The notes under the pieces: model-generated
Database searches by the model: none
What the model saw: only the letters and a program-made list of their open reading frames with translations
Told to the model about the DNA's origin: nothing
Virus record (IMG/VR): IMGVR_UViG_3300020118_000073
Location: 1 to 43,508 of that record
DNA from: a virus
Strand: one strand, 5' to 3'
DNA: 43,508 nt
Part shown: positions 1-43,508 of the stretch, piece by piece
Numbering within the stretch: the first letter of the stretch is position 1
Layout: the number at the start of each line of letters is the position of its first letter
Program-made: the position numbers and the translations under genes

Positions 1-1255
1 TCCAACTCACGCCGATGATCGTCTTACCGTCCGGGCTGATGGCATAGGGATAGTTTGGATTGTTGTAGGTCGGCGTTCCCGGCCACGCATAAGACGCGGT
101 CGGAATGTTGCTCATGGTCGTCAGATCGAACGAAGTCGGGCCGCCAGCAGGGCCGTTGCCTCGCCACAGGGTGTTCGGGACATTCCAGGCGATGACGCCG
201 ACGTTCTCCTGCGAATTGTCGTTGCCAAGATTAGCCGCTGAAATGGGTGCGCTTTTACGCAGCACGTTCGCGGACGTCAGTGACACCTCAGCCAATGTAA
301 AGCTGATGATCGCGTTGGTGATCGGTACCGTCTGCTCGTCGACGAATGCATAAGCTTTGAGCGCGCCGGGCTGCGCGACCATGTCTTCGAATGCCAGACC
401 ATTTCCGGGGCTGCTGAGGTCTGTGTAAAATGGGATCGGCACGAACAGGTTGACAATCTCGGCCTCGAAATTCGGGATGCGATTGCCAAACTTCGAAATG
501 TTGAGCTGCTCGAAGACGACATATACGAGCCCGCGGTAGGCCGACTGGTTGCCCGTGCCAACAATTTCCTCGAGAGCCGAATCAGCCAGCTGGGCTTCGT
601 CGCCGTTGTAGATGCGAAGGATGAACTTGAACTGCGCGCCGACTTTGCGCTGCTTCGGGATCTTCTGCGTCTGCCAGACGATTTCGTTGTCTCTGGTCGT
701 GGCTGCGATGGTGTTATTCCACGTCGGCTCAACCGAGCCGGACGTGCCATCAGTGGTGGCAACAAATTGGCGAAGCCCAGGCGCGCCAGTGCTGCCGACC
801 GGGATGACAATATCGCCGCTAGCGTAGTCGTGGTTTGCTTGCCACTGCGGCGGAATCGAGAACGGCCGCGGATCGTAAATGACCTGGTTGTCAGCCCAGA
901 TGCGCAGGACCGTGCGCGGGCCTTCAGCAAACGCAACCGCAATGGTCTGGACGAAGTTGCTCTGTTCCTTCCCAGTCAGACCGCCTGTCAGGATTTTCTT
1001 TAGAAGGCTTTTGTTTTTGTGTTCCTGAACTTGCGATGCCTGAATGACTTTTCCCGGCACGCGTCCCGAATTGTAAACGATGTCGATCGGCATGCCCCAC
1101 GAAGACGACTGGCCCTTCACGGTTGGCCGCTGCTGGTGCGGGCGCAGGAAGAAATACGACAGGCCGGACAGCACCGCCGTACCAATAAGCGCAGTTGTCG
1201 ACGCGCCTTCGATGGCGCCCAGCACGACGGGAAGAATGAGCGCTAGGAACGCCAT
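1..1255 (-). CDS. J-like tail tip / host-specificity protein, 3' part missing
   Basis: This frame stays open for 418 codons from ATG 1255 to the left edge, so the gene is cut by the window. The N-terminus has hydrophobic stretches (about residues 2-35). About residues 245-270 read AYRGLVYVVFEQL followed by FGNRIPNFEAEI, a signature of the J-like tail-tip or baseplate-hub proteins of siphophages and gene transfer agents. It would sit at the tail tip and help host recognition and DNA ejection. The start overlaps the NlpC/P60 gene by 13 bases, with an AAGGG-type ribosome site upstream. The order DUF2460, DUF2163, NlpC/P60, J-like matches the gene-transfer-agent tail block. Seen: open frame and signature. 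Inferred: tip role. Confidence 0.85.
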   Translation of the reverse strand, partial: MAFLALILPVVLGAIEGASTTALIGTAVLSGLSYFFLRPHQQRPTVKGQSSSWGMPIDIVYNSGRVPGKVIQASQVQEHKNKSLLKKILTGGLTGKEQSNFVQTIAVAFAEGPRTVLRIWADNQVIYDPRPFSIPPQWQANHDYASGDIVIPVGSTGAPGLRQFVATTDGTSGSVEPTWNNTIAATTRDNEIVWQTQKIPKQRKVGAQFKFILRIYNGDEAQLADSALEEIVGTGNQSAYRGLVYVVFEQLNISKFGNRIPNFEAEIVNLFVPIPFYTDLSSPGNGLAFEDMVAQPGALKAYAFVDEQTVPITNAIISFTLAEVSLTSANVLRKSAPISAANLGNDNSQENVGVIAWNVPNTLWRGNGPAGGPTSFDLTTMSNIPTASYAWPGTPTYNNPNYPYAISPDGKTIIGVSW

Positions 1256-1656
1256 CTATAAACGCCCTTCATTGGAGCGCGCGATGGATCGAAGCGCGCC
1301 TCGACGGCTTCTTCGCCAAGCGGACAGTGGACCGCATTGAACGGGTTGCCGTCCACGATCATCGCCACGTGAGTTTCTTGCGCGGCGCCATAAACGACGA
1401 CATCGCCGACATCAAAGCTGCCGTCCGTGACCGGATCGCAATGGCGACGCAGCAAGCGAACCATTCTGACGGAGTCTATTCCCTGGTAGTCCGGCACGCC
1501 TTCGTCGACGGTCAGTCCGCCGCCGCGAAAACCCATGACGATGACACCAATGCAGTCAATGCCCTTGTGGCTTCGGCCCTGGCCGACCCAGCGCACGCCC
1601 ACATAGGAGCGCACAGATGCGGCGACGGCGACCTTCTGCTCTTGGGTGAGGCTCAT
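1243..1656 (-). CDS. NlpC/P60-type tail-tip cell-wall peptidase
   Basis: A 137-residue protein of the NlpC/P60 type found in tail tips of alphaproteobacterial phages and gene transfer agents (RcGTA gp14-like). The catalytic Cys lies in GIDCIGV (about residue 35), and the His in ETHVAMIVDG (about residue 96) follows a GDVVVYG strand, the usual family arrangement. It probably cuts peptidoglycan cross-links during DNA entry. It lies between the DUF2163 gene (4-base ATGA overlap upstream) and the J-like tip gene (13-base overlap downstream). Length is typical for the stand-alone tail form. Family and catalytic residues are read from sequence; substrate is inferred. Confidence 0.85.
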   Translation of the reverse strand: MSLTQEQKVAVAASVRSYVGVRWVGQGRSHKGIDCIGVIVMGFRGGGLTVDEGVPDYQGIDSVRMVRLLRRHCDPVTDGSFDVGDVVVYGAAQETHVAMIVDGNPFNAVHCPLGEEAVEARFDPSRAPMKGVYRWRS

Positions 1657-2558
1657 AAGAAACCGCCTCCGCTGGTGTTGACCCTGAAGACTTGGTCAGT
1701 GCCTGGCACGTAGTCCTCGGCGCGGCGGTTGACGATTTGATTCCAGTTGTCGCGGCAGATCGGCAGCGTGCGGTCGCAGCCGGGCTGAAGCGTGAAAGCA
1801 TCGCCAACCTGAATGTCCTGGGCGAACGGTTCGTTCAGCACGAAGTTCACGCCTCCGGTCTGCGTGGCGATCTCCTTGGATAGGCCGACATTGTTGCCGC
1901 TGGTGAATGAGATCGTGCCGAAGGCGTAGAAGCCGCCGCCCTTAGTGCCTCCCGTTCCATCTGCTGGCATGCCGCCGATCGCGTTGATAGCGAACGTCTT
2001 GCGGTCGGTCACGCTTGCGACCGTGCCAGCGCGTATCTGGCCAGCGATGTTGGCGGCGCATCCAGCTTCTAAACCGGAGCCGCCACCCGCGAAGGTCACG
2101 ACGCGACATCGTGGCGAGATAAGCGAGCAAATGTATTGCGAGAACGCTTGGCTCGGGCTTCGGATTTCCGCTTGGAAACTGATGTCGCCAATGCTGACCT
2201 TGCCAAGCGTGCCCTGCATCAGGATGACGAACTGCGTCGGGTCTGCCCAGTTCGCCAGAATGATTGTGACCACCGCGCCGTCATAGCGTCCCGAGAGCAG
2301 ATCAATTTCGGAGATGCGGCTGGAGTTGAGAAGGCCAAGTACTTCGAGGTTGGAAACGGCCAAGCCAAGCTGCTCTTGTATCGCAGTCGCTGATAACGAT
2401 GTGGACGCCTCGTAGTTAACTCCGGCAACGGTCACTGGGGCATCGTGATCGGTGAACCCGTAAACGACGGCATCGGGCCTCGCGACCTTCCAGCAAAGGC
2501 ATGTCGTCGTGACCCTGCTGGAGAGATGTGCCTGCAACGGAGCCGGGATATTACGCAC
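1653..2558 (-). CDS. DUF2163-type distal tail protein (GTA gp13-like)
   Basis: A 301-residue protein of the DUF2163 / phage BR0599 type, a distal-tail or baseplate hub component next to the NlpC/P60 gene in gene transfer agents. The opening MRNIPAPLQAHLSSRVTT with CWKV, and the conserved C-terminal Cys-rich part around CRVVTFAG, GCDRTLPICRDNW and a final GGGFL, are typical. The start is GTG at 2558, overlapping the DUF2460 stop by 8 bases, with a GGAG ribosome site about 7 bases upstream. The conserved cysteines may bind a metal cluster, as suggested for gene transfer agent relatives; this is not shown here. Confidence 0.85.
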   Translation of the reverse strand: MRNIPAPLQAHLSSRVTTTCLCWKVARPDAVVYGFTDHDAPVTVAGVNYEASTSLSATAIQEQLGLAVSNLEVLGLLNSSRISEIDLLSGRYDGAVVTIILANWADPTQFVILMQGTLGKVSIGDISFQAEIRSPSQAFSQYICSLISPRCRVVTFAGGGSGLEAGCAANIAGQIRAGTVASVTDRKTFAINAIGGMPADGTGGTKGGGFYAFGTISFTSGNNVGLSKEIATQTGGVNFVLNEPFAQDIQVGDAFTLQPGCDRTLPICRDNWNQIVNRRAEDYVPGTDQVFRVNTSGGGFL

Positions 2559-3186
2559 TGAAAAGCTCCCTGAGCATGATGCTCGGATAATTTCCGGCGT
2601 TGGCTTCCTTCATGTTGATGGTGAGCTTGTCGCTGTCGAAGCGCACAGGCGTGTCGAATTCGTATCCAGCCGTCACAGTCGCACCAGCGCCTGGCGGGCT
2701 GGACGTGAAGCTGACGATGCCGGTGGTGGTGTCGACGGTGAAGTTTCCGAACTGTTCTGTGCCATTGACGGCGATGCGAGTCGTGCCGGCCACTGGCTTC
2801 AAGATCGTGCGCGTCCAGAACGACGATCCCGACTGATATTTTTTCACCAACTGAAACGCGAGGGGTGTGACCGAGCCGGTGCCGATGTTTTGGTCGATGG
2901 GACTGGGCGTGCTGTCTGGACCGCACGACTTGTAATCTGTCCAGTCCTTGAAGCGAAAGCCGATCAGTTGCGCGTTGCGGGCCTCAAAAAACGCGATGAC
3001 GGTGTGCAGATCGTTCATGCTGCGCAAGCCATAGCCGATGTCGTATTCGCGCCGGCTGTTGAGCCAGCGAGCATTCCTCGCTTCGGCGCCGGAGCCCATG
3101 ATGACGATCTGGGTCTGGCGCGTCGGGCCGCCAGATGATCCAAACGATATTTCGACCGGAAACCGGACTTCGTCGAACGTGCTCAT
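2551..3186 (-). CDS. DUF2460 distal tail protein (GTA gp12-like)
   Basis: A 211-residue DUF2460 protein. The N-terminus FDEVRFPVEISFGSSGG, then RREYDIGYGLRS, the HTVIAFFEAR segment and GFRFKDWTDY, is the standard signature of this family, which forms the distal tail ring below the tube. It overlaps the tape-measure stop by 4 bases, so the tail proteins are likely made in order from one message. Length is normal (about 200-215). The C-terminal part has beta-strand segments ending VRFDSDKLTINMKEANAGNY. No anomaly seen. Confidence 0.9.
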   Translation of the reverse strand: MSTFDEVRFPVEISFGSSGGPTRQTQIVIMGSGAEARNARWLNSRREYDIGYGLRSMNDLHTVIAFFEARNAQLIGFRFKDWTDYKSCGPDSTPSPIDQNIGTGSVTPLAFQLVKKYQSGSSFWTRTILKPVAGTTRIAVNGTEQFGNFTVDTTTGIVSFTSSPPGAGATVTAGYEFDTPVRFDSDKLTINMKEANAGNYPSIMLRELFSA

Positions 3187-6100
3187 AGGTTACGCTCACC
3201 ACTGCGCGACATGCGCGCCACGCGCGCCTCGGCCTGTCCGACCGAGCGCAGCACCGAGGCGCCATCCGTTGGGCCGTAAAAGTTCCAGTGGTGCGTATCC
3301 CCGCCCGCCACGCGCGCATTGTCATTGACGGAGCGCCGCTTGAGATTGCTGTTCGGCACGACATAGCCGGACTGGTTCGGCACGAAGATTTCCATGCCGC
3401 GTTCGCCCACCAGGTAGGACTGGCCAGCGTACGCCGGTCCACCGGTCGCAAGGCCGAGAAAGCCGAGCGCGTCCGTCAGCCATGATCCGATTGTGCTGAG
3501 GAAGCCACCGCTGTCGGCCGACGAGGCAAGCGGCGGCACGCCGAAGCCTTGCCCCGGTCCGGCGCTCGACAAGCCTGACAGGATACCAGTGCCCTGCTGT
3601 GCGCTCGGGAAAAGGCTGTTGAGAATTCCCGGGATCCCGCCGCCACTGGGCGCAGCGCTGCCTCCAGGCGCGCCACCAGCGTTGACCACGTACGCGTACA
3701 GAGGTTTCGCAGGCGTCGCACCGGGCTGCGCAATGCCACCGAGCAGGTTGCCGAAGATCCCGGTAAGCTGCTTATTGAGCGGCTCGATCACTGTGTTCTT
3801 CAGCACAGTGCCGTACACGTTGGAGAGCATCTCCTTCAGCATGTTGCCGAAGCTGGTCTTATAGTTGAGGAATTGATCGAGCGGACCAGTGATGCCGGAT
3901 GCCAGATCGCTCGCCTCTTTCAAGTTCTTTTGGTAGGCATCGTTGAGGTCGGACGCAGCGACGGCGGCATCCATCATGGACTCGACCAGAGCGCGGTTCT
4001 TCTCGGCATAGACATCCGTTGTCCGACTGAGTTCTTCGACTGCGGCTTGCGCGGCCTCGAGCCTGCGAAGATCGTCTTGCGTGCCGCCCTGCGCCAGAAG
4101 TCCTGCGCGCTGCTGCGTGGTGTTTATGTCAGTCTGAAGCCGGAACAGTTGCGACGCTGCCGCTCGCTGGGCAGCCGCGTCCAGCTTGGCGATGTTATTC
4201 GCGAGCGCCTTGTTGAAATGGTCGCCCGCCTCCGCCAGTGCATTGACCTGATCCGGCCCGGGCGCCATTGCGTTCGCAGCGGCAAATTCCGGCGCTGTTT
4301 CAGCCGTCGCGGCGGCACGCGCACCCGCGATTGCTTGCGCGATCGGACTTCCACCGGCGGCGGCCTCCGCGCGCAACGCGGCGACAGCCAGAGCTTCTTT
4401 TGCGATGCGCTCCGACTCAGCCGCCGAAAGTGTCGCGAAGGACTTGGCCAGAATCGCGTTGGTCGCAGCCATTTCCATGCTTGCGGCGATTTCTTTCTTG
4501 ACCACCATCACATGCGCTTCGCCAGCGGCCTTGGCACGATCTCCAGCGGCCACGCTTTCGTCGAAAGCCTTTGCCACGGTTTCAGCGGCGCTCGCTTCAG
4601 CCAGAAGATCCTTGATGCGCTGATCGAGGCGCTGGCCGGCCTTGATGTCGCCCGCGGCTGCGCCCTGCATCTGGGCACGGAAAATAGCTTGCGCATCGGC
4701 CGGCAGCATCGTGCCGCTGGCCAGGTTACGTTCCAGCGTGCGCTGGGCTGCGAGTTGGGCGGCAACAGTCGCCTGATGCTCTGGCGCCGCGCGCGCGACT
4801 CTCAGTCGATCTGCCGCCTCCTCTTGGGCAATCTGGACCGCCGTGCGCTGGACGCCAGGCTTTAGCGCGCCTTCGAGCGCAGTTTTCTCTTTCCTGATTC
4901 CGTCGATGTATTCGTTGTGGACGCCCTTGTTCTCTGCGAGCGCCTTGTTGGCCTTCGCCAAGCGATCGGTGAGGTCGCGCACGTGAGCGTTGAACTGATC
5001 TGCGCCCCTTGCGGCATCCGGGTACGCATCGAAGATCGCCCTCGCCTGCTGCCCCGACTTGGCGCGCGTGGCTTCCTCAGCAATCTGTCTCTGGAGTTCG
5101 GCAATGCGCGCAGCGCGACTGGCAGTGTCGTATTCCGGAATGACGCCGTAGCTGTACTTTTGACCGCCGCCCTGCAGGAATTTCAGTTCTTCCTGCGGCG
5201 TCAGCCCCATGCCGAGGACTTTCTTGCCGAGGAAGTCGAGAAAGCCGCCGACGCCGCCCTCGGCCTTCGCCAGCATGATGGCAAAATAGTTGGCCTGGTT
5301 TGCTGCTTCGCGCGTGCGGTCCGAGAATGCTTGCAGGATCAGATCGCCGGCCTTCTCGTACTCGCCCTGCTCCTGGAGCCTGCGCACCTGCTCGGTCTGC
5401 GCAAAGGTCAGCAGGTTCATCTCGCGGTCGAGTTGCTGTGCCGACTTCGTCGGGTCGGCGAACATGTCCGAGATGATCTTGACCGCGTCCTTCTCAGAAA
5501 CGCCAGCGCCAAGCTCGTACTGCGTTGCCGCGATGCCAGCGCGCGCAATCGAAGCGCCTGGCACCAAGTTTCCAGCAAGCTGGCCGACCAAGCCGCGACC
5601 GCCCAGCTGGGAGTATGTGCCGCCGCTACCCGCAGAGATGCTGGCCGCGATCTGACCAGCTTGGCTGGCGGTAATGCCGGACGCGTAGCCCGTGATGGCC
5701 AGCGCGCTTCTGATTCGTGCCAGTGCCTGTTCGGTTTGATAGGCGGCAACGCCGAAAGCAACTGGGATCGTGAGAACAGCGGCACCGAGCGCCAGAGTGC
5801 CTGCAGTCAGTCCGCCAAAATGGGCAGCGATCACCGCGGCGGTGATCGGCAGGCGCGAGAATTGGCCGGTGGCGATCTCTCTGGCGGCTGCGCTCAGGTG
5901 CCACAGTTCGCGCTGCGTCAGCCTGATGCCTTCGCTGGCCGTCAGCATGCTGGCGGGCGCGACCTTGGCGATGTCCCTAAAGAGCGCCGTCATTGCGGCA
6001 CCGGCGCCGCTCGACGCGATCAGGTTGCGCCTGGCTTCCTCGGCTTTGAGCGACACGCCGCCGAGTGCGCGTTCCAGTTCACTGGCACCGGAAGCTGTAG

Positions 6101-6278
6101 CCTTGAAGGCTTTCTGGCCGCCAAGGTCGCCCATGCCGAGCGCGACGTTCTTCCACTTGTCGGAAATGCGCGCCGCCGACCTGTCGGTCATCGCCTCGGC
6201 TTGGCCGAGCGTTGCGTTATAAGGTCCGAGATCGCCGTCGAGCGCGAAGATCAGTCTGTCAATTGGTGTGTCTGACAC
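3183..6278 (-). CDS. Tail tape-measure protein
   Basis: The longest gene, 1031 residues, Ala-rich and mostly helical, as expected of the protein that sets tail length and runs inside the tube. A hydrophobic stretch at about residues 142-180 could insert in membrane during ejection. The C-terminus carries the common tape-measure ending (ATGGPAYAGQSYLVGERG then MEIFVPNQSGYVVPN). By the usual rule of about 0.15 nm per residue the tail would be near 150 nm. GTG start at 6278 after a GAGGGAG ribosome site; it overlaps the chaperone extension frame by 20 bases, the classical position for a tape measure. Confidence 0.95.
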   Translation of the reverse strand: MSDTPIDRLIFALDGDLGPYNATLGQAEAMTDRSAARISDKWKNVALGMGDLGGQKAFKATASGASELERALGGVSLKAEEARRNLIASSGAGAAMTALFRDIAKVAPASMLTASEGIRLTQRELWHLSAAAREIATGQFSRLPITAAVIAAHFGGLTAGTLALGAAVLTIPVAFGVAAYQTEQALARIRSALAITGYASGITASQAGQIAASISAGSGGTYSQLGGRGLVGQLAGNLVPGASIARAGIAATQYELGAGVSEKDAVKIISDMFADPTKSAQQLDREMNLLTFAQTEQVRRLQEQGEYEKAGDLILQAFSDRTREAANQANYFAIMLAKAEGGVGGFLDFLGKKVLGMGLTPQEELKFLQGGGQKYSYGVIPEYDTASRAARIAELQRQIAEEATRAKSGQQARAIFDAYPDAARGADQFNAHVRDLTDRLAKANKALAENKGVHNEYIDGIRKEKTALEGALKPGVQRTAVQIAQEEAADRLRVARAAPEHQATVAAQLAAQRTLERNLASGTMLPADAQAIFRAQMQGAAAGDIKAGQRLDQRIKDLLAEASAAETVAKAFDESVAAGDRAKAAGEAHVMVVKKEIAASMEMAATNAILAKSFATLSAAESERIAKEALAVAALRAEAAAGGSPIAQAIAGARAAATAETAPEFAAANAMAPGPDQVNALAEAGDHFNKALANNIAKLDAAAQRAAASQLFRLQTDINTTQQRAGLLAQGGTQDDLRRLEAAQAAVEELSRTTDVYAEKNRALVESMMDAAVAASDLNDAYQKNLKEASDLASGITGPLDQFLNYKTSFGNMLKEMLSNVYGTVLKNTVIEPLNKQLTGIFGNLLGGIAQPGATPAKPLYAYVVNAGGAPGGSAAPSGGGIPGILNSLFPSAQQGTGILSGLSSAGPGQGFGVPPLASSADSGGFLSTIGSWLTDALGFLGLATGGPAYAGQSYLVGERGMEIFVPNQSGYVVPNSNLKRRSVNDNARVAGGDTHHWNFYGPTDGASVLRSVGQAEARVARMSRSGERNL

Positions 6279-6552
6279 GACGATGCTCCCTCTTGCCGGT
6301 CTTGCTCAGCCGCACATCGGGATACTTAGCCTTAGCGAGGTCCATCTGTCGCTTGAATTCTTCCAGACTGTGATCGCTGAAACCGTTGCCGCGGTTCGCG
6401 TAGCGCCCGAGTTCGTGACGCTTGCAGTGGCCGACATAGGCGTTGGACAACTCGAGGAGCGTCGCGTTCCAGAACGCGTCTGGCGTCCAGTGCAGCCACC
6501 CCAGCGCGATCTCCTGCCACGTCCCGATGTCTAGGAGGGGCGGCTTTGCTAA
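6259..6552 (-). CDS. Tail assembly chaperone extension (Phage_TAC_2-like), probably made by -1 frameshift
   Basis: This frame encodes 97 residues resembling the small Phage_TAC_2 tail chaperones: ALGWLHWTPDAFWNATLLEL is the typical core. The frame has no ATG, GTG or TTG between its upstream stop (6640-6642) and a TTG at 6450, which lies after the conserved core, so a normal start cannot make the conserved part. It lies in the -1 frame relative to the gene ending at 6549. At that stop the zero-frame codons are CCT TAG; a slip by one base gives CCC TTA and reads straight into this frame, making a 238-residue fusion like lambda G-GT. No canonical X XXY YYZ heptamer was found. Coordinates start at the presumed slip point. 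Confidence 0.7.
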   Translation of the reverse strand, partial: LAKPPLLDIGTWQEIALGWLHWTPDAFWNATLLELSNAYVGHCKRHELGRYANRGNGFSDHSLEEFKRQMDLAKAKYPDVRLSKTGKREHRRVRHTN

Positions 6553-6974
6553 GGGTCCGTGCTCGCTGTCGCCTGCGTGGCCTCCTTCTCGTGTTCCTTG
6601 TTGCCGCGCTGGGCGCGAACGAGAAACATCCCGACTGGGTCAAGGAGTTGCAGATAGCCGTCTTCCATCAGGATGTCGCCAACGGCCTGGGGACTTTCCG
6701 GCGCACCCTTCTTACCGCGCAACATCCAGAAGATCGCGGTGGCCAACTCACTCATCTTGATTTCCGAAGCGTTTGGCGGGCGCTCCGCGACTTTAACGCC
6801 GGCGAGCAGCGCGCGCATGCCGAGCATGCGGGCTGGCTGGTCGGTGGCGGCCTCGATGTTTGCGATGATCTCGAATGTGGGCCGCACGGAGAACGTGCTG
6901 CCATTTAGCTTGATCTCGACTTCCTGGCGTGCGGATTCGACCTTCGACTTCGCGTCTGCAACAGCGTCAGTCAC
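6549..6974 (-). CDS. Tail assembly chaperone, first frame (GTA gp10-like)
   Basis: A 141-residue protein between major tail protein and tape measure, the place of tail chaperones that hold the tape measure before tube assembly. The core reads KLNGSTFSVRPTFEIIANIE followed by helical segments with KMSELATAIFWMLRG. GTG start at 6974 shares one base with the upstream TAG stop; a GGAG lies 9 bases upstream. It ends in a charged low-complexity tail (EHEKEATQATASTDP), a plausible flexible joint to the -1 frame extension. It resembles the gene-transfer-agent gp10 family; lambda gpG is the functional analogue. Confidence 0.8.
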   Translation of the reverse strand: MTDAVADAKSKVESARQEVEIKLNGSTFSVRPTFEIIANIEAATDQPARMLGMRALLAGVKVAERPPNASEIKMSELATAIFWMLRGKKGAPESPQAVGDILMEDGYLQLLDPVGMFLVRAQRGNKEHEKEATQATASTDP

Positions 6975-7417
6975 TAGCTGGCGCTCCAGATCACCGGACC
7001 GCTCGACTTCATGGTGATGTCGAAGGTTTCGGCCTCGGTATGGGTGCCCGCGCGCTTGAAGGTCGAGCAGGACCATGTGCCGGTGAACTTGTCGCCAGAG
7101 CCCGAGATGACCTCAGCCTCCAGGAACGTGCCGCCAGCAAGCGCCGACAGGAAGACACGACGAAGCGGACCGGTTGCGGACGCATCGAAAATGCCAGAGC
7201 CGCTGATGTCGACCGACTTGATGCCGCCGTCGGGTAGCATTTCCTGCCAGCCGTTCGATCCCTTGTTGGAGATGTCGACCGGGTTGCCGTTGATGGTGAC
7301 GTCGTTTGTGCGAAGGCCCGCCACGGTCTGGAAGGTCGTGGGGCTCGTGCCATCGCTGATTTTGAGAAGGAATAGCCTGCCTGGTTCTGCTTGAATGGAC
7401 GGCGTATTCGTACCCAT
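6974..7417 (-). CDS. Major tail (tube) protein
   Basis: A 147-residue protein in the position of the major tail protein, just before the chaperone pair and the tape measure. The sequence is typical of the TP901-1/GTA type: GLRTNDVTINGNPVDISNKG, a GIKSVDISGSGIF strand, and TGTWSCSTFKRAGTHTEAET with a WSAS end. It would stack as rings around the tape measure. The ATG is preceded by a strong AAGGAG six bases upstream, and a 91-base gap separates it from the sugar island, so it may have its own promoter. That would suit its high demand. Confidence 0.9.
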   Translation of the reverse strand: MGTNTPSIQAEPGRLFLLKISDGTSPTTFQTVAGLRTNDVTINGNPVDISNKGSNGWQEMLPDGGIKSVDISGSGIFDASATGPLRRVFLSALAGGTFLEAEVISGSGDKFTGTWSCSTFKRAGTHTEAETFDITMKSSGPVIWSAS

Positions 7418-7508
7418 GCGCGCAACTCCTTCGAGGGGCTTTAGCGTCTCACGACGCGACGTGCGAAGCAGTCATATACCGGAATGTCGGGACAAGCGAA
7501 AGCGACGC
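7418..7508 (-). promoter_or_regulatory. Leader before major tail protein
   Basis: A 91-base gap, one of few gaps in a chain of overlapping genes. On the minus strand it holds AAGGAG six bases before the ATG, and further upstream a TATATG box whose best -35 candidate, 17 bases away, is the poor TTTCGC. A 5-bp hairpin (GCGTC, loop GTGA, GACGC) lies between. A separate start site for the abundant tube protein is plausible but weakly supported. Confidence 0.3.
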
Positions 7509-8219
7509 TCAGCGCAGATACGATCGCCACTCATCGGCCAGATGGTCGTGTTCGTGGCCGGGCATGAGCGGAATGCCCATCGTGAAGTGCGCCGCTCTGG
7601 CGTCTGCGGTGATTTTGTCCACCCCGACCAAGTAATTCCAGCGCGGGTCGAGACCGCCGATTTGGTCATCGTCCAGCCAGCTGAACGCGTGCAGCCATTG
7701 CCCTGGCATCTTGTTGACGACGTGCGGCACCAGCCGCTGATTTGACGGGTGGCCAGCGTTCCACAAAATCAGGCTCGACCAGTTTTTACGGTAGTAGGGC
7801 TGCTGCGCCTGGCCGTCCATCTTCGTGCCAGAGGCATCAAGCGGGCCATGCCGCACGACGAAGACCGCTTTTGACGGGTCCATCTGCGAGAAAATGCGCA
7901 AGACGTCGTCTCGCCAGAGAAAGTCGCTGTCGCAGAACAGTGCCCAGCCGGAGTGCTGCATGAGGCTCGGGACAAGGAAACGGGTGAAAGAAAACGCTGT
8001 ACTAAAGGGCTTGCCGTCGCCCACGTCGACGCGCTGGTTTCCAGCCATGCGCCATTGCCGGTGGTAAAGCCCGATGTGACGCAATGCGGGCTCGGACAGG
8101 CGGTGGATCTGCAGAGGGATGCTGGCGTGCTTACGCATGCTGGCCTCGCAGACCTCCGTCGCGTCGGGTTCGCGCGCCTCGTGGCCGATGAAGACGACCT
8201 GCGGAATCATTTCGGCCAT
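7509..8219 (-). CDS. Glycosyltransferase-like protein with DxD motif
   Basis: A 236-residue protein with the layout of a small GT-A fold sugar transferase: an N-terminal IPQVVFIGHEA strand, a hydrophobic WALFCDSDFLW segment with DSD at residues 97-99 (the usual metal/nucleotide-sugar site), and a C-terminal HFTMGIPLMPGHEHDHLADEW rich in His. It probably transfers a sugar from a nucleotide sugar; donor and acceptor are unknown. It is the last gene of the sugar-modification island and overlaps the upstream FkbM gene by 13 bases. The fold is inferred from the motif, not proven; similar proteins in phages are often left unnamed. Confidence 0.65.
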   Translation of the reverse strand: MAEMIPQVVFIGHEAREPDATEVCEASMRKHASIPLQIHRLSEPALRHIGLYHRQWRMAGNQRVDVGDGKPFSTAFSFTRFLVPSLMQHSGWALFCDSDFLWRDDVLRIFSQMDPSKAVFVVRHGPLDASGTKMDGQAQQPYYRKNWSSLILWNAGHPSNQRLVPHVVNKMPGQWLHAFSWLDDDQIGGLDPRWNYLVGVDKITADARAAHFTMGIPLMPGHEHDHLADEWRSYLR

Positions 8220-8878
8220 CCGTAGAAATGATCAGAGCCCATCTGGCATCGGTAGTTGGCGCCGAGGCTTTCGAGATAGTCGCCCGCCTCTCTGGCCTCC
8301 AACCCATACCGGTGCGCCATGCGCAGCTTGACCTCGATCATCACCAGCGGCTTGCAGCGGGTGAGCGTCTCGCGCGCGCCGCGCAGCGCGAAGAGTTCGA
8401 AGCCCTCGACGTCGAGCTTGACGAAGTCGACGTGGCCCAGCTTGAAGCTATCCAGCGGGCGCACATTGACATCGCCAGCGGGATCCTCGCGCAGGTAGCG
8501 ACCGCCCGTGTTGCCGTTGTCGCTGTAGCGCTGATCTTCGCCCATGCCCATGAGCCCGTTCTTCTCTCCCAGCGCGAAGCGATGCAAATGGATGTGCGTG
8601 CGAAGATGAAGGTTTTCGCGGCGCCACTCTTTCATGTTTTCGAAGAGGCAGTCGTAGGTCGGCCGGCACGGTTCAAACGCGTGCACAGTGTCGAAAAGCT
8701 CCGCCATGCGCATCGTCCAGCTGCCGATGTGCGCACCGCCGTCGACCGCAACGCGGCGCTTCTTTCCGATCAGCGCCATGCCGAACTCGAGGTGGTCAAG
8801 TTGCCAGCCACCATCCTCGAGCGCTTTCAGTTGGATTTGTTCTTCGTCCGGGACCCAGTACTTGCCAGCCCGCTTCAT
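8207..8878 (-). CDS. FkbM-family SAM methyltransferase, second copy
   Basis: A 223-residue FkbM-type methyltransferase. The SAM-binding loop VAVDGGAHIGS is at residues 43-53, AFEP at 67-70, and the family hallmark VKLDVEGFELFALRGARET lies in the second half, followed by PLVMIEVK. FkbM proteins O-methylate sugars or related hydroxyl groups, which fits the neighbouring sugar transferases. ATG at 8878 overlaps the upstream stop by 4 bases (ATGA). A longer frame upstream is an antisense-type shadow over the neighbouring gene. It is a paralogue of the gene at 14142-14720 at the other end of the island. Confidence 0.85.
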   Translation of the reverse strand: MKRAGKYWVPDEEQIQLKALEDGGWQLDHLEFGMALIGKKRRVAVDGGAHIGSWTMRMAELFDTVHAFEPCRPTYDCLFENMKEWRRENLHLRTHIHLHRFALGEKNGLMGMGEDQRYSDNGNTGGRYLREDPAGDVNVRPLDSFKLGHVDFVKLDVEGFELFALRGARETLTRCKPLVMIEVKLRMAHRYGLEAREAGDYLESLGANYRCQMGSDHFYGWPK

Positions 8879-9654
8879 GACGTCCTCGCTTTTGCCATCG
8901 CCAATCTCGATTTCAGTTCGGGCGAATAGCCTAGCTTTTTTCTCAGGCCTTTCATGTGGTCCATGTACAGCGCCAGCGGCGAATCGCACCAAACGTGGCC
9001 CTTTCCTCCCGGCGTCAGATTGCGCGCGACGACGCCCGTGCATGCCAGATCGAACAGATAGCTGTCGTGCCACTCGCGCTCTTTGGCGAACATGCCCGAC
9101 GCGTAGGACCACGCCCAGGCTTTGATGACCGGCAGTGCCTGCGGCAGACGGAAGATCAGGAATCCACATTCGCTGTGCGCGCGCTCCCGGCCGAGAAACG
9201 CGCAGTCGGTTGGTCCGATCAGCGCCTCGAGAAACATCTTGGGCACGGGTTTCAGACACCGAACGTCGGCGTCAATCCACGCCATCACTCCCTGCTGGTG
9301 GTCCTGATTCGCGGCGTGCTGCACGGCGAAGACCTTGCGGCAGAACTTGGCTGCATCGGTGCGAAAGCTGTAGCCGTCAACGCGATCCTTCGATTTCCAC
9401 ACCGGCGTCTCGACTCTGCCCTGATAGAGCGGGTCGCTGCCGTAGCGCTTCATGAACAGCTGGAAGCTGACGACTTGGTCGAGTTGGCGCACTTCGATCC
9501 TGCGGCCGCAGACGCTGGCCGGCACAGGCATGTCGTGCTCGACGTACAGCACCAGGCCGACCTCTGCTGGCCAGAACGCGTCAAACGTTTCGATGAAGAC
9601 GTTGCCGTACTCGTGCAGCCCGTTGCGCGAAAACGATGTGACGACGCTGGTCAT
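8875..9654 (-). CDS. Glycosyltransferase-like protein, DAD motif
   Basis: A 259-residue protein with an N-terminal SVVTSFSRNGLHEYG segment, a middle GYSFRTDAAKFCRKVFAV helix and VMAWIDADVRCLKPVP, where DAD (128-130) looks like the DxD metal site of GT-A sugar transferases. Later HDSYLFDLAC and the SECGFLIFR strand are compatible with an acceptor region. ATG 9654 overlaps the SAM methyltransferase stop by 4 bases; its own stop overlaps the FkbM start by 4. Likely part of the same glycan pathway. Donor sugar and target cannot be read from sequence. Confidence 0.65.
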   Translation of the reverse strand: MTSVVTSFSRNGLHEYGNVFIETFDAFWPAEVGLVLYVEHDMPVPASVCGRRIEVRQLDQVVSFQLFMKRYGSDPLYQGRVETPVWKSKDRVDGYSFRTDAAKFCRKVFAVQHAANQDHQQGVMAWIDADVRCLKPVPKMFLEALIGPTDCAFLGRERAHSECGFLIFRLPQALPVIKAWAWSYASGMFAKEREWHDSYLFDLACTGVVARNLTPGGKGHVWCDSPLALYMDHMKGLRKKLGYSPELKSRLAMAKARTS

Positions 9655-10181
9655 TCGATGCGCAGCACGAGGTCGGCGCCGAAATGCATTCTTGCCGCCG
9701 CGAATTGATTGATCCAGAAGTCGGCTGGCATCTGCGTGACGTGGCAGTTCTCCCCATTCGGCAAGCTTTTCTTCGCCGCGTGCGTGGCCACGGTGACGAA
9801 CAGCGCCTTGTCGGCGAACCCGATCAGATCCGCGATCACGACGGGCACGTCCTCAACCGGAATGTGCTCCATGACATCGGTACACCACACAAGATCGAAA
9901 TGGCCCTTCGGGCGCTTTGCGAATTGCGGCACCGCGGGATCGAACTTGGCCACCGTGTAGCCCAGCTTTTCCTCGAGCCGATAGCCCTTGTCATGTTCGG
10001 GCATGTACTGGTTGCCCTTGCCGCAGCCGTAGTCGAGCGCGCTTTTGGCGCCGACGCGCTGCGACAGCGCGACCAGCTGATCGGCATACTTGAGACAGCC
10101 CCGACCGCTGAAGACTTTGCGCGTGGCGTGCAGTTCGATGCACTGGTTCAAATAGTACTGGCCTCGCTCAGACAAACTCAT
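9651..10181 (-). CDS. Class I SAM-dependent methyltransferase
   Basis: A 176-residue Rossmann methyltransferase: motif I SALDYGCGKGNQY (residues 47-59), an acidic end of strand 2 (VAKFDPAVPQF), and motif IV FDLVWCTDVMEHIPVEDV. The EHIP motif is typical of small-molecule and sugar methyltransferases, not DNA methylases, which carry DPPY/DPPW. It overlaps the preceding glycosyltransferase-like gene by 14 bases and the next by 4. Its job in the island is probably methylating a sugar or precursor (inference). Confidence 0.85.
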   Translation of the reverse strand: MSLSERGQYYLNQCIELHATRKVFSGRGCLKYADQLVALSQRVGAKSALDYGCGKGNQYMPEHDKGYRLEEKLGYTVAKFDPAVPQFAKRPKGHFDLVWCTDVMEHIPVEDVPVVIADLIGFADKALFVTVATHAAKKSLPNGENCHVTQMPADFWINQFAAARMHFGADLVLRIE

Positions 10182-11031
10182 CGGCGGTCTCCTTCGTTGT
10201 GCGCCACGCTAGGCCGCTGGCGATTTCTTGAGGACGCCATTGGCAATAGGCAAGATTTGCGAGCCACTGCTTACGGGTCGGAAGGTCGGCCCACAAGGGA
10301 TGCTCTATGTCAGCAATCGAATCAGAACAGAGGGGCGCTGCGACCGCGTTACCGAGCACAATGCACGGGACGCCAGCGAGAATGCTGTCGACGCTGGCGA
10401 TGCTCCCATACGTGACCGTGCACCATGCGTCGCCAAGGACCGACGAGACTGGCGTTTTCGATCCATGGTCGAAGCGCGCACCCTCGACTGGAACTGCGTA
10501 TTTCCACGATGGCTTGGGGCGATACGTGATTGGCCTGTCGGAAAAATCTCGGATGACGCCGATCAGATCACGCGTCCATTCGGTCGGTTCTGTTATCCGA
10601 TGCGTCAGATGAAACTTCGCACTTGAACCAAGGATGACGATGCGCTTGCCGAAATTCCTCTTCTCGGAGATTGGAACATTCATGAGCGCCAGCCGATCGT
10701 GCGGCCTTTGAATCCGCATCAAATACTCGGTCGGGTGGGTGCCATCAATGCAGATGCGCCACCATTCTGGCAGGCTCTTGTCGGCAAATGGCGCGCGCGA
10801 GCGCGTGTACCCTTTGTCAAAATACCACACGCGCTTCCCGGCTGCGCGATAGCCCCAGAGAATTTCGCGCTTAACGACGCCAATCAGGACTGCGCCATCA
10901 GCCTCTGGGCCATCATATTCCTCGGTTTTCTTAAGAATGATCTCGTCGCCGCATGCAGCAGCGCCCGAGATGATCGCAGGCGCCAGTGCGTCCTCGTAGC
11001 CCTTCGGCGCTTTGTAAAAAATGTACTTCAC
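10168..11031 (-). CDS. Glycosyltransferase-like protein, homologue C
   Basis: A 287-residue protein with a visible relative at 11564-12391 and a more distant one at 12388-13125. Shared blocks are DRPITYRPKPSW (DRPIIYRPKPSW in the neighbour), SVDSILAGVPCIV, and the end ANLAYCQWRPQEIASGLAW. The AGVP block after a Ser/Asn-Ala segment resembles the donor-binding C-terminal half of GT-B sugar transferases and of capsule-polysaccharide type proteins. GTG start at 11031 overlaps the endonuclease stop by 4 bases (GTGA). Function as a sugar transferase is inferred from this motif and the neighbours. Confidence 0.6.
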   Translation of the reverse strand: MKYIFYKAPKGYEDALAPAIISGAAACGDEIILKKTEEYDGPEADGAVLIGVVKREILWGYRAAGKRVWYFDKGYTRSRAPFADKSLPEWWRICIDGTHPTEYLMRIQRPHDRLALMNVPISEKRNFGKRIVILGSSAKFHLTHRITEPTEWTRDLIGVIRDFSDRPITYRPKPSWKYAVPVEGARFDHGSKTPVSSVLGDAWCTVTYGSIASVDSILAGVPCIVLGNAVAAPLCSDSIADIEHPLWADLPTRKQWLANLAYCQWRPQEIASGLAWRTTKETADEFV

Positions 11032-11567
11032 ACGACGTGCGCCCAGGTCTTGCCAGTAGACGCGGCGTATAGCGTTGATCTGCTAACCCCGTATCGGGAC
11101 GCGAGACCATTTCTGCTTCCGGTCCGCGAGACATGCCGGCGGATTGCGCGGACCTTTGCATCGCTCAGCTTTGCGAGATGTTGTTTTTGTCCCTTTGGAG
11201 AACGCCCGTGGGCTATTCGATCCTGCGAATTCTCCAGTGGCGTGCCCCATGTGAGGTTGGCCAGTTCGCAATTTTTTCTGACACCATCAAGATGTCTTGC
11301 TACATGGCCAGCAGGGCGAGGACCGACAAACGCCTCAAGAACCAGCTGATGGACCTTTCGAAGCTGGCGCTGCCGATCACGGCAAAGACCTACGCACTTG
11401 TAGCCGTCCACGATAACCCGTTTTCGTGGCCGGCCCTTGTATGCGACCTGGATGACTTTGCTTCTGATCTTGAACGTCGCAATGCGGTCTAAACTTCTTA
11501 CATTGCCTAGGTTGCTGACTTCGTAAAGACCTTCCCAACCAAAGACATCTTTCCAACGCTCAGTCAC
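11028..11567 (-). CDS. NUMOD4-HNH homing endonuclease
   Basis: A 179-residue free-standing homing endonuclease. It opens with the NUMOD4 DNA-contact motif (RWKDVFGWEGLYEVSNLG), then the HNH part (VHQLVLEAFVGPRP, RHLDGVRKNCELANLTWGT, ENSQDR), and ends with a helix-turn-helix-like region (ASRYGVSRSTLYAASTGKTW). The start is GTG 11567, overlapping the upstream stop as GTGA, and the stop overlaps the next GTG in the same way. It sits between two homologous glycosyltransferase-like genes. Such enzymes cut an allele lacking the gene and spread by repair; the domain order is clear, activity is not tested. Confidence 0.9.
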   Translation of the reverse strand: MTERWKDVFGWEGLYEVSNLGNVRSLDRIATFKIRSKVIQVAYKGRPRKRVIVDGYKCVGLCRDRQRQLRKVHQLVLEAFVGPRPAGHVARHLDGVRKNCELANLTWGTPLENSQDRIAHGRSPKGQKQHLAKLSDAKVRAIRRHVSRTGSRNGLASRYGVSRSTLYAASTGKTWAHVV

Positions 11568-12391
11568 AACACACCGGCCCGTTTCAGATGCTTCCACACG
11601 ATTCCCGCCCTCATCTCTGGCACGTTAAATTGCTGGTACGCAATATCGCACATCAGCTGGTCGCGCCCTGTCGGATAGCGCGGCGACTCGATCTCGCTCA
11701 GCGGCGTCGACAAGTTCTTGCACACGCCCTCGCTGGCTGAAATCGGCACGCCGGCCAGCAGCGCGTCGACGGCAGCGTTGCTGTGCAGCGTCACCAGTGC
11801 CCATGCGTTTTCAAGCGCCTCCATGATCGACTGGCTTGGCGGCGAGAAGATCGTGCCGGGAATAGGCTTGGCCTCGAGCCATGATGGTTTTGGCCGATAG
11901 ATGATCGGTCGATCGGTGTAGCGGCGCAGTTCGTTGATGGCGGCGATCTCCCACTGCTGCGGCCCGTAGCCGCGCGTGCGCGCCGACTTGCCCGACATGC
12001 CGGCCAGCACGACGTCGCGGCCCCAGCGCCGCCATGGCGCGGGCACGATGCCAAAATGGGCGAAGCGGTCGCTGGGCCAATGCCTGGCCATGAGCGCGTC
12101 CGGCTCGCGCCCGTTGACGCACACTTTGTGGAAGCCTTCCAGCGGCCTGCCCTCTGGCTTTCGGTTCCACCAGCCCAGATCGATGTAGACGAACGAGCGC
12201 CCTCTGGCTCGGTAGTTCTGGAATGTGGCCGGGTTGGCCCAGCCGTAGGCCACGCACACGTCCGAATCAGTCGGCGTGAAGTCGGGAGCCAGGATTGGCA
12301 CATCGCCACAGGCGGCCACGCCTTCGGCCATAGCGAGGGCGACATGACGGCTGCGCCGATTCGCTGGATCGAAATGGCAGGCGACCTTCAC
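11564..12391 (-). CDS. Glycosyltransferase-like protein, homologue B
   Basis: A 275-residue protein homologous to the 10168-11031 product (both carry DRPI.YRPKPSW, AVDALLAGVP and an IAYQQFNVPEMRAG-type end). A 407-codon frame exists, but the part upstream of 12391 overlaps the previous gene and reads as shadow; GTG at 12391 makes the usual GTGA overlap and begins MKVACHFDPANRRS, matching the start style of its homologues. The N-terminal half reads like a Rossmann domain (SDVCVAYGWANPATFQNY), the C-terminal half like a donor-binding domain. Sugar transfer is inferred. Confidence 0.6.
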   Translation of the reverse strand: MKVACHFDPANRRSRHVALAMAEGVAACGDVPILAPDFTPTDSDVCVAYGWANPATFQNYRARGRSFVYIDLGWWNRKPEGRPLEGFHKVCVNGREPDALMARHWPSDRFAHFGIVPAPWRRWGRDVVLAGMSGKSARTRGYGPQQWEIAAINELRRYTDRPIIYRPKPSWLEAKPIPGTIFSPPSQSIMEALENAWALVTLHSNAAVDALLAGVPISASEGVCKNLSTPLSEIESPRYPTGRDQLMCDIAYQQFNVPEMRAGIVWKHLKRAGVL

Positions 12392-13125
12392 CGGCGCAAC
12401 AATCTTGCGAAAGGCTCGCCTGAGCGTATCTCGTCCAAATTCCACTGCGCCCATGCCAGCCGAATCAGTTCTGGCTGGCGCTCGCCGCGAAAGATGGGAT
12501 CGCCAGGCTTGGACGCCATGGCCGACACCATGAGGTTCGGACCGTGCTGGATCACCGGCACGCCCGCCACCACAGCGTGGCTGGCCGCGTTGCTGGACCA
12601 GACGTGGCACACAGATGCCCCGGCGAGATCGGCCGCCAGCGGCCTTGTGGTGACCCTGGGACGGCGCACGATTTGGCGGTCGGCCGGGAAGCCCAAACCC
12701 ATGTGCCAATCGGGCGGGGCCGTGCGCTGGTCCTTGGGGTGACCGCGCTGGCCGATCACAAGCTCGTACGCGCCGCCGATCTTCCATGGCGATTCGTGCA
12801 CGCCGAACGACGCCCAGCGCTCAGCACCGCCGGCCGGGAACGTGCCGGTCCCGTTCCATCCGTCGAGAGCGATCTGGTAGTAGGGACGGTGCGCCATCGG
12901 CGACAGCCAGCCGTTCTCCATCACGATCACGGGCTTTTCAGCGGCGGCGAACAGGATCTGCAGTTGCTGTCGGTACGAGCCCATCCACGGCGACCACACT
13001 GCGAGAATGTCGGCCTCATGCTTCACTGTGGCGGGCTCGCACGTGTAGCCCAGCCTCGAGAGACCAGCGATCACCGCATGATAAGGATAGTCATCGAGCG
13101 GCGGGATCCCGATGCACGCTTTCAC
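12388..13125 (-). CDS. Glycosyltransferase-like protein, homologue A
   Basis: A 245-residue protein, the shortest of three homologues. The shared C-terminal pattern is SSNAASHAVVAGVPVIQHG, then PELIRLAWAQWNLDEIRSG; it lacks the YRPKPSW block but has RRPRVTTRPLAADL in its place. GTG start at 13125 overlaps the DUF6527-like stop by 4 bases. An N-terminal strand-helix unit (MKACIGIPPLDDYPYHAV) and VIVMENGWLSP suggest a nucleotide-binding fold. It probably belongs with the GT-B or capsule-type sugar transferases; the missing block may mean a different acceptor. Confidence 0.55.
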   Translation of the reverse strand: MKACIGIPPLDDYPYHAVIAGLSRLGYTCEPATVKHEADILAVWSPWMGSYRQQLQILFAAAEKPVIVMENGWLSPMAHRPYYQIALDGWNGTGTFPAGGAERWASFGVHESPWKIGGAYELVIGQRGHPKDQRTAPPDWHMGLGFPADRQIVRRPRVTTRPLAADLAGASVCHVWSSNAASHAVVAGVPVIQHGPNLMVSAMASKPGDPIFRGERQPELIRLAWAQWNLDEIRSGEPFARLLRR

Positions 13126-13472
13126 TTGATCTCGCCGTTTGTGATGTAGCCGTGCCAGCTATTCGTCCCGCCATCGATTGATGGCGTGATCGAGATGTTA
13201 TCGAATGTCGCTGCGCCAGCTTCGGGCGTGCAAGTCCATGCGACGTCCTCCCTGCAAAGCTGGGTCCAACGCTCGGCGTCTTCTCCAATCTCGGCCACGA
13301 CAATGTTGCATTGTTCTTGGCGGGGAAGCGCCTGGAAGAAGCACGCCATGCGATGCGGGGCGGGATTTGGTGTCCCGTCATGGCGCACGCGTTTGACTGG
13401 GCAAATGAACAGGATCCCGACGCGCACGCCGTCCCTCAACAGCCAGCGTGGATCAAGCTCGGAAAGTCGCAT
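13122..13472 (-). CDS. DUF6527-like protein, degenerate copy
   Basis: A 116-residue protein related to the gene at 15889-16203: both end in a pattern of SPSI or TPSI, then WHGY[IL]TNG. The intact copy has a CPCGCG cluster that could bind zinc; here the matching place reads FICPVKRVRHDG, so most cysteines are gone. ATG 13472 follows the DUF115-like stop directly, and the stop overlaps the next GTG by 4 bases. Role unknown. Its place inside the sugar island suggests a duplicate recruited there, or carried in with it. Confidence 0.6.
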   Translation of the reverse strand: MRLSELDPRWLLRDGVRVGILFICPVKRVRHDGTPNPAPHRMACFFQALPRQEQCNIVVAEIGEDAERWTQLCREDVAWTCTPEAGAATFDNISITPSIDGGTNSWHGYITNGEIK

Positions 13473-13473
13473 G

Positions 13474-14145
13474 CTAGAGCCCTGCGCTGGTCGGATCGAC
13501 TTCTGCCAGTTGCCCTTGCGAAGATGTTTCTTGGACAAGGGCCACCCCGTCGGCAATCGAACAGCGTGGCCAAACCTTCAGCGCGCTATCCTGACTTGCG
13601 TTTATCACGCGCACTCCGCGCTTGGCCAACGGTTTCGCCAGGCTTGCGAACAGCGGCAGCATGTGGCGCGTCATCGTGTCTTCGATGTGAACCGTGCCGT
13701 GCCCGCCATGGAAGTGCGTCTTTCCATCCGGCCCGTGGCGCATGTCGACGCCGAACAGCACAATGCATTTTGCACCCAAATGTACTGCAAGATGCATCCC
13801 GGCAAACGCTGAGTTGTTGCCGTGGCGAATGCAGTGCGGATCGGGGTCGAAGCCGCTGTGGCCGGTGAAGGTGTACTCGTGCACCCAGCCAGGCAGTTCG
13901 TCCTTCTGATAGCCAAGATTGCCGGTGGCCTTGCTGAAGGCCGCGTGCGCCTCGAGCGCCTCGCGATGCTTGCGGAAGAACAGCGCGTCGGACCACCACA
14001 GCGCAGATGCACGCGGTACGAATTCATAGGCGCGGTTGAGCGCGATCACGTTGGCGCCGTCCAGCTGCGCGAAGTCGAAGCCATCCAGCGACGTGCCGCC
14101 GCCGACGATGGCGACAGCCTGCCCGTTGAAGATTGGTGGGATCAT
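13474..14145 (-). CDS. DUF115-like phage protein (putative sugar/nucleotide-binding)
   Basis: A 223-residue protein with AVAIVGGGTSLDGFDFAQL at the N-terminus, then VIALNRAYEFVPRASALWWSD and later KCIVLFGVDMRHGPDGKTHF. This GGG.S pattern followed by an NRA..F.P.A segment is frequent in phage proteins related to DUF115/MptE-like and sialyltransferase-like folds, thought to bind a nucleotide or nucleotide-sugar. ATG 14145 overlaps the FkbM stop by 4 bases. Given the neighbours, action on a sugar is the best guess, but no catalytic residue can be named. Confidence 0.55.
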   Translation of the reverse strand: MIPPIFNGQAVAIVGGGTSLDGFDFAQLDGANVIALNRAYEFVPRASALWWSDALFFRKHREALEAHAAFSKATGNLGYQKDELPGWVHEYTFTGHSGFDPDPHCIRHGNNSAFAGMHLAVHLGAKCIVLFGVDMRHGPDGKTHFHGGHGTVHIEDTMTRHMLPLFASLAKPLAKRGVRVINASQDSALKVWPRCSIADGVALVQETSSQGQLAEVDPTSAGL

Positions 14146-14720
14146 CTCGCGAATACGAAGTCTGGCCGCGCGGCGTGCACCTGGCTGTAGCGCATCTTTG
14201 ACAGCAGCCGACGCACGGATCCGACAGGGTGGCCGAAGCGTGTCTCCAATCCCTTGATCTCAACGATGAGGACGGGCCGGAACTTGTCGATCGTCTTCCG
14301 CGCCCCCTTGATGGCTTCGAACTCGGCGCCTTCGACATCCAACTTTATGAGCCCACAGGACAGAAGGTTGAGGTTATCGATCCCCCAAGCCTCGAGCACG
14401 CCGTTGTCGTCGGTCTGAACATAGTGCGCCGCGCTATGCTTGCTTTTGGACTCAACCATTTTGGCGCGCCGCGTTCGGTCAAGGACGGCCATCTCATAGA
14501 GTTCGACATTGCGCTGCTCACGCAAATTCTCTGATGCTCGGACGAAATTGAAATGCGATGGCTCGAAGGCCAGAACGCGCTTGAAGCATTTCGCCATGGC
14601 CAGCGCCCAATGGCCTTCGTACGCACCGCAGTCCAGAGCGACGCCCCAGTCCTTGATCAGCCCAGAGCCCAGCGTCCAGTGCAGCGTGGCGATCTGCGCC
14701 CTAAGTCTATCTTCGGTCAC
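14142..14720 (-). CDS. FkbM-family SAM methyltransferase, first copy
   Basis: A 192-residue FkbM-type methyltransferase: motif I VALDCGAYEGHW (residues 27-38), AFEPS at 51-55, and the hallmark IKLDVEGAEFEAIKGARKT followed by PVLIVEIKG. Predicted reaction is SAM-dependent O-methylation, most often of sugars in this family. GTG at 14720 makes a GTGA overlap with the upstream 88-residue gene. It opens the 7.2-kb sugar island and is a paralogue of 8207-8878; the two share the DVEG block and the layout but differ widely elsewhere, so duplication is not recent. Confidence 0.85.
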   Translation of the reverse strand: MTEDRLRAQIATLHWTLGSGLIKDWGVALDCGAYEGHWALAMAKCFKRVLAFEPSHFNFVRASENLREQRNVELYEMAVLDRTRRAKMVESKSKHSAAHYVQTDDNGVLEAWGIDNLNLLSCGLIKLDVEGAEFEAIKGARKTIDKFRPVLIVEIKGLETRFGHPVGSVRRLLSKMRYSQVHAARPDFVFAR

Positions 14721-14983
14721 GCCGGTCGCCCGCTGGTGATGCGCAGCATGCCGGTTAAGAGGTTCACCATCAGTTCGGTCACGCCGACCGTGCCCATCAC
14801 CATCGCCGAAGCTGGGAGGTCGCCGCTGGCGTCGGGAAAGATGGCTTCATAAAGCTTACCGTTCTTGTCACTGATGGTGACAGTAAACGGCCCGGCTGGC
14901 AGATGCGCTGGATCGTCCATGTGCACGAGCGCGACCTGGTGCATGGTCTTGCGTTTTGAGTTGAGGTCGATCGGATCGCTCAC
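14717..14983 (-). CDS. Hypothetical small protein after the tail terminator
   Basis: An 88-residue protein of unknown family: VALVHMDDPAHLPAGPFTVT, then ISDKNGKLYEAIFPDASG and a hydrophobic C-terminus (TELMVNLLTGMLRI). GTG start at 14983 overlaps the upstream stop by 4 bases; the stop overlaps the first FkbM gene likewise. It lies exactly at the border between neck/tail genes and the sugar island. No motif was recognised. Confidence 0.6.
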   Translation of the reverse strand: MSDPIDLNSKRKTMHQVALVHMDDPAHLPAGPFTVTISDKNGKLYEAIFPDASGDLPASAMVMGTVGVTELMVNLLTGMLRITSGRPA

Positions 14984-15423
14984 GTCGGGCGATTCCGCAT
15001 GCTGCGGAAGTTCCAGGCGAACTTGATGCGCCGGCGATCGTCAATCCCCATGCTCAGCGGCGCCGACTGTTTCGAATAGAAATAGACAAAGTTCGGATCG
15101 ATGTCCGGCTCCTGCGCATGCAACGCGAGGAAGATATCCTGCACTTTATCGCGCGCGGCGCGATAGTCGTCTGGCTTGGAGCGCACCACGATCTGCACGT
15201 CGGGGTAGTCCATCATGAAGCCTTCCTCGGCTGGACGGCCGGGACTGTCGTAAATGCAGATAGCGCGGTCCGCGACGGTCTTGGTCGTAGCTGGATCGGA
15301 GTCCGGCATCGACCATTTGTAGACCATCCAATCGGCCGCAGAGTTCGTGTTCTGGCCAAGGCCTGCCTGGACTATTGCCAGCTGCACGGCATCGATGGTG
15401 TTGACGCCCGGGGAAACGCTCAT
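14980..15423 (-). CDS. Tail terminator / minor capsid-type protein
   Basis: A 147-residue protein in the normal tail-terminator place, after the HK97 gp10-like neck protein. Features are an N-terminal helix (NTIDAVQLAIVQAGLG), ICIYDSPGRPAEEGFMMDYP (a strand-loop typical of Minor_capsid_3/tail terminator proteins), VQIVVRSKPDDYRAARDKVQ and a final KFAWNFRSMRNRP. It would cap the tail tube before joining to the head. ATG 15423 overlaps the upstream stop as ATGA. Assignment rests on order and these motifs. Confidence 0.7.
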   Translation of the reverse strand: MSVSPGVNTIDAVQLAIVQAGLGQNTNSAADWMVYKWSMPDSDPATTKTVADRAICIYDSPGRPAEEGFMMDYPDVQIVVRSKPDDYRAARDKVQDIFLALHAQEPDIDPNFVYFYSKQSAPLSMGIDDRRRIKFAWNFRSMRNRPT

Positions 15424-15887
15424 GGAGTCTTCACCTCTTCGGGCGACGGACCAAGGTCGCCGGCCGCGATCTTGGTCTTCAAGTTCTCTGCGATGCGCGC
15501 GCCCATACCATGTGTCGCCTGATTGAACGGCAATTCGAGATATTTCGCGCCGCCGACCGGATGGTGCGCCTCGAGGTTCTCATGCACGAACAGCGCATAG
15601 CCATCGGTGCTCTGGCCCGTCTTCGGGTTGATCTGCGCCGCGGGGCCGCCGTAGCCAAGCTCGACCGTGACCTTGTTGCCATCACGCTCGGGCGGCTTGA
15701 CATAGCCGCTGCCCTTGAGCGCGGCAGTGTCAACTGGCACCAGCGGACCGCTGGCCGTCATAATACCCTGCGCCTCGAGATAGAGTTCGCGTCCCAAAAG
15801 AAAGAACGCGCGATCTCCCACCTTGCTGAGAGTCTGGCTGATGCTGCGCCCGCTGGCAGTTCTGTAGGTCTTGAACGCCGGTGCCAA
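15420..15887 (-). CDS. HK97 gp10-like neck / tail-completion protein
   Basis: A 155-residue protein of the HK97 gp10-like group: basic N-terminal helix, PVDTAALKGSGYVKPP, ELGYGGPAAQI, YALFVHENLEAHHPVGGAKYLELPF and a C-terminal helix, the standard layout with the GYA.FVHE....H..G..KYLE block. It acts at head-tail joining. The start is TTG at 15887, supported by GGAGG six or seven bases upstream, just after the previous TAG. The stop overlaps the tail terminator ATG by 4 bases. Confidence 0.8.
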   Translation of the reverse strand: MAPAFKTYRTASGRSISQTLSKVGDRAFFLLGRELYLEAQGIMTASGPLVPVDTAALKGSGYVKPPERDGNKVTVELGYGGPAAQINPKTGQSTDGYALFVHENLEAHHPVGGAKYLELPFNQATHGMGARIAENLKTKIAAGDLGPSPEEVKTP

Positions 15888-15888
15888 T

Positions 15889-16203
15889 CTATCCCTCCGT
15901 CCAGACGCCGTTCGTAAGATACCCGTGCCAGTGATACCCCTTCTCGTCTTTCGGATTGATGCCGATCGAAGGGCTCAGCGTCACCTTAGGCCACTCTCCG
16001 CTAGCGCTCCACTCCGGACCACCAGCATGCTTCGTCTCCGTACCTGCAAACCACATCGCGCTACGCATGCCGCAACCGCACGGACAGGAGTGCTGGATGC
16101 CGATCTTCTCGTCGTTGACGATCATGAACGCATATGCGCCAGGCTTGGCGCCTTCGTCGGAATTGATATCGGAGACTTCAAAAGCGATGGCGTTGCGCGG
16201 CAT
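15889..16203 (-). CDS. DUF6527-like protein with CPCGCG cluster
   Basis: A 104-residue protein: PRNAIAFEVSDINSDE, IQHSCPCGCGMRSAMWFAG with a four-Cys cluster suited to a metal, and VTLSPSIGINPKDEKG followed by WHGYLTNGVW. This matches DUF6527 proteins, frequent in phages and of unknown role. ATG 16203 sits one base into the stop of the upstream 87-residue gene. It lies among neck genes, so it may be a virion or assembly accessory, but it may equally be a passenger. A degenerate paralogue is at 13122-13472. Confidence 0.65.
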   Translation of the reverse strand: MPRNAIAFEVSDINSDEGAKPGAYAFMIVNDEKIGIQHSCPCGCGMRSAMWFAGTETKHAGGPEWSASGEWPKVTLSPSIGINPKDEKGYHWHGYLTNGVWTEG

Positions 16204-16466
16204 CACACTTTCTCCCGACCATGTCGTTCCTGCCAAGCGCGCGCCCACGCGTCCTTGGGATCAAGCTCGATGCGCACGTCGCCGCGCATCTTCTCCGTCA
16301 TGATGTTTTCGCGCGCCGCATCCAGCATCGGCTTGCCTTGCTCGTCCGTCCTGTAGCGCACGATATAGCGCTCTTTCTCATTCGCTTCGACCACATAGGT
16401 GCGCTCCTCGCCATCCAGAAAGACCTTGGCGCCGTGCGAACCAATTTCTCCAATCTTCAGATGCAT
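16203..16466 (-). CDS. Hypothetical small basic protein in neck region
   Basis: An 87-residue protein, charged, with beta-type N-terminus (MHLKIGEIGSHGAKVFLDG, ERTYVVEANEKERYIVRY) and a helical C-terminus (DPKDAWARAWQERHGREKV). It lies between head closure and DUF6527-like genes in the neck block. No known family was recognised. The codons look like those of neighbours and the start ATG is close after the previous stop. Confidence 0.6.
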   Translation of the reverse strand: MHLKIGEIGSHGAKVFLDGEERTYVVEANEKERYIVRYRTDEQGKPMLDAARENIMTEKMRGDVRIELDPKDAWARAWQERHGREKV

Positions 16467-16473
16467 CGCTCGC

Positions 16474-16797
16474 TCACTGGAAGTAGAAGCTTGTGTACGC
16501 TGGCCCGACTTCGTCCGATTCCTGATTGACGTCCATCAGCTGGGGCTCGCTGCCATCGGGGAAGATCACGCGATCATTCGTGCTGATGGGATCGACCGTG
16601 TCGAGCCACGCCTGGCCGCGCACTTGGACGAACTGGTTCGCTGGCCCGAGGATGTTCTGCGTTTTGAAGTTGATGCGGCAGAGATAGGTCTTCGCTGGCC
16701 CATAAGACGGCACGTTCTCGTCGTTGCGGCCGATGAAGGGCTGCACCGTTATCGTCTGCGTCATCATGTCAGTAAATTCGTCTGCGAAGATGCTCAC
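16474..16797 (-). CDS. Head closure / head-tail joining protein
   Basis: A 107-residue protein between the connector and the HK97 gp10-like protein, the head-closure place. The FADEFTDMMTQTITVQPFIG opening, then SYGPAKTYLCRINFKTQNI and DRVIFPDGSEPQLMDV, fits the SPP1 gp16/HK97 gp9 type small beta-barrel. GTG at 16797 gives a GTGA overlap with the upstream stop and is preferred over the longer frame to 16827. Confidence 0.7.
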   Translation of the reverse strand: MSIFADEFTDMMTQTITVQPFIGRNDENVPSYGPAKTYLCRINFKTQNILGPANQFVQVRGQAWLDTVDPISTNDRVIFPDGSEPQLMDVNQESDEVGPAYTSFYFQ

Positions 16798-16955
16798 CGA
16801 AGCCTCTCGATCTTCAGTCGCACGCATTGCCCATCGGGAACGAGATGCTGCCAGCCGTCACCCTTCTCGACGCGATTGTAGCCTGTGCATAGGACCGGCG
16901 TGCGACCGAATGGCCGCAACAGATAACCGAGCGCGATCAGCCACCAGTATTTCAT
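16794..16955 (-). CDS. Very small membrane-type protein
   Basis: A 53-residue product starting MKYWWLIALGYLLRPFG, so one N-terminal hydrophobic helix, then a polar part with two cysteines (VLCTGYNRV, GQCVRLKI). ATG 16955 overlaps the connector stop by 4 bases and its stop overlaps the head-closure GTG by 4, which supports real translation. A membrane peptide in the connector block is odd. Function unknown. Confidence 0.55.
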   Translation of the reverse strand: MKYWWLIALGYLLRPFGRTPVLCTGYNRVEKGDGWQHLVPDGQCVRLKIERLR

Positions 16956-17752
16956 GAGCCGTCCGACGTGTTCCACGCCTCCTCGCTGGTGTTGTTCTTG
17001 CCCGCCTTGTTGTCAAACTGGCCCTGGCCGCGGAAGGGCGGCTTCACGCGATCGGTGTTGGAATTGACCTTGAGGCGGTCGGCCCAGCTGATGCCGCCAG
17101 AATAGGGCTGGACGCCGAACGTGTTGCCTCGCGCCTCCAGATCTGCAGCCAGCGTGGCATAGGCCTTGGCGATGTCGCCCCAGCTGATCTGCAGATCTCC
17201 GACGCGCTTGTTCGGCTTGCGGGCGTACTTGGCCTGCAGATTGCGCGCGCACTGCGCCGCCGCCAGCATCGGATTGGTAAACTGCGTAAGCACATAGTCG
17301 ATCTCGGCGTCCATGATCTGGGCGTTGTCGACGTCGGTGTCGTTGATCCAGAAGCGCACGGCATCGCGCTCATTGATGCTGGGGTCGCCGCTATAGGTCG
17401 CGATCGGTTTGATGCCGACCTGCCAGCGTCCGATCTCGACGGTCGTTTCGTTGCCGCTGCTGTCGGTAAGGACCGCGCGATGAATGTAGAACCCTACAAG
17501 CGCCGCGCTTTCTCCAGTCATGATGTTCGGCTGGAAGATCCCGCCCGTGCCGCCATTGATCTTGGAAACGCCGCCTAGCGTGAACGCCTTGCTGATGACC
17601 GGAGCCGAATCGGCATCGCGTTGCGCGGACCAGACGATCTCGACCATGCTGGAGATGTCGATCGGCGTGCCAGAGCCGTCGCGCGTTGTGAACTGCGGAT
17701 AGGCCGCGTCGCCAGCGTAGCTTTCGAAGTTCTGTTTGACCGCAGCGCTCAT
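16952..17752 (-). CDS. Two-domain protein: BppU-like N-part fused to head-tail connector
   Basis: A 266-residue protein. Residues 1-120 are beta-rich (FTTRDGSGTPIDISSMVEIV, AALVGFYIHRAVLTDSSG, VEIGRWQVGI), like the N-terminal Ig-type domain of BppU-like proteins. Residues about 120-210 are the helical connector type (RDAVRFWINDTDVDNAQIMD, AAQCARNLQAKYAR, VGDLQISWGDIAKAYATLA), which binds the portal from below. The C-terminus is Asn/Gly-rich. ATG 17752 overlaps the fibre gene stop by 4 bases. The connector call is firm; the N-domain call is by general look. Confidence 0.75.
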   Translation of the reverse strand: MSAAVKQNFESYAGDAAYPQFTTRDGSGTPIDISSMVEIVWSAQRDADSAPVISKAFTLGGVSKINGGTGGIFQPNIMTGESAALVGFYIHRAVLTDSSGNETTVEIGRWQVGIKPIATYSGDPSINERDAVRFWINDTDVDNAQIMDAEIDYVLTQFTNPMLAAAQCARNLQAKYARKPNKRVGDLQISWGDIAKAYATLAADLEARGNTFGVQPYSGGISWADRLKVNSNTDRVKPPFRGQGQFDNKAGKNNTSEEAWNTSDGS

Positions 17753-20238
17753 TCGTCCACCTCACCCTTCAGGTCGGCTTGCGACTTTGTAGCATCAAGC
17801 GTGGCCTCCGTCTTGGTGGCGCTAAGGTCCGCCTGCGCCTTGGTCGCGGCAAGGTTCGCTTCGTTTTTTTGCGCCAGAAGCACAGCCTGCGAATCGATAG
17901 CGTTAAGGCGAGGCCGATTGAAGAGGTTTCGGCCTGGCCTGGAAATCGGAATGCCCCAAGCGGCAGCAACTCGCGCGAGATGCTCGACGACGAAGTTGAC
18001 CCCGGCCGAGATCAGACCGCCGAAGTGGCTGACTGGCAGCGTGCTATCGGACCGCACGGCCGCAACGTGGGAAGTTTCGACGCCAGAATGCGAGCGCAGA
18101 TCGCCGGTGCGCGATATTTGCGGTCCTTGATCGCCTTGCGCCCTGGCGGCGTGCGCAACGGGGTCGGCGCGATCGCCCGCGACCGTCGCTCCATGCGCGA
18201 CCTGGGCGAGCGTGTCGCCGATCGACTGCGTGACCGTGCCGTCATGAGAAACGGGGACCGTCTCGTCGCCATTGACCGCGGCGCGATGCGCGACCGGAAT
18301 TGTCCGGTCCTCCTGAAGTCCGACTAGGTGAGCTGCTGGGTCGGAGCCGTCTTCACGCACGCCGGCCAGGTGCTCAGCCTGGACGAGCCGGTTTGATTGC
18401 AGATTGCCGGAATGCGAGGTCTGAACGCCTTCGGACGACTGTGCGCCGGCGAGGTGCTCGACTGGGGTGCTGGGACCGCCTTGCTCTCCCGCCAAGTGCT
18501 CGGCAGGGACGCCGCTGCCACCTTGCGCACCAGCGCCATGGGCCAAATTCAACAGCGTGTCGCCCACCGCCTGCGCTGCACTGGCGCCATGCGCGACCGG
18601 GATTGTCTCGTCGCCATTGATGTTCGCCAGGTGCTCGGTCGGGACGTTGGCGTCACCGCGTTCGCCGGCGCCGTGCGCCACTGGGTCGCGCTGGTCGGAT
18701 GCTTCGCCCGCAAGATGCTCGGTCGGCGTGGTGCCTGTTGAGGCTTCGCCGGCCAGGTGCGCGACCGGATCGACGCCATCGCTGCGCTCGCTGGCGAGGT
18801 GCTCGGCGTAAACAGTCTCGCCCGACACTTCATTCGCGGCGTGCGAGGTCTGTACGGATTGCGCCGACTGCTCGCCCGCGCCATGAGCCACCGGCACGGT
18901 CGGCCCAGATTGCTCTGCGACCAAGTGCTCGGCGTAAACGGTGCTGGTCGATACTTCGTTGGCCGCGTGAGACGTTGGGTCCGTGCCGTCGAAGCGCTCG
19001 CCGACCAGGTGCTCGGTCGGGATTATTGGCGTCGATTGTTCGCCTGCGAGGTGCTCGGTGTTGACCGCTGGCGAGGAAACCTCATTGGCCGCATGAGAGG
19101 TCGGCACGGATTCCGACGAAACTTCGTTCGCGGCATGCGCCACCGGCACCAAAGGCGAAGATTGCTCTCCTGCAAGATGCTCAGCATAAATCTGCGGAGT
19201 CGATTGCTCGCCGACGAGGTGCTCGCCCGAGACGATCGGCGACGACACTTCGTTCGCTCTGTGTGCTGCCGGGACTAGCGGCGAAGACTGCTCTCCTGCG
19301 CCGTGGGCGACTGGATCGGTTTGGCTCGTTTGCTCGGCGACCAAGTGCTCGGCGTAGGTTTGCGGGGTGCTCTGGACTGCGGCGCCGTGCGCGACCGGAA
19401 TCGGTTTGCCAGCGACCTGGCTCGCGTTGCTGACCACGAAGGGCCAGTCTGACGTCAGCGCGAAAGAACCAAGGTTGACCCAAGTTTTGCTCGCCTGGAC
19501 CGGATAAAACATGTCCCAGGGATGCTGGTACAGATCCTGAGCATCATTGTCGCTTAATAGATAGCCCTGATAGAACCGCGCGAGATGAAGATTGATTGTT
19601 GGTGTTGCGAAGTTCCCGCTCGTATCTGCGCAGAGAAAGAAAACATTTGTCTTCGTCGGGTTACTCATTAACTGAGACTGGTCGTAAATCTTTACGCCGT
19701 TCAGATAAATCTTAGTTCCGATGTTCCCTTGCTTAGACAGAACGATGTGTGACGTCACGCCCGCATTCAGCAGTCCAGAGCCGATCTGAATGATAAAGGG
19801 AGAGCCAGTGTCCCACGGAACCCAATTCAAGTCCGTCAGGCTTGAGGCTACTTCGTAGTCGTAGCCGCCGTCAGCTGCATTGCCACCAAAGTCGAACAGA
19901 CGATCGAATTGTGCAGCACCAGCACCGGTAGCCGTAAATAGAAATTCAGAACTGAATGCAAGATTGCCAATGCCGGGACTGCCCCAATCAACTGATGCCG
20001 GATAATAAAATCCGCTTGTCCCGTTGGCAGCGATGATGCCTTTTCCGGGTCTGTTTATGTTGATGTTGGGGCGAGTGCCGGCGATGCTGGCAGCCGTCCC
20101 AGAAATCATTTCTATAAGGCCGTTGCCGTAGTGGGCGCTGACGGCGCGCGTCACGCGCTGACCGAGCCTGTGGCTTCTGTTTATGGCAGCTGGGAACTGC
20201 GGCTGAATCGCGTTTCTGACCGGAAGTATCAGCGGCAT
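17749..20238 (-). CDS. 829-residue repeat fibre with LamG-like head
   Basis: Residues 1-275 resemble a concanavalin/LamG jelly-roll (NLAFSSEFLFTATGAG, GTKIYLNGVKIYDQSQ, INLHLARFYQGYLLSD followed by NDAQDLYQHPW). Residues about 278-758 are some 34 copies of a 14-residue unit with a near-invariant His at position 7, such as PIIPTEHLVGERFD or ESVPTSHAANEVSS. Two units are lengthened by a GDTL insertion. The last 70 residues include 7-residue-type repeats (ATKAQADLSATKTEATLDAT), likely coiled coil. Regular spacing suggests a long beta-structured fibre, perhaps with metal held by the His rows. It lies between beta-rich virion genes and the connector, so it could be a head fibre as well as a tail fibre. 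Confidence 0.8.
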   Translation of the reverse strand: MPLILPVRNAIQPQFPAAINRSHRLGQRVTRAVSAHYGNGLIEMISGTAASIAGTRPNININRPGKGIIAANGTSGFYYPASVDWGSPGIGNLAFSSEFLFTATGAGAAQFDRLFDFGGNAADGGYDYEVASSLTDLNWVPWDTGSPFIIQIGSGLLNAGVTSHIVLSKQGNIGTKIYLNGVKIYDQSQLMSNPTKTNVFFLCADTSGNFATPTINLHLARFYQGYLLSDNDAQDLYQHPWDMFYPVQASKTWVNLGSFALTSDWPFVVSNASQVAGKPIPVAHGAAVQSTPQTYAEHLVAEQTSQTDPVAHGAGEQSSPLVPAAHRANEVSSPIVSGEHLVGEQSTPQIYAEHLAGEQSSPLVPVAHAANEVSSESVPTSHAANEVSSPAVNTEHLAGEQSTPIIPTEHLVGERFDGTDPTSHAANEVSTSTVYAEHLVAEQSGPTVPVAHGAGEQSAQSVQTSHAANEVSGETVYAEHLASERSDGVDPVAHLAGEASTGTTPTEHLAGEASDQRDPVAHGAGERGDANVPTEHLANINGDETIPVAHGASAAQAVGDTLLNLAHGAGAQGGSGVPAEHLAGEQGGPSTPVEHLAGAQSSEGVQTSHSGNLQSNRLVQAEHLAGVREDGSDPAAHLVGLQEDRTIPVAHRAAVNGDETVPVSHDGTVTQSIGDTLAQVAHGATVAGDRADPVAHAARAQGDQGPQISRTGDLRSHSGVETSHVAAVRSDSTLPVSHFGGLISAGVNFVVEHLARVAAAWGIPISRPGRNLFNRPRLNAIDSQAVLLAQKNEANLAATKAQADLSATKTEATLDATKSQADLKGEVDE
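17965..19407 (-). repeat. Tandem 42-base coding repeats (about 34 units)
   Basis: Diverged 42-base units encode the 14-residue His-centred repeat of the fibre gene. Commonest residues are x-x-V-P-V-A-H-L-A-G-E-Q-S-S with E/S before the His in many units. Units divide into EHL, AHG and SHAANEV subtypes that recur in no strict order. Two 18-residue units containing VGDTLLNLAHG and IGDTLAQVAHG are the exceptions. Confidence 0.85.
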
Positions 20239-20241
20239 TTA

Positions 20242-20691
20242 TCATGCCACCGTCGCACTGATTTCTGCTGTCTCCACCGTTCCAGTTGTGAGCGCAACAC
20301 CAAGGTCGTTCTTCAGCACCAGTTTGAAGTGAGCCGGGATATAACCGAGAACCTGCAAGATGCTGAACGTGGCAATTTCCGTCACGCTGGATGACGCAAG
20401 TGGGATGACGCCAACAAATTTTAGGTTCGGCTCGTCGGTCGTGCTCGTGCCACTGGTCGGACCCGAGCGATAATTTGTCCCGTCCAAACTTTCCTGAAGA
20501 AATAGGACGACTTGCTTGTTTCCAGACGGCGTATTGGTCGTCGCGACGTCGACCTCGATGATGACATCGAGCGGCTGGTTGGTCGTGCAATTATAGTCAG
20601 CTGACTGGACATAGGTCGCGCTCGCAAGCGTGCTGAGCCCCGTGACCGTTAAGGCAGTTCGTGTCCCAACAATCTGTTTGACGGTTGCCAT
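20242..20691 (-). CDS. Beta-rich virion protein, unknown family
   Basis: A 149-residue protein made mostly of predicted strands (PLDVIIEVDVATTNTPSGNK, QVVLFLQESLDGTNY, HFKLVLKNDLGVALTTG), a pattern of single-domain beta sandwiches used as capsid or fibre decorations. It sits directly before the fibre gene, three bases apart. No family name could be given. The low charge and many Thr/Ser suit an extracellular virion part. Confidence 0.65.
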   Translation of the reverse strand: MATVKQIVGTRTALTVTGLSTLASATYVQSADYNCTTNQPLDVIIEVDVATTNTPSGNKQVVLFLQESLDGTNYRSGPTSGTSTTDEPNLKFVGVIPLASSSVTEIATFSILQVLGYIPAHFKLVLKNDLGVALTTGTVETAEISATVA

Positions 20692-21057
20692 TTAGGCCAC
20701 GCTCACGGGGTTCCAAGCGCTCGACGTGTCCATGAATGTGCCGTAGTGCACCCACGGATTTGCCGCGTTTATTTCCGCCTGAAACGCCGTCCACACTGCC
20801 TGAAGGCGCGCTTCCCCGGCTGCGATCGTGTCGCCCGGAGCCATCGTCGCTATGTCCACGCGCTCCGTCACTGACCCATTTTGTAGAGCTGTGTTGTCGG
20901 CGGCAGCAGCATCTTTCCATGCCGAAACCATGCTCGTCTGCTTCGCGGCGTAGAATGGCTGTCGCGCTGCAGGAACGTCAGCCCACATGAGATAACGATA
21001 GGTGATCGGAGCGGCGTTCAACTGTTCTAGAATGATGATGCGTTTCGTGATCGCCAT
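20692..21057 (-). CDS. Hypothetical virion-region protein
   Basis: A 121-residue protein: a basic N-terminal strand (AITKRIIILEQLNAAP), then YRYLMWADVPAARQPFYAAK and a helical middle (QAVWTAFQAEINAANPWVHY). The block is typical of a conserved but unnamed phage family found near structural genes. It is spaced two bases from the small gene upstream and next to the 149-residue gene downstream. Role unknown, probably virion or assembly. Confidence 0.65.
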   Translation of the reverse strand: MAITKRIIILEQLNAAPITYRYLMWADVPAARQPFYAAKQTSMVSAWKDAAAADNTALQNGSVTERVDIATMAPGDTIAAGEARLQAVWTAFQAEINAANPWVHYGTFMDTSSAWNPVSVA

Positions 21058-21059
21058 TT

Positions 21060-21218
21060 TCAGCCACCTTCATTTGCGCGCTGGGAGAGTTGAACGAACT
21101 TCGTGTCGCTTTGGGGATTGAACGTGCTGGAGACCGCAAGGACCACTGTCTTGGACGAAGTCGAGAGTGCTGGCACTGGCGTCAGCACCACCGTTTGGGC
21201 TGAAAACGCCGTCGCCAT
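21060..21218 (-). CDS. Small Thr/Val-rich protein
   Basis: A 52-residue product from ATG 21218 (MATAFSAQTVVLTPVPAL), beta-prone and polar. A longer frame to 21359 exists but its extra part is a basic shadow of the neighbouring gene. It starts in the junction with the 97-residue Ig-like gene and ends just before the next ATG. Function unknown. Confidence 0.5.
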   Translation of the reverse strand: MATAFSAQTVVLTPVPALSTSSKTVVLAVSSTFNPQSDTKFVQLSQRANEGG

Positions 21219-21219
21219 T

Positions 21220-21513
21220 CTAAACCCCTGTGAGTGTGTCGACCGTTGTGCCCGCCCTGTCTGGCGAACCAGGCAGATAGGCAACAACATAATAGTTTTT
21301 CGAGCGGTCCGGCACCAGGCAGCTATAGGTGCCGTCGCTGTTCGAGGTCGTTGTGCCAACCGGCAAGTTGGTCAGCGTATCGAAGACGAAGACGTTGGCG
21401 CCAGCGATCGCGGCTCCGCTCAGATCGACCACGCTGCCGCTGATGAAGGGCGGCAACACATAATCCGGGTACGACGCGGTGAATTTTACGCTGACTCCCG
21501 CCGGCCCGATCAT
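21220..21513 (-). CDS. Ig-like / carboxypeptidase-regulatory-type domain protein
   Basis: A 97-residue protein holding a single beta-sandwich like CarboxypepD_reg domains: SGSVVDLSGAAIAGANVFVF, then TTTSNSDGTYSCLVPD, YYVVAYLPGSPDRAGTT. Such domains decorate phage heads and fibres and bind surface carbohydrate in some cases. ATG 21513 shares the TAATG junction with the upstream stop; a longer frame to 21585 is upstream shadow. The context is virion structure; carbohydrate binding is only a family possibility. Confidence 0.7.
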   Translation of the reverse strand: MIGPAGVSVKFTASYPDYVLPPFISGSVVDLSGAAIAGANVFVFDTLTNLPVGTTTSNSDGTYSCLVPDRSKNYYVVAYLPGSPDRAGTTVDTLTGV

Positions 21514-22049
21514 TAGTTGAGCGATCGCCAGATATGCCAGCGCGGAATCACGGAAGGCGCGACCGAGAAGGTAATGCCAATCCAAAGGCCCGATGCGATG
21601 GACGTGTCAACCGATGTGTTCGCCGTGCCGCCGCAAGTAACGACCGTCGACGAGGCGGCCGTCGCAACAGCGCCGTTCGAGACCCAGTATCCCGCTCCGA
21701 AGGCCAGCGAGTTCGCACCGGGAAGCTGGACCTGCCGAAATGTCAGCCAATAGCGGAAGATGAAGGCTGGCGTCGTGATCGACGGGACATAGTTTTGCGT
21801 GGGCGACGCGCCGAGCGAAGTGCCGCCAATGACAAGGCCGTATCGCGGCTGGATGATAAGCGTGCCGGCCGTGCCGGTGGTGGCTGTGCCGCCGACCGTC
21901 AGCTCGTAAACCTTGCCGGCGCGCGGCTCCATCGCGTTGATCGGAGTCAGCACGGTCGGAATGAGCACGGTCTCGGACGTCGCGGTGATCGTCGTGTAGT
22001 CGACGCCCAGCGGCTCGGTCAGCGTGTCGGCAAAGTACTGCCTGCTCAT
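21513..22049 (-). CDS. Beta-rich virion structural protein
   Basis: A 178-residue protein with many strands and few charges: TITATSETVLIPTVLTPINA, KVYELTVGGTATTGTAGTL, AFIFRYWLTFRQVQLPGANS, PRWHIWRSLN at the end. This is the look of capsid-fibre or decoration proteins; no family was recognised. It overlaps the upstream helical gene by 4 bases and shares the TAATG junction with the Ig-like gene. Confidence 0.65.
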   Translation of the reverse strand: MSRQYFADTLTEPLGVDYTTITATSETVLIPTVLTPINAMEPRAGKVYELTVGGTATTGTAGTLIIQPRYGLVIGGTSLGASPTQNYVPSITTPAFIFRYWLTFRQVQLPGANSLAFGAGYWVSNGAVATAASSTVVTCGGTANTSVDTSIASGLWIGITFSVAPSVIPRWHIWRSLN

Positions 22050-22360
22050 CGGTCGACTCCAAGGCTGAGGATGCGCTCGATACGCTCCGGGGTGCCGGGA
22101 ACGTCGGGATAGCGTTCAACGTGTGTCCTGCGGCCGCCGCTCAGCATGTAGGAATCAATCAGCTGCTGCTTCGCACGTCCGAAAAGATCGTCGAACAGCT
22201 TCTCGGCCTGCTGGCGCGTCGTCGCTTCCTGCTTGATCGCATTTACGGCGACTGAGACACCGGCGCACCAAACCTCTTCGCAAGTATGGCCGTGGTTCGC
22301 ACGCTCGTAAGCGCGGTGCAGATCGTTGAAGCCCAGACTGGTCGTGAGGCCGTTCGGCAT
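22046..22360 (-). CDS. Hypothetical helical protein in virion block
   Basis: A 104-residue protein, helical, charged, with LHRAYERANHGHTCEEVWCA, IKQEATTRQQAEKLFDDLFG and ERYPDVPGTPERIERILSLG. It contrasts with the beta-rich neighbours and could be an assembly factor. ATG 22360 lies four bases beyond the upstream stop at 22364; its own stop overlaps the next ATG by 4. No family was recognised. Confidence 0.6.
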   Translation of the reverse strand: MPNGLTTSLGFNDLHRAYERANHGHTCEEVWCAGVSVAVNAIKQEATTRQQAEKLFDDLFGRAKQQLIDSYMLSGGRRTHVERYPDVPGTPERIERILSLGVDR

Positions 22361-22363
22361 GTC

Positions 22364-23407
22364 TTAAACGCTGTTGCCAGCGCCTCGCAGAGTGAAGGAG
22401 GTTTTCGCCGGCGCAGTGCCAGCAGGGATCACGTATTGCAGCCACAAGCCCTCGGCGCCCGCCGCGTTCGGCGCGTTGCCGGACGGAAGATTCTGCGGTG
22501 ATGGGACATTCTGGCTCTGTGGCGCTGCGCCGGACGTGAAGGTGATCGCCGAGGAGTCGCCATTCGCTGGCAAGGTCTGCCGATTGGCTGCCGTGGCCGT
22601 GTCGTTCAGCGCCTTGCAAACGCCGAAGTTCAGCGTGCCGCCAGTCGGATCGGACTGCTTCGAGATGACCGCCTGCGTGAGCGCCGTAGCCGTGTTGTTG
22701 TTGACGCAGAAAACCTTCTCGTAAAACGTGCGCGAGGAGCCGCCCGGGACGTCGGCCGCGATGTTGTAGAAGACGCGGCGGATCGTCGTGACCTGGTTTG
22801 GCGACAGATCGAACAGCATGCCCTCGTGAACGTCGTAGGTCGACGCCGACGTTGGCGCCGTTCCCCAGTCGCGGTTGACATAGGCGAAGTCGCCGCTGAT
22901 GCGAACGATGCGGCGCAGCTGGAAATTCACGCCGGCTGGCGAGTTGTTCGTGATGCGGATGATCTGGCCGACGGCGACCGACGCGCCATCAGCCGCTGCA
23001 AGCTGGATAAACGGCTCAACTTGGCCCGATGTGTTGCCGCCGGACTGAGCGGTGTGCGCCGAAATGATCTTGGTATGGCTGATGGCTGCAATATCGCCGA
23101 CCGCTGTTGTTCCAGTCGCAACACCCTTCATGAGGCGCTCGAAGGTCTGCGAGCCGTTGACCAGGGTGGTGCCGTTCAGCGTCTTGGCCTCAGCCTGGCT
23201 GACGCCGGTCGCATCCAAGCCGGTCACTGTGAGGACGGCCGCGGTGTCGGAGGCGCTGGACGAGACGTAGTCCATGAGGCCGTTCGGGCTGATGTCGCTG
23301 AAGAACACCAGCGTCGACATGGTGACGGCGCCGCCGACCGTGGACGATTCGTCCTCCGGCATGTTCGCCGAGCCGTAGAAGTAAATCTGGTTTTGCGAAA
23401 CAGTCAC
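22364..23407 (-). CDS. Large beta-rich virion protein
   Basis: A 347-residue protein, Ala/Thr/Ser-rich, with YFYGSANMPEDESSTVGG at the N-terminus and repeated strand patterns (GQIIRITNNSPAGVNFQLRR, KVFCVNNNTATALTQAVISK, EGLWLQYVIPAGTAPAKTSF). Start is GTG at 23407, supported by AGGAGG six bases upstream. It lies between capsid and connector genes and is probably a surface component. No named family was recognised. Confidence 0.7.
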   Translation of the reverse strand: MTVSQNQIYFYGSANMPEDESSTVGGAVTMSTLVFFSDISPNGLMDYVSSSASDTAAVLTVTGLDATGVSQAEAKTLNGTTLVNGSQTFERLMKGVATGTTAVGDIAAISHTKIISAHTAQSGGNTSGQVEPFIQLAAADGASVAVGQIIRITNNSPAGVNFQLRRIVRISGDFAYVNRDWGTAPTSASTYDVHEGMLFDLSPNQVTTIRRVFYNIAADVPGGSSRTFYEKVFCVNNNTATALTQAVISKQSDPTGGTLNFGVCKALNDTATAANRQTLPANGDSSAITFTSGAAPQSQNVPSPQNLPSGNAPNAAGAEGLWLQYVIPAGTAPAKTSFTLRGAGNSV

Positions 23408-23417
23408 CGCCAGCCTC

Positions 23418-23750
23418 CTAGACCAAGGTGTATGTCAGAGCGCCGCCCACGGCAACGCTTGAGCTGAGAAGCAGATCGAGTTGTTCGCCGACATTGGTAT
23501 CGAACCAGCCATATTCATTGAAGGCGAGTGGCGCATTGGTGTTGGCGGCACAGTAGATCGGACCGGAAATGTCCACCGAGACGGGCGGGCTGACTGGCGT
23601 CGTCGATTGAAACCGCGCGTTGACCGATCCATTCGACGACAAAAACAGGGCGAGCACGCGGATCTTCTTGCCCGCAACGGCGGAGACGATCGGACGGCTC
23701 ACGCCCGATTCAATGATCGCACGGAAGACACCGCCTGGAATCGCAACCAT
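23418..23750 (-). CDS. Small beta-rich virion protein
   Basis: A 110-residue protein: KKIRVLALFLSSNGSVNARF and SGPIYCAANTNAPLAFNEYG, then LLLSSSVAVGGALTYTLV. The pattern is a single beta domain, common among unnamed phage capsid-associated proteins. It precedes the 347-residue gene by 10 bases and follows a 76-base gap with no gene. Confidence 0.65.
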   Translation of the reverse strand: MVAIPGGVFRAIIESGVSRPIVSAVAGKKIRVLALFLSSNGSVNARFQSTTPVSPPVSVDISGPIYCAANTNAPLAFNEYGWFDTNVGEQLDLLLSSSVAVGGALTYTLV

Positions 23751-23826
23751 TCAACTGCTCCCTAGCGAAAACGGCGCCGACGCCTTCGCGCCAGCGCCGC
23801 CCGGGGTTCACCCGTCCTCATGCAAC

Positions 23827-24078
23827 TTACGCTGTCGACATCTCCACCCAAGTCGGGCTGAGTTTTGTGTTCGTATTGCGATACCAGTTGCCGGTGTCGG
23901 CGCGGATCGCGACCGAGCCAATCCCGGCCCAGCCAGCGCCATCGCCGGACGTGCCGTTCGTGAGCGCGCCTGGCACCGAGAAAATCCAGATGCTGTTCGC
24001 GGGGTCGATCAAGTGACCGTCGCTCGCGATGGCACCCTTCGAACTGTAGTTGACGGGCGGCTGTTGCGTGCGCGCCAT
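23827..24078 (-). CDS. Small virion-region protein
   Basis: An 83-residue protein rich in Gly, Ser, Thr: SKGAIASDGHLIDPANSIWI, TNGTSGDGAGWAGIGSVAIR, DTGNWYRNTNTKLSPTWVEM. The DTGNWYRNTN.. SPTW run resembles endings of beta-structured surface proteins. ATG 24078 lies six bases downstream of the previous stop. Role unknown. Confidence 0.55.
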   Translation of the reverse strand: MARTQQPPVNYSSKGAIASDGHLIDPANSIWIFSVPGALTNGTSGDGAGWAGIGSVAIRADTGNWYRNTNTKLSPTWVEMSTA

Positions 24079-24084
24079 GCTGGC

Positions 24085-24411
24085 TTACTCCTGTTCGGTC
24101 TGCACCGCGGGGGCTTTGCGCGAACGCTTCACCTTCCGCTTTGCCGGCTTGCGCCCGCCCATCGCCAACAGGCGATCCAGCTTGGCCTCGACGTTGTCCA
24201 TGCGCTCGCACAAGGCGACAAGCACGGGATCGTGACCGCCATCCTCGCCAGTCATGCGCCCATCGTCGCCGATCAAGGTCACGTGTCCTTGCGAGACCAG
24301 AGCGCGGCGCGGCGCTTCTTCGAACGCCATCCACTCCTCTGTCGTGATGACATCGCCAGGCTTGCGGACCTTGCCGCCGAAAGGCATGTGCGTGTTCACT
24401 CGCGCCTGCAT
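24085..24411 (-). CDS. Hypothetical protein after major capsid
   Basis: A 108-residue protein: an N-terminal MPFGGKVRKPGDVITTEEW, a middle helix LVALCERMDNVEAKLDRLLA, and a basic tail KRKVKRSRKAPAV. GTG at 24414 and ATG at 24411 are next to each other; ATG is preferred because GGAG then sits at a normal distance. The middle helix may form a short coiled coil. It lies directly after the capsid gene; role unknown. Confidence 0.6.
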   Translation of the reverse strand: MQARVNTHMPFGGKVRKPGDVITTEEWMAFEEAPRRALVSQGHVTLIGDDGRMTGEDGGHDPVLVALCERMDNVEAKLDRLLAMGGRKPAKRKVKRSRKAPAVQTEQE

Positions 24412-24439
24412 CACTCTCTCCGTTCTGACGCCGTGGGGT

Positions 24440-25387
24440 TTACGAGACCACCGCGCTGAAGAAATAGCCGAGGTCTTTGCCTGTGACCTTCATGTCGAAG
24501 GCGAACTGGCCGCGGACCACGTCTTCCTTGGTCTTCTGATCGTAGTAGCTGTCGATGGCGATGCCGGCCGCGTTGACGGCGGTCAGGTTCGTCCAGGCGA
24601 AGATGGCGCCAGCGCATGGCTCCATGATCGAGGGCGAGCCATCGGCGTAGATCAGAAGCGCATTGTTGCCCGCGATGAACGCATAGGCGCCGGTGGCGCC
24701 CTCCTCGTTCGTCGCATAGGACGCCTTGGCGATCACGTAGTCTTCGAGTTCGAAGGCCTTCGCGATCATGTCTTCCGTGATCGATGCCGAGGACGTGTAT
24801 TTGTACATATCCTTGATCAGCGGATGGCGCTTCAGCGCGTTGTGGACCTTGTAGCCGACGATGAGCTTGTTGGGCTCACGTCCGGTGTTCTGCAGAACGG
24901 TCGTGCGGCCGGTATCGATGTCCTTCTGCGGATCCGACGCGTAGTCGTCCCAAAGCACGCCCGGAGTGATGTCGGTGCCCCAGATGCCGCTCGTGAAAAA
25001 CTTGGTGGCGAACAGGCGCTCGCCGCGGATCAGCATGCGCTGCGTGACGAGGCGGGTGGCCGCTTCGTCGAGCCGGATGCTGGGATCGCTGTTCTTGACC
25101 ACGAGGTCGGACAGCGGGACTTCCGTCCACCACGCCGTCGCATCGTAGCTGTCGGTCGACAGCGTGAAGCCGGAACGCGGCGCTGCTTCGCCAGGCGCGC
25201 GAGGCTTAACGGCGTCGTCGCGATTGAAGTCGTTCTTGTTGAAGATGAAAAACTTGTTCGTCATGTGCTCGACAGGCTTGATCGGGAACGCCTGACGCCA
25301 GACGAAGTTTTTGTCGTCCTGGAAGTACGCGACGGAAAAGTCAGTGAGTGCCGCGTCTATATGGACGTCTTGCGGGGTAGGCTGCAT
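24440..25387 (-). CDS. Major capsid protein
   Basis: A 315-residue protein in the major-capsid position, between the decoration protein and downstream virion genes. It has NFVWRQAFPIKPVEHMTNKF and LVTQRMLIRGERLFATKFFT near the middle, PNKLIVGYKVHNALKRHP and the C-terminal YYDQKTKEDVVRGQFAFDMK. The I.D.YYD.K...DVVR.Q ending is typical of capsid proteins of this kind. The ATG follows a GAAGGAG site and a GTGA-loop hairpin. It is the shell subunit; no protease delta domain is visible, consistent with a separate scaffold. Confidence 0.85.
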   Translation of the reverse strand: MQPTPQDVHIDAALTDFSVAYFQDDKNFVWRQAFPIKPVEHMTNKFFIFNKNDFNRDDAVKPRAPGEAAPRSGFTLSTDSYDATAWWTEVPLSDLVVKNSDPSIRLDEAATRLVTQRMLIRGERLFATKFFTSGIWGTDITPGVLWDDYASDPQKDIDTGRTTVLQNTGREPNKLIVGYKVHNALKRHPLIKDMYKYTSSASITEDMIAKAFELEDYVIAKASYATNEEGATGAYAFIAGNNALLIYADGSPSIMEPCAGAIFAWTNLTAVNAAGIAIDSYYDQKTKEDVVRGQFAFDMKVTGKDLGYFFSAVVS

Positions 25388-25518
25388 CTCTGCGCTCCTT
25401 CAAGGGCCGGGCCGCTTCACAGCGGTCCTTACTGCCTTCTGCCGGTTTGGGGTGTTGCGTGCCCCAAGCCGACTACCATCCGAGGGAATGCCGCGCATCA
25501 CTGCGGGGCTGCAACCCC
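25388..25518 (-). promoter_or_regulatory. Leader of major capsid gene with two stem-loops
   Basis: In minus-strand RNA two inverted repeats stand here. One at 25447-25467 is TTGGGG / CCCCAA with a 9-base loop. One at 25412-25425 is CCGCT, GTGA, AGCGG: a 5-bp stem with a GNRA-type loop, ending just before the AAGGAG site of the capsid gene. No T-run follows either, so they are not simple terminators. They may protect or process the capsid message. Confidence 0.45.
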
Positions 25519-25941
25519 TTAAACGCGATACTTGCGATCCAGCAGCACTGTGCCGATGTCGCCGTTGGTGACGTCTTCCATCATCACGCCGTACACGAAC
25601 GCGCCGAAATTGGCACCGGTCGCGGTTGGCGTGATCTTGACTGCCTGACCGGTCGAGTCCGAACCGACCTCGTCGCCCGCCTTCAGGCTGCCAGAGCCGA
25701 CCTTGACCTTCGACACGCCGATCGCGCGAACCTGGAGCGCGTCGCCCGACTTCGAATTGCCTTGGCTGATGCCGACTGCGTTGTCGTCATGGCCATTGCA
25801 CACCACAACGGTGTCGCTGGCGCTCAACTTCACGAACAGAAACTGGCCTGTGCCGTTCGGACCTGCGAGGCCGCCCGATGCGGAGAAATCCTGTCCAGCG
25901 ACGATCGCCGGAAGATCAAGAACGGGACGTTCCCATGCCAT
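25519..25941 (-). CDS. Capsid decoration / cement protein
   Basis: A 140-residue protein before the capsid gene, the usual place of head decoration proteins. It is beta-rich with MAWERPVLDLPAIVAGQDFS, DTVVVCNGHDDNAVGISQGN, LQVRAIGVSKVKVGSGSLKA, and GDEVGSDSTGQAVKITPTA. This resembles the DUF2190-like cement group, which binds the shell from outside. Spacing to the scaffold gene is 65 bases with a hairpin. Assignment is by position and general pattern. Confidence 0.7.
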   Translation of the reverse strand: MAWERPVLDLPAIVAGQDFSASGGLAGPNGTGQFLFVKLSASDTVVVCNGHDDNAVGISQGNSKSGDALQVRAIGVSKVKVGSGSLKAGDEVGSDSTGQAVKITPTATGANFGAFVYGVMMEDVTNGDIGTVLLDRKYRV

Positions 25942-25963
25942 GGGATAACTCCTTCTTTGGGCT

Positions 25964-25985
25964 GCCTACGCCATCCGGCGTTGGC
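25964..25985 (-). other. Hairpin between scaffold and decoration genes
   Basis: In minus-strand RNA: GCC, A, ACGCC, loop GGAT, GGCGT, A, GGC, an 8-bp stem with one A-A mismatch. It lies between the scaffold stop and the AAGGAG site of the decoration gene. No T-run follows. Possibly an RNA processing or stability element. Confidence 0.4.
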
Positions 25986-26006
25986 CTACGAACTTCTGAA
26001 GGCGAC

Positions 26007-27542
26007 TCAGGCGGCCTTGCGGGCCTGCTTCGATTCTTCCTCTTCACGCTTGCGCAGTTCGGGGTTCGAACGGCGGACCATGACGCGGGCGGACGTCTCG
26101 TTGAGCTTGCCCGAAGTATCCTTGGCCACGAGGTCGGCGGCCATCTTGTTGATCTGCTCGGTCGCGCTGCCGGTTGCGCCGGCGCCGCCACGGCCGTGTT
26201 CCTTGAACACGTCGCTCTGCTTGACCAGAAGATTGGCGCCCTTGAGCACGGTGGCGACGCGATCTGCGACCGCGGCACCCTTGGTGACGTTGAGCGCTGC
26301 GATGTCGTACAGCAGCTGGCCCAGTTCCTCGGCCTTGCCGACCAGCGTAAGATCGGCCTTGGCGAAGTCGGTGCGCTTGCGCACTTCGCTTTCCTCGGCG
26401 GCCTTGTTCAGCGCGACCTTGGAGGCGGAAAGCTCTGCCGCTGTGGCCTTGGCGAACTGGAAGCCGGCCTCGGTTCCGAAGTCCTTCTTGGTGAGCACGA
26501 CGCCAGCATCGGAGCGGAACGCATCGCCCTTGGCGATCATCTTCTCCATGTCCTCGTCTTTGCCCTTGTCTTTCGCGTCTTCCTTGTCCTTCGCGTCCTG
26601 GAGCATTTTCTTTTTGTCTTCGGGGCTCATGGCGGCGAACTTCGGCTGCGCATCCTTGTCGAGCTTGTCGTAGAAGACTTTCTCTTCGCCCGACATCTTC
26701 GCGATCACGCCGTCCAGCTTTGCGGCTTCGGCATTCGCGGTGAGTTTCGTGATGATCTCGGCTTCTGTCGCCGTCTCGGGAAGGCCCAAGGATTTCGCGA
26801 TGGCTTTCATGGTCGAATCATCTCCCTTTGAGAGTTCTATACCCCCGAGCGAATTCAAACGAAAGCCCGCCTCGCTGAGAGCCTGCGCGACGAGCGCATT
26901 CTCGACGCCTTCGGGCACGATCGTTTTCACGTGATCGGAGAACTGATTGAGGCTGTCAGTGATCGCGCTTCCCTTGTCGCTCACACTGTCATCGCCCTGG
27001 ATAGACCAGATGGCAGAACCGAGGCTGCACACCGCCTCGTTCACTTCCTGCATAAGTCCCGAAACGGCCTCGCATTCTTCGGCTGAAGCCTGCGCCGTGT
27101 CGAAGTCGATGGCATCGCCAGAATACTTCGCAAGGCTCGCGTCTTTCGTGATGAAAAACTTCATCACCTCAACGCCGCTGTCGCGCTTCTCCCACGTGTC
27201 GGGCAGCATGTCTGTTGCGCCCAGAGCGCGCGCGCGGGTTTTGATGTGCGCTTTCGCTTTCGCCGGATTCTTTGCGCGGCCGATAGCACGGATGGCGTTC
27301 TCGAGGTCGCCCTTGTTGTCGATCGGAAAGCTGCCATCCGACATGGCGTGGCCGTTGGCAGCGCGTGCCTTGCGTTCGTCGGCGGTGAATTCGCGCTTGG
27401 TAACGCTGCTGGGATAGTTGCCGTCCTGCGTGCCGCGTTTGAACATCATAATGCGCGCGAGCTTGTTGGCGGGCAAGTCGACAGCGGACACTTCGTTGAG
27501 CTTCAGCTTGGTAAGCTGGCGCGCCACTGGTCTGCACCCCAC
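26007..27542 (-). CDS. Capsid assembly / scaffold candidate
   Basis: A 511-residue protein between protease and decoration genes. The N-terminus KLNEVSAVDLPANKLARIMM resembles the start of prohead protease/XkdF-region proteins. Residues about 70-110 have the phage motif FPIDNKGDLENAIRAIGRAK followed by AHIKTRARALGATDMLPDTW. The middle and end are helical and very charged (DKKKMLQDAKDKEDAKDKGK), as in internal scaffolds. GTG 27542 is used; GTG 27527 is an alternative start (VARQLTKLKL). Role by position; it may be removed by the XkdF protease. Confidence 0.65.
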   Translation of the reverse strand: MGCRPVARQLTKLKLNEVSAVDLPANKLARIMMFKRGTQDGNYPSSVTKREFTADERKARAANGHAMSDGSFPIDNKGDLENAIRAIGRAKNPAKAKAHIKTRARALGATDMLPDTWEKRDSGVEVMKFFITKDASLAKYSGDAIDFDTAQASAEECEAVSGLMQEVNEAVCSLGSAIWSIQGDDSVSDKGSAITDSLNQFSDHVKTIVPEGVENALVAQALSEAGFRLNSLGGIELSKGDDSTMKAIAKSLGLPETATEAEIITKLTANAEAAKLDGVIAKMSGEEKVFYDKLDKDAQPKFAAMSPEDKKKMLQDAKDKEDAKDKGKDEDMEKMIAKGDAFRSDAGVVLTKKDFGTEAGFQFAKATAAELSASKVALNKAAEESEVRKRTDFAKADLTLVGKAEELGQLLYDIAALNVTKGAAVADRVATVLKGANLLVKQSDVFKEHGRGGAGATGSATEQINKMAADLVAKDTSGKLNETSARVMVRRSNPELRKREEEESKQARKAA

Positions 27543-27558
27543 GGGATAGCGATGCCGC

Positions 27559-27789
27559 TTATCTCATTCGCCCGTCGCGAATGCAATCCCTCACGCGCTG
27601 GGCGGCAAGCTGCATCGCGCTCGCGTGGAGGACATCGATGACGTCGTTGACATGGATAGCTGGACGCGCAGTCACGCGAACGTCGGACCATCGATCCTGC
27701 GGCGCGATCCGTTCGATGCTCGGCGCGCGGCCGCTCAGCTGGTCCATCCGCTGCTTAATGGCGGCGTAGTCGAACACGGCTGCGGTCAT
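27559..27789 (-). CDS. Small hypothetical head-region protein
   Basis: A 76-residue protein: FDYAAIKQRMDQLSGRAPSI, a middle RWSDVRVTARPAIHVNDVID and a helix (QLAAQRVRDCIRDGRMR). ATG 27789 overlaps the protease stop by 4 bases. It lies between the protease and scaffold genes, and could be an assembly factor. No family was recognised. Confidence 0.55.
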   Translation of the reverse strand: MTAAVFDYAAIKQRMDQLSGRAPSIERIAPQDRWSDVRVTARPAIHVNDVIDVLHASAMQLAAQRVRDCIRDGRMR

Positions 27790-29021
27790 GTGCGCTTCTC
27801 CAGCCTGACGCCAGAGCCTCCGATGCTGAAGCCCGGGAACGTGCCGTCCTTCACCTTAGCAAACAACTCGGGCGTCACTTCGAAACCGACCCACGCCGGG
27901 ACGATCTGATGCCCGTCCTTGTCCTTTAGCACGATGCCGAGAACCTGCTGTTTTGCCTTGGTGAACACCATACATTCGATGCACTCGCCCAAGTGCTTTC
28001 CGTAGTCGGCATGCATCTCGCCCACGTTGCGCGCGTTCTTCACGAAGTCGTAGAACGCCTCCTCCAGATCCGCCTCGCTGGTCCAGTCGTCCTGCACGTC
28101 GACGAAGGGCTTGCCATCCTTCTCGCACACCGACGCATAGCCAAAGATGCGGTTCTGATCCGGCTCGATCTTGCTGATCGGCACGCGCAATGTCATGCCC
28201 TTCAGCGCATTCGATCTGGGGCCAATGTTCTTCATGCGGACTTTGGCCGTCTCAGCGCCGTCGAGCCAAGCCGCAGCCAGGCGATGGTGACCGTCCGCGA
28301 TGTAGTTTTTGCCGTTGTAGCGCACGACCGTGGGCAGATCAGCGACGCCGCCGCTGGCGCGGATAGAGTCGACCTTGGCTGGATCGATGCGGTTCTGCAT
28401 GGCGTACAGTCCCGCCAGTGGGACTTCGGTTTCCTCGAGCGTGTCGGGATCCGTGAGCGCGCCGAAGAACCTTGGCACCTGATCGGGGCGAAGGTCGCCT
28501 AACGCATGCTGGTCGTACTGGAACGGCGTCTTCGCCGTGTTTGCATCGTGCGGCTGCAGATCCGCCTTGCGGATAGACCCTTCGTCGACGTTGCTGGCGA
28601 TCCATTCGGCGGCTGCCTCACTAAGCCCGGCCACGTCGATCATCTTCGCCATCACGGCGGGCTTGTACTTGCGCTTCGGCCGTTTTGTGCCACCGGCGCC
28701 ACCGGCGCTCGACACGTGCACATCGCCAACGCCGGGATCGTCCTTGCTGACGGGATCGACTTCGTCGCCATCCAGGGTGACACGCAAGATGCGATCGGCA
28801 CCATCGCCGTCGATGCCCGTGCGGGGATAGTTGCGCTTGTCGCCACCCTCTTCGCGGTCGGCCTCGAGCGAGAAGCTGTGGCCGACATCAGCGCGGCGCT
28901 TCACCTCGCGCATGAACTGCGCCAGAGGTTTTACGTGGTCGCCATCGTTCATCTCGATGGCCAGCACATGATCGGCCTTGGTCCCGTTCTTCGACTTAGC
29001 CAGCGCCGTCCTGAAATCCAT
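27786..29021 (-). CDS. ParB-like domain fused to XkdF-type prohead protease
   Basis: A 411-residue protein of two recognisable parts. Residues about 198-262 carry a ParB/sulfiredoxin-like fold (RIDPAKVDSIRASGG, NYIADGHHRLAAAWLDG). Residues about 287-403 match the Phage_XkdF putative serine protease: FGYASVCEKDGKPFVDVQDD, NVGEMHADYGKHLGECIECM, VFTKAKQQVLGIVL, then TFPGFSIGG at the end. The first 130 residues are charged and of unknown type. XkdF proteins are thought to mature proheads. ATG 29021 follows GGAG nine bases upstream. The fusion is unusual. Confidence 0.8.
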   Translation of the reverse strand: MDFRTALAKSKNGTKADHVLAIEMNDGDHVKPLAQFMREVKRRADVGHSFSLEADREEGGDKRNYPRTGIDGDGADRILRVTLDGDEVDPVSKDDPGVGDVHVSSAGGAGGTKRPKRKYKPAVMAKMIDVAGLSEAAAEWIASNVDEGSIRKADLQPHDANTAKTPFQYDQHALGDLRPDQVPRFFGALTDPDTLEETEVPLAGLYAMQNRIDPAKVDSIRASGGVADLPTVVRYNGKNYIADGHHRLAAAWLDGAETAKVRMKNIGPRSNALKGMTLRVPISKIEPDQNRIFGYASVCEKDGKPFVDVQDDWTSEADLEEAFYDFVKNARNVGEMHADYGKHLGECIECMVFTKAKQQVLGIVLKDKDGHQIVPAWVGFEVTPELFAKVKDGTFPGFSIGGSGVRLEKRT

Positions 29022-29056
29022 AGTCGTTGCTCCGTTTGGCTGCTAAGCCGGAACGC

Positions 29057-29347
29057 ATGCCGCGAATCGCACCCGCATCTGAGGAAGACCGCGCGTTCCT
29101 CGAATTGTTTCTAGGCATACACCGAAAGCTGGAAGCACTGAAGCCAGTGTTTTCGAAGACCGCGCACCTGACCGCCATTCGCGCACTCCAAGCCACCGCC
29201 ACCATGCTGGCGGCGGGCGCGACTAGAAGGCCAGCAAGTACGTCGAGCAGCGGCATTGCGGATGAACTGGCGGTGCATCGACAGGCCCGACTGGGGTCAC
29301 GAACGAGCCGCCCAAGGGCACGCCGTCAGGGTTCATCAACGGAATAG
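29057..29347 (+). CDS. Possible small plus-strand protein, overlaps head gene end
   Basis: From ATG 29057 the plus strand encodes 96 residues, the first 55 strongly helical and protein-like (EEDRAFLELFLGIHRKLEAL, then AHLTAIRALQATATMLAAG). The next 40 residues lie opposite the 3' end of the MuF-like gene (125 bases of overlap) and look less natural. The minus strand has no convincing gene in 29022-29222, so this may be a real, oppositely oriented gene. The ribosome site is weak. Doubtful. Confidence 0.35.
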   Translation: MPRIAPASEEDRAFLELFLGIHRKLEALKPVFSKTAHLTAIRALQATATMLAAGATRRPASTSSSGIADELAVHRQARLGSRTSRPRARRQGSSTE

Positions 29348-30281
29348 CCGCGCAGATGATGCAGAGCCTGTCGTCTGGCGTGACGAGCCAGCCTTGGCGA
29401 ACGCTGGTGCGGCTGAGAAGACCGTCGTCTGCCGCCTGATTCCAGGCCATCTGCTTGCCGGCCTCGGCGGCGCGTATCGTCTCTGTGCGCGCGATGTTCT
29501 CAGCACGTGCGCTCAGCATGCGCTCGCCGTAGCGCTGGACCATCGTGTCGATCTGATCAGGGCTGAGCGTATCCACCGCGTCTTCGCCGAGTGTGCGTTG
29601 CAGCGTCAGGTCGAACCGCCTGTCGCGCAATTCGCGGTCGAGCGCTCCTCGGTCGCCTGATTCCAGCAACGCCCGGAAGTTATCGACTGCGGCCGCCTGG
29701 TTCTCTGTGAGCCCAATGCTCTGGCGAATCAGCCGGGCTTGTTCGCGCGGATGGCCACCGAATTCGAGAGCGTTGGCCACGACCCCACGAATCGCCTCCC
29801 GGCTGTCGTCGGTGATCTGCTGGATTAGGCCCAGATCGTACTGCCGGATGAAGCGCACTACGTTCGGATTGGCGATATCGAAGCGCATCGCGAGTTCGCC
29901 TTCGACAGGAATGGTTTCGGCTGGCGCCTGGCGTCCGGCTGCGATCATCGTGTCCTCGAGCGCGGGCACGATCTGGGTGCGCACGGCGTCGGCGATCTGT
30001 GTATCAAGATCAAGCACTTCCATCACGGCGTCGACGTCGCCGGTGGCCAGCGCGTCCGCGATCTGCGCTTCCTTTGACGTGCCGCGTATCTTTTCGATGG
30101 CTCGGATGAATGCTTCGCGAATGGGCTCGGCAGCGCTATCCGCGAGATCGTGCAGCCATTTGTACTGCGTCTCAGGGTCCTCGCCAGCGGCCTTCTGCAG
30201 CGGCGTGCGCCAGGCCTTGGCGATCGGACGGATCTGCAGATCGTTGAACGTCCGGCGCCGCTTGATGCAGCCATCCATCAC
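29223..30281 (-). CDS. MuF-like head morphogenesis protein
   Basis: A 352-residue SPP1 gp7/Mu gpF type protein, a minor head component placed after the portal. The C-terminal half carries the hallmarks ENIARTETIRAAEAGKQMAW, GWLVTPDDRLCIICAAIP and a final PPVHPQCRCSTYLLAF, with the conserved C..C..H..C.C pattern. GTG 30281 overlaps the portal stop by 4 bases; ATG 30278 is right beside it and also possible. It probably enters the procapsid with the portal. Confidence 0.85.
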   Translation of the reverse strand: MMDGCIKRRRTFNDLQIRPIAKAWRTPLQKAAGEDPETQYKWLHDLADSAAEPIREAFIRAIEKIRGTSKEAQIADALATGDVDAVMEVLDLDTQIADAVRTQIVPALEDTMIAAGRQAPAETIPVEGELAMRFDIANPNVVRFIRQYDLGLIQQITDDSREAIRGVVANALEFGGHPREQARLIRQSIGLTENQAAAVDNFRALLESGDRGALDRELRDRRFDLTLQRTLGEDAVDTLSPDQIDTMVQRYGERMLSARAENIARTETIRAAEAGKQMAWNQAADDGLLSRTSVRQGWLVTPDDRLCIICAAIPLMNPDGVPLGGSFVTPVGPVDAPPVHPQCRCSTYLLAF

Positions 30282-31774
30282 CGCGGGATTCTCCAGGCGC
30301 GCTTCCAGAGCGGCACGCGGCGCTTGCCCATCGTCTGCAAGCTGCCGGCCCGAAGCGGCGTGTCGCTGGCCGTGCCGTCGTCGCCTTGACCCTGCGCTTG
30401 GTTAGGCGAACTCGAGGTCGTGCCCGAGGCGTCGTCGTCGCTGCCCTCGCCACCCTCGCCGCCCGTCGCCAAGTCGTCCTTCGTTTCGCCGAGGATCGGC
30501 GGCAACCCGATCTCATCGCGCACGCTGGCTTCGGTGTCGGCGCTCGGCGTCAGCATGCCGACCGAGGTGACGGCGTTGATCGCCTGCGCGAAGGCGAGAA
30601 TATCCTTCTCTGTGATCTCGCCGTGCCGCATCTGACACTTGCCTTCCATCTGGTTGAGCGTCAGCAGATCGGGGATGGCTTTGCGATTGAACATGTTCGA
30701 AATCATGTCGAGGATCGAGATCACCGCGACCTTGTAGAGGTCCATCTTATTCTTGCTCTGCATGGACGAGCCGCGTCCACTGGCGGCGCTCGTGCCGGTG
30801 CCCAGCGTGATGAAGTCGGCAAGCCAGGTGACCGTGATGCGGTGATCGTAACGGTCGACCACCTGGCTGGTGTCGATCTGCCGGCGACCGCCAGTCGTGA
30901 GCAGCGACAGCTTGTAGATTTCATTCTTGGCGTCGTCGTAGGCGAGCGGGAAGACGATGCCTTCCTGATCGCCGCGCATGGTGTCGCGCACGACCGATTT
31001 GAAGAACTCAAGCTGCGCTTTGTCGCTGTCGCTGGCGTCCTTCATGAGCAATCGCGCAGGCACTTGCGCCATGGGCATGCCGCAAAGGTCGCGCTCGATG
31101 CCGATGGCTTCGATCTGTTCGATGTTCTTTTTGCGATAGTACGGCACGTAAGCGTTGCGCAGCATCGACACGCCTTCGGGATTGTTCTTCAAAAGGCGTG
31201 TCTTGAAATGCAGGCTCTTGGCCAGCGGCACGCGTAGAAGTGGCCCACCTGTTGGCAGCAGCTGGATCAGCGCTGTCGGATCGCCGCTTTCATCGAACTC
31301 CCAGTGCAGCAGAGTCTCTTGCGCGCGGCTTGCGAACTTGCGCCAGCCAATCATGCCGTCGTCGTATTTGGAATTCGTGACCGGGTCGCTGGTGTTGCCT
31401 TGGCGCCGCTTATAGACGATCTCGTGCACGCTCCAACCGTACTGCATGAACGTGAGAATCTCGGTCATGAGTTCGGGCCACGACTGCTCCAGATCAGCAA
31501 TGCACGACTCGATAAATTGGCTGGCTTCGATGTCTTCTTGCGCCTCCGATGCCGGTTCAATCGTGAAGTCGACGCCAAGCAGCAGGCGCTCCGTGCCGAA
31601 GAACATGCCGCCGATGACGGGGTCGTTGTCCCGCATCTCGCGGTACATGCGCACGCCGCGCCAGCCGATGAGGTCGCGCAGAAACTCTTCACGCACGTAG
31701 CCCGAGAAGGCGCGAAGGCCAGTGGCACCAAGCTGGATGAAAGGCCTGTCGAGGGCTTCGTTCTTCTTGGCCAC
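30278..31774 (-). CDS. Portal protein
   Basis: A 498-residue portal protein, following the large terminase. It carries SGYVREEFLRDLIGWRGVRM near the start, then MRDNDPVIGGMFFGTERLLL, EILTFMQYGWSVHEIVYKRR, and a C-terminal EITEKDILAFAQAINAVTS stretch typical of DUF935-type portals. GTG start at 31774 is fixed by AGGGG seven bases upstream. The last 75 residues are Gly/Ser/Asp-rich (GGEGGEGSDDDASGTTSSSP) and likely disordered. It forms the dodecameric DNA channel and docks terminase and connector. Confidence 0.85.
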   Translation of the reverse strand: MAKKNEALDRPFIQLGATGLRAFSGYVREEFLRDLIGWRGVRMYREMRDNDPVIGGMFFGTERLLLGVDFTIEPASEAQEDIEASQFIESCIADLEQSWPELMTEILTFMQYGWSVHEIVYKRRQGNTSDPVTNSKYDDGMIGWRKFASRAQETLLHWEFDESGDPTALIQLLPTGGPLLRVPLAKSLHFKTRLLKNNPEGVSMLRNAYVPYYRKKNIEQIEAIGIERDLCGMPMAQVPARLLMKDASDSDKAQLEFFKSVVRDTMRGDQEGIVFPLAYDDAKNEIYKLSLLTTGGRRQIDTSQVVDRYDHRITVTWLADFITLGTGTSAASGRGSSMQSKNKMDLYKVAVISILDMISNMFNRKAIPDLLTLNQMEGKCQMRHGEITEKDILAFAQAINAVTSVGMLTPSADTEASVRDEIGLPPILGETKDDLATGGEGGEGSDDDASGTTSSSPNQAQGQGDDGTASDTPLRAGSLQTMGKRRVPLWKRAWRIPR

Positions 31775-31789
31775 GTCGCTACCCCTGAA

Positions 31790-33367
31790 TCAACCGATCT
31801 GGTGAGGATTAACACGTTTCATGCTGATGCCACTAAAGTCCAGTTCCAGAATCTCGGACTCGGCCAATTCCGAGAAAGCGCCAGCGGCGGCGTCGACCTG
31901 GTCGTCATGGCCGAGCGGGAAGTTGCACAGTTCTTCGATGAACGCCTCGTTCCAAGAGCCAGCGACGAGAAAGACGTTGCCGGCCTCGCATTGGGCAGCG
32001 AAGGGCTCGGCGCGCGTGTCCTTCTGGCCTGTCTCACGCTCGGAGCGGGCGTCGAAGCCAGCCAGCATCGCGATCATGTTCTGCGCCTGGTCCTTGCCTG
32101 CTTGGCCCGGATCCTGCGGCAGCTTGATGCGCACGTCTTTGCCGTCTGCAACGGCTGTGGCCTTGATGTTCGTGCGCACGGCATTGGCGCTGTCGCGAAA
32201 CCGCGTGACATCCTCAACGTAGAAGCGCCGCTCGATAACTGCCATCTTCACGCCGACCGTCCAGTCGGGATCAGTGCCAGCCTTCGGTAACGACGCCGCC
32301 AAGTCCCAGCGACGCACGCGCCGGGCATATGGATTGTTCTCTGGCGCGCGTTTCACGATCTTGAACCAGTGGCGCTTGAACATGCCGCCTTCGCGTGGCG
32401 CTGGGCGCTGCTGGTACTGACCGGCATAGGCGTAACTCGTCAGCGTTTTCTTGGTGGCCTCAAGCACGGCGCGCGGCACCATCTCTGCGAACAGAAGATC
32501 GCCGTCCTTGGTGCGCGGGTCGCGAAAGCCGATCGATGTCGAGCAACGCCGATCGCTTTCGAACTCCATGGGCAGGATCAGCTTCTCATAAGGCAGCCCA
32601 AGCTCATCGATGATGCCGCACAGATCGCCTTTGTGCAGCCGGTGCATGATCACGATGATGGCGTCGGTGCGCGGATCATTGAGGCGGCTGGGAACCGACT
32701 CGCGGAAGATGCGCGCCGCCCTGGCACGGTCGGCATCGGACTCGGCGGTCTCTGTCGAATGCGGATCGTCGATGATCACGCGGTTTCCGCGCCCGCCAGT
32801 CAGCGATCCAAACGGCTTTGCTTCGCGCCCGCCGCGCTCGGTGTTTTCGAACGACGTCTCGCCCACGCGCACCAGCTGGACGGGCCAGCGCGCCTGATAC
32901 CATTCCGACAGCACGAGATCGCGCATTTTGCGGGCGTCGCGCTTGGCATAATCCTCGTTGTAGCTCGTGGTGAGATAGCGCAAGCCCGCGCGGCCCAGCG
33001 GTCCCCATTCCCACGCTTCCCACATCACGCTGGCGATCAGAGACTTCATGCAGCCGGGCGGCTCGTTGATCTGCAGCCGGGTGATATGCCCGGCGCTGAC
33101 GGCTTCGAGATGCTGGCAGACGGCGTCGATGTGCCAACCGTCGACGAACTTGGTCACGGGCTCCAGGATGTGCCACGCGCGGCGCACGAACTCATGCAGC
33201 CGGCCGCAGGCGGCGCGGTCCTCTGCGATGCGATCCGATTCTGGACCTGTGCTCAGGATCTGCAGTTCCTCGCGCGCAGCTGCGGCCGCGACCTCAGCTT
33301 CGACACGCGCGATTTCCCTGTCCAAGAGGCTGTTCCAGTTTCGCCTATTGGTCGGATTCGCCAGCAT
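31790..33367 (-). CDS. terL: Terminase large subunit
   Basis: A 525-residue DNA-packaging motor. The ATPase has Walker A LQINEPPGCMKS (residues 98-109) and Walker B NRVIIDDP (195-202). The nuclease half has RRWDLAAS, with an Asp of the RuvC/RNase H-like site, and PLGHDDQVDAAAGAF (484-498) with the last acidic residues. ATG 33367 begins MLANPTNRRNWNSLLDREI and overlaps the small subunit gene by 23 bases; a longer frame to 33550 is shadow. It pumps DNA into the procapsid and cuts concatemers. Confidence 0.95.
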   Translation of the reverse strand: MLANPTNRRNWNSLLDREIARVEAEVAAAAAREELQILSTGPESDRIAEDRAACGRLHEFVRRAWHILEPVTKFVDGWHIDAVCQHLEAVSAGHITRLQINEPPGCMKSLIASVMWEAWEWGPLGRAGLRYLTTSYNEDYAKRDARKMRDLVLSEWYQARWPVQLVRVGETSFENTERGGREAKPFGSLTGGRGNRVIIDDPHSTETAESDADRARAARIFRESVPSRLNDPRTDAIIVIMHRLHKGDLCGIIDELGLPYEKLILPMEFESDRRCSTSIGFRDPRTKDGDLLFAEMVPRAVLEATKKTLTSYAYAGQYQQRPAPREGGMFKRHWFKIVKRAPENNPYARRVRRWDLAASLPKAGTDPDWTVGVKMAVIERRFYVEDVTRFRDSANAVRTNIKATAVADGKDVRIKLPQDPGQAGKDQAQNMIAMLAGFDARSERETGQKDTRAEPFAAQCEAGNVFLVAGSWNEAFIEELCNFPLGHDDQVDAAAGAFSELAESEILELDFSGISMKRVNPHQIG

Positions 33368-33932
33368 CGCCCGCAGCGCGGGCGGCGCGGAGAGCGTCGA
33401 GGTTGCCGCCGAACGATTTGATGATGGCTTCGATGTCTGCGACTTCAAGCGTGGTCCTGTCCTTCCATCCCATCTTCGCCTTGCTGAACCAGATGCCGGC
33501 GACTGTGCTCGGCTCCTTGATCCAGCCGATCTGCGTCTTGCCGTCCGCACTCATCTGCGGGATCCCGACTGCCTGGTCATAGAGACTCTTGCCGACATTG
33601 AAATGCGTCTTCGCGATGCCGGTGTCCAGTTCCTCGCGGAAGTGCTTGCGCAGCGTGTGGGCGTCGATCGGCATGCCAGTGCGCTCGTTGATGATCAGCT
33701 TGGCCAGCAGCACTTGCTTCAGCCCGAAGCCAGCGGCGGCGGTGACGATTCGGCGCTGCTCTGGCGTGGGCTTGAAGGGCGACATTCCGCGCTTGCGCTT
33801 TGGCTTCTGGCTTGGCTTGCGCTTTTTGCGCCTCTTGGGCTTCGACCTAGGCAGCGGCGCTGGTGCGACAGGCTTGGCTGGCTCTGGCGCTGGCGGGGCT
33901 GGAGTGGGCTCTTTTGGCGGCGTTTTGGCCAT
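33345..33932 (-). CDS. terS: Terminase small subunit candidate
   Basis: A 195-residue protein just before the large terminase. A Pro/Lys-rich tail of 50 residues (with KRRKKRKPSQKPKRKRG) precedes a helix-turn-helix region (TPEQRRIVTAAAGFGLKQVL then TLRKHFREELDTGIAKTHFN), as in DNA-recognising small subunits. The C-terminus is helical (VADIEAIIKSFGGNLDALRA). It probably binds the packaging start site. ATG 33932; the divergent promoter region lies upstream. Confidence 0.75.
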   Translation of the reverse strand: MAKTPPKEPTPAPPAPEPAKPVAPAPLPRSKPKRRKKRKPSQKPKRKRGMSPFKPTPEQRRIVTAAAGFGLKQVLLAKLIINERTGMPIDAHTLRKHFREELDTGIAKTHFNVGKSLYDQAVGIPQMSADGKTQIGWIKEPSTVAGIWFSKAKMGWKDRTTLEVADIEAIIKSFGGNLDALRAARAAGDAGESDQ

Positions 33933-34040
33933 GGCGGAGCTTTACTACCAGAAAAGCTAAGACCCGCCTAGACTTAGCCGCCCACTTGCGCTTTTCTACA
34001 AGAAAACTATATCTTGCGCACGATTTGAGAGGACCAACGC
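33933..34040. promoter_or_regulatory. Divergent intergenic region with plus promoter and repeats
   Basis: Between the divergent terS and plus-strand cassette. Plus promoter candidate: TTGCGC (33986-33991), 16 bases, TATATC (34008-34013). Ribosome site GAGAGGA (34027-34033) is 7 bases before ATG 34041. Two near-identical direct repeats, CTACCAGAAAA (33945-33955) and CTACAAGAAAA (33996-34006), are 51 bases apart, about five helix turns; the second overlaps the promoter spacer. An inverted repeat GCTAAG/CTTAGC (33956-33978) lies between. These look like binding sites. Confidence 0.5.
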
Positions 34041-34292
34041 ATGGACATTCTGCAAAAGCTTCGGCACACGCGGCCTTGGACGGGCGAGTCCGTCTGGGAG
34101 ACGATGCGTGCGGCCGCCGACGAGATCGAACAGCTGCGCGCCGAGCGCGCGAAGATGCTCACGCAGTTGCAGACTGCTCTGAGCCTGCTGGGTGGCGAAC
34201 CGGATGACCATGCCGAGGTCGACGAGTATATCGAACAGGCCAAGTTCATCGAGGAGGCTGGCGACACACTCAAGCGCCATGGCGTGCAATGA
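34041..34292 (+). CDS. Small helical protein of reversed cassette
   Basis: An 83-residue acidic, helical protein (DEIEQLRAERAKMLTQLQTA) with coiled-coil potential, opposite in strand to nearly all other genes. It has a ribosome site and promoter candidate upstream and its stop overlaps the next ATG by 4 bases. The family is not recognised. It may be part of a small accessory unit. Confidence 0.7.
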   Translation: MDILQKLRHTRPWTGESVWETMRAAADEIEQLRAERAKMLTQLQTALSLLGGEPDDHAEVDEYIEQAKFIEEAGDTLKRHGVQ

Positions 34293-34540
34293 GCGATGGA
34301 GCAAAATGGAATTTGGCTGCGGCGCTGTTGATTATCATTCTAATGATCACGGTCTACAATCTCGCAAAACCAGTGAGCTACGAGGACCTCGCCAAAATCT
34401 ATGCAGCCAGATGCGTGTCCAATAAGGCAGACGGCAACTGGGTCGGATCGATGGGCATCAGCCTAGAGAAGTTTTGCAAAGGCGCTGGCGATCTGCAGGC
34501 ATTGCAGGAAGAGCGCCGAGATCATCCAGAGGACTTTTAG
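34289..34540 (+). CDS. Membrane-anchored small protein of reversed cassette
   Basis: An 83-residue protein with an N-terminal hydrophobic helix (LAAALLIIILMITVYNLA, about residues 9-26) and a polar rest, with two cysteines in ARCVSNKADG and FCKGAGDL. This fits a membrane-anchored protein with its C-terminal part in the periplasm. Function unknown; roles in lysis or exclusion are only possibilities. Confidence 0.7.
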   Translation: MSDGAKWNLAAALLIIILMITVYNLAKPVSYEDLAKIYAARCVSNKADGNWVGSMGISLEKFCKGAGDLQALQEERRDHPEDF

Positions 34541-34542
34541 CC

Positions 34543-34680
34543 ATGGCGACACAGATCATCGAATATCTGCACTTGCAGAATGCTGATCCGACTGTGCTGC
34601 GCGTAGTGTTTGGTCTCGTGCTGCTCTACTGCGTGGTGGGCTTGCCGCTAGCATTGCTGCAGCGGAAGTCGCGCCGTTAG
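34543..34680 (+). CDS. Tiny membrane protein, last of reversed cassette
   Basis: A 45-residue protein, MATQIIEYLHLQNADPTVLR then a hydrophobic helix VVFGLVLLYCVVGLPLALLQ and basic KSRR end. Ribosome site GAGGA lies upstream of ATG 34543. A longer frame upstream is a shadow of the preceding gene. Its stop codon overlaps the convergent gene by 3-4 bases. Confidence 0.6.
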   Translation: MATQIIEYLHLQNADPTVLRVVFGLVLLYCVVGLPLALLQRKSRR

Positions 34681-34886
34681 AAACCGGTGTGGCCGCCGCT
34701 TAGACCGCCGCCGAGTGCGTAATCTGCTACGGCGAAGATGCACGCTAGGACAATGATCACGTAGACGATCGTGCGGAACGGCTCGATCACGTTGAGCGCG
34801 GCGAGGATTTTTCCAGCGGCCCAGACGACGGCGCACGCAAGCCCGATCAGCACGAGCAAGATGAAGATGAAATGGAAGTTGATCAT
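34677..34886 (-). CDS. Small two-helix membrane protein
   Basis: A 69-residue protein with two hydrophobic helices (FIFILLVLIGLACAVVWAAG and VYVIIVLACIFAVADYALGG). It lies on the minus strand, tail-to-tail with the reversed cassette. Size and topology would suit a holin, but no family was recognised and no endolysin is nearby. A GGAGGG ribosome site precedes the ATG. Confidence 0.65.
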   Translation of the reverse strand: MINFHFIFILLVLIGLACAVVWAAGKILAALNVIEPFRTIVYVIIVLACIFAVADYALGGGLSGGHTGF

Positions 34887-35139
34887 GGCTTCCCTCCGCG
34901 GACGCTAGGCTCGGCCTCGACACGGCTTGCGGCCACCTGTCGTCGACAACAGACAACGCCAAAGCCGAGCCCCGAGTTCCGTATAGTCCGAATTGCTTGA
35001 TCGGGAAAGTGGCGGGTGTGCGCGAATTACAGCATGGCCTTCGGAAGGTCGTGTCCGGTCGTGACCGCATCGATCCGCGCTTGGTTTACCGGGGCTGGCC
35101 CGCCGTTACCCTCATGTCAGGTCACGACGGCGCGTTCTG
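34887..35139 (-). promoter_or_regulatory. 253-base gap after early operon
   Basis: No convincing gene. A minus-strand promoter candidate for the small membrane gene is TTTCCC (35003-35008), 17 bases, TATACG (34980-34985). An 8-bp inverted repeat GGCTCGGC/GCCGAGCC spans 34908-34971. No terminator with a T-run was seen, though the early operon ends here. Weak evidence. Confidence 0.25.
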
Positions 35140-36420
35140 TCACTTTTTGCGCTTCTTCGCCAGCGACTCGAGCGTGGCGCCATCCGCGCGGGTGGCCACG
35201 TGGCTGGTGAATTTTTCCCACCGCTCGATCGTCAGTTGCGCGTACGCCGGATCAATTTCGATGCCGATGCAGCGCCGCGATTCCATCTCGCAGCTGACGA
35301 GAGTGGTGCCAGAACCGAGGAACGGATCATAAATCCAATCGCCTTTTTTGCTGTTGTTGATGATAGGGCGGCGCATGCATTCGATCGGCTTCTGCGTGCT
35401 GTGGCCGGTTTCTGACTTCGCATGAGTGATCGACCAGAGCGTCGTCTGCGATCGACCGCCGTGCCAGTTTCCTTTTTTGCCTTTGCGCACGGCGTACCAA
35501 CATGGCTCGTGCTGCCAGTGATAGTCGCCTCGGCTGATGATGAGCCGGTCCTTCGCCCAGATGATTTGCGAGCGCATCGCAAAGCCAACCGACTCAAGTG
35601 ATTCCTGCACGGTCCTGGCATGCCGACCCGCATGCCAACAGTAGGCAATGTCGCCCTCAAACAGCGCCCAGGCGAGGCGCCAATCTGCGCTGGTGTCCCC
35701 CGAAACCTTTCCTATGGCGCGAGCGCCATAGGCTTTGCCGTTGGCCCGGTCTGCTTCATTCCGCCAGTTCGCGTCGTATTCCACCCCGTAAGGTGGGTCA
35801 GTGACCATCAGATTGGGCCTGAATTCGCCCACAGCGCGCGACACAGCCGCCTTGTCGGTGCAGTCGCCCACCAGCAGCCTGTGGTCGCCCAGCAGCCACA
35901 ATTCGCCCGATTTTACGATTGGCTTGGCTGGAAGGGGCGGCGTCTCCTCGGCCTTGGCGTTAAGCTCGGGCTGCGTGAAGCCCACGATGCCGAGTGCGCC
36001 AAGATCGGGCACGGTAAACCCGGCAACGCTCAGATCGAACGACGCAGTCTGCAGCGCCGCTATTTCGACTCGTAACGCGTCCTCGTTCCATACGCCGCGC
36101 TCGCTGAGCTTGTTGTCGGCAATGCGATAGGCGCGCTTCTGTGCCTCGCTCCAGCCGCGCGCGATAATGGTGGGCGCCTCGGAGAACGCTGGCTCCAGTG
36201 CTGCAGCAAGGGCGCGGCCGTGACCGGCAATAATTTCACCATCAGGATCTGCGAGAATTGGAATGGTCCAGCCGAATTCATTCATTGCGGCGCGGATTGC
36301 AACGACCTGATCGGGCGGGTGCGTCTTGGGGTTGTTCGCGAATGGCTTGAACCAGGCGATCGGCATGCGAATGATTTGCTCCATGCCAATGTCCTTGATC
36401 GTGACCTTGCGCGCACTCAC
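35140..36420 (-). CDS. ParB-like domain fused to DNA N4/N6 methyltransferase
   Basis: A 426-residue protein. Residues 13-110 are ParB/Srx-like (RMPIAWFKPFANNPKTHPPD, DGEIIAGHGRALAA, AYRIADNKLSERGVW). Residues about 165-410 are a DNA amino-methylase with TDPPYGVEYD (207-216) before DPFLGSGTTL (365-374), the order of beta-class enzymes. Such fusions are common in phages and act as orphan methylases. GTG 36420 overlaps the upstream 56-residue gene as GTGA; the shadow ORFs nearby are not genes. No cognate endonuclease is present. Confidence 0.9.
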   Translation of the reverse strand: MSARKVTIKDIGMEQIIRMPIAWFKPFANNPKTHPPDQVVAIRAAMNEFGWTIPILADPDGEIIAGHGRALAAALEPAFSEAPTIIARGWSEAQKRAYRIADNKLSERGVWNEDALRVEIAALQTASFDLSVAGFTVPDLGALGIVGFTQPELNAKAEETPPLPAKPIVKSGELWLLGDHRLLVGDCTDKAAVSRAVGEFRPNLMVTDPPYGVEYDANWRNEADRANGKAYGARAIGKVSGDTSADWRLAWALFEGDIAYCWHAGRHARTVQESLESVGFAMRSQIIWAKDRLIISRGDYHWQHEPCWYAVRKGKKGNWHGGRSQTTLWSITHAKSETGHSTQKPIECMRRPIINNSKKGDWIYDPFLGSGTTLVSCEMESRRCIGIEIDPAYAQLTIERWEKFTSHVATRADGATLESLAKKRKK

Positions 36421-36587
36421 TTGGCACGCCCAGTCGGTGCCTTGTCGTCCGGGTCTGCAGGCGCGCCCACAAGATGGCGCAGCACGCCGAGTTTGCGGCG
36501 ACGCAGCTTGAAGTTGGGCGGGTGTTGGTCGAGCGCGTTGATGTATTCGAGCGCCGACGCTTTCAGCTCTTCGTAGTTCTCAGCCAT
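36417..36587 (-). CDS. Small basic early protein
   Basis: A 56-residue product, MAENYEELKASALEYINALD then PPNFKLRRRKLGVLRHLVGA. ATG 36587 overlaps the upstream stop by 8 bases; the TGA overlaps the methyltransferase GTG by 4, which supports real translation although the gene is short. Helical N-terminus with a basic middle, so nucleic-acid contact is possible. Function unknown. Confidence 0.6.
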   Translation of the reverse strand: MAENYEELKASALEYINALDQHPPNFKLRRRKLGVLRHLVGAPADPDDKAPTGRAK

Positions 36588-36771
36588 CTGCCGCAGCCCT
36601 GAGCCATCGCTCGATTTCCTCGGCCTCGGCCATCAAGTCTTTTGCCGTCGGGCGCGCATGTGCTGATGCGAGAATTGGCACGCATTTGATCGCGAGGTCG
36701 AGCGCCATAGCACGCACCTTCGCGGCCTCCATGCCGTCGTAGACCGTCACGCCGCCGCGCTTACCGGCCAT
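36580..36771 (-). CDS. Small helical early protein
   Basis: A 63-residue protein from ATG 36771, MAGKRGGVTVYDGMEAAKVR, with a final helix DLMAEAEEIERWLRAA. It overlaps the upstream gene end by 11 bases. A 177-codon frame containing it is mostly shadow. No family recognised. Confidence 0.55.
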   Translation of the reverse strand: MAGKRGGVTVYDGMEAAKVRAMALDLAIKCVPILASAHARPTAKDLMAEAEEIERWLRAAADG

Positions 36772-37093
36772 CGGTTTCTGCTGCCAATCTCGCTTCGCGC
36801 TTCTCGTTCGCGGCCTGCATCTGGCGGATCCTGCGCAAGCGCTCGCGCTCACCGCCGCCAGGCACAGGGTGCGAGCCATTGCCGGACGAGCCCAGCGCTG
36901 AGCCGCGCAGATGGCGAAGGGTTTTCTTTGTTGGCTTCGCGGTTGCTTTTGGCTCCATCGGCACGAATGCCGGATCGCTACGCACGGAGACAGTCGCGAG
37001 CGCGGCCGCCAAGCCACCGAGATAGGACGCGAAGCTACGGCCACCGACGCGGTTGCCGAAACGATCAAGCGGCAGCTGTTTTGGTTTTTCCAT
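36761..37093 (-). CDS. Hypothetical basic early protein
   Basis: A 110-residue basic protein: PLDRFGNRVGGRSFASYLGG, a middle KATAKPTKKTLRHLRG, and a helical end RERLRRIRQMQAANEKREAR. ATG 37093 stands directly against the stop of the Phd-like gene. Charge suggests nucleic-acid or protein contact. No family recognised. Confidence 0.55.
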   Translation of the reverse strand: MEKPKQLPLDRFGNRVGGRSFASYLGGLAAALATVSVRSDPAFVPMEPKATAKPTKKTLRHLRGSALGSSGNGSHPVPGGGERERLRRIRQMQAANEKREARLAAETDGR

Positions 37094-37360
37094 TCAAACG
37101 TACTCGCCGCCAAGGTCGATGCCGAACGTCACTGGCTTGCGACCATCTTCCGTCGTTCCATCGGGCCGCACGACGATCGGCGCGTCGTCGACCACGGCAA
37201 GCGACGGTGCCAGCATAGTTGCGATCCACCTTCCCGATTTTGTTATTCGAACGGTCAGCCCCCGGCTCACTCGATCTAATATCTCACCCGGGTATGAACG
37301 CAACTCCATCATCGTGACGGTCGCTGTCTCGCCCTTAAAACTCAGCTTCGGTATCGGCAT
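37094..37360 (-). CDS. Phd/antitoxin-like protein
   Basis: An 88-residue protein whose first half, MMELRSYPGEILDRVSRGLT then VRITKSGRWIATMLAPS, matches the N-terminal fold of Phd/YefM antitoxins (E.R..P..IL..V..G..V.IT..G). The C-terminal half would bind a toxin in that family. No toxin gene lies beside it: the next gene has no known toxin motif. It has GAGGAG upstream of its ATG. It may guard against a host toxin, or act as a regulator. Family call is moderate. Confidence 0.6.
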   Translation of the reverse strand: MPIPKLSFKGETATVTMMELRSYPGEILDRVSRGLTVRITKSGRWIATMLAPSLAVVDDAPIVVRPDGTTEDGRKPVTFGIDLGGEYV

Positions 37361-37372
37361 TCGCTCGTCTCC

Positions 37373-37741
37373 TCAGTGCCTCGTTTGTGCTGGCAGCAAT
37401 TTGCCCTGTCGCAGATCGTGCTGCTGCTGTTCATAGTGCTTGTATTCTTCCATAAACGTGCGCAGCGGCTGAAACTGCGCAGCCTTCCAGTCCGGGATCG
37501 AGCCGTTCTGACGGAAGTCGTGATCAATCGATTGCTGCATGCCGGCGATGGCTTCGCCCTTGAGGACTTCGTCGATCGTCGTGCTGCTGAAGTGGCGCTG
37601 GCAGAGCGGCAGCCAGAGGATCGAGCGCACACCAGCGAAGTTCGTGCGCGCCATCGCGTGCGGCGGGACCACCAGCACCGGCGTACACCACGCGCGCTCC
37701 TTGCAGCCAGGCCTGGAGCAGTCGTGAATGCGCTCAGCCAT
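37373..37741 (-). CDS. Cys-rich early protein
   Basis: A 122-residue protein with a possible zinc site: ERIHDCSRPGCKERAWCTP (three Cys) and WLPLCQRHFSS (Cys, His). The C-terminus is helical and Gln-rich (EYKHYEQQQHDLRQG). ATG 37741 overlaps the upstream stop by 8 bases. A longer reading to 37780 exists but ATG 37741 is preferred. Function unknown. Confidence 0.6.
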   Translation of the reverse strand: MAERIHDCSRPGCKERAWCTPVLVVPPHAMARTNFAGVRSILWLPLCQRHFSSTTIDEVLKGEAIAGMQQSIDHDFRQNGSIPDWKAAQFQPLRTFMEEYKHYEQQQHDLRQGKLLPAQTRH

Positions 37742-38060
37742 CGGACTCCACCCGCTTCGACGGATCGCCACCAGTCCCACGCATGATGGCTTCTGAGTCC
37801 TTCTTGCAGCCGTCGATGATCTCGCGTTTGGTGAGGCGCGTTTGCTTGCCTGCGATCAAAGCTTCGGCATCGTCGATCTGCTCCCAGTATGGCGACATGG
37901 AACCGACGCGCAGCGCTTGCTGGCGCAGGATTTTCACGGCGATGCGAAGCGTGTCGCGCTCTGCCTCGGTGATACAGTCGCAGCTGAAGCCAGCGAACTC
38001 TGATCCATCCAGCGTGTTGCGGAGCGTTCGGCAGTAGTCGCTGTGGATGCGCTCAACCAT
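37734..38060 (-). CDS. Hypothetical early protein
   Basis: A 108-residue helical protein from ATG 38060 (GGAGGT five bases upstream): MVERIHSDYCRTLRNTLDGS, RDTLRIAVKILRQQALRVGS, LTKREIIDGCKKDSEAIMRG. A few cysteines (SCDC) but no firm motif. It is coupled to its neighbours by overlaps. Function unknown. Confidence 0.6.
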   Translation of the reverse strand: MVERIHSDYCRTLRNTLDGSEFAGFSCDCITEAERDTLRIAVKILRQQALRVGSMSPYWEQIDDAEALIAGKQTRLTKREIIDGCKKDSEAIMRGTGGDPSKRVESDG

Positions 38061-38232
38061 CACACACCTCCCGGATGAGCGAGGCAGCACCAAGCGCGAA
38101 GAACAGCAACAGAGGCGGTTCAAGCCACCAAAGCAGCTTTGGGAGGTCCAGCGTGTCGGCGTAGATCGACCACGAGACGACCACCAAAAGCCACGTCAGG
38201 AGCGCCGCGCCGCTGATCAGGAACCAGCGCAT
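38053..38232 (-). CDS. Tiny two-helix membrane protein
   Basis: A 59-residue protein: MRWFLISGAALLTWLLVVVS and PPLLLFFALGAASLI form two hydrophobic helices. Its ATG is two bases after the KTSC gene stop, and its TGA lies 8 bases inside the next gene, so it fills a gap exactly. The frame, coupling and hydrophobic profile all support it. Function unknown. Confidence 0.6.
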   Translation of the reverse strand: MRWFLISGAALLTWLLVVVSWSIYADTLDLPKLLWWLEPPLLLFFALGAASLIREVCDG

Positions 38233-38234
38233 TG

Positions 38235-38843
38235 TCAGAACCCGATCTCGCCCTGCGGCGGCTTGGCGTTCTTGGCACCGATGCGCTTTAGGTCATCGCC
38301 GCCAAGCTTGTCGTCGCGCGGCGGCATCACGAAGCCATCAGGGAGCGCGCGCTTCTCGAATTTGTACGGGAGCACGCCGTCTTTTGGACGCGTGACATTG
38401 TGGAACAGAAACGATCCGATCGACTGCGCTTGGCGCAGCTCTTCCCACATGCGTGGCGGATAATCGAGATACACATAGCGCACTGGATTGGTGCGGAAGA
38501 CGACGCTGAGTTCTGCCGCGCCTGGATCGTAGTCGACGAAACAGACTCGACTCGACTTCTCGACGCGCTGTTCGAACGTCATCGACGGGGAATGGCTTGG
38601 GCCGTCTTCGCTCATCATGGGCTTGGTCCTTTCAGTTTTGCCAGAATCGACAAAAGGCCACACCAGCTTGCCGGTTTCTCGAAGCTCGATCAACGTCGCT
38701 TCTATGGCTTCCATGGCCGCGATCTCCTTGTCGGCCTCGGCCTGCTTCATGCGGCCGGAGCCGACCCAGCCTGGGTAGACGCGTCGTCGCAACATGGATT
38801 CTCGGCGGGCGGCGGCGATCTGCATGTCGAGTGTGATGATCAT
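38235..38843 (-). CDS. KTSC-domain protein
   Basis: A 202-residue protein. Its C-terminal half contains a KTSC domain (VDYDPGAAELSVVFRTNPVR, YVYLDYPPRMWEELRQAQ, SIGSFLFHNVTRP), a small domain near lysyl-tRNA synthetases and in phages, role unclear. The first half is charged and helical (MLRRRVYPGWVGSGRMKQAE). ATG 38843 overlaps the previous stop by 4 bases. The KTSC match is by motif. Confidence 0.65.
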   Translation of the reverse strand: MIITLDMQIAAARRESMLRRRVYPGWVGSGRMKQAEADKEIAAMEAIEATLIELRETGKLVWPFVDSGKTERTKPMMSEDGPSHSPSMTFEQRVEKSSRVCFVDYDPGAAELSVVFRTNPVRYVYLDYPPRMWEELRQAQSIGSFLFHNVTRPKDGVLPYKFEKRALPDGFVMPPRDDKLGGDDLKRIGAKNAKPPQGEIGF

Positions 38844-39028
38844 CGTCTCCTCCTGAAGATGAAAGCTGCGGCCGTGAACGTCAGCCACAGAAGCGCGAGA
38901 GTGATCAGCACCACTTCCGCCCAAAGTGGCTCAACGCCAGGCGTGCCAGCGATCTGCGGAGCGAGTTGGGCCAGCGTCAATCCAGCTGCTGCGCAGAAAG
39001 CCCCGATGATGAACAGTCGATCGTTCAT
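38840..39028 (-). CDS. Small two-helix membrane protein
   Basis: A 62-residue protein: MNDRLFIIGAFCAAAGLTLA and PLWAEVVLITLALLWLTFTA, followed by FIFRRRR, so two membrane helices with positive C-terminal charge. ATG 39028 overlaps the zinc-ribbon gene stop by 4 bases. A longer frame to 39205 is shadow. A holin-like role cannot be shown. Confidence 0.6.
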   Translation of the reverse strand: MNDRLFIIGAFCAAAGLTLAQLAPQIAGTPGVEPLWAEVVLITLALLWLTFTAAAFIFRRRR

Positions 39029-39330
39029 TGCCGCCTCACGATCCAGAACAGAACGCCGGCGATAACAGCCCAGACCAGCAGTGCTGCGCCCCACACCCGC
39101 CAGCCTGGAATCGGACGCTCGACCGAGCGCGCCAGCGTGTCGCGCAGATGGTCGAAGCGCTCGTTCTGATCGTAAGGAAACGGGATCACGTTCGGCATCG
39201 CGCACAGCCCGCAGAACAGCAGATTGCCATGCGGCTGCTCGACCAGATGGATGGCGCCGCAGTTCTGGCAGCGGCGCTTCACGGGCGGCAGATCTGCAGG
39301 CTCGCTGTCGCAGGGACGATCGGCAGTCAT
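39025..39330 (-). CDS. Zinc-ribbon membrane protein
   Basis: A 101-residue protein with CQNCGAIHL and LLFCGLCAMP, a CxxC...CxxC zinc-ribbon, and one C-terminal membrane helix (WGAALLVWAVIAGVLFWIV). A cytoplasmic zinc-ribbon with a membrane anchor is seen in many unnamed phage proteins. It overlaps the upstream 72-residue gene by 4 bases. Function unknown. Confidence 0.7.
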   Translation of the reverse strand: MTADRPCDSEPADLPPVKRRCQNCGAIHLVEQPHGNLLFCGLCAMPNVIPFPYDQNERFDHLRDTLARSVERPIPGWRVWGAALLVWAVIAGVLFWIVRRQ

Positions 39331-39545
39331 GTCTCGTCGTCCTCGATCAGTTGGTGCACCTCGTCGTCATCGTCTTCCATGACGGATACCCGAGGCCGTC
39401 GCAGTTCCTTCTCAACGTCGTCGAGGAACTTCACCAGCCGGTCTTTCGGCTGGCCATCGCGATATGTGGCAAACACTGCGCGGCGCCAAGCGCGCGCTTT
39501 CTCCAGCAACGTCAGATGCTCGTAGTCTTTCTCGTTGACGATCAT
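39327..39545 (-). CDS. Small acidic early protein
   Basis: A 72-residue protein: NEKDYEHLTLLEKARAWRRA, LVKFLDDVEKELRRPR, then a very acidic end (VMEDDDDEVHQLIEDDET). It starts 15 bases past the replication gene stop. Acidic tails of this kind occur in DNA mimics and regulators, but no family was recognised. Confidence 0.6.
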   Translation of the reverse strand: MIVNEKDYEHLTLLEKARAWRRAVFATYRDGQPKDRLVKFLDDVEKELRRPRVSVMEDDDDEVHQLIEDDET

Positions 39546-39560
39546 CGCTGGTCCTTTTTG

Positions 39561-40547
39561 CTAGAGGGAATTTTTCTGCTTCCACTGCTCGTAGATGCTG
39601 GCATCGGCATAGCCGTGCCGTGATAGCACGACGGGGTCGATCTTCGTCTTCGGATCGTTTGGCGCCGGGCCGTGCACCGATTCTGGCCACACGGTTTTGC
39701 CCCGTTTGAAAATCAGCGTGTCGGTCGCGATGCCGCCGAAGATCTTGGCCAGCAGCAGATCCTCCTCGCTCATCGCCCATTCGTCGCCAGCATGGCCGTT
39801 CGACTTTTCGCCCGATGCGCCGTCTGCCCAGCAGTCGCCATTGAGCCAGGTTGCTGGGTGTTTGGTGTAGCGCTCCTCCTCGCCTTTGCGCTCGGCGGCA
39901 TAGCGGGCGGCGCCGGCCAGAATCTTGGTCAGGGACGCTCGTTTGACGGCGCTGTTGAAGGCTCGCTCTGCTGCACGCTTGGCTGTGTGTCTGGGGTAAC
40001 TAGCCCAGAAAAGCTCAAAATCAGTTTCTGTCTTTTGAGGAGAAAGCTTTGTAACAATCTCACCCGCACCTCTTGGTGCGGAGAGATGGTCCTTAGGTCC
40101 TTGGTCCCTTCCTTGGTCCTTGGTCCTTGATCCTACCAAGAAAGTTTCCGGATTGACGCGAACTTTCCCGGGAGGCTCGCGAACGTTCTTGGAGAAGGCG
40201 CGAATGTTCTCCTCAGTCGGGACAGGAACCTTTGATTTACTTGGCTTATCTACGCGCTGATGCTTCTCCCAATTCAAAGATGCACAGTATGTCGCACCAT
40301 CTTCGCCTAAATATCGCGCGATGCACCCTTCTTTTTCGAGTTCGGCCATCCAGCCGTCGATCAGGCTGCCGGCGTCGGCGTCGTAGGGGTAGAGAAGGCT
40401 CGCGAGCATTCGCGAGTCCCCGCGACTGCGACCGTGATCATCGCAAAGGGTCCATAGCTGAATGAACAGCAGGCGGGCGTCGCGGCTGACGCGGCCCATG
40501 CTCTCGGACTGCGGAAATTCGGGTTTGATGGTTCGGATGCGCGGCAT
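39561..40547 (-). CDS. Phage replication organiser (initiator-like)
   Basis: A 328-residue protein. Residues 1-100 are a winged-helix type replication N-terminus (MPRIRTIKPEFPQSESMGRV, LLFIQLWTLCDDHGRSRG, ASLLYPYD). After a linker, residues about 175-245 read FELFWASYPRHTAKRAAERA, the DnaD/DnaT-like helicase-contact type. It would open the origin and load the DnaB-type helicase two genes upstream. The ATG site AAGGAGG is inside an 11-bp inverted repeat (40560-40604). Confidence 0.75.
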   Translation of the reverse strand: MPRIRTIKPEFPQSESMGRVSRDARLLFIQLWTLCDDHGRSRGDSRMLASLLYPYDADAGSLIDGWMAELEKEGCIARYLGEDGATYCASLNWEKHQRVDKPSKSKVPVPTEENIRAFSKNVREPPGKVRVNPETFLVGSRTKDQGRDQGPKDHLSAPRGAGEIVTKLSPQKTETDFELFWASYPRHTAKRAAERAFNSAVKRASLTKILAGAARYAAERKGEEERYTKHPATWLNGDCWADGASGEKSNGHAGDEWAMSEEDLLLAKIFGGIATDTLIFKRGKTVWPESVHGPAPNDPKTKIDPVVLSRHGYADASIYEQWKQKNSL

Positions 40548-40677
40548 CGAGATTATCCCCTCCTTGGCGGGGCAGGCGCGCCGGGAACAGCCACCGCCAA
40601 GGAGCGGTGCTGGGGATGGCCATCCGCCGCCCCCGACGCGAGAACAGTTAGACTGATTCGTGTGAATTCCCGAGGCC
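40548..40677 (-). promoter_or_regulatory. Replication gene leader with RBS-hiding hairpin and palindrome
   Basis: An 11-bp perfect inverted repeat (40560-40570 and 40594-40604) would form in minus-strand RNA as CTCCTTGGCGG pairing with CCGCCAAGGAG, and the second arm includes the AAGGAG ribosome site of the replication gene. A 23-base loop separates the arms. Just upstream is a perfect 12-bp palindrome GGATGGCCATCC (40614-40625). Candidate translational switch and protein-binding site. Confidence 0.55.
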
Positions 40678-41070
40678 TCATGGTTTTGGCCCCACCATGA
40701 ACGTCGGCGGCAGGGCGAATTTGAAGCGCACGTTGCGCCACATGTGCAGGCAAAACGGGTGGCAATTGACGTAGTCGGACGCGGGCGGGTGGAACTGCAC
40801 GACGCACTCGTTGGGCTCCCAAAACAGGTTCTTTACGAAGCACATCTCGTCCCACGTCGGGCAGCGAGATTCAGTACTAACGCTGACGTGTTCCCAGCCC
40901 ACAGCGTCGGGGCGGTCGGCGGTGTTTGCGATAATGCGCAGCGTCCAGCCGCCCGGGCCTGGCACTTCGAATGCACCGTTAAGACCAGCGCTTTCGTCGC
41001 TGCCCCATTTGCCGCCGCGGGCCTTGCTGATGCGGCCAAGTTGCAGTGCCAGATCGACTGTTGCGCGCAT
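40678..41070 (-). CDS. DUF7694-like early protein
   Basis: A 130-residue protein with CPTWDEMCFVKNLFWEPNEC, VVQFHPPASDYVNCHPFCLH followed by MWRNVRF: the pattern of a common unnamed phage family (DUF7694 by my recollection). ATG 41070 is best, with GAGGGGAG six bases upstream; TTG 41076 overlaps the DnaB stop but has no spacing. It lies between helicase and replication genes, so a replication role is possible. Confidence 0.65.
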   Translation of the reverse strand: MRATVDLALQLGRISKARGGKWGSDESAGLNGAFEVPGPGGWTLRIIANTADRPDAVGWEHVSVSTESRCPTWDEMCFVKNLFWEPNECVVQFHPPASDYVNCHPFCLHMWRNVRFKFALPPTFMVGPKP

Positions 41071-41072
41071 GT

Positions 41073-42554
41073 TCAACTCCCCTCGTTAACCGGGCTTAAA
41101 AGGTCTGGCGGGCGTGCTGCGGGTGCCATGTCCTCAGCGTCGCTAAAGCGTGTAAAGGCTGGCTCAAACCGCGCGCGCGCCTTGCCAATGCGGTCCATGC
41201 GCGCCTTGGTGCTGAAGATCTGCATCCAGCCCTTTTCGCGCTCCATGGCCACGACCCATTCGTTGCGCGCTTTGTTGTCTGATGAGGGTGGCTCCTCGCG
41301 CTCGAGATAGTAGGACTCGCTGTGCAAAAACCAGATGGCATCGGCATTCTGCTCGATCGCGCTTGCGCCATACAGATCGCTGTTAATCGGCCGTTTTGAG
41401 GGCCTTTTGTTGTAGTCCCGGTTCAAGTGCGCCAGCAGCATGATGGCCGCGTTCATCTCCTTCGCGAGGTCTTTCAGATCGCTGGTGATCTGCTGTATTT
41501 GGTCGCGCTCGTCGAGCCTGGGGTTGGCTGGCTTGATGAAGCGCAGATGGTCGATGATGATCAGCGCAAGCTCGTCGTCAATGCGGCGCTGCAAGGCATG
41601 CGCGCGTGCTCGCATCTGGGCCACGGAGAGCTTCGGCGTGCTATCGATTCTAACGGCGATATCGTCCATGCCGGCGTGTGCAAGCATCATCTGCTCGATG
41701 TCGGCGGCGCTGACCTTTCCGCGGCGCATGAGGCTGGACGGAATATCGGTGGCATCGGCTACCTGGCGCATGCCGAGTTGCCAGTCCGCCATCTCGAGGC
41801 TGAAGAACAGAACCTGTTTTTTGGCGCCGGGCGCGTCGTCACGATGGCGTCCGTAATCCTGCCCCCGACCATTGGCGACTGCCGTCATTTGGGCGAAGGC
41901 GGACTTGCCCATATTCGGCGCGCCGGCGAGCACGAGCAGATCACTGCGGTAGATGCCGCCAAGCTCGTTGTCGACTGCCAGAAGCCCCGATGTCAGACAA
42001 ACCTCGGCCGGGCTGGTGCGGGCATGTTCGGCCTTTTGGATGGCTTCATAGCTTAGATCCCGCAAGGTGATGGCGCCGCGGCCGGTATCGTGCTTGCGCC
42101 CTAGCTCGTAGAGCCGCTCGCTGGCGGCGTCCGTAATGGCCTCTGCAGCGCCAATATCCGCGTCCGTGGCGGGCGAGCCGGCCAGGGCTACCAAGTCCCG
42201 CCCAATCTCCATCAGCTGGCGCCTGGCGCTTAGGGCGCGAAGTGTGGCCGCAAAATCGCGCATGCTGGGAAGTGCCGGCGCAGCTGCGGCCAGACCGACC
42301 AGATAATCGCGCCCCCCGACCTCGGCCAAGCCCGGATCCGCCTTCATGGCCGAATGCAGGGTCAAAGGCGTTACGCCCATGCGCCGCTTGATGCGGTCGC
42401 CAATCATTTCGAAAATCCGCTGGTGAAGGGGATCGTAAAAGTCGTCGGCGCCGAGCACGCCTTCAAGCCTCCAATAGGCAGCGCCGTCGATTAGAAGCGC
42501 GCCAAGCACGGCCTGCTCAAGTTCGACGTTGCAAGGTATGGACTCAGTCGCCAT
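41073..42554 (-). CDS. DnaB-type replicative helicase
   Basis: A 493-residue DnaB-like helicase. The N-terminal domain starts PCNVELEQAVLGALLIDGAA; the ATPase has Walker A GAPNMGKS (211-218), FFSLEM (250-255) and Walker B LALIIIDHLRF (329-339, Asp335). It unwinds the fork and is loaded by the replication organiser. ATG 42554 overlaps the MT-A70 gene by 11 bases; a longer frame to 42731 is shadow. The C-terminus after about residue 425 is polar. Confidence 0.95.
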   Translation of the reverse strand: MATESIPCNVELEQAVLGALLIDGAAYWRLEGVLGADDFYDPLHQRIFEMIGDRIKRRMGVTPLTLHSAMKADPGLAEVGGRDYLVGLAAAAPALPSMRDFAATLRALSARRQLMEIGRDLVALAGSPATDADIGAAEAITDAASERLYELGRKHDTGRGAITLRDLSYEAIQKAEHARTSPAEVCLTSGLLAVDNELGGIYRSDLLVLAGAPNMGKSAFAQMTAVANGRGQDYGRHRDDAPGAKKQVLFFSLEMADWQLGMRQVADATDIPSSLMRRGKVSAADIEQMMLAHAGMDDIAVRIDSTPKLSVAQMRARAHALQRRIDDELALIIIDHLRFIKPANPRLDERDQIQQITSDLKDLAKEMNAAIMLLAHLNRDYNKRPSKRPINSDLYGASAIEQNADAIWFLHSESYYLEREEPPSSDNKARNEWVVAMEREKGWMQIFSTKARMDRIGKARARFEPAFTRFSDAEDMAPAARPPDLLSPVNEGS

Positions 42555-43218
42555 TGGCTTCGAATCGATCGATCTCATTACCCCATGACGCCCAGTTCGG
42601 CGCGCGGCTGCGAGCGAAAAGTTCGCAGTAGGGACCGTCGAACATGGTCTCGATTCTGGTGCGCGCTTCGTCTGGCTTGCGGCTGTGTTCGCGGCGTGGC
42701 TGGCGGATCGTCCCACCCGGCCACCATTCAATGAAATCGCGCATCGATCGGCTGTTTGTCTCGGTCACATGGCCAAAGAAATCGACAGGCTTACGCAGGC
42801 GCGGGGTGCCGCGGGTCAGCAGCAGACATGGCTCGAGGTTCTTGCGTGTGCCGTAGCCGGGACCGAAGGCAAATTTACCGGTCTGGGCGTTGTACTTAAT
42901 CCACTCCCAAGCGACAGAGGAGTAGATGAGTCCCCAAGCCGAAATAACCGTCGTCCACTGCGGCATCAGAGGCCATGTGAACCAGCAGAAAACGGCGCAA
43001 TCCTTGGCCATAAGCAGCGCCAGCGGCAGCTTGGCGATGTCCTCGATCGGCATGCAGGGATAGTGGTTTATGGCGTTCTTTTCTTCGCCGGACTCGCTGA
43101 AATTTGCGTATAGCCACGGCGGGTCGATATGCAGCACGCGGAAGCCGCTCGATGGCCGTAAGCGCGTCCATTCGTGAGACACCCTTTCGAGATCCAGCCT
43201 AATAATTCTCTGGCTCAT
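42544..43218 (-). CDS. MT-A70-type DNA adenine methyltransferase
   Basis: A 224-residue MT-A70 family protein: VLHIDPPWLYANFSESG with DPPW (32-35), WFTWPLMPQWTTVISAWGLI, SVAWEWIKYN, GTRKNLEPCLLLTRG and REHSRKPDEARTRIETMF with the SRKP block. Such phage enzymes methylate adenine N6, usually as orphan methylases against host restriction. ATG 43218 overlaps the first small gene by 4 bases; the longer frame to 43359 is shadow. No restriction enzyme nearby. Confidence 0.9.
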   Translation of the reverse strand: MSQRIIRLDLERVSHEWTRLRPSSGFRVLHIDPPWLYANFSESGEEKNAINHYPCMPIEDIAKLPLALLMAKDCAVFCWFTWPLMPQWTTVISAWGLIYSSVAWEWIKYNAQTGKFAFGPGYGTRKNLEPCLLLTRGTPRLRKPVDFFGHVTETNSRSMRDFIEWWPGGTIRQPRREHSRKPDEARTRIETMFDGPYCELFARSRAPNWASWGNEIDRFEANGD

Positions 43219-43415
43219 TTTGCGGCTCCGAATTTGATAGCCCAACGCTCGCGATCGAGCGCCACCTTCTCCTTGCGCCGCAGCGATTTCTCGCGCTTCG
43301 CTTGCTCGCTGAGGGTCAGTTGCTCTGTCTCGAGGCTGTCCTGCAGGACCAGCGTGCATGGATCGAACAGCGCCAGGCAGAGGCGATTATGCACTACTTG
43401 ACTAATTGGGACCAT
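43215..43415 (-). CDS. First leftward small protein
   Basis: A 66-residue protein starting the minus-strand operon: MVPISQVVHNRLCLALFDPC and a charged helical end (SEQAKREKSLRRKEKVALDR). GAGGAG lies nine bases before ATG 43415. The stop overlaps the MT-A70 ATG by 4 bases. It faces the plus-strand gene at 43456. Role unknown. Confidence 0.65.
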   Translation of the reverse strand: MVPISQVVHNRLCLALFDPCTLVLQDSLETEQLTLSEQAKREKSLRRKEKVALDRERWAIKFGAAK

Positions 43416-43455
43416 TAGCCTACACTCCTCTCAGAGATTGAGTAGGAATTGCAAA
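43398..43455 (+). promoter_or_regulatory. Plus-strand promoter overlapping minus gene start
   Basis: TTGACT (43398-43403), a 17-base spacer, TACACT (43421-43426): a good sigma-70-type promoter for the gene starting at 43456, with an AGGAA ribosome site near 43445. Its -35 box lies inside the coding start of the minus gene, so the two transcripts would interfere, as in phage decision switches. Confidence 0.55.
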
Positions 43456-43508
43456 ATGTCCAATAAAAACAAGCGCATACATCAAATGACCATTTCCGAG
43501 TGGGAAAA
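43456..43508 (+). CDS. Start of divergent plus-strand gene (cut by edge)
   Basis: Only 17 codons are present: MSNKNKRIHQMTISEWE. It lies divergently to the early operon and has its own promoter and AGGAA ribosome site. A repressor or regulator is the usual gene in this place, but the piece is too short to name. Open to the window edge. Confidence 0.5.
   Translation, partial: MSNKNKRIHQMTISEWE

Follow-up and report, generated by a model that had tools for sequence, protein, structure and literature searches.

The 43,508-nt window, the whole stretch of viral DNA that was analysed, carries an island of 11 overlapping minus-strand genes at positions 7509-14720, with a tail terminator on one side and the tail-tube gene on the other. 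Nine of the 11 resemble sugar enzymes: five predicted glycosyltransferases, one DUF115/sialyltransferase-like protein, and three methyltransferases, two of which are of the FkbM type. Eight of the 11 (B, D, E, G, H, I, J, and K) form a core that is probably a cassette for glycosylating the virion, co-expressed with tail genes (probability about 0.6). The best reading is that the cassette performs the Corndog kind of virion (tail) glycosylation and is built from unrelated enzymes.

Table 1. Genes of the island and its flanks, in the order of the minus strand.
Gene	Description	Length (aa)	Coordinates	Strand	Evidence
	Tail terminator, bounding the slot on one side		14980..15423	-	PF12691, E 1.9e-9
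	Orphan gene between terminator and cassette	88	14717..14983	-	none of the families matched confidently
A	FkbM-type O-methyltransferase	192	14142..14720	-	PF05050, E 6.8e-16
B	DUF115/CstII-like putative glycosyltransferase, core	223	13474..14145	-	phrog_4603 "alpha-2,3-sialyltransferase", E 1e-29
C	DUF6527-like, passenger	116	13122..13472	-	phrog_34484, E 2e-24; PF20137 below cut-off
D	Predicted KpsC-like glycosyltransferase, core	245	12388..13125	-	paralogue of E and G; 25% identity to E
E	Predicted KpsC-like glycosyltransferase, core	275	11564..12391	-	AlphaFold2, Foldseek, and profile
F	NUMOD4-HNH homing-type endonuclease, passenger	179	11028..11567	-	PF07463/PF13392 (NUMOD4 8e-13, HNH_3 2e-12)
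G	Predicted KpsC-like glycosyltransferase, core	287	10168..11031	-	paralogue of E; 34% identity over 269 aa
H	SAM-dependent methyltransferase, core	176	9651..10181	-	PF13489 (Methyltransf_23), E 6e-8, over cut-off; phrog_24759, 5e-20
I	Predicted GT-A glycosyltransferase, core	259	8875..9654	-	invariant W-x-D-x-D (alignment A6)
J	FkbM-type O-methyltransferase, core	223	8207..8878	-	PF05050, E 5e-16
K	Predicted GT8/GT24-like glycosyltransferase, core	233	7509..8210	-	phrog_28018, E 2e-61
	Major tail (tube) protein, bounding the slot on the other side		6974..7417	-	PF06199, E 5.9e-24

All 11 reading frames are open and nearly all are coupled by 4-nt stop/start overlaps, in agreement with the preliminary description of this DNA. 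The same coupling links the cassette genes to the tail operon on its terminator side. The tube gene has its own AAGGAG ribosome-binding site and is preceded by a 91-nt gap. Promoter-like and terminator-like sites do not rise above the shuffled background. Among the fetched loci, the 88-aa orphan has a homologue only in the same phage, and a near-DNA search against named phages returned no match.

The view that the five transferase-like proteins are sugar enzymes is supported by fold or motif. Family searches gave no confident match for D, E, G, and I, and the structure-based fold search leads from E to KpsC/WbbB and from I to GT6. The AlphaFold2 model of E has a pLDDT of 95, and its best Foldseek matches are KpsC/WbbB (E 7e-9, prob 1.00, TM about 0.55); the profile match to KpsC has an E of 0.0012. 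By their homology to E, D and G are predicted to have the same fold. KpsC and WbbB are retaining beta-Kdo transferases, but their nucleophile Asp (D160 in KpsC) and HP motif are not conserved in D, E, and G, which have AGMSGKS / GSSAKFH / GQRGHPK and RPKPSW / RPRV at the KpsC catalytic sites. A role of these three as Kdo transferases is rejected because the catalytic Asp is missing. Some cassette relatives (L157:7242-8123 and L169) retain the nucleophile Asp/HP motif. The nine-sequence alignment of D, E, and G is too diverse for use in scanning.

The AlphaFold2 model of I (pLDDT 92.5) finds GT6 enzymes as its best Foldseek matches (E about 1e-7), at 8-12% identity to the GT6 structures. The GT6 alpha-1,3-galactosyltransferases are thus the nearest GT-A fold to I; the I profile had no match among solved structures. 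K resembles GT8 and WbbM, with matches in the PDB to WbbM (E 0.002) and GT8 (E 0.014), and has a conserved HFT (alignment A8). The DxD motif is invariant in both I and K, and the GT-A fold is assigned by model for I only. None of 116 pattern matches to I in bacterial and archaeal contigs was confirmed, so I appears to be mainly viral; weaker I-like genes are present in loci recovered via K. B has weak matches to CstII in the PDB (E 0.4-0.9) and falls below the cut-off of PF01973 (MptE-like domain), which its homologue in L239 exceeds. In L004, L006, L157, L158, and L239, B lies early in the slot. Of the methyltransferases, A and J reach 59.3 and 59.7 bits against PF05050, whose curated cut-off is 22.7. 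FkbM enzymes are responsible for O-methylation in other pathways. A is present in L006 with swapped order and was not seen in L004.

The remaining two genes, C and F, are passengers that are absent from most relatives. The preliminary description had counted both in the glycan pathway, a membership that was considered and rejected. F fits a free-standing HNH homing-type endonuclease, with NUMOD4 and HNH domains and a sporadic presence; it is missing from the cassettes of L006, L157, L158, L244, and L239. Its GC3 is 0.55, compared with 0.65-0.80 for the remaining island genes. C, earlier called a degenerate DUF6527, is not simply broken, with a match to phrog_34484 over almost its full length, but it does lack the CPCGCG cluster that is found in its paralogue at 15889-16248. 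Among the fetched loci, C has a homologue only in the same phage.

Terminator and tube genes are normally neighbours, as had been claimed. The gap between them is bimodal, 16-290 nt in 18 relatives versus 6.1-7.6 kb in five phages. At least five further metagenomic phages carry the cassette in this slot; L004, L006, L157, and L158 have the same cassette, and L159 and L002 have part of it. Gene order is preserved among these relatives despite large protein divergence. Distances of K, J, and I track tube distances (r 0.77, 0.49, and 0.49, respectively), with the observed r reached by 37 of 5040, 10 of 5040, and 67 of 720 permutations. The gp10-like scan returned no phages beyond those already known. 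A point against virion glycosylation is that no Ser/Thr-rich tail is obvious in the tube proteins of phages with the cassette.

The GC3 of the island equals that of the structural genes, except in the HNH gene and, less so, in G. The term "inserted island" implied a recent event, which is rejected on composition and conserved synteny: the cassette is standard in this phage group and not a fresh insertion. A related alternative is a mobile cargo island that sits at a permissive site, perhaps by way of the homing endonuclease, and is unconnected to tail biology. The HNH gene inside the island would fit this, as would a cassette composition that differs among phages. In L083, the same site holds a replacement: five sugar-related genes of another make-up (FkbM, SAM-MT, DUF115-like, GT2, and GT), the last of which directly adjoins a tube gene of 56% identity. 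Set against the HNH-free cassettes, the GC3 of the structural genes, and the maintained gene order, mobile cargo is improbable.

Related cassettes are also present in other backgrounds. L239 and L245 are tail-only chromosomal elements in which no head genes were seen, and their order is terminator-B-D-E-MT-GT9-K-tube. In L255, a phage from a deltaproteobacterial MAG, GT9 lies directly before the tube gene. L244, a Mu-like Bradyrhizobium prophage, has a related cassette flanked by the genes for a phrog_165 sheath and for a PF10618 tube. This recurrence beside tube genes in very different phages and in headless elements suggests that tails are dressed with sugar and argues against random insertion. 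The earlier preference for a virion target, which can be narrowed to the tail, gains independent support from this siting: the tube genes involved belong to different families, and some of them are in headless tail elements.

Elsewhere, related sets adjoin terminase/portal genes, as in L250 (a Mesorhizobium prophage), L238, L179, and MW202713, or lie away from virion genes, as in L166 and Mosig, which are T4-like. MW202713 is annotated as a podovirus. Because of these other sites, the tube is not a universal acceptor. The proposal of a glycan pathway is supported by the sugar-enzyme set, and a tail target by the siting; the tube as the specific acceptor is a tentative assignment. A tentative extension, doubtful at present, is a module dedicated to glycosylating tail tubes. 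Its enzymes would form a conserved set that can be swapped whole next to the tube gene, and would coat the tubes of siphoviruses, Mu-like myoviruses, and headless elements with sugars that act as antigens or as a shield.

The T4-like sets also bear on phage-DNA glycosylation, in which the transferases would act on hypermodified bases and block restriction. Phage glycosyltransferases are tied to DNA hypermodification (PMC9599517; PMC12619734). None of the scanned window proteins was recognised as a base-hypermodification enzyme, and the Tet_JBP search was blank, as was its control. FkbM enzymes and a siting in the tail operon fit DNA glycosylation poorly, and the tail-only L239 and L245 have the cassette with no head genes. 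This very improbable explanation is rejected on the tail-only elements and on base-modification enzymes not being seen.

The main rival to virion glycosylation is host-surface modification, in which LPS or capsule is altered during infection and re-adsorption to debris or superinfection by rivals is blocked. For the headless elements, the enzymes would give the producing cell protection against its own particle. Similarity to surface-polysaccharide enzymes is seen in K and in E/D/G, and K homologues are common on alphaproteobacterial chromosomes, at least one of them beside other glycosyltransferases (L242). Groups of pelagiphage glycosyltransferases are classed as LPS modification (PMC9599517), and O-antigen/LPS influences tailocin sensitivity (PMC9213528). 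Against this, the cassette lies within the tail operon and repeatedly adjoins the tube gene in different tails, and no flippase or polymerase gene was recognised in the island. The records for this group of phages, which may be incomplete, showed no integrase, so lysogenic conversion is not indicated. Host-surface modification is judged unlikely, while being a stronger contender than mobile cargo.

Under virion glycosylation, several glycosyltransferases would build a short glycan in the infected cell from host nucleotide-activated sugars. The methyltransferases would then cap or tailor this glycan, which would be placed on tail subunits during their synthesis, most plausibly on the tube. We infer the late expression, enzymatic activities, sugar identities, order of steps, and virion acceptor, the tube included. 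Glycosylation of phage-particle proteins is known from a few mycobacteriophages. If the reading is true, it would extend virion glycosylation to a new group, phages that mainly infect Gram-negative and probably alphaproteobacterial hosts. The tail would be the decorated part, and genome context could be used to find other sugar-coated particles. The cassette also supplies unstudied KpsC-like and GT6-like enzyme families.

Cluster O mycobacteriophages, compared here using Firecracker and Dylan, encode an O-methyltransferase and glycosyltransferases in the virion operon, and their capsid peptides are under-represented (PMC4351075). Mycobacteriophage glycans are reported on capsid and tail-tube C-termini in work cited in PMC12619734. 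Corndog and Firecracker resemble the present phage in that genes for methyltransferases and glycosyltransferases overlap one another within the virion structural operon. They have four genes between portal and protease, whereas the present cassette has eight core genes between terminator and tube. Homology to Firecracker gp33-gp36 (Corndog gp35-38) gave no profile match, and the best blastp hit has an E of 0.002 (K/gp34).

The Caulobacter phage CcrColossus is a further parallel. Within its gp126-131, counterparts of B, D, E, K, and H sit together on a single strand, right behind tail genes; I and J were not detected. Unlike the present phage, CcrColossus is a large phage whose cluster lies between tail-protein and lysis genes, and it has a GT9 gene.

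The record of 43,508 bases is classed as a virus by IMG/VR. Its tail operon holds eleven genes, A to K, and 4-nt stop/start overlaps couple almost every pair. Open frames, these couplings and the flanking families uphold the preliminary description of eleven overlapping genes between tail terminator and tail tube.

Features of the window and of comparison loci (L-numbers)
Feature	Position	Strand	Assignment
Genes A-K	7509-14720	minus	island
A, J		minus	FkbM methyltransferases
H		minus	SAM methyltransferase
B		minus	DUF115/sialyltransferase-like protein
C	13122-13472	minus	DUF6527-like
F		minus	NUMOD4-HNH endonuclease
D, E, G, I, K		minus	five proteins first described as transferase-like
Tail terminator	one flank of island		PF12691
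Tail-tube protein	other flank of island		PF06199
Second DUF6527-type gene	15889-16248		CPCGCG cluster
Repeat protein	17749-20238		829 aa, virion operon
DNA modification	35140-36420 and 42544-43359		N6/N4 DNA methylase and MT-A70 methyltransferase
Tail-only element	L239:3759-16672
Cytidylyltransferase-like genes	L166:15674-16423, L179:10599-11024
Additional cassette genes	L238:6698-7639 and L263:5824-6573		radical SAM/SPASM protein and weak sulfotransferase-like protein
Hairpin-domain protein	L004:3068-3286		Acb2_Tad1 (PF24729, over cut-off)
Extra tube-domain proteins	L157:11851-14088 and 14146-15567		PF06199

D, E, and G are paralogous to one another (25-34% identity). An AlphaFold2 model of E (pLDDT 95, from a 46-sequence alignment) best matches two beta-Kdo transferases, KpsC and WbbB (E 7e-9, TM about 0.55), in weak agreement with its profile search (E 0.001-0.03). 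The three are putative glycosyltransferases with a predicted KpsC/WbbB-type fold, assigned to D and G by homology to E. D, E, and G carry other residues at the KpsC nucleophile Asp and HP motif, which some cassette relatives retain, so a common fold does not imply the same donor or mechanism. I has a GT-A fold in its predicted model (pLDDT 92.5), closest to GT6 (E about 1e-7), and W-x-D-x-D is invariant in its alignment. K has an invariant DxD and an HFT motif near the C-terminus, and resembles WbbM/GT8 structures. With E, I, and K so placed by fold and motif, the original glycan-enzyme reading stands against the possibility that these are not sugar enzymes.

The gap is at most 290 nt in 18 relatives with terminator and tube on one contig, and 6.1-7.6 kb in five phages, so the two genes are normally adjacent, as had been proposed. 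Four relatives (L004, L006, L157, L158) have B, D/E/G-type, I, J, and K genes in the same slot at roughly 30-60% identity, three of them with H, and L159 and L002 hold the tube-proximal part. The distances measured for K, J, and I correlate with those of the tube, at modest strength and over few taxa. The island has the same GC3 as the structural genes, apart from F (0.55) and, to a smaller degree, G (0.66). The cassette is old in this phage group; its conservation in those four phages and its GC3 do not favour the inserted island first suggested. F, absent from L006 and more distant relatives, and C, found in none of the relatives compared, are passengers outside the cassette proper.

The second DUF6527-type gene of the tail operon carries a cysteine cluster that C lacks. 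In L004, the hairpin-domain protein lies between terminator and cassette, a position matching the window's 88-aa orphan; its family includes phage anti-defence members. Two extra tube-domain proteins adjoin the ordinary tube gene of L157, each extended at the C-terminus by a long region of BNR/sortilin-like repeats.

Sugar cassettes in this slot are exchangeable: L083/L082, whose tube is 56% identical to that of the window, carry a different one (FkbM, methyltransferase, DUF115-like, GT2, another GT) that runs up to the tube gene. A tail-only element occupies the same chromosomal site (flanks L316-L319) in two MAG contigs, L239 and L245, with 90-95% DNA identity; their bins are alphaproteobacterial and Anaerolineae, respectively. 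Its order is terminator (phrog_4204), B, D, E, methyltransferase, GT9, K, tube (PF06199), and tail assembly chaperone, followed by tape measure, distal tail, hub-like, and fibre proteins. No head genes were seen in the element, which lies between apparent host metabolic genes and a probable LysR-type regulator; we regard it as a tailocin-like, headless chromosomal tail element. L255, a phage in a deltaproteobacterial MAG, has FkbM, K, and GT9 ahead of its tube. The Mu-like prophage of Bradyrhizobium sp. BRP22 (L244) has B, K, two GTs, and FkbM between sheath and a tube of another family (PF10618).

Other placements of related cassettes occur as well: they precede terminase in Mesorhizobium L250 and podovirus MW202713 and portal/capsid-type genes in L258, sit between terminase and portal in L179 and L238, follow the tail genes of CcrColossus, and stand apart from virion genes in L166 and Pelagibacter phage Mosig; some assignments in MAG and prophage loci, such as terminase, portal, and LysR, were made by eye from translated sequence and only partly profile-tested. 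Because loci were recruited through cassette or tube searches, the proportions of placements describe a biased sample. As some cassettes adjoin terminase or portal, related enzyme sets in other phages may serve other acceptors. Two related cassettes include the radical SAM/SPASM and sulfotransferase-like proteins.

Cluster O mycobacteriophages have an O-methyltransferase and glycosyltransferases between portal and protease, and their capsid peptides are under-represented (PMC4351075). Mycobacteriophage capsid and tail-tube glycans are reported by Freeman et al. 2023, as cited in PMC12619734. The cluster O block shares its arrangement with the window cassette, but not its proteins. The window cassette stands out by its large and conserved enzyme set, its place between terminator and tube, cassette exchange at that position, and occurrence in headless tail elements.

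On the simplest account, the cassette would be co-expressed with the tail operon, and its enzymes would use host nucleotide sugars to assemble a glycan, methylate it, and attach it to particle proteins. No donor-synthesis gene was recognised in the window. The cytidylyltransferase-like genes within the L166 and L179 cassettes are possible sugar-activation steps; one is fused to a mannose-6-phosphate-isomerase-type cupin domain. Carriage by tail-only elements argues against capsid or DNA as a necessary acceptor, and recurring adjacency to the tube gene across tail types suggests the tail as target. Modification of the host surface stays the main rival, given that bacterial chromosomes carry K relatives and that surface polysaccharide affects sensitivity to phage tail-like particles (PMC9213528). 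For glycan attachment to the particle, a possible alternative acceptor is the 829-aa protein, which is His/Ser/Thr-rich with many short repeats; a family search gave no match, and no counterpart was found in other cassette-bearing phages. Given its methylase and MT-A70 genes, the phage DNA may be methylated.
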